From: Hysterangium stoloniferum
Lineage: Eukaryota; Basidiomycota; Agaricomycetes; Hysterangiales; Hysterangiaceae
DNA: 64,000 bases
NCBI GenBank assembly: GCA_015178975.1
Contig: WHVD01000017.1
Location: 496,001-560,000, forward strand
Reading direction: 5' to 3'
Below are positions 1-64,000 of this stretch, piece after piece; position 1 is the stretch's first letter; the number at the start of each line of letters is the position of its first letter. The translations under genes and the position numbers were made by a program. The notes below the pieces were generated by a model. The model saw only the letters and a list, made by a program, of their open reading frames with translations. It was not told the DNA's origin and made no database searches.

Positions 1-2045
1 TTCAATCAATAAGTCACTGTACCCGGCGATATTTACGCGCCTGGGCGGGGTAAAGCCTGTCAAACCGCGTAAATGGTGGCGCCGCCCCCGGGCCACGCCC
101 AGCCGCGGCCAGTTGTGCCGGCCGCACGGTATTCCGGGATTTGGATTCTGTTGGAATTGGTGATGAAACCACCTTTTTCCTAGGGGCAGTTCACCCATTT
201 ATTCACTTTTTCATAGGATGATGCTAATTGTGGACCATGTTTTCTGAGGTTAATGCATGCCTGGGCCGTTCGCACTTCCACACCGCTCGCAATTTCCATT
301 CACGCCCCCCCCCCTCGCAGTCGGTCATGATTATTTTGCATCAGCCTAAATATCTTATTCCCCCCCCCTCCTTTCCCCCTTTCCCCCCCAATTTTAAGGA
401 AGTTCTTTTTCATTGGTAGGTACACGGAGATGGCACGTAGGGCACGACTTGTTGTAGACAGACTTGCAATATTGCTAAATAATAATAATAATAAAATGGA
501 TGCTGCGAGCCGGGAGAAAGTCTCCTCTGTTGGAAACCACTAACGTTGGCTTGAATCAAGTAAATGGACTACGTCACATCCATATATGCAACCCGCTTAC
601 TCATATCCGTATGGTACGAGTCGTTGCAGCTCGCTTACCGAATTCCCAAAATTCAACAACGGACAAAGGTGAGAAAAAAGTACAATTACGTCATCAGTGT
701 ATAATTCCACAATGTAGACAAGATTGCAACTATCAGCTAAATATAATTTCGCTCGTAATTTCCATCGTACAGTGCGTTTGCGATTTTTTCCTGCTCCAAC
801 AGATTTGGATTCACTCGGACCGTGCTGTGATCACTCAACATCCCCATTCACTGAAAGGACAACTCCAAAATACAAAAAAAATAGGTGCGTTGGTGGGATT
901 TTTGTTGGAACTTCTCACCCCATACATAATCATCATGCACGTCGACCGGGTGATCCGAAAATGTAGTTCAAACCGAAGATTGGGTGGGTCTCACCGCACT
1001 GAATCTTTGGGTGGCTGTACGAAACCGAATATAAGCGTGTTCCTTCAGCAGCAGGCAAATCTGCGCTGTGGCTATTTGTCACAGAAAACATAGATGCACC
1101 GCAATCTGCTGAGATGGTATATTTGAGGATGGGGATTTCATATCTGTCGGATACGTTGTTGGACTTAGCTCAAGGCCAAAGTTGCTGAGGGTAGCAGCGG
1201 CATAGCGCCGGATTGGTATCTATTGCATTCATATTATTCGTGGCGATGTGACCGAGTCGAATATGCAGATAAACCAGAGTGCCCTTAATTGTAACGCTCG
1301 AGAACTCTTGAGTTGACACAGTATGAGATGATAACGGACTAGAATATTATCAGCTGCCATGCGTCCTTTGGATGGTTGAAAATCTGATGAAGTGGAGGAA
1401 AGTAGTAGGGTAGCTTGAGAGTGTCCTGAAGCCTGTATGAATCACTGGAAGAATGGGCTTCGGTTAACTGGAGACAATAAGTTGGATTTCTGGTCATGGC
1501 AGATAGTGATAGAATTAAAATAGCACAGCGTTCCAACCCTGAGATTGAAAGCAGTTGAGAAAGGATAAAAGCTGTGAATCTCATGCAAGGACGGCCCCCG
1601 GCTACACCTAAGCTGTTGGACTCAACCCTACATGTGAAATATTTATATCCACTTGCTGTGAGCACAACTCCGGTACACCAATGCCTACATCCAAAAAACC
1701 GAGTGCGTGCAGCTACGAGATGAAAGAGGCACCCGCTGAGGTTTCTGTGGAAGCTGTCGAGGAACTACCTCCATTAGTTTCCCCAGTTGTACTGAGCTCA
1801 GAGTCACATTGTTGAAACGGGAATGAGAGAAATATTCCGCCAAAAACTTCGGGAAAGGCGCTCGGTACCTTGTGTCATTCGTACTCACCCCACACATCCT
1901 TTCAAAGATTGTACACCCCATTCAATTTATTGGCTCTTATGAAAATGAATGGTGAGTATAAGAGTTGGGCCCGAAAATGTTCAAATTCCCAAAAACGGTT
2001 CTGAAATTTAAAGAATTCTTCTGAACGAGAGACCTAATGTTAATG
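1..2045. other. Left-edge intergenic DNA, no gene recognised
   Basis: CpG is at normal density here. There is a GC-rich block near 40-150 and C-runs near 305-385. Open frames exist, for example about 197 codons on the plus strand from 500, but their composition is not protein-like, they lack domains, and no splice pattern rescues a recognisable product. I see no RNA gene. Confidence 0.5.
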
Positions 2046-2050
2046 GTCCC

Positions 2051-2256
2051 TGTTAAGTTTTCGTGGTGCTGTTCCTAGACCGTATAACTTTCCGTTTGTC
2101 TGAGTGAGGTGGCAGTACTCGTTGTAAACGGATAAGGACTAAATAAGTACAAATAGACCTTATGTAACCCATAGTACGCGGTGAATCCCCAATGCTGCGA
2201 CCCGAGCCCTAATGCTCGCAATCCGTCGCTAACCCGAAATCCCAGAAAAGTCAACA
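2051..2256. mobile_element. Solo LTR, 206 bp, with 5-bp target duplication
   Basis: The element begins TGTTAAG and ends TCAACA, and is flanked on both sides by GTCCC (2046-2050 and 2257-2261). A related segment at about 51.90-52.03 kb has the same flanking sequence without the insert, so it acts as an empty site. Size, TG...CA ends and a 5-bp duplication fit a solo LTR left by recombination. The family is unknown. It looks fairly young because it retains CpG. Confidence 0.8.
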
Positions 2257-2396
2257 GTCCCTCATAGTACACACTTGTTATTCTTGCATTGAGAGAACTT
2301 AGCAAAATTTACATATCTTAATTTGGCAAATGCCCAGCGAAATCCAGCTACGATATATAAAATTCCACAGGGATTTAGATCCTTCCGGCATATCAC

Positions 2397-4206
2397 GTGA
2401 TCTCACACTCATTTCTGCCCACCACTATCATGTCTAATCGATCCCAACTCCCTCCTCATACCCAGCCTTCTTCATCCTCGCAGTTTCCTAACCAATCCCC
2501 AACTAAGAACCTACTTCGTACCGCCACTAGACCCACATCTACCGAAAACGAGAAGAGGCAACATCCTGATTCGATAATTCTACAATCCGTTTCGTCTTCC
2601 CCACCATCCAGACCCGCATTGAAAACTTTCATGTCCGTTTGGCTGTCACCCTCCTCTCTCAAATTGCAAATGGCCAATCCGCCTCTACTGCCCGCCCTAA
2701 CCGATCGTGTGTATAGTCCCAAGTGTATTGAGGCGGACGATGAACTCTTCAACTTATTGGGCCAATGTTTGCAAAAAGTCTCGTTTTCAGAGATTCGGAG
2801 CCTTTGTAAGTTTTTAGTTTATTTCTCTTGCCCCATTTGTCCTCATTGCCCTTGCACTGATATTAGAGATCCTTCAACCTGTGAGTCACTCACATCCCCG
2901 TCGCCTCACCCAGTTATATATCAACTAATCTTTTTATCTTTGCCTCCACCCTTCCAAGCCTTAATTACTCATCACCATACCAACACTAATTGAACCTCTA
3001 TCCCTCAATGATTTAGACAACCGAAATATCTCTCACATCCTTTGTGAGCTTTCAAGCTTTATATCAACCATTCCTTCCAGCCCTTTTATGTCCTCCTCAA
3101 AATCACCAGCCATATTACCCCCTATATCGTTCCATTCTTCAGAGCTCCCGTATGCCAAAATCCCCTCTCATTTCAGAGGTACTCTATATATTACTTTCTA
3201 ACCTTATCATCTCCTTTTATTTCACCACTAGCTCCCAAAAAATCCCGAATTTCTCCTACATACCACTCTCAGCCATATCCATCACAAGCCCTATCCGCCC
3301 TGGGTGCACATTCCTGCTAATTTCTTATCTCACAACAGCGTGAACAACTCCGATACAGCATCAGACGTATCAAACCCGCTCCAGCCCCCTTTCCCCCTCA
3401 CTTCAAAATTCTCCAGAGTACAATCCAACGCATTTCCACAATATCTTACCATCCGAGTCCTATCACCTTTGAACAATCTCTCCACCCATCCCAGAGTCTG
3501 TTTCCTTCATTTCCATCCAGCCGAGTCGTCTTTTTCTTAAACATCCAAAACACGTTCCACTATATACCCTCTTGTCAATCAACTTCACTCACTCCTGCCA
3601 AATCCCACATTCTCCCGTACACAACACATTACTAATCACTCGTCTTTCCTTGTCAGATCACTCAGTCCACCCCAACAGCATTGTGCCTGCCTTACTCTGT
3701 TCCTACCCCTCCCACACATCCTGCACCCTCGTTTTCTGGAAAACATGTCATCATCCACCCTTACAAGTTGCTTCTTTCCCATCAACAGTTTGTTTCCTGA
3801 GCCTACTTCCAGTTAATGTATCTTGACATCAACGTTCTATTGCATTTTCATCAATCTGCTATTCTTCCACACCAGCGAAGCGACCCAGTCAAAAAGTAAG
3901 ATATATCCCTCCTCACATAATTTCTTGTCCCATCCCCATATACTTCCAACCCCGATATGTACCCAATTTCCCCCCTTCTCCCTTCAAATAATTCCCGAAT
4001 ACCCCAGTTTGCCGCTCCCAGCAAAATTCGTACGTCAGCATGTATTTTTATTCCTTTCAAATATAGGTGCACTAATCCACATTCCCTCATCTTCCCAGAT
4101 AAACCTTTCTGCCTCTCCGTTCCAGGCCAACTCTTATTTAGCTTTCAATCAATCAGCACCCAAATTCACTCTTGACTCTCCGAGGCCCTCTATTGAACCG
4201 TGTTGA
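2397..4206 (+). pseudogene. Decayed multi-exon gene of unknown function
   Basis: Coding-like stretches can be read on the plus strand. The first starts at an ATG near 2397 or 2430 (MSNRSQLPPHTQPSSSSQ...), is Ser/Pro-rich, and runs to about 2806, where a GTAAG donor-like site follows. A second stretch lies at about 3005-3178 (LNDLDNRNISHILCEL...). A third, at about 3338-3635, has no ATG and contains QREQLRYSIRRI. Plausible short introns with GT...AG ends separate them, for example about 3180-3232. Downstream the frame breaks repeatedly. The strand is C/T-rich. No family is recognised; this could be a dead host gene or part of an old element. Confidence 0.3.
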
Positions 4207-4340
4207 TCGCATAAGTCCATTTCGATGTCCTTTGTAAGTCCCAAGATATTATACCGTCCCATTTTATGTCTAATCGAGATCGTCTACAACCAACCCAACC
4301 CATGTGCTTCCCATGTCAGAGCTTGCAACAGTCCCAAAAG

Positions 4341-4517
4341 ATGTCATTAACACTGTTCAGCTAGGTTTAAGACGAATTACAACGGTATTCAAGATATGAT
4401 TAGGCTACACAGGGTGACTCTACAATCATAGGGTCACCCTGTGTACCCCAATCGTATCTTGAATACCGTTGTAATTTTTCTCGGTCTTTAAACCTAGCTG
4501 AACAGTGTTAATGACAT
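4341..4517. repeat. Near-perfect 177-bp palindrome (MITE or foldback element)
   Basis: The two halves are reverse complements along almost the whole length. ATGTCATTAACACTGTTCAG at the left matches its complement at the right end, and CACAGGGTGA pairs with TCACCCTGTG around a short loop near 4437-4446. TTAA lies inside each end. No internal gene fits. A short non-autonomous DNA transposon with fused TIRs is the simplest reading; the family is not identified. Confidence 0.75.
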
Positions 4518-4767
4518 TAAATAAAGAAAAAACTTGTTCGAATTGAAGACTCATCACTACACACCCATGTCCAGGCGCGCATTCTAGATTACGGGGACTT
4601 CCTTCCGTGAGCCGCCCGGATAAAATAATTTACTGATGCTTTGTCTTCTTCACGACATCCCGTGTCCTCGGTGCTTCTTCCTCTTCATTTTCCCCCCTCA
4701 AGCCGCAGTCATAGAATATCAGTCATAGACATGTGTGCCACCCGGTACGCTTTGTTATGCCTAATTT

Positions 4768-6250
4768 AGACCCATTTGCTATCAAGTGGTCATGGCCTCT
4801 GGCTTCCTCACACTTCTCTTGTATCGCTAGGCATCAGTTATACATTATCCCGGTCTCAAAAGTGCCTTGAGGTGCTCGTGTGACCTTTGCAATATTCGCA
4901 ATGGTCCTTTTCCTCAAGTCAGAGCGGGGCGCTCCAGCATCCGGTCAAGGTTTCGAATGCAGAAAAATACTGAATGGAATGCGCCCAACGCCGTCGCTGT
5001 GCGTTTTAAAGGCCCATTCCCTCACTCCAGAGTTTGTGCCTCATGATAGCGAATCCGCAGATTGAACATAGATTTTGAAGATTAGGTGAATCTGACAGAT
5101 AACCGTTGGCATGGATTGGTGGATTGCGGGTGTTGTTTGCTGCTCTTCAATTACTTGCTTCATGCGATCCCCACTAACTGACACGGTGCTTCCTTTGAAA
5201 CCTCCGAGTGGGAAGATATTTGAAGTGATTCTTGCTGAGAAATCGGATGTGATTCTAGCCACTAATAGGGCCCACCAATATATGCAATATGTGTATAGCA
5301 TCGACGAGAAGCTGACAAGGACACAATGGCGGTTGGGAGTGACTATAAGCGCTCTAACCATGTACCTGTACATAGATTAGAAATATTTCCAAAAGGGGAG
5401 TTAACTAAAGAGTAATAGTACTATCCTTCCTCTGGTTCGGATAACGTGTCTGTGCTCTCGAAGAGAAATTATGATGTAGCGTGGGGAATGGATGGAACAA
5501 CAGGCTTTTATATCTTATTTAGAGCCGTTTGCTATCGAGTGGTCATGGCAACTAGATTCCTCTGACTTATCCTGCATCGCTAACCATCAGTTATACATAA
5601 TATCAGTATCAAAAGTGCCTTGGGGTGTTCGTTTGATCTTCCTTGTAATATTCGCGATTGTCGTTTTTTTCAAGTCGGATCCCGGCGCTCCATCATCGGA
5701 TCAAGGTTTCGAATGGAGAGACATACTTTGTGGAATCCCCTCAACGCCGTCCCTGAACGCTTTCAAGGCCCCTGTTTGCACTCTAGAATTTTGTGTCTCA
5801 TGATGGCCAATCAGGAGATTGAACATAAATTTGAAATATTAGATTAATATGACCGAGATAATCGTCGGCATGGCTTGGTGAGTGATTGTTACGGGTATTT
5901 TCTTGCTGTTCTTCAATGACTTCCTTCATGCTATCCCAACTAACTAACACATTGCTTTCTGTGACACCCTCGAATGGTATTCTATTTGAGGTTATTATCG
6001 TTGATATATGGGTGTGATTCTAGCCACTACGTGCATATAGCATTAACGAGAAGTTGCCAAGTACACAGAGATGGATAAGGGTGACTATATACGCTCTTGA
6101 AATGGCTCAAACTATGTCGCGGTTACATAAATTAGAAGTATTTCTCCAAGGCGAGAGTAATATTACTATCCCTCCTCCTTGGTTCGGATAATGTGTCAGT
6201 GTTATCCAAGAGAAATTATGAAATATAGGACGGAATGGATGGAGCAAGAG
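4768..6250. repeat. Tandem duplication of a ~750-bp segment
   Basis: Unit 1 (about 4768-5515) and unit 2 (about 5521-6250) align along their length. Both contain a TTGCTATC-A/G-AGTGGTCATGG start, a TCAAGGTTTCGAATG block, a CTCATGATRGC block and an end with GGTTCGGATAA. Divergence is moderate, roughly 20-25% by eye, with indels. The minus strand of unit 1 is open for about 110 codons (5041-5373) and unit 2 is more broken. No protein family is recognised. It may be an old exon duplication or a tandem non-coding repeat. Confidence 0.65.
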
Positions 6251-6683
6251 AATCGGCAGGCCAGCCATGGTGCTCCAACACTGATCTGGAGTTTGAATTA
6301 GATGTTACGGTGAAAGGTGTGGCGATGACACAAAGGAAGAAGTAAGCCGTGAGGGTGAATGCTTCAAGCCGAAAACCGATGTATTGATCGTCGAGTGAGC
6401 CACGCATTGCGTCACAATCAATGTGGGAGAAGACGAGGGAGAATGTCAATTATATCAGGTTGCGCACTATGCTACACGCGGATTCGATGTCGGAAGATGC
6501 AGCGATCAGCTTCAGAGTGACCGCAATTAGTCGGTCTCCTGACCAGAGGAGGCTCGAATTTGGACTTGGGTGTGTCAGAATCAGCCTGGTATGATATTTT
6601 CAAGGGCAGATATTAGATGATGCTGGAAGGTAAACCACTCTCAACATGCCGTAGGAGGGGCTCAATGAGTGAAGGGACCACAT

Positions 6684-7277
6684 TCAGTTGTTTGATATGA
6701 TGCGTGCGAAGCGTGCTGTCGTCGAAGAAGGTTTCCAGAGCCCAGATATCATACCACAATGAATGCGTGAATACGTTGTGTCCTCATCCATAATAAGAGT
6801 CAAGGACGCTATATGGTGGTTTGTGTCATCCACTATAACCTTCAATATATCTCCAGAAATATTTAGAAACCAGGCATCTTGGTGCATGGAACACACGAGA
6901 AGCGGTGTAGGAGTTGCATACAAGGCAACTCGGGTACTTGTGTCTGTTGTGGTTTTGGTGGGCAGGATGAAATGATGCGGTGTCGCGACGCCCGGTTGTA
7001 ACCAGAATTCAATGCAACCTCTGATCGCAGTGAGCTCCTCTACAGACAGTTGACGTACATGGCAAGTTGGTTCCACGATATACCCAAGCTCGGCGAGGAG
7101 GACGGTACGTTTACAAAAGGATGATAAATATCCGGTGATTTGTAGAATGAGCGCCGACGCAACTGTTGAAATAAAATATAGAAGCTCCGAATGAACTATA
7201 AGAGCAGTATATAAATTCCGTTTGTGCGTATATATTGTAGTAAGATCAGGCAAACGAATGAGTAGATACATGAACAC
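6684..7277 (-). pseudogene. Coding remnant, conserved-looking protein of unknown function
   Basis: A 197-codon open frame has ordered, protein-like composition in its second half, for example LSVEELTAIRGCIEFWL, VALYATPTPLLVCSMH and DILKVIVDDTNHHIASLTLI. The first 60 residues look less coding and may be intronic. Downstream on the same strand the frame closes, and further fragments appear towards 6.2 kb. I do not recognise the family. It lies divergently just upstream of the HEAT paralogue at 7.34 kb. It could be a partial host gene with unplaced introns. Confidence 0.35.
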
Positions 7278-7339
7278 TAGGCTACTTATATATGCCTGCT
7301 AAACAATAGAATACTAAATGGGGTAACAAAAGGGATGGA

Positions 7340-9150
7340 ACAAAGGGAATAAAGAAACAAAGAAAAGTAAACGAGGTTATCCAGAGACTAGCACAGTGTA
7401 ATACGAACGGCTTTCAAAATATAACTGATCCCGGAGAACGAGTACTGTTGGAATGCGGTAAGAGTATGCCAAGTGAAAAAGGAGTTTGATATAATATGCA
7501 GCGGTTTTCAGCGAATTTCCCAACTGGTATTTGTGGTGCCATTCCCCACATTATTGCACTTTTGAAGGACTCTAACAACACTGTTCGATCAAACGGAGTA
7601 TCGGCCTTGGGGAAGCTTTCAGAACGAGGTGCGGTGTCTCATAATGGGATGGTGATCTTCCTGACAGTTGATCACAGCCGAATTTCGAGTTGCGATTTCG
7701 GGTGCCATTCCCGACATTGTTGCACTTTTGAAGGGCTCTGACAACTCCGTTCGTTCAAACGGAGTATCGATCCTGGCCAAGCTTTCAGACCATGGTTCAG
7801 TGCCTCATAATGGGGTGGGACCCCAGTTGACATTTGAACACAGCCGAATCCCGACCTGCCATTGCTGATGCCATTCCCGACATGGTTACACTTTTGAAGG
7901 AGTCTGACGACTCCACTCTTTCAAAGGGACTGTCGGCCCTGGAGAAACTTTCAGAGCAGGGTGCAGCGTCTCTCATAATGGGATGAAAGTCTTGCTGACA
8001 TTTGAGAACAGCTGAATTCCGGTCTGCCATTGCTGACGTCATTCCCAACATTGTCGCCTTTTGAAGGGAACCGTCGACTGGGTTCGTTTAAGCGGAGTAT
8101 GCGCTCTGCCAAAGCTTTCAAAGCAGGGTGCAGTTCCTCATAATGGGATGAGAATCTTGCTGACATTTGACCACAGCCGAATTCCGGTCTGCTATTGCTG
8201 ATTTCATTCCCGACATTGTTGCACTTATGAAGGATTCTGACTACTCCGTTCGTTTAAACGCAGTATAGACATTGACCAAGCTTTCAGAGCAGGGTGCAGT
8301 GCCTCATAATGGGATGAGAATCTTGCTGACATTTGATCACAGCCGAATTTCGACCTGCCATTGCTGTTGTCATTCTCGACATTGTTGCACTTTGAAGGAC
8401 CCTGGCTACTCCATTGGTTCCCACGTAGTGTCGGCCTTGGCGAAGCTTTCAGCCCGAAGTGCGGTGCCCCATAGTGAGATGGGAACCCAGCTGACATTTA
8501 ATCACAGCCGAAATTCGACCTGCAATTTTGGATGCCATACCCGACATTGTCATATTGTTGAAAGAGAATACATGTGACATTTGTCCCCAGCCAAATTTCG
8601 ACCTGCCATTGTGGATGCCATGCCTGACATTGACATTCTTTTGAAAGACTCACAGGAATCTGTTCGATTAAATGGTGTCTCATCACTGGCCAAGCTTTCG
8701 GAGCAGGGTGCGTTGCCTCATAATGGGATGAGAATTCAGCTGACATTTGTTGACAGCCGACTTTCGAGCTGCCATTTCGAGTGCGATTTCCGACATTGCT
8801 GAACGTTTGAAGAATTCTAGGTACTCTATTGGATCACGCGCGGCATGTACCATAGCGAAGCTTTCAGAGCAAGGTACAGCCCCACATAATGGGATGAGAA
8901 CCCAAGTGACATTTGACCAGTCGAAGTTCGGACTTCCCTTTTAACCACGGCCGGATTTCGAGCTGCCATTGTGGATGCCATTCCTGACATCGCTGCCCTG
9001 TTGCAATACGGGAGACAAATCCCCTGGATCAAATGGACTATCGGCCCTGGCCAAACTTTCAGAACAAGGTGTGGTGCGCCACAGTGATGGGAATCACGCT
9101 GACATTTCACCACAGCTACATTTCGAGCGGCCATTATCATGGGAGGGCAA
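7340..9150 (+). pseudogene. Truncated HEAT-repeat paralogue (about 10 repeats)
   Basis: This is a convergent relative of the minus-strand DUF6535-HEAT gene. The exon before the array (about 7366-7462, ...NEVIQRLAQCNTNG...) and the first HEAT exon (about 7514-7628, SANFPTGICGAIPHIIALLK) match those of the other gene. After that come about nine units of 165-168 bp: a ~117-nt exon (39 residues, core AIPDIVALLKxSDNSVRSNG) followed by a ~49-nt intron with GTGC donor, CTGAC branch and CACAG acceptor. No DUF6535 part is seen upstream and no 3' end after about 9150. Single-base losses (for example near 8053 and 8391) break the frame. It is most likely a dead, truncated duplicate. Confidence 0.75.
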
Positions 9151-9152
9151 AA

Positions 9153-9375
9153 TTTCAATGCTTGAAGATGTCTCAAAATCCTGAGGATCCACTCCGAGTC
9201 CCCAGCCCCAACCATGACTGCGACATAGACTGAGATCGGATGTCGTGTCTGTGGCCCTCGTTCCTATCTCGACAATGGCCAGTGATTTGTCGTAGGTCCT
9301 TTCTCCTCAGCACTGGAAATGTGCAAGTGTCATTCTGAATCCATTGCATTTACATTTTCAACTATGCACCAACTC
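9153..9375. repeat. Direct repeat copy 1 (~220 bp)
   Basis: The sequence aligns with 9905-10130 in the same orientation. Both contain CCGAGTCCCCAGCCCCAAC, a TGAGATCGGATG block and a CAACTCGT end. Copy 1 directly abuts the broken end of the HEAT paralogue, so it probably marks where that array was joined to other sequence. No open frame is supported. Confidence 0.65.
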
Positions 9376-9904
9376 GTTTATCTACCATTTGTTTTAAAGA
9401 AGATGACCGGGTTGAGAATTTGACACGCATACTGGCTGATCATAGTATCACTTCGCTATCTGGAACAATGGGCATTGATATCTAGAGAGACTAGCGGGTA
9501 GTATCCTATGTCGTGAGTGAGAAAGTGATAATACAAGCGAACAACTGTGAAACGTTCTTACAACTCGCATGTGTGGCCCCAGTCGTAAGGAAGCCAGCAA
9601 AGGAAAAATCGTAAGTCGTGGCCACGATACAGCTCGAACCTTTGCAGAAAGCTTTTCTCCGACTCACATCCATCATCCTCCCCATTCGCTCATCATCGCA
9701 ACCCAAAACTGAAATGGCCTAACGGCGTCAACTTAACAACCTGAGTTCCTTGGTTTTACACCATGTAGCAGAGGAACATTATCCACACTTTTATTTCCTC
9801 CCTTTACAAAAAGTGTGGGTACCTTGAATATTAGTGTCGCGCAGCTTCGCACTTGTTCGGGAAGTTGGCGCATACAGTCCCTTGTTTTGCTGTATGACAA
9901 ACTT
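9376..9904. other. Gene-free stretch with dispersed low-copy repeats
   Basis: The segment at about 9515-9560 (AATACAAGCGAACAACTGT and following) recurs at about 52283-52330. The segment at about 9850-9890 (GAAGTTGGCGCATA) recurs at about 52918 and, with CpG lost, near 24415. No coding sequence is recognised. Confidence 0.5.
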
Positions 9905-10130
9905 TCAAAGCTTAATGATGTCTCAAAGTCCTGTGGATGCACACCGAGTCCCCAGCCCCAACTATGACTGTGATATGGCCTGAGATCGGATGTGGTGTCC
10001 ATGACCCTCCCTGCTAACTTGACTATGGCCAGAGGTTCGTGGCAGGTTTTTTCTCCTTAGCACTGAAAATGTCGCCCAGTTTCATTGCGGCTCCGTTAGT
10101 TTTACATTCTCAAATAGACACCAACTCGTC
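9905..10130. repeat. Direct repeat copy 2 (~225 bp)
   Basis: This is the partner of 9153-9375, about 750 bp away, at roughly 80% identity by eye. No target duplication or terminal structure was found, so it is reported only as a direct repeat. Confidence 0.6.
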
Positions 10131-12934
10131 TGTCCAAATTTTTAGATGATTAGCAGACAGTGGTATGTGGTGATTGTCGTCAGGAGCTCGATTATGAATT
10201 ATGGCTAGAATCCTTACGAGCCCACCGTTCCCGAATTTTTTGGCAAAATATTTCCTTCTTTCACGTCGCAATACTCTGACTCCGTTGTTCTGAGCTCCGT
10301 AACATCTGGCGAAACCAATGGAGGTAGGTCCTCGACACAGCTTCGCCAGAAACCTCATCAGGTACCGCGTTCATGTCGTAGCTGCACGCACTCGGTTTGT
10401 TAGATGTAGGCATTGGCGAACCGGAGTTGTACTCAGGTTAGTATAAGTATTGCTTAATTATGGTAGGCTGTGATAGATTAATATTGGCACTTCGCTTGTG
10501 CGGGAATCACTCTTTCTTGGTGGATTCAATCTCGTTGCTATGTCCGGGAAACTTGTGCGCTTCATGTTCAAGGTGTACGCTGCTTTTTCAAATCATGTGC
10601 TTCATGTTTAACTCTATCAATACGCAGCCTAGGTTTCAGGGCATTCGCAAGTTGCTCCAACGATTTCTTCCACTTCTTGAGATTGTCTGCCACCAAAAAC
10701 ATACATGTCTGCTGGTATTTGTCTTACGCTAACACTGCAGGAGTGTGGCAACCCAAGAGTTCTCGCGCAGGACAATCCGCCATTTTTATTGTGCAAGAAG
10801 TGACATCACCATGGAAAATATATATGCACTGGATACTGAATGCTATGGTGCAGGACACATAGTCCTTTGTATTTTTACAAACATTGTATTTATTTGGAAC
10901 TTGCGCAGACGGGATGACAGAGATATTACTAAAGCCATGTTAAGTATATTCCAAGACATCCTATAATATTCTAGGGATGTCAGGTTGATCACCAACAGTA
11001 TCTTTAGCAACCATTGTATTTTTCACAAATTTTAAGCCCCTTAAAATCACCGGAATTATGGTAGATACTAGTGATAAGCGGAGACTAGATGCACAATTGC
11101 AGTGCTTTTCTGAGAACCCCGGTATCGCTACTATGCTTAGAAATGGAGGCCATCACATCACACCCTGTTGGGTTTCATGTTCGCGATTTGAAAATACCCC
11201 TTAAAGCTCGTGGAAAATACAAAATTTGTGGATATTACAAAAATTCCCCGAAAGTGTTTTTTTATTTATTTTATTTTATTGAAACTGTGTGTCAGTATGT
11301 AAGAGACGCAGCCGGAGCCAACGTCCTCAACACCATCGAATTCCGTGGTATAAGGGCTGTGACAGATAACCCAGTTATACTGTGGCCACATTTTCCTGCA
11401 CTCCGTGATGGTGCTTGCGGTAAATACTCTACGATTCTGATGAATGGGTTGGGAAAAGTCTTTGGAAGAAAGACTACTTTCCTACCGTGTCATCAGAGAC
11501 GACATCTGTCAGATTGGCGTCAATTGCCGCCATGACCTCCTTGATATGCCCTGGGGATTGTGCGCGTTTTTGCATGGGGTCACTGACGACTATTATACCA
11601 CCTCTTTGAAAGGCGGCAAAATGATCAAGCCTTCGATGCGTTGTCAGACAATATTGCCGCTTTGAAGTTCCTGTACGCGTTTCATGCCCTCTGGAGGCGG
11701 GAATGTAACATTGTGGAGACCCTTTATCAGCAGTGAGTCTGCAGCAACGATATTGATTAGGTTGGAAACACAGGGAATAATTTCATGGTGGCGAGTTTCT
11801 TCACCGCCGCAAAGGAACCTATTTGTATGATACCTATGGGATGAAGGAAGGAAGAAGCTCGGATCATCTCGAACGCGTCAGAAAAACATTGTTTACGAAG
11901 TGCGGTGACCTTCGCTCCAAGAAGCTCATTGCGTGATCCAGGTAAGACCCGTAGGGAGAGAAAGACTGTTTTTCTTCTCTGACGCAATTCCACCTAAATT
12001 GGCCAACAATAGATAATCTAGATGAGCCGTACTAGTAGTACAATAACCATAGCATGTAGGGGAAATAATTCGGTCCAATCACGGATACATCATTAGAACA
12101 GTTTTATGTACTGGAATTCTTCCCTGAGTGCTGCCCCAGACGTAGCCATTTGTTATGTACGCTTCACAGCTAAAAGCGCTTACAACCATTGATACGTCAA
12201 GTCAAATAGTCCATGTTTATTCTGCATGTCATTTGGGAATTGACCTAGATGAAAAATTCATATCAAATAGACGGAGGGCCACGTTAAACGTTCGAGCCGG
12301 GGTAGACGACGGTGCGCGCTTGGGAAAGAAGCACGTTGTAATTTGTATAATAAACGGGTGCGCCGGGGGGTCGGCGAGTGGAAGCCACGCATATACCAGT
12401 ATCGACAGATGGTGCGCGGAGTGAGTGTCGGTGTGAATCCAGCTGGTGGAATTATGGGTTTGGAGAAGTCGTCGACGTAATTGGGGAATGTTGTCGGAGA
12501 ATCGGAAGGCGGTGGACAGAAGTGAGTAAGTTGGATTGAGGTGGTCTCCACGATACAATTTATATCAACACAATGCTCCGCTGACCCCGATCAGAACGGG
12601 GCACAGCGATACATTTATTATAATATCTTGCTATTTTTACAGCGTGCGCCAGGAAATATTAGGTTTACATCTTCCGAATCATCTCATTTCCTAATTGAAC
12701 AGGTTGGTTTGTGGGTTATCTTGCACTCAAATTATTAAGTCTGTATAGAAAATTAAATATTAACGTACTGTACTTATTCAGTTACCTAATAAGTATTAGT
12801 TTCAAACAGTCCCTATTTCGGTCTACTTCTTTGGTGGCACCACATCTGTTTCCGGACGCGGCGCCTGCACGCGCCGATCTCTCGGACCGTGTGCTCCACC
12901 TAAGAGAACTGTTGCAATGCAAGCACTGATTTGA
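10131..12934. other. Intergenic DNA with no recognised gene
   Basis: Only short or compositionally poor open frames occur. The longest (11089-11535 plus and about 12229-12558 minus) show no domain or splice support. The stretch at about 11135-11250 is an inverted, diverged copy of about 52085-52195. A small number of such dispersed repeats is all that can be supported. Confidence 0.45.
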
Positions 12935-14143
12935 TCAGACTGTCGGCGAGAATGGTTGCTGATCTAGAAAAGTCACATCGTCATTTAGATTCAAACATTT
13001 CATTGCCGTGCGTCTTCCCGCAAGGGAGAACCCTGTTAGAGTAAACTGCAAGCCGGGGAACCACAGTATGAGACTCTCTATGTAGGTACTATGTAACTTA
13101 GATAGAGCGGTGTAGAATAAACCGGTGATATAGCTGGGCTTCCAGTTGACGTTTCTACCCCTCAACTGGACTAACTATATACTGTACTACATGGTCTGTG
13201 CACCTGTCTGTAGGACTATCTGCTCAGGAACTATCTAATAATAACTATCACATGATGTGAGCCAGTTGAATCTATACAGACACAAAACGAGATATGAGAG
13301 TCATAGCTAATTGTATATACTCATATTCTAACAAACCCCAGCGCCCCACTACGTACTAGAATTGCGCCTACCACACACAAACGCACGTATGTATTTATAG
13401 CTACACGGCTATGTTTTGAACCCTCCAAGGAACCATTTACTCATACTACAGCACTATTCCAGTCTTTAAAAGTCGGATGTCAGTAGGTAAGCCTGTCCTT
13501 CCAATACAAAGTGGATCATCGCTCAATTGTAGAAACTAGCATATAGTTGGGCTGTCCTAGAGTACAGTAAATTGCAAATCGTCAGTCAACTTACAGTTGC
13601 CATCCCTGGAGATTTAGGGAAATAAATCTTGTGGAAGTAGTACGTACGGCAATGTTGGTGTGTTCGTTCACGGGGCGTCATTTGTAATGTCAAACCACTG
13701 GTGGTCGTCGTGAGGTAGGGCAGGTTTCATCATGTAGTCCGTGTCCCACTCGATCCCGATCATTCAAAGTTTTACCTCGATCCAATTATGACAACTGGTA
13801 AAGATATTTTCCATCTTTCACTGGGCTTTAAATGGAAGCTCATTGCTGCCGCAAATGGACATCTAGAAGAGCTCCTCACATTGATATGAACGGACTTAGC
13901 GCTATAGCTTGTAGCAATCGATGGTTTGCAATCAGTACACATCCACCAAAATTTCCAGTGACTGTGTAATAAATCAAGCCGAGCGAATAATATTGAATGG
14001 TGTACAATCGAGTGGAAAGTATGTGTGGGGTAAATACAAATGGCACAATGTACCGAGTGCATAAGGATTTGGCGTGAGCCATGTGTAAATGTGGGTGGAA
14101 TTTTCGCGGTTCAGTCACTCTTGGTCAATAGTAGTGTGCGAGG
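12935..14143. repeat. 3' flank of the HEAT gene, duplicated at 53.6-54.5 kb
   Basis: This segment aligns colinearly with about 53640-54507, which continues into a copy of the last exons of the gene. Shared landmarks are CTGTCGGCGAGAATGGTTG, TACGTACTAGAATTG-type sequence and CAAATCnTnRGTCARCTTACAG. The right-hand copy lacks the 300-bp LTR found here. The duplication therefore covers the gene end plus about 1.2 kb of downstream DNA. Confidence 0.8.
13034..13333. mobile_element. Solo LTR, 300 bp, family shared with 50516-50825
   Basis: The element begins TGTTAGAGT and ends ATTCTAACA, giving matching inverted ends, and is flanked by AACCC on both sides (13029-13033 and 13334-13338). The duplicated segment near 53762-53776 lacks it, which is an empty site. 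The internal sequence (CACAGTATGAG..., ACCGGTGATATA..., ACATGGTCTGTGCAC) is shared with the solo LTR inside the Tc1 element at 50.5 kb. Insertion came after, or in only one copy of, the segment duplication. Confidence 0.9.
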
Positions 14144-17100
14144 CTACAATGTTGTCAATAGCCCGTGTCTATCCATTTCCAGTATCAAGGCCCGAATACA
14201 ATCAGAAGGAATATCACCCATGAAATGTATCATGAAGGACACAATATGAGCGACTTCAATAATGGTATGGCTTACAAAAGCTGGAAAAATTGGCATTCAT
14301 ACAACTAAAAGATGGAAGCACTCACCATCCTCCAAGAGAATTTCAATCAGCGTGCCACGGTGTAGGAGAGGTGGTTCGGGTAGATAGAATTGGCACAGTG
14401 CAATGAGGACGATCTGCAGCTTGAGGTTGGAAAAGTAGCCTGAAAGACGGTAATAAAAGGACTCAATGCTGGATACAATTAAAGCATACCATGTTTAGAA
14501 AAAGCTGCAAATAGTTTTACACCGGACAAAACAAATTCATCGTTCTTGGCAGAAACGAGGGATGCACAGTGATGTTCCAGGTTACAACGAGCAATTGAAT
14601 CACGAAAGCAATCTTTGAAAAACATAGCTAAGAAGAACCTGTTGATTTGCGGCTCAAGGAACGCACCGTGTGCTGCGAGCATGACGAGCAAGTCTACGAC
14701 ACGTGTTGCACTCAATGAGTGTATATCCTCCAAACGTTTCACAATACTAGGAATAGCCCGCACAATGGCAGATCTAATTTCAGCTATGGTCAAATGTCAG
14801 CTGGATTCCGATCCGATTATAAGGTACTGAACCATGGTCTGAAAGCTTCGCCAGGGCCGATGAAACACTTGGTTGAATATAGTACCAAGGGTCCTTCAGA
14901 AGTGCAACAATATCGGGGGTAGCATCCGACACAGCAGCTTGAAATTCGGCTGGGGACAATATCACTCGGAGTCCCATCCCATGATAATGCACCGCACCTT
15001 GCTCTGAAAGCTTGGCCAGGACCAATACTCCGTTTGATCGAACAACGACATCAGCGTTCTTCAAAAGTGCAACAATGTCGGGGATGGCGCTCAAAATGGC
15101 AGGCCGAAATTCGGCTGTGATCAAATGTCACTAGATTGCCATCCCATTATGAGGCACGGCACCTTGCTCGGAAAACTTGGCCAGGTCCAATGCTGCGCTT
15201 GAACGAACAAAGTTGTCAGTGTCCGTCAAAAGTGCAACAATATCAGGGATGGTAGTCGAAATGACAGGCCGAAATGCAACTGTGATCAAATGTCAGCTAG
15301 ATTACCCTCCCAATGTGAGGCACTCCACCTTGCTCTGAAAGCTTGGCCAGGACCGATGCTGCGTTTGATAGAGCGTGGGGGATAGAGTCCTTCAAAAGTG
15401 CAACAATTGCGGGAATGGCATCCAAAATGGCAGCTGGAAATTCAGCTGTAATAAATGTCAGCTGTGCTCTCATCCCGTTTTCGAGGCACCGCACCACATT
15501 CTGAAAGCTTGGCCAGTGCTGATCCAATATTTGATTGACCCCACAGGTCAGGGTCTCGCAAAAGTATGACAAGGTCGTGTATAGCATCCATAATGACAGA
15601 TCGAAATTCGGCTGGGGTCAGATGTCAGCTGGGTTCCATCCCATTCTGATAAACCACCTTGCTCTGAAAGCTTGTCCAGGGCCGATGCTGCGTTTGAACG
15701 AACAAAGACGTCAGTGTTATTCAAAAGTGCAACGATATCAGAAATAGCACACGACACGGCAGCTCGAAATTTGGCTAGGGTCAAATGTCAGTGGGATTCC
15801 CATCCCATTATGGTGCAACGCACATTGTTCTGAAAGCTTGGCCAGGGCCCATGCTGCGTCTGAACGAACAAAGTCGTCAGTGTCCTTCAAAAGTGCAACA
15901 ATGTCGGGAATGGCATTCGCAATAGCAGGCCGAAATTCGGCTGTGAGCAAATGTCAACGATGTTCCCATCCCATTATCAGGCACTTCACATTGTTCTGAA
16001 AGTTTTGCCACGGCCGAGACTGTATTTGATCGAGTAGATGGCCTAGAATCCTTCAAAAGTGCAGCAATGGCGGGAATGGCACCCAAAACGGCACCGCGAA
16101 ATTCGGCTGTGGTTAAATGTCAACTGGATTTGCAACCCGTTATGATGCACCGCACCTTGCTCTAAAAGTTTGCCTAGGGCTGATACTGCGTTGGATCCAA
16201 GGGAGAGGTAGGGGTCCTTCAAAAGTGCAACAATGTCGGGAACGGCCCCCGAAATGGCAGCTCGGAATTCGGCTGTGATCAATTGTCAACTGGATTTCCA
16301 TCCCATTGACAGACACCCCACCTTGTTCTGAAAGCTTGGCTAGGACCGATACTCCCCGGGACCGAACGGAGTCATCAGAGTCTTTCAAAAGTATGAAAAT
16401 GTTAGGAATGGCACCGGCAATGGCGGTGTGAAATTTGTCTGGAAACCCATCAATTATGGCAGTTTGCAAGACGTCGGCACACTTACCAAACACATGGAGA
16501 GTAATCACCGCCTGTCCGAGAGCCAATTTTCCTTCACGCACTCTGAGATTGAAGGTTGGTAAGGTGAGGCCAAAATTGTGAGCTTTCAAGTAGTTTGGAC
16601 ATTGGGAAATGAACAATATACGAAATAACATATGAGGGCTCTTCACGTACATGCCATCGTTATCTGTTGAAGGATTTTGATACCTTCATGACGCCAAATG
16701 CTGTGAGTACTCTGTAAGAGATCTATAGTCGACCAGACCCGGCTCGTCGCGAATTGAGAGATGTGGTGTGTGTCGGGCTTATTGACTAGATCGCTGTTAT
16801 ATGTAAGAGGACGGGGTAGGTCCGAAGGGGGGATAGTCAAGCTTCGGAGTGGAGTTGAAGGGGGATTGTGCGACGATGGCCGCATGTTGTCAGACAAACC
16901 TACAGCACCAAGTATGTGACCCCTGACAAGAGGAAGAAACTTCGCTATGGAGACTTGAGAAAAATGGTTCATGAAAAATTATTGGACCACCTTTCTCAGA
17001 AAACCTGGCCAGCAGAAATGCTGCGCTTCGGCGAACGGGGGCATAAGGGTACTTCAAAAGTGCAACAATGTCAGGAATGGCACGCTCCATAGCAACTTGA

Positions 17101-20100
17101 TATAGAGCTGTGTTCGGATTTCAGCTGCATTCACACCCCATTATTGAGGCACCGCACCTTCCTCTGAAAGCTTGGCCAGGACCGATACTGCGTTTGATCG
17201 AGCGTCGGGGAAAGAGCGCTTCAAAAGTGCAACAATTGCAGGAATGGCATCCAAAATGGCAGCTCGAAATTCGTCTGTGGTGAAATGTCAGCTAGAGTCT
17301 CATCCCACTGAGACGCATGCCACCTTGCTTTGAAAGCTTGACCAGGGCCGATACTCCATCTGACCCAGGGGTTTCGTCCCAGAATTGTAAAAGGGCAACG
17401 ATGTCAGGAATAGCATTCACAATGGCAACTCGAAATTCGGCCGTGGTTGAAAGGGCAGTCCGAAATTCGACTGTGGGCAAATGTCATGTGGATTCACATC
17501 ATTATGTGGGACCGTACATTGCTCTGAAAGCTTGGCCAAGGTCAATACTGCTTGTGATCGAACAGAGGACCCAGGGTCCTTAAAAAGTGCAGTAATGCCG
17601 GAAATCGTACTTGCAATGGCGGCTCGAAAGTCGGCTGTCAACAAATGTCAGCTGGGTTCTCATCCCAATACGAGGCACCGCGCCTTGTTCCGAAAGCTTG
17701 CCCAGTGCTGATACACCATTTGATCGAACAGTTTCGTGGGAGTCTTTCAAAAGCATGACAATGTCGGGCATGACATCCACAATGGCAGGTCGAAATTTGG
17801 CTGGGGTTAAATGTCAGCTGGGCTCCCATTTGATTATGAGGCACCGCACCCTGTTCCGAAAGGCTGGCCAGTGCTGATACACCATTTGATCGAACATATT
17901 CGTGGGAGTCCTTCAACAGTATGACGATGTCGGGGATGGCATCCACAACGGCAGGTCGAACTTCGGCTGGGGTCAAATGTCAGCTGGGTTCCGATTTTAT
18001 GAGGGGGCAACGCAACCTTGCTTTGAAAGCTTGGCCAGTGCTGGTACACTACTTGATCCAGCCCCGTTGTGAGTGTCCTTCAAAAGTGCAACAATGTTGG
18101 GCATGACATCAGCAATGGCAGGCCGGAATTCGGCTGTGGTCAAAGGTCAGCTGGGCTCCCATCCTATCACAAGCCACTGCACCCTGTTCTGAAAACTTGG
18201 CCAGGGCCGACATTCCGTTTGAAAGAACCCAGTTGTCAGTGTCCTTCAAAAGTGCAACAACGTTGGGAATGATATCAACAATGGCAGGCCGGAATTCGGC
18301 TGTAGTCAATTGTCAGCCTGGTTCCCATCCCATTATGAGGCACTGCACCCTGCTCTGAAAACTTGGCCAGGGTCGATACTGCAATTGAACGAACCGAGTC
18401 GTCCTTCAAAAGTGCAGCAATGTCAGGAATGGTACGCGAAATGGCAACTCGAAATTCGGCTGCGATTAAATGTCAGCTGGGTTCCCATCTCATTATGAGG
18501 CACCGCACCTTGTTCTGAAAGCTTCGCCAGGGCCGACACTCCGTCTGAACGAACCCAGCCGTGAGTGTCCTGCAAAAGTGCAACGATGTCGCCAATGGCA
18601 CCAGAAATCGCAGCTCGAAATTCGGCTGTGATCACATCTCAGCAAGATTACCATTTCATGAAGAGCCATCGAACCTCGTTCTGAAAGCTTCGCCAAGGCC
18701 GATACTCCGTTTGATCGAACGGTGTTGTCAGAGTCCTTCAAAAGTGCAATAATGTGGGGAATGGCCCCACAAATACCAGTTGGGAAATTCGCTGAAAACC
18801 GCTGCATATTATATCAAACTCCTTTTCCACTTCGCATACTCTTACCACATTTCACCAGTAATAGTTCTTCGGGATCAGTGCTATCTTCAGAGCCGTCCGT
18901 ACTACATTGTGCTAGTCTCTTTATCCACTCGTTCCCTTTTCCGGCCGTGCGAAAACGTTAGCTAAATGTATTTTCAATCGTGTAAGGAGGACAGTTCACC
19001 TGCTATAACACCCTTCCCTTTTAACATTCTCTGGCAATCCTCTGCTCATCAATTAGTGTCTTTCCTGTACCATGCCGACTGTCCTTACGAAGATGCCAAT
19101 ATGCCAATATTACCTCTTCGCAGCTTGCACGTAAGTCCTCCTTCTCTGACAATGCTCCGTCAATAGCAGCCATCATCAATGTCTGTCGCTCGTAAGGTGC
19201 TGCACCCAGCGTGATCAGAGTTTGGATGTCTGAGTATGTCGACACCCCTAGGTTACCCTCATCCATGTTTACCTTGATACCAATAAGTATCGCCAACCCC
19301 AATGTCCTCAGGGAAGGCTCTAAACTGTCCAACCGATGTAAGGGTTTTCCGACCTGTATCAGGGTTGTGAAGGGGGTAAGACACCCTTCGTCTTTCAGTT
19401 TGTCTGTTTGCGGCGACAGGAATCGGTACATTGCAAGGAGAGAAACTTCGGCAAGCTCTGCATCACGTACGGTGACGACGCCCGCAGTAATGTGAAAGCA
19501 ACTTTCAAATATTTTGCATACTTTCTCCGTTACCGCTCGTTGGCACAAAGCAATTCGCAACTGTTCACATGGTTTCGCACCTGCGACAGCCCTCAGTGCC
19601 TCCTGAACTGCCTCCTCCGACATAGATTTTTCAATCACCCATGCCAGGACATCAGCTTCAAGTTCTGCCCATTGAGGCTTGCGCTGAGCTTCGACCAAGA
19701 ACCGAGAGAGGCTTTCTAGCCATTCGGAAATTCTAAATGGATACGTCGATGTCGATGAAAAAGACCCAGAATCGTCTGTTCCGGACGTCCCATACTTTGC
19801 GCCTGTAGAGACGACCGGGAAAAAGCGCGACATTGTGGTCTGAAAAGGACAGGCGGGGGAAAACAAGGGACATAAGGTCCCGAGTAGATATAGCGCGATT
19901 CCAGATCCGGTCAAAAAAAGCAGAAGCACGCCTAAAGCTACGCTGCTATCCCAGGTGAATAAGACGAGACCTGCAGAAAAAAGAAAGAGAGCTAGTTGGA
20001 TCAAAAGCGGGATGCCAGTAACAACTGACTCGAGGCGCCACTGCTGCGCTCTCTTAACACGAAGGAGACGTTCACATGCATCACTTGAGCGACTTCCTGG

Positions 20101-20743
20101 CGATACAGGAATATACTTTGCCAGCCATTCCCTGGCAAGTACAGCACAAAGCGCACTGAAGAGGGTCAGACCGAGACTACCGAACCACAAATAGTTGACA
20201 ATAAGGGAAGATTTGGAGACTTTAACAGACGGAGAGGTAGTCGCAGCCAGCTGATTTTGGAGTGTTCAGGATTTCCTGAAGAGGATCTACCTGCAAATCC
20301 TTCCTACTGTCGATCAGGAAAGCGGTAAGAATTGCCCCAAACAAGCCTGCCTTAGAAACTATAAGTTGAATATCCCATAAAGAAAAATGAATTCAGTTTA
20401 CAAATATGAGAAGCTCGTCGATACCAACTTGCAATGAACTGGCAAGTTCTCTGTCTTCTTTTCCGGTTTCCTTTAGGTATAACGACCATATGGTTGAATC
20501 CGATTGAAAGTGCTTGGCATAGGGGTTGCCTTCCTCGCTATTTAGGCCATTACTACCACTGGATGTCGCATTGGTTGGGGTTGAGGGAACCGCGGTAGGC
20601 CACAGCGAAGGTTCACGATTGGTCGTTCCTGATACTTCCGTTTGCTTTCAGTTTAGAAACAGCGTAAAATCTGATTTAATACCTGCGGCAACCGGGATCT
20701 GTGATTCAGCGGAGCTACTGTCTCTTGCATACTGCGAAGACAT
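14144..20743 (-). CDS. DUF6535-HEAT repeat membrane protein (multi-exon)
   Basis: The start is the ATG at 20743-20741. Exons read as 20743-20683, 20634-20402, 20350-19089, 19041-19000 and 18935-18846, then HEAT exons from 18791, with a stop at 14146-14144. Introns begin GT, end AG and carry CTAAC/CTAAT-type branch points. The N-terminal ~500 residues match DUF6535: PYAKHFQSDSTIWSLYLKE, DELLIF-AGLFGAILTAFLID, YLWFGSLGLTLF, and three further hydrophobic helices, so a membrane anchor is likely. Then follow 11 HEAT exons, a ~130-residue linker (exons around 16.9-16.45 kb), 11 more HEAT exons and a C-terminal module ending MDRHGLLTTL. Each HEAT exon is 39 codons in phase 1. About 98 + 410 + 22x39 + linkers gives roughly 1,600 residues. 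A 40-nt stretch (20290-20251) is either a very short intron or a frameshift. The linker might instead start a second gene at 16885. HEAT proteins are usually scaffolds; no specific role is known. Confidence 0.75.
14794..16440 (-). repeat. HEAT exon array, second block (about 10-11 units)
   Basis: This has the same unit as the first block, with acceptor-side motifs near 16273, 16107, 15940, 15775, 15613, 15447, 15287, 15118 and 14950. It is preceded by a non-HEAT linker exon (REGKLALGQAVITLHVFGKC) spliced at a strong GTACGT donor (16648). Exons vary more than in the first block (for example LVILLRDPDLWGQSN), suggesting an older block or looser constraint. Confidence 0.7.
16890..18791 (-). repeat. 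HEAT exon array, first block (11 units of ~165 bp)
   Basis: Acceptor-proximal motifs (TCAAATGTCAGC and variants on the plus strand) recur near 18625, 18460, 18300, 18137, 17970, 17806, 17641, 17475, 17282 and 17100. Each unit is a 117-nt exon plus a ~49-nt intron. One unit (about 17440-17478) shows a small internal duplication of its exon start (AEFR...TALSTTAEFR). Frames stay open across the block, so the array appears to be kept by selection or is recent. Confidence 0.75.
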
Positions 20744-21069
20744 CAGTTTGACTTAGGGTCAGTTGGGCGCGTCAAATACAAAGGTCGACAGGAGCGAGCT
20801 TCTTGGGTAGTGTTGAGTGCCGTACGATCCCTGGCATGCCGGGAGTATTTCGGCTCTCGACGTCCAGCTGAGCGTAACGGAAGAGTCTCACGCTCTTTGT
20901 TTTTCTTCCTGCGACAACTCTGTCATTACGATCCAAAGATTAGCACTCATTCACACATTTTCGTTCATTTGATCATTTATAATTAGTTTACCCACCCACC
21001 CACCCACCCTTCCCCTTATACCAATGAGGGTATTAATAATGATCCATTTTTTTTTTGGATTTATCTATA

Positions 21070-21375
21070 GTGGATTATAGCGATATATTATTAAAGTGAG
21101 AGTTGTAACACATGCGAGCGGCGAAACTTCCCACGCATACGCAGAGAGTTAACACTTTCCCTCTAGCCAACCATACAGCTCCTCACTCAGACATCACAGA
21201 GTAGACGAAGCTGGACCCATACACCACCGCAAGCAACTTCCAGCGTCGACTATTTCGGACTACACAGTGAAGAGCTGAGTGGTTGGGTAGAGGGAGGGCG
21301 TTAGTGTGCATGGGAAGACTCGCCGCTCGGGAGGGCGGGTATTCATAACGCATTAACAGCTCTCGTTACTGTATA
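21070..21375. repeat. Inner palindrome inside the TIR element
   Basis: The left half (about 21105-21190: CGAGCGGCGAAACTTCCCACGC) and right half (about 21240-21345: GGGAAGACTCGCCGCTCG) are diverged inverted repeats around a ~50-bp centre. Outer parts, GGATTATA and TATAATCC, also pair. The right half recurs as a direct copy at 21864-21965. It may be a separate foldback element inserted into the larger one. Confidence 0.6.
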
Positions 21376-21486
21376 ATCCGTTAAATACGGTAAATATATT
21401 ACTTTGAAACTGAGGATACTTCATTATTACTGCTGTCTAAGGAAAGGGCCAGGGTGTAAGAATTACATAAGCAGGGTGAAAATATT

Positions 21487-21565
21487 GACCTGAGCTGGAT
21501 TTGAACCAGCGACCACTAAGTTTGGATTACATGTCTAGTGCTCTTAACCCCTGAGCAATCAGGCC
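21487..21565 (-). tRNA. tRNA-like sequence, isotype uncertain
   Basis: Read on the minus strand it starts GGCCTGATTGCTCAGGGG and ends GCTCAGGTC. A 7-bp acceptor stem forms (GGCCTGA with TCAGGTC). The D arm is GCTC...GAGC, and the T arm is GCTGG-TTCAAAT-CCAGC. A-box and B-box (GGTTCAAATCC) are good, and TTTT follows 10 nt downstream. The anticodon arm is poor: CTAGA/CTTAG pairs imperfectly around a 13-nt loop, which could contain a short intron or decay. GTA (Tyr) or CCA (Trp) could be read. It may be a tRNA gene, a pseudogene or a SINE head. Confidence 0.5.
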
Positions 21566-21984
21566 ATTAAGAGTAGTTCTATTAAGAACCAGTTACTACT
21601 GAGATGATTAATCATCAGTAAGATATTAATATATCCAGGTCAACCATTACTCATTCAACACAGGGTGGGTGGGTAAAAAATTAATTGTATAGATATGTAG
21701 AGAAAGGATCAGATGTCAGTGATGAGAAAACAGAAAGGATCATGGATTGACAGCAATGTCATGAGAAAACAAAGGCATGTGAGTCCTTCATACGCCCAGC
21801 TGGATGTTGAGTGCCAAACTACTCCCAGCATGCCAGGGATCGTGCGGCACTCAACACTATCCAGCATTGACTATTTTAGACTACACAGTGAAGAGCTGAG
21901 TGGTTGGGGAGAGGGAGGGTGTTAGCTCTCTGCGTGTGTGTGGGAAGACTCACCGCTCACCTGCAAAGGCCTGCCTACTACCGC

Positions 21985-22135
21985 GGTGAGACTACTATTG
22001 TGGTGAGACTACTACTGTGGCAAGACTACTACTGCGGCAAGACTACTACTGCAGCAAGACTACTACTGTGGCGAGACTACTACTGCGGCGAGACTACTAC
22101 AGTGGTGAGACTACTACTGCAGTGAGACTACACCG
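21985..22135 (+). repeat. 17-bp minisatellite, ~8 units
   Basis: Units such as GCGAGACTACTACTGCG and GTGAGACTACTACTGTG repeat head to tail with exact 17-bp spacing. Variation sits at GCG/GTG/GCA positions, as expected from CpG loss. The open reading frame across it is a by-product of a period that is not a multiple of three. Confidence 0.85.
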
Positions 22136-22145
22136 CTCACCCAAC

Positions 22146-22529
22146 CTAGGCAGCTGCATTTCTGACTGACAGGTTTGATATGTGCCATGATGGGATTTGT
22201 TCAAAGGCTCTTATGTATATTTCATATTCTAAGGATTTCCATCTGCCAGCTAGGCATACTATTTCAGGGTCAACTCCTTGTGCCAAGAAGAAGGAAGCGC
22301 CACCAATGTGGAATGAGTAGCCAAAGGTTGTGCCCCATCCACAAGCCTGGAGGATTGAATTAATCCGGTGAAGTGCCGCCTTTTTAACTATTGGTCTGAC
22401 CTCTCCTTTGTAGTCCCGCCAGCAAAACAAAGGATCATCCGGCCCTGCTGGGATGACTTTGGCTAAATTGATCAAGGCATCAATTGGGCAGACTCCCTGA
22501 TGGTCCATTATAAATACTGCTTGTGTCAC
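22146..22529 (-). mobile_element. Tyrosine-recombinase fragment (Crypton or YR-retroelement type)
   Basis: The C-terminal part of a tyrosine recombinase can be read: DPLFCWRDYKGEVRPIVKK, then a GASFFLAQGVDPEIV block, AGRWKSLEYEIYIRAFEQ and a short tail to the stop. The AGRW and YIR motifs are those of the recombinase core. Only about 127 codons remain and the element is broken. The family (Crypton versus a DIRS/Ngaro-like retroelement) cannot be decided from this piece. It lies between two copies (21678-21862 and 23508-23692) of the TIR-element end. Confidence 0.65.
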
Positions 22530-24604
22530 CAGTCATGGAGGTTCATACTTTGGCCAGCTGGATAGTTTCTGGGTCAGTGAATAGTCTTGTCACATCTGGT
22601 GAGACATCTGGCAGAGCCCTGCTGCCCCGAATGTCAGGTCTGCCCTGAGCCAGCAGAAGGTCTCGTCATGCGGCCAACTGTGCAATCTGAGCCTCTAATT
22701 GCTTAATCTTGAGAGAGGGGGGGGAACTGGCAATCTCCCCCATTGCTGCTAGTGGCTTCCAGTTGTGGGATGACTGGGGAATGTGGGATACCAGTTGTCA
22801 CCAAAAATGGAGGTTCCGGTCCTGTCTCAGAGTGGGGTGGGTACCCTTTGGTGTTCAGGTTGATACCTAAGGAGGATAACCCAAAACTTCAAAAGTTATT
22901 TGTCCACTAAAGTATATACCTTCATATTGTTTGCTGTAGAATTAATATTTAATCAAATTCAGTCCATCAGGTGATACTCTGGAGAATAAGGAAATATTAA
23001 TATTTATCTTGTATCTGACAAAATTTAGTCAAACAATCATTTGTAGATTATTCTTTTGGAATAAATTACACAATGGGGATTGGTACCCCAGATAGTTCTG
23101 GTTAACTCTCTAAACCAACTAAATTTAAATTACATGAAATATATTTGAAAGTTTGCTTGTATACAAGAGAATACATCATAACCCAAAGATTAGGTGACAA
23201 CCCAGATAATCTTGTTTAATCCAAAGATTAAGTCATAACTCAAATAATCTAGGTTAATCCAAATAATTTTGTGTAACTATGTCATTTGTGCGTATTTTAA
23301 AAGGGCATGCATATTTTAAAGATGGAATTTCAGGTAATTAAATATAAACTCATAGAATAAATTGTCATGGCCAGAAGGAATAGTCTCACTTAAAAAATGT
23401 GAGGATTATTCAGTAAAATTTTGTATATTCAATAAAGTGTGACCATCCTCCTAAGTGGGCAAACATGCCTTGAGGTAAGGTCCCAGATGTCATTGTGTGA
23501 GCTCTAAAATTAATTGCATAGATATGTAGAGAAAGGATCAGATGTCAGTGATGAGAAAATAGAAAGGACTGTGGATTGTCAGTGACATTGTAAGAAAACA
23601 AAGGTGTGCAAGTCCTTCATATGCTCAGCTGGACATTGAGTGCTGAACTACTCCTGGCACACCAGAGTCGTGCAGCACTCAACACTATTCCCACAGTCCC
23701 AAGGGCTACCATCCATCGACTGCATGAGTGCCACACTCCTGATAAAATCATATCACACAAATCATCTTCGTAAATAAAACACTAACCTTTAACTTTATTA
23801 TGCTTAATTTATCATGAATTCACTGGCATAGCATTGGCCATTATTCCTGTATTGGCACAAGAATTACAGAGTCTCATTCATCCACTCATTGCCATTGAAA
23901 TAATTGCAATTCACCACCGAAGAGCACATGCCTGTTTGCGAATGTGAACAAAGACCTGCCATGACCAGCGCGATCCTTCATGAATTTGCAGTCATATTGC
24001 TTGCAGCTGGAAGAGGTCATGAAAAGTGGCTAAAATATGGACTATAGACATGAGTTTCTTGACCATGATGCATGTATGCCTCTTCTTATAAATTCTTATA
24101 AATGACTTGTAGTCCCCAAAAAATACAGGATGTGGGTGTGGGTGTGGGTTCATTGTAGTCCCTCATTCATAATCTCACTCTCACTAATAAAACACCTTAA
24201 TTGCAGTCTTATATGGCAAGTTCAGTAAAATCACCATTTATCACAAGACAATACTCTTACAAAGGGGGGGTGGAATATGGTGAAGAAGAGATTGTTTAAC
24301 TTTCAGGGTTAGTTTCACACCACCTGTCACAGAAAAACTTATTACTGATACTTTTGTTTATATAAGGTGTGTTTTCAATACCTTGAATGATGGTTCATCG
24401 TAATTTTGAACCTATTCTTGTTGGTGCACAGATGCCCTGATTTGCTCCATGGTAACCATGGGGCTATAGGAAAGTGCCATGACATGTTTCTTTTTTCAAA
24501 ATCAGTAGATACTTCATCAATTTTGTATTGAAAATTACCAAATTAAAATTATATTTGACATTATATCATCAAAACATGAGAACTGTTACATCTAGTGTAC
24601 ATTT
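22530..24604. other. AT-rich, CpG-depleted DNA without recognised genes
   Basis: Short coding-like traces occur on the minus strand at about 22.55-22.72 kb, upstream of the recombinase fragment. The stretch 23508-23692 is a third copy of the TIR-element right end. The stretch at about 24365-24440 is a CpG-depleted relative of about 52865-52940. The rest is AT-rich with no feature I can support. Confidence 0.5.
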
Positions 24605-25019
24605 TTCAGTGAAAACTATGGTTTTCTGCCTGAAAAAATCTTGAGCCAAGACAAAGTTTTTTTAATGTTTTGTCAAGGGGAAAACCATGAGGAAATTTAC
24701 AATTTAATTATACATAAAATCATTGAATAATTATATATTTCAACAAAATTTTCCTTGGTCACAAACACTATGGAAATTCAAAAAATCTGTTTATGAAACT
24801 ATGAAGAAATTGATGATTTTCCATGAGTTTCTTAGAGGTTTTTCAAGGTGAGAAACCCTGAACTGATGTTTTGCAATTCAGCAGGATTCGCAAATATTCA
24901 AAAGGATACAGTGCGATTCAGTGCGATTCACAAATATTTGAAAAGATACAGTGTGATTCATTACAATTGGCAAGTGTTTGGGAATATTCAATGTGATTTG
25001 CAAGTTTTCAGGAGGCTAG

Positions 25020-25360
25020 AGTGCGACTCTTTTAGATTTTTTGCAACTATTCTAGACTCTTTGTGATTGTTTGCAACTGTTTGGGACTCTTTTGGACTTT
25101 TTGCAACTCTTTTGGACTTTTTGCAACTCTTTTGGACTTTTTGCAACTCTTTTGGACTTTTTGCAACTCTTTTGGACTTTTTGCGATTCTTTTGGACTTT
25201 TTGTGACTCTTATAGACTCGTTACAACTGTTATAGACTCTTTGCAACTGTTATAGACTCTTTGTGACTCATGTAGACTCTTTGCGACTTTTTGTGACTCA
25301 TTTAGATTCTTTGCGACTCTTTTAGACTCTTTGCGACTTTTTTAGACTCTTTGGGACTTA
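25020..25360 (+). repeat. 20-bp minisatellite in left arm
   Basis: Units of the form TTTTGGACTTTTTGCAACTC and TTTTAGACTCTTTGCGACTC repeat for about 340 bp. Variable sites are mainly the CG dinucleotide (GCGACT, GTGACT, GCAACT) and GGAC/AGAC. The mirrored copy is at about 36290-36630. Confidence 0.85.
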
Positions 25361-25639
25361 CTCTTTGTGACTCTTTGAAAAGTTGCAAAGTCGCACAAAG
25401 TCGCACAAAGTCACAAAGTGTCGCACAAAGTCGCAAAGTATCGCAAAAAGTCGTGTTGCAAAAAGTCGCAAAAGTGTCACAAATCATAGCACAGTGTCTT
25501 CACACAATAATAATCTATGTAAAAAGCCTCCAAAATTTCTATTATCCTCTTTTCTCTATGACCACAAACAATGATACACTATACACACAGCACATGGACA
25601 AAGGGAGGAAAAAAATGCATCACTATCAATTATATAGAT

Positions 25640-26560
25640 AATGTATGTTAAGAAGAAGCCACAGCAAACCTGATATACAGTAGGAGGTACACATCACATG
25701 TGAATTTGAAGCTGGGGGATGATGGCATGGAACAAGAAAATGGGGCTTGGGGCAGGCAGTATCCAAGATGGCGGCAGTGGCAGGGGGCAGGCTGGGGTGA
25801 TGGTGGGTAGGTACAGGTAGTTGAGTATCGATACCAGTATCATCAGGCGCAGGATATAAATGAGCCGCCGCACCACTCGAGCTGGTCGTGGTGGTGCTCG
25901 GCGAGCCCCCAGGGCCCTGCGGGAAAAACGGCACCGTCAGTGTCCCAAGCCCAGGCGGGAAGCCCCCAAAATCCGCCCTCGAGCTGGTCTTGTCGGACCA
26001 GTTCTGCGCGTGGTACGGGGATGCGCGCCGCCGTGCGCGATCGGGTGCAGCGGCGCGGGGTGCAGCGTGTCGTAGGGCCCGTTCCCGTGTCCGTGTCCAT
26101 CGCCGCCGCTGTACGGCCCGTGCCCGTGCCCATGTCCCTGTCCATGGTCGTGCGGCCCATACCCATGCCCTTGCGGCCCGTGGGGCCGGTGGCCGCCGTG
26201 CGTGTGCCCCAGCTTGGGGAAGGCGGGGTGCCATGTCGCGGCAGGGGGGAAGTGGTCGTCGGGGTCCACGTGGACGGCGGGTCCATTCAGCGCGGGCACG
26301 GCATCGGCGTAGTGGCTGCTGCTGGAGTAGTAGGCCGTGGCGAGCCCGTAGGGGAGGCGGTAGGGTGCGCCGTCGACGGGGGAGATGCTGCTGTACTCAT
26401 CGGCGGGGAAGTCGTGCGGTGAGATGGAGGTGTCGTAGGGCGAGGCATCGGTGCGGCGCTTCTTGCAGCTGTTGTTGGGGCGGGGGCGGTAGATGCGGTA
26501 GTGCTCTGCGTGAGGTTTCCGATGGGCGGGTGGGATATGTGGGATATGTGGGATAACAAT
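25640..26560 (-). pseudogene. GC-rich host-gene fragment captured in left arm
   Basis: GC and CpG content jump sharply here. On the minus strand, downstream of an intron-like stretch ending CACGCAG, a frame reads EHYRIYRPRPNNSCKKRRTD, then DEYSSISPVDGAPYRLPYG, a His/Gly-rich run, and, after a one-base shift near the GGCGGCGCGC tract, SPYHAQNWSDKTSSRADFGG. Composition and third-position GC fit a real gene fragment. Opposite-strand frames of up to 222 codons are shadows. The basic cluster suggests a nuclear or DNA-binding protein, but no domain is complete and I name none. An identical copy with the same shift is in the right arm. Confidence 0.5.
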
Positions 26561-26689
26561 GGGGGGGCGGACTACCAGGTTGGGTTTGAGCCAAGGGAGA
26601 GAGGGCGGGGGACCTGCGGCTGGGGCTGGAGAAAGCGAGTGTCACGGTCACCGTTGTGGATGACAGGTGACATAAACTCCCCCCGCGGA

Positions 26690-26935
26690 GGCTGAGGATT
26701 CTCCCCCACACGCTCCGTGACTCTGACTCGGATGCCGACTTTGACAACGATTCGTTAACGGGCAAGGACAAGGACAAGTTGTCCCCGGCGGAACCGGAAC
26801 CCACGCTCGCCTCGCCTCTCGCTGCACGGTATGATTTCCACGCTAGCTTGAAGGGAAAGACAACATGGACACCCTTGAGCCCAAGTTTGGGACCTGCCAC
26901 TGCACCCGCCCCCGCACCCACAAAGTCGCAAAGAG
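26690..26935 (+). pseudogene. Second captured coding fragment, acidic then Pro/Ala-rich
   Basis: The plus strand reads LPHTLRDSDSDADFDND, then KDKLSPAEPEPTLASPLAAR and YDFHASLKGKTTW, and ends APAPAPTK, where it runs into the minisatellite. It is GC-rich with normal CpG. It may belong to a different gene from the minus-strand fragment beside it. The mirrored copy is at 34740-34980. Function is unknown. Confidence 0.4.
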
Positions 26936-27171
26936 TCTACATGAGTCACAAAGAGTCTATAACAGTTTTAATGAGTCTATAAGAGTCGCAAAAAGTCCAA
27001 AAGAGTCGCAAAAAGTCCAAAAGAGTCACAAACAGTCCAAAAGAGTCACAAACAGTCTATCAGAGTCGCAAACAGTCACAAACAATCACAAAGAGTCTAG
27101 AATAGTTGCAAAAAGTCTAAATCGGGAGGATTGAGTGCAATTCCCAAATATTCGAGAGGCTACAGTGGGAT

Positions 27172-27800
27172 TCATTGTGACTCTTTTAGACTTTTTGTGA
27201 CTCTTTTAGACTTTTTGTGACTCTTTTAGACTTTTTGTGACTCTTTTAGACTTTTTGTGACTCTTTTAGACTTTTTGTGACTCTTTTAGACTTTTTGGGA
27301 CTCTTTTAGACTCTTTTAGATTGTTTGTGGCTCTTTTAGACTCTTTTAGATTGTTTGTGGCTCTTTTAGACTCTTTTATATTGTTTGTGGCTCTTTTAGA
27401 CTCTTTTAGATTGTTTGTGGCTCTTTTAGACTCTTTTAGATTGTTTGTGGCTCTTTTAGACTCTTTTAGATTGTTTGTGGCTCTTTTAGACTCTTTTAGA
27501 TTGTTTGTGACTCTTTTAGATTGTTTGTGACTCTTTTAGATTGTTTGTGACTCTTTTAGATTGTTTGTGACTCTTTTAGATTGTTTGTGACTCTTTTAGA
27601 TTGTTTGTGACTCTTTTAGATTGTTTGTGACTCTTTTAGATTGTTTGTGACTCTTTTAGATTGTTTGTGACTCTTTTAGATTGTTTGTGACTCTTTTAGA
27701 TTGTTTGTGACTCTTTTAGATTGTTTGTGACTCTTTTAGATTGTTTGTGACTCTTTTAGATTGTTTGTGACTCTTTTAGATTGTTTGTGACTCTTTTAGA
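27172..27800 (+). repeat. 20-bp and 30-bp minisatellites, left arm
   Basis: The order is about 6 units of CTCTTTTAGACTTTTTGTGA, about 6-7 units of a 30-bp higher-order form ending TTGTTTGTGG, then about 15 units of CTCTTTTAGATTGTTTGTGA. Units are nearly identical, so local amplification is recent compared with unit origin. The right arm has the same series at 33851-34480. Confidence 0.9.
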
Positions 27801-28910
27801 TTGCTCTTTGTGACTCTTTGCTCTTTGCGACTCTTTGCCCTTTGCGACTCTTTGCTCTTTGCGACTCTTTGCTCTTTGCGACTCTTTGCTCTTTGCGACT
27901 CTTTGCCCTTTGTGACTCTTTGCCCTTTGCGACTCTTTGCTCTTTGCGACTCTTTGCCCTTTGCGACTCTTTGCTCTTTGCGACTCTTTGCTCTTTGCGA
28001 CTCTTTGCTCTTTGCGACTCTTTGCTCTTTGCGACTCTTTGCTCTTTGCGACTCTTTGCTCTTTGCGACTCTTTGCTCTTTGCGACTCTTTGCTCTTTGC
28101 GACTCTTTGCTCTTTGCGACTCTTTGCTCTTTGCGACTCTTTGCTCTTTGCGACTCTTTGCTCTTTGCGACTCTTTGCTCTTTGCGACTCTTTGCTCTTT
28201 GCGACTCTTTGCTCTTTGCGACTCTTTGCTCTTTGCGACTCTTTGCTCTTTGCGACTCTTTGCTCTTTGCGACTCTTTGCCCTTTGCGACTCTTTGCTCT
28301 TTGCGACTCTTTGCTCTTTGCGACTCTTTGCTCTTTGCGACTCTTTGCTCTTTGCGACTCTTTGCTCTTTGCGACTCTTTGCTCTTTGCGACTCTTTGCT
28401 CTTTGCGACTCTTTGCTCTTTGCGACTCTTTGCTCTTTGCGACTCTTTGCTCTTTGCGACTCTTTGCTCTTTGCGACTCTTTGCTCTTTGCGACTCTTTG
28501 CTCTTTGCGACTCTTTGCTCTTTGCGACTCTTTGCTCTTTGCGACTCTTTGCTCTTTGCGACTCTTTGCTCTTTGCGACTCTTTGCTCTTTGCGACTCTT
28601 TGCTCTTTGCGACTCTTTGCTCTTTGCGACTCTTTGCTCTTTGCGACTCTTTGCTCTTTGCGACTCTTTGCTCTTTGCGACTCTTTGCTCTTTGCGACTC
28701 TTTGCTCTTTGCTCTTTGCGACTCTTTGCTCTTTGCGACTCTTTGCTCTTTGCGACTCTTTGCTCTTTGCGACTCTTTGCTCTTTGCGACTCTTTGCTCT
28801 TTGCGACTCTTTGCTCTTTGCTACTCTTTGTGACTCTTTTAGACTCTTTGCTCTTTGCGACTCTTTGCTCTTTGCGACTCTTTGCTACTCTTTGTGACTC
28901 TTTGTGACTC
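27801..28910 (+). repeat. 17-bp minisatellite, ~64 units, left arm
   Basis: The unit GCGACTCTTTGCTCTTT repeats with almost no variation (occasional CCC for CTC, GTG for GCG). Every unit keeps its CpG, unlike surrounding DNA. Because 17 is not a multiple of 3 and the unit lacks stops, all three plus frames stay open for 300-370 codons (LFATLCSLRLFALCDSL periodic), which is an artefact. The right arm holds only about 11 units. Confidence 0.95.
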
Positions 28911-29073
28911 TTTTAGATTCTTTGCAACTCTTTTAGACTCTTTGCGACCCTTTGCACAGTATCACCGATCCCCCCCATGTAGAAATTCAAATTCCTTCTC
29001 GAAACGACTCCAATTTATCTTACCCATGTATCATTTTTATGTCTTTCTACATTTCAAAACAGAAGACCATTAT

Positions 29074-29377
29074 GGGGACACTTGCAGGATGTGGTATCCA
29101 TGGGACCAACACCATAGGTTTCCATGATGTCGATGCACCTGGACATTAAATCGGCACTGCACTTCTCAAATGCCCACAGGCTCTCTGTGAGCCCTGTGAA
29201 CAAATCCTTGGGAATTACAAAGAATTCCACCATGGGCTTGAGATCGTTACGGAACAACTGTTCTCGGAATCGGGCTGGGTGGCACAATCAGATATGGACA
29301 TACGCTGCTGGTCTGGGGCTTAATAGACTTTCCTCACATTCTCTCTTCTCTTGGTCGTTAATCTGACCCTGGGCCAT
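29074..29377 (-). pseudogene. Coding remnant cut by the left arm's inner end
   Basis: The minus strand reads MAQGQINDQEKRECEESL at 29377, a stop-containing gap near 29290, then REQLFRNDLKPMVEFFVIPK, LFTGLTESLWAFEKCSADLM and IDIMETYGVGPMD before running into the inverted-repeat arm at 29073. Composition is protein-like and CpG is normal. The family is not recognised. It shows that the arm boundary falls in or next to a former gene. Confidence 0.4.
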
Positions 29378-31041
29378 GTTCAGATGGTGTGGCAGTGGGT
29401 CTCATTGAGACCACTCGGCATTCTAAAAGAGAAGTCAGTGACGATCATACAGTCATTATCGGAAGACTCACCACATGCAGGTGCAGTAAGATAGCTGCGA
29501 AAAAAATGCGTCAAACAAGGCGGAGATACAACAACAAGTATCCTACTTTCACTAGTTGCCTTTTGGCTTGCAGCGACCTAGGAAAGGAATGGTATCAGCC
29601 GTATGCAATACAAGCACATTTACACATACCACCTGGTTAATCCACTTTTGATTATGACTAAATAACTTGGAAAGGGCTTTAGATTGGTCGTCTTGGTCTG
29701 CCATATTTCAGTCTCGATTTCAAAAGGCGATGGGGGAATTGATGGAAAAATGGAAGGCGAGTCACTGGAATTTTAAACTGAGTGCATAAAACAGCATGTA
29801 TAATCACTTGAGGACTCACCTCAGATCACCTATATAGTACGTCATTATACCTTATGTGTGACTTGCACAAAACCTTCTTTGGCTACTAGATCTTTACTTT
29901 TAGGTTCCTCCTACAATGAGGTCAACATACTTACATTTTCTTGTGAATTTGATTGAATGCCTACAGTTCAGTAAGTTGTGGAGTCATGCGAGTCGTGCCT
30001 ATAGTCGCGTTTCATGTATGTAAAAAAACACGATCCCCGTCACGTGAGACCTAATCACCCCCGCCCTGTATTAGACCCTTCCACGTATCCCAACCAGCTG
30101 CATTCACATCCCACCTTTTCTCCACCGACCGTTAGGGTAGTTCTCTCCCCAGGCAATTTATTAGGTTATAGTGCATGTGCTAGGAAAAGGTTTTTTATTA
30201 TTATCATTACTAATAAAATCTCTTTGTTGACATGAGGTCGGCCAGGGCCATTGCATACATGCACCACAAATCAGGAAACGTCCACGCTGCTCATGATAAA
30301 CCGGTAATGCTGTATTGGATTTAATTTTTCTTATTCCGTGTATGCACTTTGGTTACCACCTAATTGTTAAGAACTGAAAACTGACTAATGTCGGTGGCCG
30401 ACAGGGACCGATCGGAAGGACTTGGCTTCAGCTTATGTGCTGCGCCCTCGCAAATGTCCATGGGTGTCCTTAGATTTTGGACAGGCAAAGACTAATCCTA
30501 AAGAGTTCCTTTAGGCGAGATACCGATTGGGACTGAAGGACAAGTCGAGCGTCGGGCCAAGGGGTCGGGGCCAGAAGTGGGTGAGCGCACGCGAAGGTGG
30601 ATGGGGGGATTCTTAGTATGAGACTGTTACAGACATATGAGGGTATTCTGAGTTGATATTCTGATTGCCTAGTATCTACAACTACAGTGGGTTCATATAC
30701 AAGTAGCAGGCATCTAGAAAATACTAATGGGGAGAAGGGCAGAAAACGGTATTAACAATAAGCTTGACTAGGAATGGGAAGTTTATGATTAGTTTGGAGG
30801 CCGATGATAACCGAGGGCAGAATTACGATAAAAGGAAATAGTTCAAGGACTACAAATATAGATAGACATATGTGAAACATAGGATTGAACAGATCAACAT
30901 AATAAAAGGGATGTATCAAAAGTTTAACCAGACAATACGAGTTATTTTGATGTGGGCATAAACGGAGTTTGATCATCACGAAAACATACATCAGCTTTGG
31001 GGCCGATTGTTTCCGAAGTGGTGACTTGAAAATGTTGATAA
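29378..31041. other. Spacer DNA, mostly without genes; includes repeat R1 copy
   Basis: Short open frames only. The stretch at about 30380-30600 carries the least-decayed copy of a dispersed repeat (GGCTTCAGCTTATGTGCTGC, CpG intact). CpG-depleted relatives lie at about 37975-38040 (same strand) and 41628-41690, 56825-56880 and 62540-62590 (opposite strand). It is probably part of an LTR. Confidence 0.5.
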
Positions 31042-31209
31042 GTGGCGATAACCTCGGGACTGATAGGGTTGCGACACAGTCGTAACACTAATCGTACACC
31101 TTGCCAGTACTCATGTGTGTACGTTATCCGTTTCATCCTAGATATTCGGGCTCATGCTTTTAAACTAGGTGGCCTCCACCTTCCATTCCAAGAACTGGAC
31201 TCAAACGAG

Positions 31210-31767
31210 ATGTCTACAGAGTTTGAGGGCAAACAGACTAGGGAAGAGGGACAGGCTGGGGAAGAGCAAGCCAAGGACGGTGGAATGGGGGATGAGGTTG
31301 ATGAACTAGATGAGTTGGACAGCGATGATGAGGTAAGTGCTCTGATAATGACTGTATGATCGTTGGTGACCTGTCTTTAGAATGTTGAAGCTGAGGATGA
31401 GGACAGTTCCATATACCAACCATCTCCAACAGCATCACCTCGGGTCATATACTTTTCGGATGATGACAATGATTGCACTATCAATGATAATTGCTGTGCC
31501 CTCATAGCCATAGCCACATCTTCCGACGATGAGATGGACGGTATTCAAAGTGTGCATGACTTCCCATCACCGAAGGACTCTGCACCCGACCTCATTCAAG
31601 CTGCAAATAGTGCATTCATCAGAATCCCGGCGTCAAAGTTTATACGAGTGGTACAAAGCCTCAGAGCTGTCGAGACGAATGCTGCGAACATTGCACATTC
31701 ATTTGAAATGCTTTGCTGTGCACATCAGTGCCCCTTGTATTCCTTCAAGTTCAGAAGCCAGAGGTGA
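31210..31767 (+). CDS. Small spliced acidic protein of unknown function
   Basis: Exon 1 (31210-31332) and exon 2 (31381-31767) join in phase 0 across a 48-nt intron with a GTAAGT donor and TTTAG acceptor, giving about 169 residues. The start MSTEFEGKQTREE is preceded in frame by an ATG at 31042, which is an alternative start. Residues 22-50 are strongly acidic (DEVDELDELDSDDE-NVEAEDED), then Ser/Pro-rich, then a possible helix FIRVVQSLRAVETNAANIAH. That helix motif recurs in decayed form just downstream (31795-31880: RQVAQSFRVVEMNARNLAS), so the region may once have been longer. No domain is recognised. CpG is normal and there are no internal stops, so it may be live. It sits alone in the inverted-repeat spacer. 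Confidence 0.5.
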
Positions 31768-32450
31768 TGCATCAATGACAGTAGCGGCACCCTACTTAGA
31801 CAAGTGGCTCAAAGTTTCAGAGTTGTTGAGATGAATGCTAGAAATCTAGCATCGTTGTTTGAAAAACTTTCATGTAGACACCTATAGCCAGCCAGTAATG
31901 ACACTGACAATGAATTGGGCTGCACTATTACTCCAGATAATGCGGCAGATTACAAGATTGCTCATGGGTGACACCTCGCGCCAATTTCAAATTTGACTTC
32001 CCCAAGATGGAGAGTACCAGTGGGATGGTGCATGTATCGCAATTACAAGGTCTTATTGATCTAGAGCAGGTAATTGTTATCACCGGCTTTGCTGAGGTCG
32101 GACCATGGGGTAGTTTCCATACACGTTGGGAGATGTGAACCAGTTGAGGACAAGGATGTAAAGGGAAGGAGATTCTCGCCCACGCTGGTGTGCGGTTAAT
32201 TGGTTCATGCCATTTGACTCAGATGTGATGTGTTTACTTATACTGTCCTCATAGAACCCGAGTTGAATAAGGGCTATGATCCCAATAAGGCCACTGCATA
32301 CAATCCCCGTGTTAAACACCGGTGTAAGTCTCTAATGATATTAACTTGCGCGTGGTTTTATCTCATGATGCAATTGTTCACTCATTTCCCACTCCATATT
32401 CTTCAAAGACTTCGAGTAGCTTATTTTCTTTCAGAGGCCTTGTTTAGTGC
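31768..32450. other. Decayed second copy of helix motif; no other gene
   Basis: The stretch 31795-31880 encodes a relative of the end of the upstream gene. The remainder to 32450 has no supported feature. Confidence 0.4.
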
Positions 32451-33377
32451 ATGTTTGGCTGGAAACAGCTGGCAACTCCCAAGCCCCCTTCCACACCGCT
32501 GTCTTCCCAATCCAAAAACAGGGACAAGCAAAAAGCTACCATCCCCCCTGCTACCCGCACTCTTTGCAGCAGGCCACTATCAAGTCCAACCCCGGTTGCA
32601 CTGGACCCATTTGCAGACTCCGATTTCTTGGACTTCTTCGCCTTCTCACATTCCCATTCAACAATGTCTGCTGCACTCCCCGGTCAAGCTCAGTTGCCCC
32701 TTGTCACCACAGTGGCTCCTGCTGATGAGACCCAACCTCTCGCTACACCACTGATCTCGACCTCTGAGCTATTGGCTCTCCTTCAAAACATGTCTAGATC
32801 TGCTCAACAGGCTGCCCTAGCTTCACAAGTGCCCCCCGCAAGCCCCTTATGCTTTCCAGCCCCCACACCAGTCTTCAACTGGCTTATCTTTCATGCCTCC
32901 CTTGGGCAATGCAGGCTCTGGTGTGTCCTCTCTGCTTTCTCTGTTTCCGGATATTGGCCTCTGAAGCCCTCCTATGAGTTCCAGGGTGGTATCTACTTAC
33001 AGGCAGAGCATGCTTTTTCGAAAGACTTCCCCAACTTTGAGTCATTTTACTACCCCCTTTCACGCTATTTTAGCATCCTCCATGCACACGTCCTCTCAGG
33101 TAACCACTCTCCAGTATCCACCAACTTCATTCTCGGGACCTCAAGTTACTTGGCCCTCCTCTGCTCTTGGAACTTGGAATACGACTGGACAGCACTCTTA
33201 AACTACCACTTCGCCTTCCACTCCAAACGAACCTTCGGTCATTCGGTCCTCGGCCCCTTCATCACCAAGCTTCTATTCTGCACCTGCCTCGAATATTTGG
33301 GCCTTGAAATAGACACTATCACCATGGAAGCACATTGTCAGGTTGCGCAAAAGAGTCGCCAGCAACCGCAGAGTTAG
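32451..33377 (+). CDS. 308-codon frame, Agaricomycete mobile-element-associated protein
   Basis: A continuous frame begins MFGWKQLATPKPPST. The N-terminal ~150 residues are Pro/Ser/Ala-rich and disordered-looking. A folded-looking part follows: EHAFSKDFPNFESFYYPLSR, YFSILHAHVLSGNHSPVSTN, FILGTSSYLALLCSWNLEYD. From memory, similar segments occur in many copies in agaric genomes next to mobile elements; I cannot verify this here. The last ~45 residues (from about TFGHSVLG) look unlike the rest, as if the frame runs into other sequence. The stop is 65 bp before the right arm. It is possibly the gag-like first protein of a retroelement, otherwise a repeated host protein. Confidence 0.45.
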   Translation: MFGWKQLATPKPPSTPLSSQSKNRDKQKATIPPATRTLCSRPLSSPTPVALDPFADSDFLDFFAFSHSHSTMSAALPGQAQLPLVTTVAPADETQPLATPLISTSELLALLQNMSRSAQQAALASQVPPASPLCFPAPTPVFNWLIFHASLGQCRLWCVLSAFSVSGYWPLKPSYEFQGGIYLQAEHAFSKDFPNFESFYYPLSRYFSILHAHVLSGNHSPVSTNFILGTSSYLALLCSWNLEYDWTALLNYHFAFHSKRTFGHSVLGPFITKLLFCTCLEYLGLEIDTITMEAHCQVAQKSRQQPQS

Positions 33378-33441
33378 AGGAGATGGTGGATTAGGTGAAT
33401 TGCTAATAAAGTACTTTTTTTCAATGTAATATGACTGGGCA

Positions 33442-36400
33442 ATAATGGTCTTCTGTTTTGAAATGTAGAAAGACATAAAAATGATACATGGGTAAGATAA
33501 ATTGGAGTCGTTTCGAGAATGAATTTGAATTTCTACATGGGGAGGATCGGTGATACTGTGCAAAGGGTCGCAAAGAGTCTAAAAGAGTTGCAAAGAATCT
33601 AAAAGAGTCACAAAGAGTCTAAAAGAGTCCCAAAGAGTCTAAAAGAGTCACAAAGAGTAGCAAAGAGTCGCAAAGAGCAAAGAGTCGCAAAGAGCAAAGA
33701 GTCGCAAAGAGCAAAGAGTCGCAAAGAGCAAAGAGTCGCAAAGAGCAAAGAGTCGCAAAGAGCAAAGAGTCGCAAAGAGCAAAGAGTCGCAAAGAGCAAA
33801 GAGTCGCAAAGGGCAAAGAGTCGCAAAGAGCAAAGAGTCACAAAGAGCAATCTAAAAGAGTCACAAACAATCTAAAAGAGTCACAAACAATCTAAAAGAG
33901 TCACAAACAATCTAAAAGAGTCACAAACAATCTAAAAGAGTCACAAACAATCTAAAAGAGTCACAAACAATCTAAAAGAGTCACAAACAATCTAAAAGAG
34001 TCACAAACAATCTAAAAGAGTCACAAACAATCTAAAAGAGTCACAAACAATCTAAAAGAGTCACAAACAATCTAAAAGAGTCACAAACAATCTAAAAGAG
34101 TCACAAACAATCTAAAAGAGTCACAAACAATCTAAAAGAGTCACAAACAATCTAAAAGAGTCTAAAAGAGCCACAAACAATCTAAAAGAGTCTAAAAGAG
34201 CCACAAACAATCTAAAAGAGTCTAAAAGAGCCACAAACAATCTAAAAGAGTCTAAAAGAGCCACAAACAATATAAAAGAGTCTAAAAGAGCCACAAACAA
34301 TCTAAAAGAGTCTAAAAGAGCCACAAACAATCTAAAAGAGTCTAAAAGAGTCCCAAAAAGTCTAAAAGAGTCACAAAAAGTCTAAAAGAGTCACAAAAAG
34401 TCTAAAAGAGTCACAAAAAGTCTAAAAGAGTCACAAAAAGTCTAAAAGAGTCACAAAAAGTCTAAAAGAGTCACAATGAATCCCACTGTAGCCTCTCGAA
34501 TATTTGGGAATTGCACTCAATCCTCCCGATTTAGACTTTTTGCAACTATTCTAGACTCTTTGTGATTGTTTGTGACTGTTTGCGACTCTGATAGACTGTT
34601 TGTGACTCTTTTGGACTGTTTGTGACTCTTTTGGACTTTTTGCGACTCTTTTGGACTTTTTGCGACTCTTATAGACTCATTAAAACTGTTATAGACTCTT
34701 TGTGACTCATGTAGACTCTTTGCGACTTTGTGGGTGCGGGGGCGGGTGCAGTGGCAGGTCCCAAACTTGGGCTCAAGGGTGTCCATGTTGTCTTTCCCTT
34801 CAAGCTAGCGTGGAAATCATACCGTGCAGCGAGAGGCGAGGCGAGCGTGGGTTCCGGTTCCGCCGGGGACAACTTGTCCTTGTCCTTGCCCGTTAACGAA
34901 TCGTTGTCAAAGTCGGCATCCGAGTCAGAGTCACGGAGCGTGTGGGGGAGAATCCTCAGCCTCCGCGGGGGGAGTTTATGTCACCTGTCATCCACAACGG
35001 TGACCGTGACACTCGCTTTCTCCAGCCCCAGCCGCAGGTCCCCCGCCCTCTCTCCCTTGGCTCAAACCCAACCTGGTAGTCCGCCCCCCCATTGTTATCC
35101 CACATATCCCACATATCCCACCCGCCCATCGGAAACCTCACGCAGAGCACTACCGCATCTACCGCCCCCGCCCCAACAACAGCTGCAAGAAGCGCCGCAC
35201 CGATGCCTCGCCCTACGACACCTCCATCTCACCGCACGACTTCCCCGCCGATGAGTACAGCAGCATCTCCCCCGTCGACGGCGCACCCTACCGCCTCCCC
35301 TACGGGCTCGCCACGGCCTACTACTCCAGCAGCAGCCACTACGCCGATGCCGTGCCCGCGCTGAATGGACCCGCCGTCCACGTGGACCCCGACGACCACT
35401 TCCCCCCTGCCGCGACATGGCACCCCGCCTTCCCCAAGCTGGGGCACACGCACGGCGGCCACCGGCCCCACGGGCCGCAAGGGCATGGGTATGGGCCGCA
35501 CGACCATGGACAGGGACATGGGCACGGGCACGGGCCGTACAGCGGCGGCGATGGACACGGACACGGGAACGGGCCCTACGACACGCTGCACCCCGCGCCG
35601 CTGCACCCGATCGCGCACGGCGGCGCGCATCCCCGTACCACGCGCAGAACTGGTCCGACAAGACCAGCTCGAGGGCGGATTTTGGGGGCTTCCCGCCTGG
35701 GCTTGGGACACTGACGGTGCCGTTTTTCCCGCAGGGCCCTGGGGGCTCGCCGAGCACCACCACGACCAGCTCGAGTGGTGCGGCGGCTCATTTATATCCT
35801 GCGCCTGATGATACTGGTATCGATACTCAACTACCTGTACCTACCCACCATCACCCCAGCCTGCCCCCTGCCACTGCCGCCATCTTGGATACTGCCTGCC
35901 CCAAGCCCCATTTTCTTGTTCCATGCCATCATCCCCCAGCTTCAAATTCACATGTGATGTGTACCTCCTACTGTATATCAGGTTTGCTGTGGCTTCTTCT
36001 TAACATACATTATCTATATAATTGATAGTGATGCATTTTTTTCCTCCCTTTGTCCATGTGCTGTGTGTATAGTGTATCATTGTTTGTGGTCATAGAGAAA
36101 AGAGGATAATAGAAATTTTGGAGGCTTTTTACATAGATTATTATTGTGTGAAGACACTGTGCTATGATTTGTGACACTTTTGCGACTTTTTGCAACACGA
36201 CTTTTTGCGATACTTTGCGACTTTGTGCGACACTTTGTGACTTTGTGCGACTTTGTGCGACTTTGCAACTTTTCAAAGAGTCACAAAGAGTAAGTCCCAA
36301 AGAGTCTAAAAAAGTCGCAAAGAGTCTAAAAGAGTCGCAAAGAATCTAAATGAGTCACAAAAAGTCGCAAAGAGTCTACATGAGTCACAAAGAGTCTATA

Positions 36401-37045
36401 ACAGTTGCAAAGAGTCTATAACAGTTGTAACGAGTCTATAAGAGTCACAAAAAGTCCAAAAGAATCGCAAAAAGTCCAAAAGAGTTGCAAAAAGTCCAAA
36501 AGAGTTGCAAAAAGTCCAAAAGAGTTGCAAAAAGTCTAAAAGAGTTGCAAAAAGTCCAAAAGAGTCCCAAACAGTTGCAAACAATCACAAAGAGTCTAGA
36601 ATAGTTGCAAAAAATCTAAAAGAGTCGCACTCTAGCCTCCTGAAAACTTGCAAATCACATTGAATATTCCCAAACACTTGCCAATTGTAATGAATCACAC
36701 TGTATCTTTTCAAATATTTGTGAATCGCACTGAATCGCACTGTATCCTTTTGAATATTTGCGAATCCTGCTGAATTGCAAAACATCAGTTCAGGGTTTCT
36801 CACCTTGAAAAACCTCTAAGAAACTCATGGAAAATCATCAATTCTTCATGGTTTCATAAACAGATTTTTTGAATTTCCATAGTGTTTGTGACCAAGGAAA
36901 ATTTTGTTGAAATATATAATTATTCAATGATTTTATGTATAATTAAATTGTAAATTTCCTCATGGTTTTCCCCTTGACAAAACATTAAAAAAACTTTGTC
37001 TTGGCTCAAGATTTTTTCAGGCAGAAAACCATAGTTTTCACTGAA
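33442..37045. repeat. Right arm of giant inverted repeat (3.60 kb)
   Basis: This is the mirror of 24605-29073. In order it holds a short 17-bp array (about 33640-33850, ~11 units), 20/30-bp arrays (33851-34480), another 20-bp stretch (about 34530-34730), a GC-rich block (34740-36010), a 20-bp array (36290-36630) and an AT-rich outer zone. Differences from the left arm are few single bases plus the 17-bp array length. The AT-rich zone continues past 37045 in similar style, so the true repeat unit may extend further on this side. Confidence 0.9.
34740..36010 (+). pseudogene. GC-rich captured gene fragments, right-arm copy
   Basis: This is the mirror image of 25640-26935 and carries the same reading frames, the same intron-like boundary near 35145 (CACGCAG) and the same one-base shift. 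The lesion is therefore older than the arm duplication, or the arms exchange sequence. CpG is high although the flanking arrays and outer zone are CpG-poor. Confidence 0.5.
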
Positions 37046-37394
37046 TTCCCTCAGGGGCAAAATTAAGTAGAAATATGTGGTTTTCAATTGATTTCTCTAG
37101 GCACATTATTACAGTTTTCATAGGATTTTGTTAGGTGGAAAAATCCTAACAAAATACAGGGTTTTCTAAAAGTTTTCTTATTCAGAAAATCCATAAAGAA
37201 TAGGCTATTTCCAACAATATTTCCTCATAGTTCCCTGATGCAAATTTTTAGAATTTTCAGATCCAATTTTTGGCCTCAGAAAAACCTACTAAAACTCAGA
37301 ATTTTCAAAGAGTTTTTCAATTCACAAAACACTTAGAAAATTTGGCCAAATAACAAGATTTTCTGAAGGTTTTCCAACTCCAAAAATCTTGGGA
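37046..37394. repeat. AT-rich degenerate repeat
   Basis: Short blocks such as AAAACC...GTTTTC...TCAGGG recur loosely every 45-60 bp and resemble the outer zone of the arms. No gene. It contains no strict tandem period. Confidence 0.4.
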
Positions 37395-37850
37395 TGCCTC
37401 CAGTGAACTGTACTTGTGGATGAGAGAGGCTCTAAAAATGTCAAATACTATGTGAAATGCTGTATATTGTGTCATATGCTCTTCAAAGTGAATATTATGT
37501 GTAAAAAACCTTGTTATTAGGGGGTTAGGGTTAGGATTTACCATACCTCTATGTCCTTTCATAATTCACCCTGGGTCATTTTCTGAGTATTCCTTTAGGC
37601 TGCCTCTGAAACATAGCTTCCTCACCCATTCACTCTGCTTTGTACTTCTGAGTTAATCAGAATTTTGGTCTATTTAGAGGCAAATGTGCGATTCCTGAGT
37701 GTCTGGTTCACTGCATTTACTAAACCCATATTACATGAAAGTATAAGGATCATATTTTGAAATTGATAGTGAAATACTTGATATTCAGTCTCTTCTGGTT
37801 CAGGAATATTACATTCATTCCATGAGTAAGGAATAAAATGGACTTCACTA
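37395..37850 (+). repeat. Direct repeat copy 1 (~455 bp)
   Basis: The sequence aligns with about 39995-40450 (landmarks GAGAGGCTCTAAAAATGT, TTTTCTGAGTATTC, GGTTCAGGAATATTACATTC). It is CpG-poor. The pair may be the long terminal repeats of an eroded element or an old duplication. The sequence between has no recognisable enzyme. Confidence 0.6.
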
Positions 37851-39994
37851 TTTCCAATCTCATGTCACTGTGGACACACTGGTGATGTTAAGATCTAAGC
37901 AAGGGGGGCAAAAGGGGATGATTTTGAAGGTCTGAAAATGGTGAATTGTACTAATCAGGAGGTCCAATTCAATAAGGCAAAGTGAAGCTTGGCTTCAATG
38001 TATGTGTTGTGCCCTCACATGAACTGTCAGGGTGCTCCAGTATTTCAAAGAGAGTGGATAGTATGATAAAAGCTAAAGACAACACTTAGCTCAATCAACT
38101 GGAGGGCCGAAAATACTAAGAGTTGTAGAGTGAAGAGTATCAAGAGGAATTTAAGAGGTCTTAAACAAAAGGGGGATAATCTAGGTCAAGTTTCAAACTA
38201 AAGAACTGTAGCATACATGGTAGGAACTTTATACAAAGGTATAATGGAGAGTTGGAGGTCTGATTAAGGAAGTGGAAGTAGTGATAGGTCAAAAAGAAGT
38301 AAGGGGAGGAATGGGGATCCAAACAAGACTAAATACAACATAGGAAAGTATTCTGAAAAGATGTGAGGTAGCAAATAATGTTTACACATAGAATGGATGA
38401 AGGGAGAGAATCAGAATAGAGATGGAACAGAATGCCTAAAGGGGTACTCTGTTGAAACAGTTGAATAACACTTTGCAGAACACCCCTGTGAGTGTGATTG
38501 GAAAGTAAACACTAAAGAGACTTTCTCACACCCACAGTGGACTATACTACTAGGTGCTTATCTAAGCACCTATACAGCAGTTATCAACCCAAGGTAACTC
38601 ACTAAATACTGCACCTACAGTGCTGGGAAAAATACTACAAATATCAGAAAATATGGAGATCATAATAGACTATGTTAGAGCTGTAGTATCATACTCTAAC
38701 ATAGGAGGATATCTGAAAACTATTAAGTATAACAAATTCTAATATACTCTAAAGGTCATTTAAATATCTGGGATGTGATTCAAACATAATTTGGTTTTTA
38801 AAACTTTCAAAAAGTTTGAAACTCTCTCATACATTACAAACTAAAGAATCTTTCTGGACACAAGTAGACAATAAAAAAAATTAGTAGTTTGAAACACTAA
38901 TACTTTTAAAAAATAGATACCTTCAGATAGTTCATTCCATGCATATGTATATCATTGGTACCTATAAATACATATGTATTACTTTGGAATGGATCTGTCA
39001 ATCTGAACAGATTTCCACTTGATTCAACATAACCAGAATATATAGGGAGTTTTACTTAATAAAGACAGCTGTGGTATGAAAAATTTCCAATAATATTTTA
39101 CATATTTTACATGGAAATAACTACATTACAACTTTTAAAAAACAAAGTACTAATAAAAGTATTAGTAGGCATCTGTAAAAGGAAGGAAATTATATACAAT
39201 GGAATTTGTTAAATAACTATGGGTTGTATAAGATGTAATATGGAGAGCTATTTCTGATGGTTGTTTTTTGATGATATAATTGTTTCAGAATAGATATCAC
39301 TATTTAAAGATAGAGTTTTGTAAAAATAAGACTTTTATTAGTAAATATTTGAGATTATAGTAATTATAAACACCCTCCATACTCTACAACAAAACAGGTT
39401 TCAGGATGCCAAAGCAGTGGTACTGTGTTCTGGGGGCTCCAATGTTGGTGTGCTGGAGGTTACAAGGGCACAAACAGCTGCAGGGGCTGTAAGATGGGGA
39501 TAACAATATAAACCAAGTCAGGGTCCTGAGGGGGTGGCTCCAGATCCTGAGGCACTGATGTCAGACTCCCAGAAATGTTATCAAGGTAAGACCAAGTTGT
39601 GGGGGCCTGAAAGGGTGAGGGCCCTAACAGGTGATGGCAATGAGGAGGCAGCTCAGGGGTTTACCAATGACTACATTCACTATGATCAATATCATAATTG
39701 GTCTATATTGGGTTGTCAGCATGAAGGAAGGGTTAGTAACCCTGGAAATAAGCCATTAATTTGCAATGAATGTGGTATGCTTCAGATTCAACTGTCATTG
39801 TGACCTCCATCAGAACTGTATGTGAACTTGTTTTGATATTTGGATAACCTCTTACATATTAAAATAACTACTCTATCTATATATACATGTAGAAATAGTA
39901 TTTGCAATCCAATCTGAATATGGTGTTACATCAAATTGCATTTGAACTTACTTCTCTCTACAGAAAAACCACCATTCCCTTTCTATTTTGGCAT
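37851..39994. other. CpG-depleted repeat-derived DNA, includes R1 copy
   Basis: The stretch at about 37960-38450 is a copy of dispersed repeat R1 (GCTTGGCTTCAATGTATGTG and following). It is inverted relative to about 41350-41700, and its far end resembles 59395-59490. The rest is AT-rich and featureless to me. Confidence 0.45.
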
Positions 39995-40450
39995 ATTGGA
40001 TAACAACTTTACTTATGGATGACAGAGGCTCTAAAAATATTCAATACTATGTGTAAAATGCTCTATATTGTGTTATATGCTCTTAAAATGGAAATTATAT
40101 ATACAGAAACTCTGTTTATTTGCATTAAAGTATTTTATACCCTTTAGTCTCTTTATAATTCAACCTAGGTTGTTTTCTGAGTATTCTTTCAGACTGCTTC
40201 TCAAACAGAGCTTCCTCACACATTCCCTCTGCTTTGCACTTCTGGGCTGGTCAGTGTTTTGGTCTATTTAGAGGGAAAATGTGGGGTTCTTGAGTGTCTG
40301 GTTCATCCCCTTCACTAAATTGTGGCCCATGCTACATGAAAGTATGAGCATTAATCTATATCATATTTTGAAACTGATAGTAAAATACCTGATATTCAGT
40401 CTCCTCTGGTTCAGGAATATTACATTCATTCCAAGAGTATGGAATAAATG
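39995..40450 (+). repeat. Direct repeat copy 2 (~455 bp)
   Basis: This is the partner of 37395-37850 in the same orientation, 2.6 kb away. Divergence of roughly 20% by eye, including many C-to-T type differences, indicates age. Confidence 0.6.
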
Positions 40451-40839
40451 GATATGGACTCCATTTATTCTGATGATTACCTGCATCCAATCCCCATTGT
40501 TGAAAGCTGGCAGGCCCTGCTGCTTTTGAAGTCTCAAACATTTCATGTTCAAGTAATCCAATGGCTTCTTTATCAACATCTATGGCAGGGAATGGTGGTA
40601 CCTGGTTATACTCTATGTATATACCATGAGTGCTTCAATAGGTCTTGAAATAGTTATGTATGTTTGGGAATATCCTCAAAAGGGGGGCCATCAGGGGATA
40701 CAGTAATTGGGTGTATGACTGTTTCAGGATAAGAAGAGTCATTGCATGGGGTGCAAGTACTTGTTGGATCCATTTATCCTTGTTCCTTGCACCAGAGTCT
40801 AGGTTCATATGTGACTGGATTGTATGTACAACATCTGCC

Positions 40840-41319
40840 AGACTATATAGACTGTGGAATGTATGTCATACCAAATCCAGTAATAATGAAATCCAAACTA
40901 GTAATCATGAAATGAGATAAGTAAACACCAAATTTGGTGTTTGGAATGGAATGGAATGGAGTGGAGTCTGAAATGTGGCAGGTTGTTAGACCATAATAGG
41001 AATGGGATGGGAGTGGTGTCTGAAATGTGACAGGTCATTTGACCATAATAGGAATGGGGCTCAGTTAGAGAGCTGATGGGTTTTCTGAGCAGGGTCCAGT
41101 GACTGATGCATGGGACAGGGTTGGGGTTAGACAGGGATGATGTGCATGGGGTCTGGGCAGGTATTCTGGTGAGTGGTACATGAGATAATGAAGGTTGAGC
41201 ATGGACAGGTCTGATGTCTGGGTTCCAGTGGGTATTCCAGTAACTGATAACTGGTGTGTGTAGGGTGTGGGTGCATATAGGGTAGTGCCTGGAGTCCGGC
41301 AGGTTTTCCAGTCATAACA
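40840..41319 (+). mobile_element. Old LTR-like copy related to 45775-46775
   Basis: It shares TATATAGACTGTGGAATGTA-type sequence, TTTGACCATAATAGGAATGG and an end reading AGGTTTTCCAGTCATAACA with the second half of the younger copy at 46.1-46.8 kb. CpG sites of the younger copy are TG or CA here. The 5' limit is not clear. It is a fossil fragment. Confidence 0.5.
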
Positions 41320-41349
41320 CCCACCTCATCATCACTTCCCCTTGGTCCA

Positions 41350-41770
41350 TCCTACACTTGATTTCTCTGATCAGCCTTCCAATCATCCATCTCAATATAG
41401 TATAAAGCTCTTTCCATGTACACTACAGTTCTTCAGTTTGAATATTGACTTAGATTAACCCCTCTTAATTTTTTGCCTTCCCCTCTCATCACTATATTCT
41501 TCAAGAGTGGTCTTCAGCAAGCCACAACCCTCTATCTCTCAACTCTTAGTGATTTGGCCCCCTGGTCAATTAAGCTAAGTGTTGACTCCTACTCATATCA
41601 TACTATTTGCTCTGTTTGAAATACTGGAGCACCCTGACAGTTTGTGTGAGGGTGTAACACATAAATTGAAGCCAAGCTCCACTACAGTTATAGAGTCAGA
41701 CCTCTCAACTAGTATGATCTCTATCGTCAGCCCCCTGATTTACTCATTTCCCATTATTGGCCCTCTGCCT
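41350..41770 (-). repeat. Dispersed repeat R1, inverted copy
   Basis: The reverse complement aligns with about 37960-38330. The core near 41628-41690 reads, on the other strand, GAGCTTGGCTTCAATTTATG. It lies immediately before the protease-like start of the gypsy element and could be its flank or a truncated LTR. Confidence 0.5.
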
Positions 41771-43322
41771 TAGAGCATTCTCCCTCTCTCCAGCTTAGAT
41801 CTTAACAGTATATTCAAACACAAGCTCACAAACTGTTCAAACTATGGGCTTCCAGCTCAATGCATCTGCTCTTTTAGGTCCCAACTCCCTTTTTGTCTTC
41901 TTGACTTCAGCACACACCCCTTCCAGTTTTAGAGCCTTGGTAGACTCTGGATTGACCCACTGTTTCATAGATACAGATTTCCTTATCATACACAAGCTCA
42001 CTACCTGATCAGTCAATCTGGTCCCCCTCCAACCTTTTGATGGCACTAGCAATAGTGTCATAACCTAAGTTTGTGACATCATGGTCATTTTCCATGTGGA
42101 ACTCTTCAGCAGCTCACATTTTATGTGACACAGTTGGATTTGAGTTGTACAGTCATCCTTGGATACAATTGGGTCACCCACTTCAATCTGTTGATTGACT
42201 GGGTATTGGGACCTCTAATCCAGGCACCTGATGGCAGAAATTCAGCTTCTTCAGTTTCAGCCAGGGCAGTAGGGGCTCTGCTGGCCACCCCCTCCCAGAC
42301 CCCCCATCCATCTCTGTAGTTAATGCTGATGCATTTTTACATGCCAGTAAGATGGATGGATCCCAGATGTTCTTGATAAATGTCTCTTAGCTTGGCACCT
42401 CCACATGCATGACTACCCTTTCAGAGGCCACTATTGACCTTGATGGCATCCTGGAGAAGTATCACAACTTTGTGGTCATTTTCAGTAAACAGAATGCCAA
42501 CATTTTGGCACCCCATAGAACCTATGACCTCAAGATTGACCTTGAGGATGGTGCAGACCCCCCCCCGGGTTCATATATACTCACTTTCACAATCCAAACT
42601 GGCTTCTCATTGAGAATTCATAGATGAACACTTTTGTATCGGCTTCATACAGCCCTCCACATCATCTCATGGCACTCTCATTCTTTTTGTTAGAAAGGAG
42701 GATGGCTCATTATGCCTTTGATAGATTTTAGAGGACTCAACAAAGTCATGAAAAAGGATAGGTACCGTCTTCCACTCATTACAGACCTCCTAGATGCCCC
42801 TTGGAGAGCCTGCATCTATACCAAGATTGAGTTGTGTCATGCCTACCACTTGGTGCAGATTGCCAAAGGTGACAAATGGAAGATGGCATTCCAAACACAT
42901 TATGGCTCTTTGAATGGTTAGTAATGCTCTTTGGGCTCACTAATGCCCCAGTGGTCTTCCAGCATTTTATGAATGACATCCTCGGTGACCTATTAGATGT
43001 TTGCATTATCATATACCTTGACAACATCCTTATTTATTGGGAGGACCTGACACAGCATGATGAACATGTTTGTGAAGTGTTTCAGAGGCTCCAAAAGCAC
43101 AGGCTATTTGCCTATGGTGACAAATGGTCTTTTGATGTTGACTACATTGAATATCTAGGTTTTATTTTGGGACCTGATGGACTTACAATGGATGAAGAAA
43201 AAATCTGGACTATCCACAAATGGTGTAAGACTGGTATCTGCTGCAGGTGCAGACAGACACTAGAATGAGTGATGGGGAATAAACCACTACTGTATTGAAA
43301 TCCACATGTACATAATATATAC

Positions 43323-43475
43323 TAGTGGAGAACAATGGGATGTGAGCAACAATGGGATGTGGACTACAATAGGATGTGGACCACAATGGGATGTGGACTA
43401 CAATGGGATGTGGACTACAATGGGATGTGGACTACAATGGGATGTGGACTACAATGGGATGTGGACTACAATAGA
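43323..43475 (+). repeat. 17-bp minisatellite, ~8 units
   Basis: The unit GGGATGTGGACTACAAT repeats with 17-bp spacing and few changes. It lies in the 5' non-coding part of the hAT derivative. Confidence 0.85.
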
Positions 43476-43557
43476 ACTAATTATTACCAAATCACAGTGT
43501 AGGGAGTCTCACTCCCTTACAATGGCCAGTAGGCAACAGCATGGGTATGGCCAACCT

Positions 43558-43685
43558 GCATGGGTCATGGGTAGAGGTATCCCTCAGGTATGGGTAGGGG
43601 TATCCCTCAGGTATGGTTAGGGGTATCCCTCAGGTATGGGTAGGGGTATCCCTCAGGTATGGGTAGGGGTATGGGCCTCAGGTAC
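43558..43685 (+). repeat. ~23-bp minisatellite, 4-5 units
   Basis: The unit GTATCCCTCAGGTATGGGTAG (with small variants) is repeated. GGGTA/TACCC-rich subterminal repeats are common in fungal hAT elements, so these may be transposase binding sites of the surrounding element. Confidence 0.7.
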
Positions 43686-45774
43686 CCAGACCCCAACCCA
43701 CACCCATCATTGGGTTTTTATTACAAAATGGAACTGTACAGTGTTAAGCTTGAACCTTATCCTAGACTACAATACACAGGCTGTGACATCCAGTGCACTC
43801 CAAATCTCATCCATCATGCAGCTGAATATCTTCTCCAACACTGCAAAAAGAGTCACAAAGTTGACAGACAAGGCGAAGATTGCAGTGGATGAACATGAAG
43901 GTGCATCTTGACCAGTGAAGAGGCAGAACAATGGAAATGGAAGTACACCAGCAATAAATTCAAAAAAGGCTCAGGTGAGTCAAGCAACTGGTGACAATGA
44001 CAAAGATAGCACAATGCCATCATTGCCATCATCATTGACTCTAGCAGAGCACACCATTCCAACACAACCAGTGTTACCCAATGCAGGAGTAAAGGATTGG
44101 TGGTGTGAAACCATCTGAATGGAAGAGGGATCAGAGGAGGAGGAGTTGTTTGCAGATGGACCATCACAAGAATCAAGTCCACAGTCCAAAAGTGCAGACA
44201 ATGAGTTGGGTGTGTCTACGTCCAAACTAACATCATTGAAATCAGTTAATTGACCTGTTCTAGAACACCTTATGAAATATTGGGTGTCACCTGTTTATGC
44301 CTTCTTTGATCCGACACCCAAAATTGCTGATGCTGATGGTCATTGGGCACACAAGTTCAAGTGTAGTGCTTGGGGCTGCAAGGTCACAGTTTGGAGATAT
44401 CTGGACAAGAAGGATGTGAGATCCAGTAACATGTGCAAGCATGTCAAAGGATGCTGGGGTGATGAGGTGTTGAACACTGTGGATGATGCAAAGAATGCTG
44501 ATGAGGTTTGATCCAGGATTGTGGGTGGTGTCCTTCAAAATGGATCAATCACTGCAACATTTGAGTGTAAGGGGAAATGTAAGGTTGCTCACTTGCACAG
44601 ACAACATACTTGGGCAGAAACAAAGTGCCTGTAGGCCAAACACCCTCCAACCCATCTATGTGCCTGTACCCCTGTCTGGGTATGGGTGCTGGTAAAGCCA
44701 TCAATACCCCAGGGTATATCCATGCTGATCCCTAATGGCTAGAACCCTGAAAAGTCAAAGACAATCAGTCTTTTCTCAGCTTTGCCAATTTTTACTCTCA
44801 TTTCATACACAACTATTCAGAAATTTCAGTTCCCCTTACTCACCTTACTAGGAAGGGGACTGGGACCTTGTGGATCTCCACAGATCAATGCAGAATGGCT
44901 TTCCAACAGCTCAAAGACACATTTATATCAACACCTGTCCTTACATATTGGCAACCAGACCACCCAATAATCTTTGAAACTGATGCATCTGACTATGCAC
45001 TAACTGCAATCTTTTCCATTATTACCTCTGATGGAAAAATTCACCCATTTGCCTTTCTTTCTAGAAATTTTACCTCTACAGAACTTAATTATGATGTCCA
45101 TAATAAAGAACTCCTTGCCATCTTTGAGGCATTCAAAACCTGGTGTCATTACCTCAAAGGTTCAGGCACCCTGATTGATGTTGTCACTGACCATAAGAAT
45201 AGTCATACCAATACTTCACAGCATCACCATTATGGATATCACTAAACTTCACCTAGATATCCTATTGGACCTCTGAAACAATCCAATCACTAGTTCCCAC
45301 CTTGATAACCCCAATGACCTGTCAGCCCCCCAATGGACTCAGAACTCAAGTGGTTTCATCTGTCTAGATGGCAGAATCTATGTACTGGATGCTGGAATGC
45401 TTCATTTACATGTCCTCCAACATGCTCATGACCACCCATCTCTGGCCACTATGGATCCAACAAAACCCTTATTATCATCCATCAAGAATACACCTGGCTG
45501 GCCCTCTGCACACTTGTAAAAAGCTATTGCAAGTCTTGCACCACCTGTATGTGATCCAAAGCCCAAAGACACAAACCCTATGGTCTACTTAAGCAACTTC
45601 CTGTACCAGACCCCCTGTGAAATTTGATTTCCATGGATTTCATTGAACACCTTCCTCCCTCACACTCCGACACCTCTATACTGGTTGTTGTGGACAGATT
45701 CACTAAGCAGAGCATTTTCATCCCAACACATGACACAATTACCTCCCAAGAACTTGCAAAGCTCTTTGTTATCC

Positions 45775-46775
45775 TGTTAAGTTCCAAACAAAGCTCCACA
45801 GATAGTCCCATGGAGGATTCCAGTAATTATTCTGAACACACACTTGCTTCCAGGAATTGTCCCACGGAGTCCCTGGGTAATAAGTCCAGGGGAGTTTCCA
45901 GGGATTATTAGTACATGGGAAGGTGGTATCAGAATAATTACCAGAAAGATATGGTACGGGCTGAGATGGACTTGGTGTCCATATTTCGAGCTGACAGAAT
46001 GCATACAAGGAGATGTAGATTCCAGAGTTCCCGTGGGAGTTCCGGGAATCGGGTGTGCAGACAGACAAGAGGACTAGAGACTGGATCAGGGGTGTAACTT
46101 GGTCAAACTTGTTCGAGATTGAAACTGGATTCTAAGTACATGAATATAGGAGGCTTATATAGACTGTGAAATGTAATAATACCAAATCTGGTATTAATGA
46201 GGGGCAGAACTATTAAACATAAAATGAAACAAGTAAATACTAAACTGGGAATTAGGGACAGAACGGAACAGGAGTGGAGAATGAATCATAACAGGTCATT
46301 AGACCATAATGGGAACAGGGCTCTGTTAGAGGGGTTCTGGGGAGTCCGGTCGGGGTCCGATGACTGGTCCGTGAGATACAGAGTGTCGGGTGTATATAGG
46401 GTGGAGTTTGGAGTCCGGTGGAGTCTGATGACTGGTACATGAGACACATGACAGACTGTTTGACCATAACGAGAGCAGGGTCCATGCTCTGTTAGAGGGG
46501 TTCCAGGAGTCCGGTCAGAGTCCGGTGACTGGTCCGTGAGATACAGAGAGTCGGGTGTATATAGGGTGGAGTCCGGGTCCCGGTGGGTTGTCCAGTAGTG
46601 GGTATAGAGAGTTGGGTACAGATAGGGTGGGGTGCATACAGAGAGTCAGGCATAAACAAGTTGATGTGCAGGCTCCAATGGGAACTCCGGTTGTGACTAT
46701 ACAATACAGAGGGTTGGGAGCATGTAGGACAGGGTCCGGGGGCCCAGAGGCTGGCGGGTTTTCTGGTTCCTGACA
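45775..46775 (+). mobile_element. Solo LTR, 1001 bp, inserted in gypsy integrase
   Basis: It starts TGTTAAGTTCC and ends GGTTCCTGACA, flanked by TATCC on both sides (45770-45774 and 46776-46780). It has normal-to-moderate CpG, unlike its host element, so it is younger. It contains two or three internal near-repeats (GGTCCGTGAGATACAGAG; GGTGTATATAGGGTGGAGT), each with a TATA-like sequence, which could be promoter units. Confidence 0.85.
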
Positions 46776-47020
46776 TATCCACATCTTCTCACCACATGGC
46801 ATCCTGACTCATGTCACCTCAGATCAGGGTTCTGAATTTAACTCTCACTTCTTCAGATCACTTGGGACAGCCTCAATATGAAGTGGCAATAGACTGACTG
46901 AACAAGTTAACCAGACATTGGAACAATATCTTTGTATCTATTGCAATTACAAACAGGACAATTGGTCGGACCTCCTGCCTCTCACTGAATTTGCCTACAA
47001 TAATGCCCCATGCTGCTGCT

Positions 47021-48986
47021 TGTTATGTATTTTAGCAATTTTTCCTTTAATTTCCCCTCCAAAAACAAAGAGAATTGAGAAATTGAATTAAAATGTATTT
47101 ATATCACTTACAAAACTTTGTATACATATTCTTCAGAACTAAATTGAATTTTTTCAATTTATTTCATATTTTTAGAGCCAAATCTAAGCTAGATATGAAT
47201 TTAATTCTTTTTTGTTTTAATAAAATAGAATTCATTGGCTAGCATTAAACACGAGAGATCATGTGATATTCACATGACATTTCAAACTCCGACAATGACA
47301 AAATACAATGTGAAATAATCATGCATAATCAAGGCAATATATATTTATATCTTATTATAATAAAATAGTATTATATTTATAATTAACTAATAAATATAAT
47401 AACTATATAATAATATCAAATCGGCCACCTGGCGTTTATTACACAATGCATGGGAAAATCATCACGTGACATTTGTTACAACAGTGCACAACAGTCACAA
47501 GGTGTGCAACAGTCACAAGGTGTGCAACAGTCACACAGTGCGACGGATGTCATACATGCATAGATGCAAAGACATTACGTCATCATGTATGCTACTGCAG
47601 AAAAAACCAGAAACTCCTGGAATATTCCAGTGGCTTCCAAAGGAACAGTTAGAAATACATAGGTACAACAGTAGATAGAATATTGTAGAATGTTCTATTA
47701 TGTCAAGAACATTCTATAATGTCTTAGAAGTAGTTAGAATCTTCCATAATGCTCTAGAAAATTCTAGAAAATTCTAAATGACATCATTCAATCTTCTAGA
47801 ATCTTCTAAAAAGTCTCAGACCAAAATGTATATAAGGAGCTCAGCTCCAGCCTTGAATAGAACATCTTATCATCTTATCAATCCATTTACACCACATCTG
47901 TGTGTCACTACAGCAAGCAGTTTATTCCACCCCTAGTTGGGCTGTTGGACAAATAAATACAAACATTTAGTCACCTCTAGTTGAGCTGTTGACCTAAACT
48001 AACTTAGGATCCCTTTGCCACCTCTAATTGAGCTTCTGGTAATAATCCTATGTTGAAATAAAATCTGGAAGCTCACAACAATCAGAAGCAAAGATGAGTG
48101 TGATTTCTGTTTGACCCTCTGTGTCTCAAACGGATAGCATAAGTACAAGAAATCTATACTAGTTATATACACCTTGAGAACAATAGACATATGGCAACAA
48201 AGGGTTAAGCCAAACTCAAAAGAACAATAGGGTGGCAAATTGACGGTGTGGCACCTTGTGCATGCTTGCACAGTCCTATATTCTAACATCCTACACCTTT
48301 GTCACCTCTAGTTGAGCTTCTGACAAACAATCTTGTTCTCCATTGCCACCTCTTAGTTAAGTAGCTGGCTGTCCTTTATTACTTATCCACCTCTAGTTGA
48401 GTTGTTGGTTATCAATTAAAGTAATAAACAATTTTGGTTATCATTGTTGAGATTAGGAATACATTTCTAATTTCTACCCGGTTTTTGGCATAAATAAATA
48501 CTGAGAATATTCTTGCAAGATCCTTAAGACTACATTAAGATCCTGATAAGTTAGTATCACAGTAGACCCTGTAGGTTAGTGTAAATAAAGCATATATTAG
48601 CCAAATAGTGTTTTATTCTATATCTAATCTTTTGACCTGTTTATAAATTTTTTTCCTGTTTGATAAATAGTATAATATATATATAAACTAGTTAGAATTG
48701 AAGTTTAATCTAGATTCTGAATCAGTGAATTGTTATTCATATTTTAAGTACATATTTTCACAGAAAAAGAACAGCTTGCAAAAGCAGCTCTCAAAACCTT
48801 CTTTAGGGTGCATATATTCAAGTAAACTCTTGACTTCAGGGGTTCTAAGTCTATTCAGGCTGCCACTGATTAATATCAAATACTTAAATTATTTTACCTT
48901 GCAGTGAATTGAGTATTTTCACATTTTGATAGAGCATTGGACTCCTTTTTCAGAAGATAGTATTAAAATAAGACTAATACATCACA
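47021..48986 (+). mobile_element. LTR-like insertion, 1966 bp, in gypsy integrase
   Basis: It starts TGTTATGTATT and ends AATACATCACA (imperfect inverted ends), flanked by CTGCT on both sides (47016-47020 and 48987-48991). It is AT-rich and non-coding, with a TATATAAGG box near 47828. A motif close to CCACCTCTAGTTGAGCTGTT recurs at about 47927, 47975, 48018, 48305, 48340 and 48390. It is a long solo LTR or a small non-coding LTR element. Confidence 0.75.
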
Positions 48987-49878
48987 CTGCTGGTGTGTCC
49001 CCCTTCTTTGCAAATAAAGGCTACAATCCCAACATTGTGGTCCATCTGGAATGCAATCTGGCCTCTGCCCTGTGTTCAGGAGTGTGTCACTGATTTAGAT
49101 GAACTCCACCACACCCTCTAGCAATCCATACTCAATGCTCAAGTATATGCCCAGAAATGGGTGGACTGCTGGCATCTCCAGTCACCCAACTTTAAAAAAT
49201 CAGTGATTGAGCATTTGTTAAAGCTGAGTTTTTAAGGACCACCTGACCCACAAAAAAGCTTGTGAAAAATATCTTGGTCCTTATGAGATTATTGCACAGG
49301 TTGGTACTGTAAGGGGATAAGTCATTCACACCTTGTATCCCCCAGATTATGCTCTATTGTCTATTCCCTTTATTACCTCACCATTATAGGACACTTTATT
49401 CTTTGTAGGGTATGTTGAACTGATACATGAGGGCACTTAAGGTGTGGGAAAATGCACTGCATGCTGTATAGCTGACATGTCACACCTGGTAGAGTTTCCC
49501 TAGACTTCTCTCTTTGGATTCCTCTATCAGGTGAGTAGACCCTTCCAATGATTTCTAGTTGTGCAAATATTCTTGAATAACTCAAGAACCACTGTAGCTA
49601 CAGACCTAAGATTTGGGTAGTGGTTAGGTCTATATGTTGTCTATTTACCCTTAAAGTATTATTACATAAGCATCAGTATTTCCCACACTATAAATAAAAT
49701 ACTAATTAAACTGCATTGGAAGGGTTTTGTCCCTGTCACATGATTAACATATAATTATATTGTTTATATGCAAATAAGTGCAATAAAAATCATCTGACCT
49801 GTCAAAATTATATATATATATATACATCTGTTTACTTTCCAATCCAAAAACATCCCCATAGCTCAACATTCTACACCA

Positions 49879-51212
49879 TGAAGGCTCTTACATACTCCTC
49901 CTCAGCTTAGCCATATTCTCACTTTTCTCAATAAAGGCAAGTCTGCTCCTCAGATCTCTGAAATCACTGGCCAGGATCTGTCCACTATATCCAGAATTCA
50001 TTCTACCCATTGCTCATCACTTGCCAACTCATCTGGTGGCTGTTTATGCAAGCTTTCCTCCTCAGATATTCATTATTCTATTCAGCAAATCACTTCTCAA
50101 AAGGCTGAAAATGCCACTGAGGTCACCAAACCATTCAAGACATGACTGGAGAGTCTATTTCAGTTAGAACTGTTCATAGGGCATTCAAGAAGGCTGAAAT
50201 GAGGGCTATGGTGAAGAGAAAAAAGCCTTTACTCAATAAGAGGTATAGGAAGGCAAGGGTGGACTTTACTCTGGCACACAAGGACTGGACTGTGGATGAT
50301 TGGAAGAGGGTTGTTTGGTCAGATGAGACAAAAATCAATTGTTTGGGGTCATATGGGAGGAATTATATGTGGAAAAGGGCAGGAGAGGGGCTCAGTGGTA
50401 GGCTGGTCAAGGGCACAGTCAGGTTTGGGGGAGGAAATCTGATGTTGTGGAGCTGTATGTTGTGGGAAGGCCCAGGATATTCCACCAAGATTAATGGGAG
50501 AATGAATGCTGACCTTGTTGAAATCTGCAAGCCTGGTGAATCACAGTACGAGGACTCTCAACTGTTGGAGCGTAGCTACTTAGAGTGGAGCGGTGAAGAA
50601 CTAAACCGGTGATATAACTAGGCTTCCAGATGAGGTTCTACTCTCATCTGGAACGAACTATATACTAGAATACATGGTCTGTGCACTGGTCTGTGCACTA
50701 TGGCGTGCTACGGATCTAGTGAACCTAAACTATATATACTATCACATGATATGAACCGGTCCGAAATATGCAATCACAAGACGAGTTATGATATCATACT
50801 TATGGTATGTTATCATAACCTAATAGACCTTTATGGTAGCATTTTGGAAGATGAACTTCAAGCAACTGTGGAGTATTTTAACAAGAACACAGAAGATGTT
50901 GTCTTTCAGCAGGACAATGATACCAAACACAAGAGCACAAAGGCCATTAATTGGTTCAAAGACAATGGATTTATGGTCATGGTATGGCCACCTCAGTCTG
51001 CTGACCTTAATCCAATTGAACACCTCTGGTATTACCTCAAAAGGAGGTTGGGAGAGTATGAAGTGGCACCCAAGAGTATTCATGAGTTGTGGGAGAGGGT
51101 TCAGACAGAGTGGGAGAATATCCCTGCCTCTACTTGTCAGAACTTGATAGAGAGTATTCCTAGAAGGGTTGAGGCTGTTTTGAAGGCCAAGAGAGGCTAT
51201 ACCAAGTACTAG
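49879..51212 (+). pseudogene. Tc1-A transposase, interrupted
   Basis: The N-terminal helix-turn-helix part reads LSHILTFLNKGKSAPQISEI after an early frame shift following the ATG at 49879. From 50142 the frame is good: MVKRKKPLLNKRYRKARVDF, VVWSDETKI (first catalytic Asp), GGGNLMLWSCM. After the 310-bp solo LTR it continues GSILEDELQATVEYFNKN, FQQDNDTKHKST (second Asp) and NPIEHLWYYLKRR (Glu, 34 residues after the second Asp), ending RGYTKY. About 350 codons is normal for Tc1. The reading frames on either side of the LTR are compatible once the 5-bp duplication is counted. Confidence 0.85.
50516..50825. mobile_element. Solo LTR, 310 bp, inside Tc1-A transposase
   Basis: It starts TGTTGAAAT and ends AACCTAATA, flanked by GACCT on both sides (50511-50515 and 50826-50830). 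It shares ACCGGTGATATAACTAGG-like and ACATGGTCTGTGCAC sequence with the solo LTR at 13034-13333. It retains many CpG sites while the surrounding Tc1 has few, so it inserted late. Confidence 0.85.
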
Positions 51213-51483
51213 ATTGTTTGATTTGTGTTCTTTTTATACCAGGGACAAAATCCTTCCAATGTGATTTTATTAGTGTTTTGTTTATAGTGTGGGAAATACT
51301 AATGCTTATGTCATAATATTTTAAGGGCATATAGATAACATATAGACCTAACCAACCCCCAAATTCCAGGTCTGTATCTACAGTGGTTCTTGAGTTATTC
51401 AAGGATCTTTGCACAACTAAAATCATTGGAAGGGTTTTGTCCCTCATTGTAGTTACCTTGTATTTAGACACTTATATATATCT

Positions 51484-51860
51484 TTGGATTCCTCTATCAG
51501 TGTGATATCCACTACTAGGGTTGCCCTTACAGTAGAAAAGTCTCAGAGTCTCCTAGGACTGGCTGCAGTTGTTACTACAGATAACAGATGGAGTAAACTC
51601 GCAACCCCTCCTTACATTCCACACATCACCTCACCATGTGTTTTGGGATGTCTCTGCCTCCAGAGCTCAAGCAGTGCCTGCAAGGCATGGAACAGAACAC
51701 TCAGGACAGTGTCAAGGCTCTTATGGATCTCATTACTCAACTCCAACTCACCATTAGCAATCTCACGAATTCCACACTCCCCTCTTCATCAGCCACACCC
51801 TCTACTCATCCTTTAAATCCAGTCGCCACATCCACCCCATCTCTCACAACATCGGTCTGA
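51484..51860 (+). mobile_element. 5' end of a gypsy-type gag, truncated
   Basis: From 51648 a frame reads MSLPPELKQCLQGMEQNTQD and LMDLITQLQLTISNLTNSTL, then Ser/Thr/Pro-rich, a pattern usual for the start of chromovirus Gag. It breaks off at about 51850, where CpG-normal DNA begins. It is a fossil fragment that may belong to the element upstream or to another copy. Confidence 0.55.
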
Positions 51861-53639
51861 ATGGAGCGTCATCCGAAAGGTTCGAAACCGAGTGACTTTG
51901 ATGGTAATAGAGACCTAATGTTAGTGGTCCCTCAATAGTCCACACTAGCTATTCTTGCATTGACAGTGCTTCGAAAAAATTTAGATTGCTTAATTTGAAA
52001 AGCGTCCAGAGAAATCTAATTACCATGTATAAAATTTACACAGTTTCAAAAAATAAAAATATATGAAAACATTTTGGGGGAATCTTTGTAATTTCCACAA
52101 ACTGTGTATTTTCCATGGACTTTATGGGTGTATTTTTGATTTGCGAATATGAAACCCAACAGTGTCATGTGGTGGCCTCCATTTCTATGTTTTTAGCTTT
52201 GCAAACCGATCAGCCAGATTTATAGATGCTTACATTAAAGGACTCAATGGTCTCTAGCACAGAAAAATTCTTTAAACTTCCGAATACAAGCGAACAACTG
52301 TTAAAAGTTCTTACAACTGGCATGTGTGGAGAAGCCTACCAGCTCAGTAGTAATCCAACTTGATTTTAGAGATTTGCAGTGAGCCTAGATGCAAACTGTA
52401 TCACGGTCTAATTCGGCCATTCACGCGGTATCATCATTCCCCATGTCAAACAGGGGAAAAACACCATGAGATAGGACAACTTTAATTATGTAGTCCATGT
52501 TTCGATCCCGGCCTTTCAAGGTTTTACCCCCAGTGCAATTAACATGACTGATAAACATTTGCCATAGTATAGGCTGGGCCTGGGTAAGAAAACCTTCTCA
52601 CTGCAGCCATATTGCATCCCTAGACGAGATCCGTCACGTCTCCAGGGACGCACTCGATTTCAGACTCATAGATTCCAGCTATCGATCGTTTCAAATCAGG
52701 AGACAACATATTCCTAGAGCGATTGTTCAATAAAGTCACCGTTTATGGAGAGTCTATATTGATAGGGGGTGTAATATGGTAAACAACATATAGTGTCTGT
52801 AGTGGTCGATATTCATGATTCACTTGACATATAGCAGAAGAAGCTTATCGTTGCATTCGTTTGATCCCGCGGGTTGAATACCTTGATGGCGGTTCACCGT
52901 AATTCCGCAACTGTTCTTGAAGTCGGCGCATAGTCCCCTTTTTCTCCGTGGGAGGCATGTAGCTTGCCTCGCAGTTGCGAACACACGTTCATTAGACATT
53001 TTGCAAACAATCTCTTGACATCTAATTTAAAAATAGTTTCAGACTTCGTTCATGGAATCATTTTATGGCGAGCAACCTCTATCCATAAATGTAATTATAG
53101 TCGTTTTGTTGAGATATTGTTCATGACTTTCTATCAAATGTGACCCGTTAAACCTGTAAATGTGAAGCTTCACCCAGCCAACAATATGCCTTCAATACTG
53201 GTATACAATACGACATGTGTGATCCAAACAAACCAGTGAATGGAGTAGCGAGTAAGCATAGAAGAGAGTGAGCATGGTGAAGGAATTCTTGGTAGGACTG
53301 AAGTATGGATGTGGCATATGTTGAGTACGAGATTGCGTCACAATGCAGAAGCGCATAGACGAGACTGTGGAGGGTATCGACAGTTCTCATTGTGGTACAC
53401 GAGGGGGCAGATCGAGCCATAAACGTCAGAGTAGTCTCGATTATGTTCATACCTCTATCCAATTCCCACAATTGTAGAGTCTCATGCGTTTCGACCTAGT
53501 GTCTTTGTGAGGAGACATACATAGTAATTCATTTTTCGAAGACTACACGCCCACTACAAGGCTGGCAAGAACGGATTAAGTGGTGTCGAGAAGGCATCCT
53601 GGGCTTTAACAGTAGTGGGCTGTTGACCTGAAGGAGTTG
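51861..53639. other. CpG-normal island, mosaic of left-compartment sequences
   Basis: The stretch at about 51903-52035 matches 2030-2330 (minus the LTR there). About 52085-52195 is an inverted match of 11135-11250, and about 52283-52330 matches 9515-9560. About 52440-52620 resembles 13690-13860, and about 52865-52940 resembles 24365-24440. A minus-strand open frame (53148-53471) is not recognised. Order and orientation differ from the left compartment. Confidence 0.6.
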
Positions 53640-54507
53640 TTGCAAGGCAAAGGTCGAATTAGTCAAACTGTCGGCGAGAATGGTTGTTGGTCTTCCAGGA
53701 CCAGAAAAGTCACAGCGTCATTTAGATTCAAAAACCTTCATCACCGTGTGTATTGCTGCGGGGGGAAAGCCCGGCGCCCCCACCACGTACTAGAATTGGG
53801 CCTACCACACGCACGCGCAAGTATGTATGAAAGGCTACAGCTATTTTTTAACCCTCCAAGGAGCCATTTCCTCCTATTAAAGCACTATTCCAGTCTTAAA
53901 ACTTGGATATTAATAGGTAAACCTTTCCTTCCAATACAAAGCGGATCATCCTTCAATGGTAGAAATTAGTATATAGTTGGGATGTCCCAGAGTACAATGG
54001 CTTGCAAATCATAGGTCAGCTTACAGTCGACGTCATTGAAGATTTATACATAAATCTTGTGGAGGTAGTAAGGACAGGAATGTTGGTGTGTCAAATCGCG
54101 TTTGTTCGTTGTGAGGTAGGACAGGTTTAATCATGTAGTCCATGTCCTACTCGATCCCGGCCATTCAAAGTTTTACCCCGATCCAATTATCTCAACTGGT
54201 AAAGATATTGCCTACCTTTGACTAGGCTTTAACAGGGACCTCATTGCTGCCACAAATGGACATCAAAAAGAGCTCCCTCACCTCGATATGAACGGACTTA
54301 GCGCTATATAGCTTGCAGCAATCAACTGTTTAATAAATCAAGCTGAGCTAATAATATTGAATGGGGTGTACAATCTAGTGAAAGGGATGTGGGGTAGACA
54401 CGAATGGCACAAGGTACCGAGTGCATAAGGATTTCGCGCGAGCCACGTATAAATGTGAGCGGAATTTTCGCCGTGCAACAACTCTTAGTTCATAGTAGTG
54501 TGCGAGG
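53640..54507. repeat. Copy of the HEAT-gene 3' flank
   Basis: This aligns with 12935-14143 without the 300-bp LTR (the empty site is near 53762-53776). Identity is roughly 85% by eye. Confidence 0.8.
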
Positions 54508-55170
54508 CTATAATGTTGTCAATAGTCCGTGTCTATCCATTTCCAGTATCAAGGCCCGAATACAATCAGAAGGAATATCACCCATAAAATGTATCATGAA
54601 GGACAAAATATCAGCAACTTCAAGAATGGTATGGCTTACAAAAGCCGGAAAAATTGGCATTCATACAACTAGAAGATGGAAGCACTCACTATCCTCCAAG
54701 AGGATTTGAAGCAGCGTGCCACGATGTAGGAGAGGTGGTTCAGGTACATAGAAGCGGCACAGTGCAATGAGGACGATCTGCAGCTTGAGGTCGGAAAAGT
54801 AGCCTGAAAGAGGGTAAAAAGAATCAACGCTAGAAACAGTTAAGGCATACCATATTTAGAAAAAGCTGCAAACAATTTTACACCGGATAAAACAAATGCA
54901 TCTTCTTGGGCAGCAACGAGAGATGCACAGTGATGTTCTAAGTTACAACGAGCAATTGGATCACGAAAGCAGTCTTTGAAAACATTGTTGAGAAGCAACT
55001 GTTGATTCGCATGTCAAGCCACGCGCCGTGTGCCGATAACTTGATGAGCAAGTCGACAACATAATCTGGATTGGATGGGTGTCTATTTTGTAAAAGTTTA
55101 ACAATACTAGGAATAGCACGTGCTATGGCAGATCTAAATTCCGCTATGGTCAAGTGTCTAAACTGCATTA
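54508..55170 (-). pseudogene. 3'-end fragment of a DUF6535-HEAT gene
   Basis: The reading runs from about 55157 (AEFRSAIARAIPSIVKLLQN, last HEAT exon) through an exon with DPIARCNLEHHCASLV, a YFSDLKLQIVLIALC exon and a final exon, to a stop at 54510-54508 matching MDRHGLLTTL. Exon-intron layout equals the gene at 14144-14794. One donor is GC instead of GT. Similarity ends near 55157-55170, where AT-rich sequence starts, so upstream exons are absent. It is a truncated duplicate, probably not functional. Confidence 0.8.
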
Positions 55171-55321
55171 TCCGCAGATCCCATACACTCATCTCACTCT
55201 TCCTTGTTGCCCTATGTCTCTCTTGCTTTTACAGATTTTTTTAATTTGTCTCTTGTGTCTCAGGCATATATCCTGTGGATATTCCTAATTTTCATGCTTT
55301 TCATTATAGTATAAAAAATAT

Positions 55322-56259
55322 ATATTATTTTAGTCCTCTATTACAATAGGTGGGTCATCTTTCTTCTTTCCCACCTCAACAAAGTCATAATGAAGCTCTT
55401 TGAGCTCCTCGGGCCCCACCACTTGCTCTGTCTCTTCTGTCCCCTTGGAGCTCCCAGAATCCATGGCATTGGATACTTCATAGTCCTTGTAACCCACCAT
55501 AAACTCCCAGAAAAGCCCATGGAACTCTTGAAAACCCCTTACAAGGCTCTTACTAGCATTCTTGCTCTCCCACAGCAAATTGTTTTGAACTCCCTCCAAG
55601 GTCCCCAGCCTTTCTGTGTGACTTCCCGATTCCTGGGAACCAGACCCCAATGCATCCTGCACAAGGGAGCACTTTGCTTTCAAGTACATGCATGGCCACC
55701 AGATTTCCAGTAGCATTTGGTGTTCCAGTCATTACAACTGGAGCACTGTGGGTCATTTTTGGTCTCCAGGTGGGCTGGAGCATTCTTTTGAGCCTTCAGT
55801 CAAACATAAGTCACTTTGGATCTCCCATGGACTGCCTGCTTACCTTTTGAGGACTTCCCTGCTCCCCCTCAGACTTGACTTCCACCACTTTGCACTGTTG
55901 GTATGGTCAGTTCAAGGTGTCATGAAACAAAAGGATGCTTATCTTTCCTGCAGACACTGTGGACACCTTGGCACATTCCATGGCAACCCGAGCTGCCTCT
56001 CTATCCACCTCTGCCTTCTTCACCACCTCTTCCTCTTCCCTCTTCCTCTTATTTTCTGCCTCCTTCTCTGTGGCCACTGCCACCTGGTACTCCCTTTCCA
56101 GCTCCTCCTCCTCTTCCCAGGCCTTTTCTTGGCCTCTTCATGTTGGCAATGCTGCTGTAATATTTGAGCTTCTGTGAGTGGAGCCTGATATGTGGACCCC
56201 ATGGATGACCCAGTGGTTGGCTTGTGTGGTGTTGGCTTTGGACCCATAATTGTCGACAT
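55322..56259 (-). pseudogene. Decayed coiled-coil/Cys-rich protein gene, repeat-associated
   Basis: The minus strand starts MSTIMGPKPTPHKPTTGSSM (ATG at 56259). After a frame change it has a charged coiled-coil run (EEEEELEREYQVAVATEKEA, KRKREEEEVVKKAEVDREAA), then a Cys-rich patch (PQCSSCNDWNTKCYW), and ends acidic (DSGSSKGTEETEQVVGPEEL ... PPIVIED). The frame switches several times and CpG is depleted. A related remnant is at 63.6-63.9 kb. I recall similar repeated proteins in agarics but cannot name the family. Confidence 0.4.
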
Positions 56260-56414
56260 GGGGGAATGAAAGAAGAAATTTTTATTATTCTCAATTTTTA
56301 TATAGGCTCCTCACATTTGAACCTTACTGTCCAGATCACCTGACATTTTGACACATACATGTAACCAGCAACTCTAACAGGGCCTCCTTGGGACTTCAGC
56401 CTTAAAGGGAGGGT

Positions 56415-56740
56415 ACTGTGATGACCAGAAAACCCACTGGGTCCCAGACCCTATCATACATATGTACATATGTACACCTGACTCTCTACATATATTGTAC
56501 AAATGACACACTGGACCCTGCCCAGACATTCCAGAAGCCCTTGTTCCCAATCCATCTTTGCCCATGTGTCATCTGGTTCAGTTATACCTTTGTTCCCGAT
56601 TAGTTTTGACACCTGGTTTATTGTATTATTAGACTCCTGTTATGTCTTTTTGTATGTCTGAGTTAGTAGTACAATAACCTACTAGTCTATATAGCAAAGT
56701 AGTTATTTGTACATACAATCCAATCAGAAAATCAACTTAG
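56415..56740 (-). mobile_element. Old LTR fragment related to 45775-46775, inverted
   Basis: The stretch begins GATGACCAGAAAACCCACTGG, the complement of the GGGTTTTCTGGTTCCTGACA-type end of the LTR at 45775-46775, and includes a TCCCAGACCCTATCATACA-like region. It is CpG-poor. The far end is uncertain. Confidence 0.4.
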
Positions 56741-56819
56741 CATCTACTTGTCTTTTGCACCTTGCACATTCTCAGAACCTGCAGGTTTCCCATTTGCTCC
56801 TGTTTGAAATTGGACAATG

Positions 56820-57057
56820 CAATCTGTGAAGGCACAATACATAAGCTGAAGCCGAGTCCATCCTCAGAACTTCCATAGGTTTTCCCTGGAGACTCACCCA
56901 TGAGCCTCACACTTAACAAAGGGGGTAATCTAAGTTGATTTTTGAACTGAGGAAGCTATAGCATACATGAAAAACTTTATAATACAGGGAGATGGATGAT
57001 TGGAGGGTCAATCAGAAAAGTGAGAGTGATGATGGGTCAGGGAAGGAAATGGGAATG
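56820..57057. repeat. Dispersed repeat R1, split by Tc1-B
   Basis: The segment resembles parts of 37975-38310, and the matching sequence resumes at 59395-59490 on the other side of the Tc1 element (AAAAGATGTGAGGTGGCAAA against AAAAGATGTGAGGTAGCAAA near 38360). Tc1-B therefore inserted into an R1 copy. Confidence 0.55.
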
Positions 57058-57059
57058 TA

Positions 57060-59392
57060 AATGAGGGGACAAAACTGACCCAATGTTTGATAATTCCCAT
57101 TAAATGTTGTATAACTGATCACATAAATTTCCTAAAATGGTGAGAATATGTGACCGTGACAGTCACACTTCAACTATTACTCTCATCATGAAAGCTATTT
57201 CTCCTCTCAAAAGAGAACAAGCCATCTCTCTCCTCCAAAATACACTCTTCAATAGGAATGTAGCTCTATCACAGGTATTAGCAAGTCTACTATCAGTAGA
57301 ATTGCTCAGGAGATGAACATAGACAAAGAAAACCTGAAAGGAGGATGTCCTTCCAAGCTTTCTCCTACTGACCAGAGGAGGATCATATATAAAATCACCT
57401 CTGGCAATCTAGGTAATAATGACCAGGCCACACACTTCATCAATTCCATTAATTAATCCCATGTCTCATCCAAAACAGTCAGGAGGACCTTGAGACAGCA
57501 TGGTTTAAAAGCTGTAGTCAAAGCAAAAAGGCCCTTACTCAAGGCTTAACATACAAAGGCCAGGTTAATCATTACCCTCAAGTACCAAAACTGGACTGTG
57601 GATGCTTGGAAAAGTCTTGTGGTCTGATGAGACCAAGATCAATAATATTGGGGTTGTGTCAGGGTATTTATTTTATTTTATTATGTACCTACAAGACAAG
57701 TACAGGCAAAGGTGTGGGTGTGATTATGTAATTGCACTGCTGCCTGCACAAAAAATGATGCGGTGCAGCAGCACTGTGATACAATGCATTGGTGGCATGG
57801 CCAAATGATGGCACCAATGTAAGGCTGATGCCACCACTGTTGCAAGGCCACCACCACCATCACAAAGCCACTGTTGCTGTCACAAGGCCACTGTCATTAT
57901 CACAAGGACACCACTGCCTACACCCTATTAAAAATAGTATGAGTTGACTCTATTGCAATACACAATTTACAAGGGTTTAATAAGCTTGTAATGAAAGTAC
58001 TTGTGTCTCAATATCTTGTATCAGTTAGTGTAGCACCTCCTGACAATATAGGTTTGGTGCTCTGGGAGGTGTATAGTGGTTCTGACACACATTAACCTCC
58101 AAATGCATGGTCCACAATTAGCATCTTCATATGAAAAGTTGCAATAATTGGTGGACTCCCCCTATAAAAAGGTGTGTTTCATCATCAAATTTAACACACC
58201 TTGATGGATACACAGTGCTTCACACTGTGTGCCCACCGGGCCTCCTTGTGTGCCAGCACTGCAAAGGTAGCCAGTGCCTATGCAAGCATTGGTGCAGCAG
58301 GTGGACCTACACAGCACCAGGCAGGATTACATAAGTGCTGAAGTGTGGCTATGCACTGTAGGGTGCATACATACCATTTTTAGTGTTCTTCTCTGATTTT
58401 TCATAAATAAAAAATACTAAATAAATATTAAATAAATAGTATAAATAGTAGACCTGTACATACTCATTTATTTAGTTTCAATCTCTTAGGAATCCCACTA
58501 AAACAAGTGTGATCTCCCCTGTCATTGAGCTGTTCCCTCCTCACTTTATATTTCTATATTCTACCTTGTGTTTGGTAGCCTTGTTAGTGTTGCTATGACA
58601 GGTTGGACGGACATCAATATGTGTGGAAGAAAGCTGGAGAACCACTTTCTGATGGGACAACCCAACCTACAGTCAAGTATGGAGGTGGAAATATCATGGT
58701 GTGGGGCTGTATGGGTTAGAATGGAGTGAGAATGCTTGCAGAGATTGAAGGATGGATGGATTCTGCATAATATGTGGAGATCCTGGCTCAGCATTTGTCC
58801 CAGAGCATTGAAGACTTGGATATTCCAGCAGATGAGGCCATTTTCCAGCAGGATAATGATGCCCACAACACACATCCAAAATGGCACAAAAATGATTTTC
58901 TGAAAAGCATATTCAGGTGTTAGACTGGCCAGCACAGCCTCCTGACCTGAATCACATAGAACAGCTTTGGTTCCACTTGAAGAAACAGCTCTAGAAATAC
59001 CCTTCACCACCAGATGGTGTTTGGGAGTTATGGGAGAGGGTGGAAGTGGAATAGCCAAAGATTGAGCCTCAGGAGTGTCAGAAACTTATAGAAAGTATTT
59101 CAAGAGGACTAGCTGCTGTAATACAGGCCAAGGGAGGCCATACAATGTACTAGAATAGCAAGATATCTAATTCAAAAAGAGCAGGGGACAAAACTGTCCC
59201 ACTGATTGGTTATTTTTAAATATTCACTATGACACCAATTTCCATCAATATTATATAATACTTGTGGATATTGAAGTTAGTGTGCTAAGACATCTGCTAG
59301 AATATCTTCACCATTTTAAGAAATTTATGTGATCAGTTATACAACATTTAATGGGAATTATCAAAACATTGGGACAGTTTTGTCCCCTACTG
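57060..59392 (+). mobile_element. Tc1/mariner element B, split by a 944-bp solo LTR
   Basis: It is flanked by TA (57058-57059 and 59393-59394). The right TIR is about 212 bp (59181-59392) with GGGGACAAAACTGTCCC at both edges in opposite orientation. Only the outer ~80 bp of the left TIR is clear. The transposase (ATG 57188, end 59153) has WSDETK-like, KYGGGNIMVWGCM, FQQDNDAHNTHPKWHK and a broken C-terminal part, with several stops and frame changes. The core without the LTR is about 1.38 kb. Confidence 0.85.
57657..58600. mobile_element. Solo LTR, 944 bp, inside Tc1-B
   Basis: It starts TGTCAGGGTATT and ends TTGCTATGACA, flanked by GGTTG on both sides (57652-57656 and 58601-58605). It is non-coding, with a CCAC-rich trinucleotide-like stretch (57820-57920) and AT-rich 3' part (58385-58460). 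The family is unknown and distinct from the other LTRs here. Confidence 0.85.
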
Positions 59393-59394
59393 TA

Positions 59395-60646
59395 TACTAA
59401 AAGATGTGAGGTGGCAAATGAGATATATATGTGGAAATGGTGATGGGGGAGTGAGTGGAGCAGAGATGGGACAGAAGGCTAAGGTGCTGTGATACAATGA
59501 AGCAAGTGTCAGGGGCACTGTAGGTGGCACTACCATGAGTGGGGTACTGATAGTAGGATGACAGAGTTTTATGAAACTAAAACAGCTTGTGGGGGTCCGA
59601 AATGATGGGGATCCTAACATAATACCATTTTTAGCTTTCGGAGTATTTTTCCATCAACTATTGAAATAATACATATAAACCACCGTGGACAATGTTCCTG
59701 AACTCTGAAGAACAGGAGAAAGAGACACACCTCAGATTATTCAAAATGGGTGTGGAAAGTAAAAGTGGTGACCAAATTGTGATATCAGCATGACAACAGT
59801 GCAGCTGATATGGCATCTCATGGACTGAATCGTGATTGTGTGAGACATTATTCATTTTAGCAATAGAAAATCTGGATTCACTCTAGCTGGAGAATTCTTC
59901 ATTTATGTGTTGATAATGCATTAAATCATCATTAGCTGGCATGTGTGCCTTTGGCGGTAGACAATCTCATGAAGGGGAAGAGTTAGTGAATAGCACACCT
60001 TCAGCCATATGCGGCACTGAGATCCATTCTAATTGCTGTGGCAGCCGCATGAATAGTAGACCGACATACATATGAAGGTAGAGCCCACAATAAGTAAAAC
60101 AGGAGATCCCAGATGTTCCTGTTGTGCTCATCCGCGTTTTCGAAACCATTCTTGCATTGTGGCTTCCTGTGCTATTTGCACCCTTTACACCTCACCTCCT
60201 CTTCCTGCTTATGCCTTAATTCCTCCATCCTCTGTCATTTTAACTTCAGTTTCTCAACTTTTGATGTTTCGGGACTTTCAGTGTTGGAAGATGCAGGATT
60301 TTTGGTACAAAGAGGAAGGTGAATCAACATACAAGTTCAGGCTAAAGAAAAGAAAATGATTAATTCAAACTTCTTGGGTCTTTATACCCAAAACCTGGCC
60401 CCCAAAATTAGCCACCTCAGGTATGTGTTCCTATGACACATCACAAATTACTGACAGCTCACTACTTACCTAATTGCCTCTATGGGATTTTAGCCTTAAT
60501 GAGGGGGTACTATTATGATCCATTCCCAGATATTTCAATATTCTGATATAATCTTCCATTCTCAGATATTCCAATATTCTGATGTATCCTCCATCTCCAG
60601 AAACTAACTAATCCCTGGACATACTGAACTTCATCCTTGTTCTATA
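59395..60646. other. CpG-depleted repeat remnants, no intact gene
   Basis: The stretch 59395-59490 continues the R1 copy split by Tc1-B, and 59505-59625 resembles 39440-39640 and 63330-63420 (CTTGTGGGGGTCCGAAATG-like). The minus strand near 60.1-60.3 kb has a charged coding trace (KLKLKMTEDGG, IAQEATMQEWF). Nothing intact. Confidence 0.4.
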
Positions 60647-62247
60647 CAGTAGGCAACAAAACCCTTACAATGTTTTGCACTTTTTGAAAGACATGGCTAT
60701 TCCTCCAGAAATAAATTCTGTAAATTGCTGAAAATATTATGTAATATACTTCAACATCATACCTTCCAGAAATGCACAGCCACAAGGCACCATGTCCTTA
60801 TTTGGTAAGTCCACATCACACACAAACCAATAGCTCATTGTAAGGATTTTGTTGCACACTATTTTGAAACTATTATTACAAGAAATTAGTATTTAGTATG
60901 GCCCCTCTTTGCTCTAATCACTGCTGCAAGTCTTCTAGGCATACTCTCAATAAGCTTCTGACACTCCTCCTTTGGAATCTCTTCCCACACCTTCTGCACC
61001 CTCTCCCACAGTTCATGAACACTATTTGCAGGCTGTTCATACTCCCCCAGCTTCTTTTTGACATCATTCCACAGATGTTCAATAGGATTCATGTCAGGAG
61101 ATTGTGCAGGCCACTTGAGGATTGTAACATCATGGTCAGTGAACCATTTCTGGGCCTTTTTACTGGTGTGTTTGGGGTCATTGTCTTGTTGAAACACAAT
61201 GTCAGCCACTGTTTTGTTGTAATATTTGAGGGTTTGCTGGAGTTCATCATCCAGGATCTCCACATAAAGTTCAGCATCCATCCTCCCATCAATTTTGGTT
61301 GCAAACCCAACCCCATCCCAGCCCATGCATCCCCACATCATCAGGTTTCCTCCACCAAACTTGACTGTTCCCTCTACTAACCTATCATTTAACCCCTCAC
61401 CCACATTTTTCCACACATATTTCCTTCCATCTGATCCCAGCCTATTAATCTTAGTCTCATCAGACTATATGACCCTCTTCCAGTCCTCCAGGGTCCATTC
61501 CAAATGCCTTTCTGCAAATTCCAATCGAGATTTCCGATGATGAGGTTTGAGAAGTGGCCTTTTTCTCTTTACCACAGCCCTCATGCCTATGGTTTTGAGG
61601 TGGTGATGCTCTGTTTGTGAAGTAATAGGAGTGTTGATGATGTCTATAAGTTTCTTGGTTGCCTGTGTGGCATTATCAACCTTCCCCATGCAAATTATTC
61701 TTCTAGCATAGGCAATATTGGCTGTGGTAAGCTTTGTAGGATGGCCACCAGAGCATTTGGGGAGGTCAGGGTGATGCTCAGAGTGAATACGACTGATGGT
61801 GGCACTGCTGAGATGAGTTTGGTAACATATTTGAGCTCCAGAAATGCCAGAGTCAAGTAGAGTAAGAACATGTTGGATTTGGCTGGAGGAGAGCTTTTTC
61901 ATTGTGAGTAGGGTGATTGTGGGATTCCAACTGGTTGCTTTCATCTTATATACATTGAGGAAGAGTGGTCACATGACTTTGTTGAACTTTATAAACAAAA
62001 TCATCTGACTAGGACCCATTTTGAACTTTCAAAATGTGTGCAACAAAACCCTTACAATGAGCTATTGGTTTGTGTGTGATGTGGACTTACCAAATAAGGA
62101 TGTGGTCCTTGTGGCTGTACATTTCTGGAAGGTATGATGTTGAAGTATATTACATAATATTTTCAGCATTTTACAGAATTTATTTCTGGAGGAATAGCCA
62201 TGTCTTTCAAAAAGTACAAAACATTGTAAGGGTTTTGTTGCCTACTG
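60647..62247 (-). mobile_element. Tc1/mariner element C (DD34E), complete ends, 1601 bp
   Basis: It is flanked by TA (60645-60646 and 62248-62249). The TIRs are ~213 bp (60647-60860 and 62036-62247), starting CAGTAGGCAACAAAACCC. The same motif occurs inverted at the inner edge of each TIR. The element contains one transposase on the minus strand and nothing else. It is nearly CpG-free. Confidence 0.95.
60886..61944 (-). CDS. Tc1-C transposase, full length with one in-frame stop
   Basis: The start is ATG at 61944-61942 (MKATSWNPTITLLTMKKLSS) and the end is RAKRGHTKY at 60886. The paired N-terminal helix-turn-helix is recognisable (SSSQIQHVLTLLDSGISGAQ; SSATISRIHSEHHPDLPKCS), then KRKRPLLKPHHRKSRLEF, LEDWKRVI-stop-SDETKI, GGGNLMMWGCMGWDG, FQQDNDPKHTSKKAQKWF and NPIEHLWNDVKKKLGEYE. 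The catalytic triad is D, D, E with 34 residues between the last two. The only lesion seen is the TAG at 61467-61465, where the family has Trp; a single base change accounts for it. About 351 codons is the normal length. It is cut-and-paste at TA. It may be a very recent loss of function. Confidence 0.9.
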
Positions 62248-63540
62248 TATTTAGTAACTTGTCTATTCACAAGTATCCTTTCATTTGCTTATGATGTTCC
62301 CAATTTGGAGCTTCTTCCTAATCCAGTCTTATTGTGATGTCAATCTGTAGTACATTAGCCAGAGAATCTATATTAGTTTCTGTGCATTTGTACTTACACC
62401 TTAAATCTGATATTAACTTAGTTAACTTATTCCTCTTCTCTTTCTGTACACTTGATATTTAAAACTCTTTGGAACTCTGAATATCCACAAGCTCTTCAGC
62501 ACTTATCAGTCCTCTGAAATTAAGGACATCTGAGTGTTTGTGTCATGGTGCAGCACATAAGCTGAAGCCAAGTCCCTGTGAAGAGTCATAAAAGTTCTGA
62601 CTGTTCAATATATGAAGAATGTTGACCTTCTAGATATGACTAGGTTATATTGAATATCAAAGTACAATATAAGTAAAAGGGAATAATTGTTACAAGCAAC
62701 CAACAGAGCTAGATGCAATTAGGACAATAAGTGGAATTGACCTCAACAGTACAGTTCAGATGAAAGACTCCAATGAAATGGAGTCAAGCAAGAATGGTTT
62801 GCAAGAAGGAAATAAAGGGCACAAAGAGGTGAGACAGTGATGAGTGAGTTTGAGAAGATAACTCTAGGCTTTGATGGTAAGTACATATCTCAGAGTTGAT
62901 ATAGCTAGTCGCCATTAGAGATGGCTGAGACAATACCCAATCACAACTTGCAGGACACTTTAAGATAATGTCTTGGGCAAGTCATGGTTACAGGTAAAAT
63001 GTGTCTGGTCTATTTGCTATGCCCACTAGTGTACATATGTATGTAAAACAATAGTAAGTGTGCACCTACAAGAGTCTATGTACCCACAAGCATATGTACA
63101 TAGATCTTCGAACTAATGTATGTAATTGAAGAATTACTTAATCAAAAATAGAAAAATGAGTAAAATAATATAAAGAGTATAATATGGTTGAATGGTTACA
63201 TTCCCATTTGAGGGAGGGTACCTCTCACACTCCATGGAAGTATCCAAGTTCCTGGATATTTCCCAATAGTTCCAGAATAAGTCCCAACACAGAACTTAAC
63301 AGGTGCAGGTGGTAACACTGTGGTCAGGGGTACCAAAAGTGGGTTGCTGGAGGGTTATGAGAGTAAAACTCAGTTGTGGGCACCTGAAGGATAAGGATTC
63401 TAACAGTATCCCCCCATTAGGTTGCGACCCTTAGAGATCTTTCTAGAAATGATGTTGGGACACCTTGTGCACTTGCTTGGGTAAATATCTGTGCCTATGA
63501 TTATTAGCCAAAATGGGGGCTGGAGGGGCATATGAAAAAT
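62248..63540. other. CpG-depleted DNA, R1 trace, no gene recognised
   Basis: The stretch at about 62540-62590 (inverted R1 core, GCACATAAGCTGAAGCCAAG) and about 63330-63420 (terminal-type sequence shared with 39440-39640) are the only features I can support. Confidence 0.4.
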
Positions 63541-63611
63541 GTGGAGATTTATCCATTGCCTTTTGTCTTCACTCTTATTCCTTCCCAGTGTCCCTTCTTA
63601 CCAAACCTGGG

Positions 63612-63935
63612 TGACAATGACACTGTTGCACAACTGCAGGAGGCTGAATAGGAACAGCATCAGGAGATTGAAAGAGAGGCTGCTGAGACGAGGAGGTGGG
63701 TGGACCATAGAGTTGTGTGGGCTGCAAAGAGGAAGGCTGCCAGTGATACAAAAGATTACAGGAAGGGAAAGTTGGTAAAGCATTGGAAGGTCCATCAAAG
63801 GCAGGTTTCTTGTTTTTCCCTTTGTCAATTGTTACTAATTGTGGTCTACAGGGAAAGAGGAAACACAAGGATGATAACAATGGAGAGGAGCATGAGGAGG
63901 ATGAGATAGAGGAAATTGGGGGATTTGAGCAGTAA
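63612..63935 (+). pseudogene. Coiled-coil protein remnant, partial at window edge side
   Basis: The plus strand reads NDTVAQLQEAE, EQHQEIEREAAETRRWVDHR, VVWAAKRKAASDTKDYRKGK, a possible intron (about 63805-63850, GT...CTACAG) and GKRKHKDDNNGEEHEEDEIE, ending GGFEQ-stop. It has an internal stop and is CpG-poor. It resembles in character the coiled-coil remnant at 55.3-56.3 kb. Function is unknown. Confidence 0.35.
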
Positions 63936-64000
63936 GCCATTAATATTATCCTTTACTGATGTTTCTTCTAAGTCTTATGGTCTTTAGAAAGGGTCCAGTC

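Follow-up and report, generated by a model that had tools for sequence, protein, structure and literature searches.

In the accessible portions of the papers cited here, fungal self/non-self recognition and parasite sensing are discussed mainly through NLR-type proteins. The repeat domains of NLR (STAND) proteins include, in Podospora, the HNWD WD-repeat family and NLRs with TPR or ankyrin (ANK) repeats (Dyrka et al., 2014; PMC4986451, in part). As far as this partial account extends, they have in common with the DUF6535-HEAT family described here array length variation, internal homogenisation, a large paralogous family and an excess of replacement change at few positions per repeat. In contrast to the NLRs, our gene has a DUF6535 membrane head, with no Pfam match to NACHT or NB-ARC in the three pieces of it searched (first exon to stop codon, minus a short stretch at a frame break), and its repeats are HEAT repeats, one exon each. 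A second system is the truffle NACHT-ANK genes, whose mini-exons of about 3 bp are alternatively spliced (Iotti et al., 2012, as partly recounted in PMC4986451 and PMC9815663). In those excerpts, too, the exon structure helps a repeat recognition domain to diversify, but the tiny truffle exons belong to ankyrin NLRs, whereas here an exon is a whole HEAT repeat. The third system, alphaRep, is artificial, with shorter repeats and no membrane head; its repeats match those of the family in sequence and are randomised at positions 18, 19, 22, 23, 26 and 30 (PMC3754942, in part). DUF6535 has a sole mention in the available text of the literature searched, in a table of down-regulated Flammulina transcripts.

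The gene in the window

The window is a 64,000-nucleotide stretch of the Hysterangium stoloniferum genome, to which all coordinates refer. A preliminary description had proposed a DUF6535 head fused to about 22 HEAT repeats, each encoded by a phase-1 exon. The gene model, Pfam and an exon scan bear this out: a single minus-strand gene runs from an ATG at 20743 to a TAG at 14144. From exon e4 to the stop it reads through 1163 aa with the terminal stop alone in frame, and all introns 3' of the head exon are in phase 1. Its parts are as follows.

20683..20743, minus: exon e1, short and N-terminal, with the start codon (gene model; GT donor position the same in aligned paralogs)
20402..20634, minus: exon e2, start of DUF6535 (PF20153 positions 1-41, 1.3e-9 jointly with the start of e3)
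19089..20350, minus: exon e3, DUF6535 membrane domain and soluble tail (Pfam 7e-25 on 19089-20265)
19000..19041, minus: exon e4, short phase-1 linker exon (gene model)
18846..18935, minus: exon e5, linker exon leading into the array (gene model)
16991..18791, minus: HEAT block 1, repeats r1-r11, one exon per repeat (exon scan with splice sites)
18791-18675, 18625-18509, 18459-18349, 18299-18183, minus: r1-r4
18133-18017, 17966-17850, 17800-17684, 17634-17518, minus: r5-r8
17470-17324, 17274-17158, 17107-16991, minus: r9-r11
16651..16944, minus: hinge exon A, 294 nt, non-repeat linker, open in the window copy
16487..16582, minus: hinge exon B, 96 nt, open in 17 of 23 family rows
14667..16438, minus: HEAT block 2, repeats r12-r22, a 117-nt exon each (exon scan)
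16438-16322, 16272-16156, 16106-15990, 15940-15824, minus: r12-r15
15774-15658, 15611-15495, 15445-15329, 15279-15163, minus: r16-r19
15114-14998, 14949-14833, 14783-14667, minus: r20-r22
14490..14612, minus: C-terminal exon c1, phase 1 (17-locus alignment including the window)
14326..14439, minus: C-terminal exon c2, phase 1 (same alignment)
14144..14280, minus: C-terminal exon c3 with the stop codon, phase 1 (same alignment)

The Pfam check suggested in the preliminary description returned DUF6535 twice (88.4 and 38.7 bits against a gathering score of 23.9), HEAT_2 (1.4e-45) and HEAT (6.2e-39). The repeat unit given there, a 117-nt exon and an intron of about 49 nt, holds for 20 of the 22 exons but not for one of 111 nt and one of 147 nt. 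All 22 are stop-free. Introns inside both blocks are 46-50 nt long, most frequently 49 nt after a repeat exon, and are GT-AG with the sole exception of a GC donor at r7. TRF detects a 166-bp tandem unit, and the repeats are regularly spaced at 39 residues. In the PDB, the repeats match PP2A subunit A and alphaRep.

Three features had been overlooked: a 552-nt stretch holding the two hinge exons, which divides the array into two blocks of 11; the three non-repeat C-terminal exons; and a frameshift in the head near 20265. The 552-nt stretch as a boundary between two separate genes was rejected, as the hinge exons hold phase 1 and the window copy reads to one stop. In 11 of 23 family rows hinge A has an open frame of 86 aa or more; in the other 12 it does not, and one in-frame stop is common to six loci of a single subclade. 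Stops and frameshifts are present in the hinge of some relatives. Because the hinge is not open in all of them, the blocks may be separate transcripts in some relatives.

The two DUF6535 pieces of the window copy sit in different frames. The break lies near 20265 in e3, where the gene is 2 nt short compared with 12 of 12 aligned paralogs. These paralogs are unshifted there, so the window copy, as a family member, has probably suffered recent damage. Hydropathy and charge, judged partly by eye, indicate that the head probably has four membrane helices and that both protein ends would be cytosolic. A single-sequence structure model of the head was unusable (mean pLDDT 45.5). A PDB profile search with 17 head sequences gave no match up to E 1; no head relative was confirmed in viral_contigs, and none was found in NCBIfam.

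Exon units and turnover in the family

The genome holds 99 head matches, 49 of them at E<=1e-56 including the window copy, and 42 of these 49 have an open frame of at least 400 aa. PF20153 itself matches 75 times, several matches being pieces of one gene, and in none of 14 control genomes. A distant DUF6535 gene of the same genome has a tail with weak ARM-like similarity only. The detailed comparison covers the closest relatives of the window copy. The array is complete in 17 of 24 loci, each with a total of 21 to 32 repeats. Upstream open frames of L033, L034, L035, L001, L003 and L007 were listed by script and judged by eye over about 0.3 to 4 kb each, with no head in the stretch examined at L034 and L035; some of these arrays may carry a different head. 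L033 stops at the contig end. Two further family fragments lie in the window.

7512..8873, plus: headless fragment with five recognisable repeats (exon scan, blastn; no head match nearby)
54231..55158 (approximate), minus: last repeat and C-terminal exons only, with an r22-like exon at 55143-55027; by blastn 87% to L014 and 83% to L010

A scan of 23 loci in which splice sites and an open frame were not demanded recovered 588 units. Of these, 552 are flanked by AG on the acceptor side and by GT or GC on the donor side, and a stop occurs in 4; if the consensus exon had evolved randomly to the observed divergence, 54% of exons would be expected to be stop-free. The unit structure of the repeats is not chance. 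An earlier scan gave 531 introns with 525 GT and 6 GC donors and 531 AG acceptors, counts that are partly preset, as that scan demanded AG and GT or GC.

Each repeat is a phase-1 exon plus an intron, and units can therefore be exchanged without loss of frame. Frame-neutral gain and loss, as originally proposed, is borne out by the paralogs: related arrays differ by whole-unit indels, L028 has no hinge match, its block 1 being joined straight to block 2, and the L024 array has two hinges. Compared with four relatives, L028 pairs 10-11 of its units 1-11 with block 1 and 7-11 of its units 12-22 with block 2, and its C-terminus matches at 95%. From these alignments, L028 and L024 look like products of unequal crossing-over. 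The idea that L031 is an allele of lower repeat number was rejected, since it proved to be a 98% copy of L010 truncated on the 5' side.

Internal homogenisation varies among the arrays. The nearest relative lies inside the same array for 186 of 579 repeats, with a maximum of 28 of 32 in one array, and several paralogs (L019, L021 and L018) show high internal identity and concerted evolution. The window array is among the least homogeneous, with 1 of 22 repeats having its nearest neighbour in its own array. Because this copy is also frameshifted in the head, the original phrase 'rapidly reshuffled' suits its sister genes better.

The same exon structure raises the question whether diversity is also generated by splicing. 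Because every repeat exon is symmetric (phase 1-1) and the introns resemble one another, skipping would yield many in-frame forms per gene; each of the 22 window repeat exons leaves the frame intact if skipped, and in the portions of PMC4986451 and PMC9815663 available the truffle NACHT-ANK genes are reported to diversify through alternative splicing of their tiny exons. Introns so uniform may, however, be spliced constitutively. We regard such a repertoire as improbable; it would add to the explanation preferred below rather than replace it.

Damage to several copies would fit a family in which most arrays, that of the window included, are remnants under relaxed constraint. Besides the window frameshift, the L011 head carries a stop, the L020, L029 and L030 heads are shortened, hinges contain stops and frameshifts, and truncated copies exist (L031 and the window fragments at 7.5-8.9 kb and 55 kb). 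However, 17 of 23 heads were scored intact (members with an intact head include L009, L021 and L027), the rest being five broken or shortened and one whose start was not found, and dN/dS is 0.25 in the membrane part of the head. Single-change codons give an omega of 0.38 in the repeat core. The few stops and retained splice signals in the 588 units, neither of which the scan required, point the same way. General decay is therefore unlikely.

Hypervariable positions of the repeat

Variation is concentrated at positions 21, 22, 23 and 27 of the repeat, which were chosen with the very data later used to test them. Mean divergence at these positions exceeds that of introns in 22 of 22 arrays, by a ratio of 1.35 to 5.91. 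Between arrays (359 units), divergence is 0.236 in introns, 0.254 at fourfold sites, 0.199 at other codon positions 1 and 2, and 0.525 at the hypervariable positions. Single-change codons there (191 pairs) comprise 179 replacement and 28 silent changes, giving an omega of 1.69 (p=0.003). When the sample was split, the top three positions gave borderline values of 1.65 (p=0.034) and 1.79 (p=0.08), and with the top five positions significance was lost (0.97 and 1.40). A mutational hotspot was rejected, as among single-change codons the silent rate at these positions is about that elsewhere (omega 1.69 with the local and 1.77 with the global silent rate). Against a clean reading, a pathway count finds silent change raised about twofold there (0.27 versus 0.13 overall), which we think results from multiple hits. 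These sequence comparisons suggest that selection may favour change at the hypervariable positions. The recognition role suggested initially gains indirect support from this replacement excess at a few positions of a repeat whose core, like the head, is conserved.

Aligned by eye, the six randomised alphaRep positions correspond to 22, 23, 26, 27, 30 and 34 of the family repeat, and under this equivalence entropy is higher at the six than elsewhere (permutation p=0.0025). The top-entropy positions 22, 23 and 27 belong to this set; the exceptions are 26 and 30, which are fairly conserved. Positions 8, 21 and 4 also vary, without an alphaRep equivalent.

We asked if these data could be explained by a membrane-bound structural or trafficking scaffold for ordinary partners, with drifting length and surface and unit turnover as a by-product of repetitive DNA. 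Scaffold proteins, PP2A subunit A for example, are the best PDB matches to the repeats, and the tail of the distant DUF6535 gene is consistent with a scaffold. Whole-repeat pN/pS is about 0.9, from estimates of 0.92, biased by choosing pairs by exon similarity, and 0.87, later estimates having used other choices; relaxed constraint therefore contributes. Neutral drift, however, would not push the hypervariable codon positions beyond introns in every array, and replacement there exceeds expectation, borderline in the split samples. The 49 strong head matches would be many for a housekeeping scaffold. We consider this explanation rather unlikely.

TALE and PPR proteins recognise nucleic acid repeat by repeat. 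By analogy, an extended ligand, whether peptide, glycan or nucleic acid, might be read one repeat after another through a pair of neighbouring hypervariable residues in each. The neighbouring positions 22 and 23 have the highest mean divergence ratio, above introns in all 22 arrays, and the repeat spacing is regular. The 544 repeats, however, carry 322 distinct combinations at 21/22/23/27, far from a small code. All 20 residues are represented at position 22; Ser, Asp and aromatics, the last at 24% at 22 and 28% at 23, are the most frequent at the two positions. Basic residues are not, which argues against a nucleic-acid ligand. We judge a modular code highly improbable.

A possible recognition family

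With moderate confidence, we propose that these genes form a membrane-tethered, non-NLR recognition family that diversifies by exchange of exon units and by selection on a binding face. The conserved DUF6535 head would bear a long HEAT solenoid in the cytosol, its two blocks linked by a hinge. Unequal crossing-over or gene conversion would add, remove or exchange units with the frame kept, a process whose apparent products are seen in the paralogs. Selection would preserve the fold and the head while favouring substitutions at residues 21-23 and 27 throughout the repeats. These residues would form a long variable surface, with 22, 23 and 27 aligning to the alphaRep binding face and presumably contacting partners. 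The likeliest function would be to recognise, inside the cell, partners that vary (self/non-self, parasites or symbionts), as in fungal NLR repeat domains but without the NLR motor.

More tentatively, the family may represent an NLR-independent class of fungal receptor, combining a four-helix head with a natural alphaRep-like HEAT arm whose repeats are frame-neutral exon cassettes, reshuffled by germ-line unequal crossing-over and possibly, inside a single individual, by exon skipping. No description of a class with a DUF6535 head and an exon-cassette HEAT arm was found in the literature searched. A large non-NLR membrane family with NLR-like repeat dynamics would broaden the view of fungal sensing, and DUF6535 would gain a testable role. 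The family would also be a natural equivalent of engineered binders such as alphaRep, one whose exon units are clear and whose candidate residues can be named.

Gene model of the window copy

The gene on the minus strand was modelled with 32 exons, from an ATG at 20743 to a TAG at 14144. Downstream of the DUF6535 membrane head (exons e1–e3), 22 exons encode one HEAT repeat apiece of about 39 residues, with a consensus of approximately EFRxAIxxAIPDIVALLKDSDxxVRSxAVSALAKLSEQ plus a split codon. The repeats form two blocks of 11, and the 552 nt between them contain two more exons, termed hinge A and hinge B. Introns downstream of the head exon are in phase 1 throughout, and the spliced sequence from e4 to the stop comprises 1163 codons with no internal stops. 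Pfam profiles identified both DUF6535 and HEAT in the gene, which, together with the gene model, bears out the preliminary description of a DUF6535 domain followed by about 22 HEAT repeats on phase-1 exons. The exon length of 117 nt claimed there holds for 20 of the 22 repeats; the other two are 111 nt and 147 nt. Relatives of the repeats in the PDB include PP2A subunit A, radial-spoke proteins, designed Armadillo proteins and artificial alphaRep binders.

The window head exon is 2 nt shorter than in all 12 aligned paralogs, directly after the first membrane helix, and therefore the frame breaks near 20265. One of the 12, locus L011, carries its own stop near this site. We kept the break uncorrected and searched the two head pieces separately. 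Either the window copy lost its function in recent times or the break is an assembly error; intact copies are present elsewhere in the genome. Other features of the window are as follows.

7512–8873 (+): further family fragment, without head, five recognisable repeats
21485–21566 (−): tRNA-Thr (TGT), about 0.7 kb off the 5′ side of the gene
24808–27992 and 33659–36843: perfect inverted repeat of 3185 nt, arms 5.7 kb apart
27801–28907: minisatellite, open in all three plus-strand frames, CDSLLFATLCSLRLFAL type peptides
50142–50609 (+) and 61465–61944 (−): Tc1/mariner-type transposase pieces (HTH_Tnp_Tc3_2)
about 55.2–54.2 kb (−): further family fragment, last repeat and C-terminal exons only

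A very recent event, be it an inverted duplication or a mobile element, would explain the inverted repeat, as would an effect of assembly. The minisatellite is a source of spurious ORFs.

The family and its unit number

The genome searched comprises 111 Mb in 554 contigs, with the window at C79:496001-560000. Searching with the head yielded 99 matches, of which 49, counting the window, reach E ≤ 1e-56. Of these 49, 42 have an open frame of 400 aa or more; in one of them a stop falls inside the aligned stretch. The DUF6535 profile (PF20153) matches this genome 75 times, some genes being hit in more than one piece, and matches none of 14 control genomes. With the repeat query we obtained at least 278 matches; because 150 of 1699 candidates were scored, genome-wide repeat numbers are lower bounds. 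Contigs C79, C545, C2 and C212 each host several members. As a sample of the family, we compared 24 loci: the window, its 20 closest relatives and three near-duplicate stretches. A distant DUF6535 gene (L032, C441:1293600-1298599) has a 769-aa open frame that starts at a GTG, and its tail is no more than weakly ARM-like; the gene is perhaps close to the ancestral form.

The order of head, block 1, hinge, block 2 and C-terminal exons recurs in the relatives, and unit number varies. After exclusion of L012 (no block 2 found), L028 (hinge absent) and L031 (a truncated copy), block 1 ranges from 10 to 26 repeats. Seventeen loci have a single hinge and an array that begins and ends within the fetched sequence; in these, 11 to 16 repeats were recognised in block 2 and 21 to 32 overall. 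Block 2 of L016 has at least 26, its array running to the end of the fetched stretch. Unit-by-unit alignment shows whole units gained or lost between relatives, for example 22 versus 23 in both L027 versus L030 and the window versus L010. Scored without requiring splice signals, 567 of 588 units have AG, 562 GT and 11 GC; 552 have both ends.

Two loci about 80 kb apart on contig C212, both with an intact head exon, differ in their hinges. In L028 (C212:747488-757487), no hinge was found by blastn. Compared with four relatives, 10 or all 11 of its units 1–11 match block 1 best, and between 7 and all 11 of its units 12–22 match block 2 best; the C-terminus gives a 95% match. L024 (C212:666777-676776) has two hinges, with block 1, hinge and block 2 fused to a second block 1, hinge and block 2; one unit-sized gap in its array suggests a unit missed by the scan. 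L028 and L024 look like the deletion and duplication forms expected if the two blocks had crossed over unequally; we do not claim a single common event. The proposal that length changes by unequal crossing-over is supported by the unit differences and by these paralogs; the process itself we infer from its products.

Two findings weigh against the model proposed below. The first is that no more than 11 of 23 rows have a hinge A that stays open for 86 residues or longer. An in-frame stop is common to one subclade of six loci in seven rows (L020, L024, L025, L027, L029 and L030); it adjoins GTGAGT, and the block 2 repeats downstream are still open. Judged by eye, some of the six may use this GTGAGT as a splice donor. 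L017, L022 and L023 have a frame change. Either extra splicing removes the stop, or the protein ends after block 1, or these members have decayed. The second finding is that the head exon was not scored intact in 6 of 23 loci: it is broken or shortened in the window, L011, L020, L029 and L030, and the start of L015 was missed by the pattern.

Homogenisation and variable positions

Across 22 loci, which exclude L012 and L031, the closest relative lies in the repeat's own array for 186 of 579 repeats. The array had been suggested to be rapidly reshuffled: homogenisation is found in L019 (28 of 32), L018 (31 of 42) and L021 (23 of 29), where some units are 100% identical, 45 nt of intron included, and only weakly in the window copy (1 of 22).

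Residues were counted in 544 repeats of 117 nt, leaving out L031 and repeats of other lengths. Core residues, including L16, L17, I10, I13 and L32, are almost invariant. Positions 22, 23, 21 and 27 take 20, 19, 19 and 18 different residues, respectively, and aromatics make up 24% at position 22 and 28% at position 23. Divergence between arrays was analyzed in 359 units, each followed by a 49-nt intron with functional sites masked. Introns (0.236) and fourfold sites (0.254) diverge similarly and serve as a neutral yardstick. At the first two codon bases, the hypervariable (HV) codons 21, 22, 23 and 27 diverge by 0.525 and all other codons by 0.199. Mean HV divergence exceeds intron divergence in 22 of 22 arrays (1.35 to 5.91 times), and divergence at non-HV codons exceeds intron divergence in 11 of 22; L012 and L031 were left out, and the window contributes 12 of its 22 repeats. 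In single-change codons from 191 pairs, replacements number 179 and silent changes 28 at the HV sites, which were picked post hoc from the same data (omega 1.69, p=0.003); core omega is 0.38. In a split-half test, the top three positions gave omega 1.65 (p=0.034) and 1.79 (p=0.08), and the top five gave no significant excess (0.97 and 1.40). For the head exons scored intact (17 of 23 loci), median dN/dS is 0.25 in the membrane part and 0.47 in the soluble tail.

AlphaReps provide a comparison. According to PMC3754942, these HEAT-like repeats are randomised at positions 18, 19, 22, 23, 26 and 30, and the randomised positions supply 19 of 19 interface residues in A3, 11 of 22 in bA3-2 and 13 of 17 in bNCS-16. 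By eye, on the PDB sequence match, they correspond to family positions 22, 23, 26, 27, 30 and 34. The match used for numbering is a synthetic fusion, whose repeats we take to be of alphaRep type. Taken as a set, the six equivalents exceed randomly drawn six-position sets in variability (p=0.0025). The exceptions are 26 and 30, which are fairly conserved, and the non-equivalent positions 8, 21 and 4, which are also variable.

A working model

The members compared have frame-neutral exon modules, differences in unit number, arrays of the form that unequal crossing-over would leave, homogenisation, a conserved head and core, and an excess of change at few positions. In our model, the repeat exons would be spliced as modelled and four hydrophobic helices would hold the protein in the membrane, its two termini facing the cytosol. 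Three helices were called by hydropathy, which also picks out a weaker segment downstream of them; the first, at the e2/e3 junction, and the charge argument were judged by eye. The variable repeat face would bind variable partners.

In the open-access literature searched, DUF6535 (IPR045338, PF20153) appears in one paper, in a table of down-regulated transcripts. The titles and abstracts listed on HEAT repeats in connection with basidiomycetes, allorecognition, exon-per-repeat organisation and hypervariability, largely outside subscription papers, describe no such family. The WD, TPR and ANK repeats of fungal NLRs, according to PMC4986451, show positive selection at exposed positions, variation in repeat number and concerted evolution. 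The window protein is not an NLR, because it has no Pfam match to the defining NACHT or NB-ARC domains. The regime of repeat evolution described for the NLR repeats would be the same in the DUF6535-HEAT family, and the window protein may work like an NLR.
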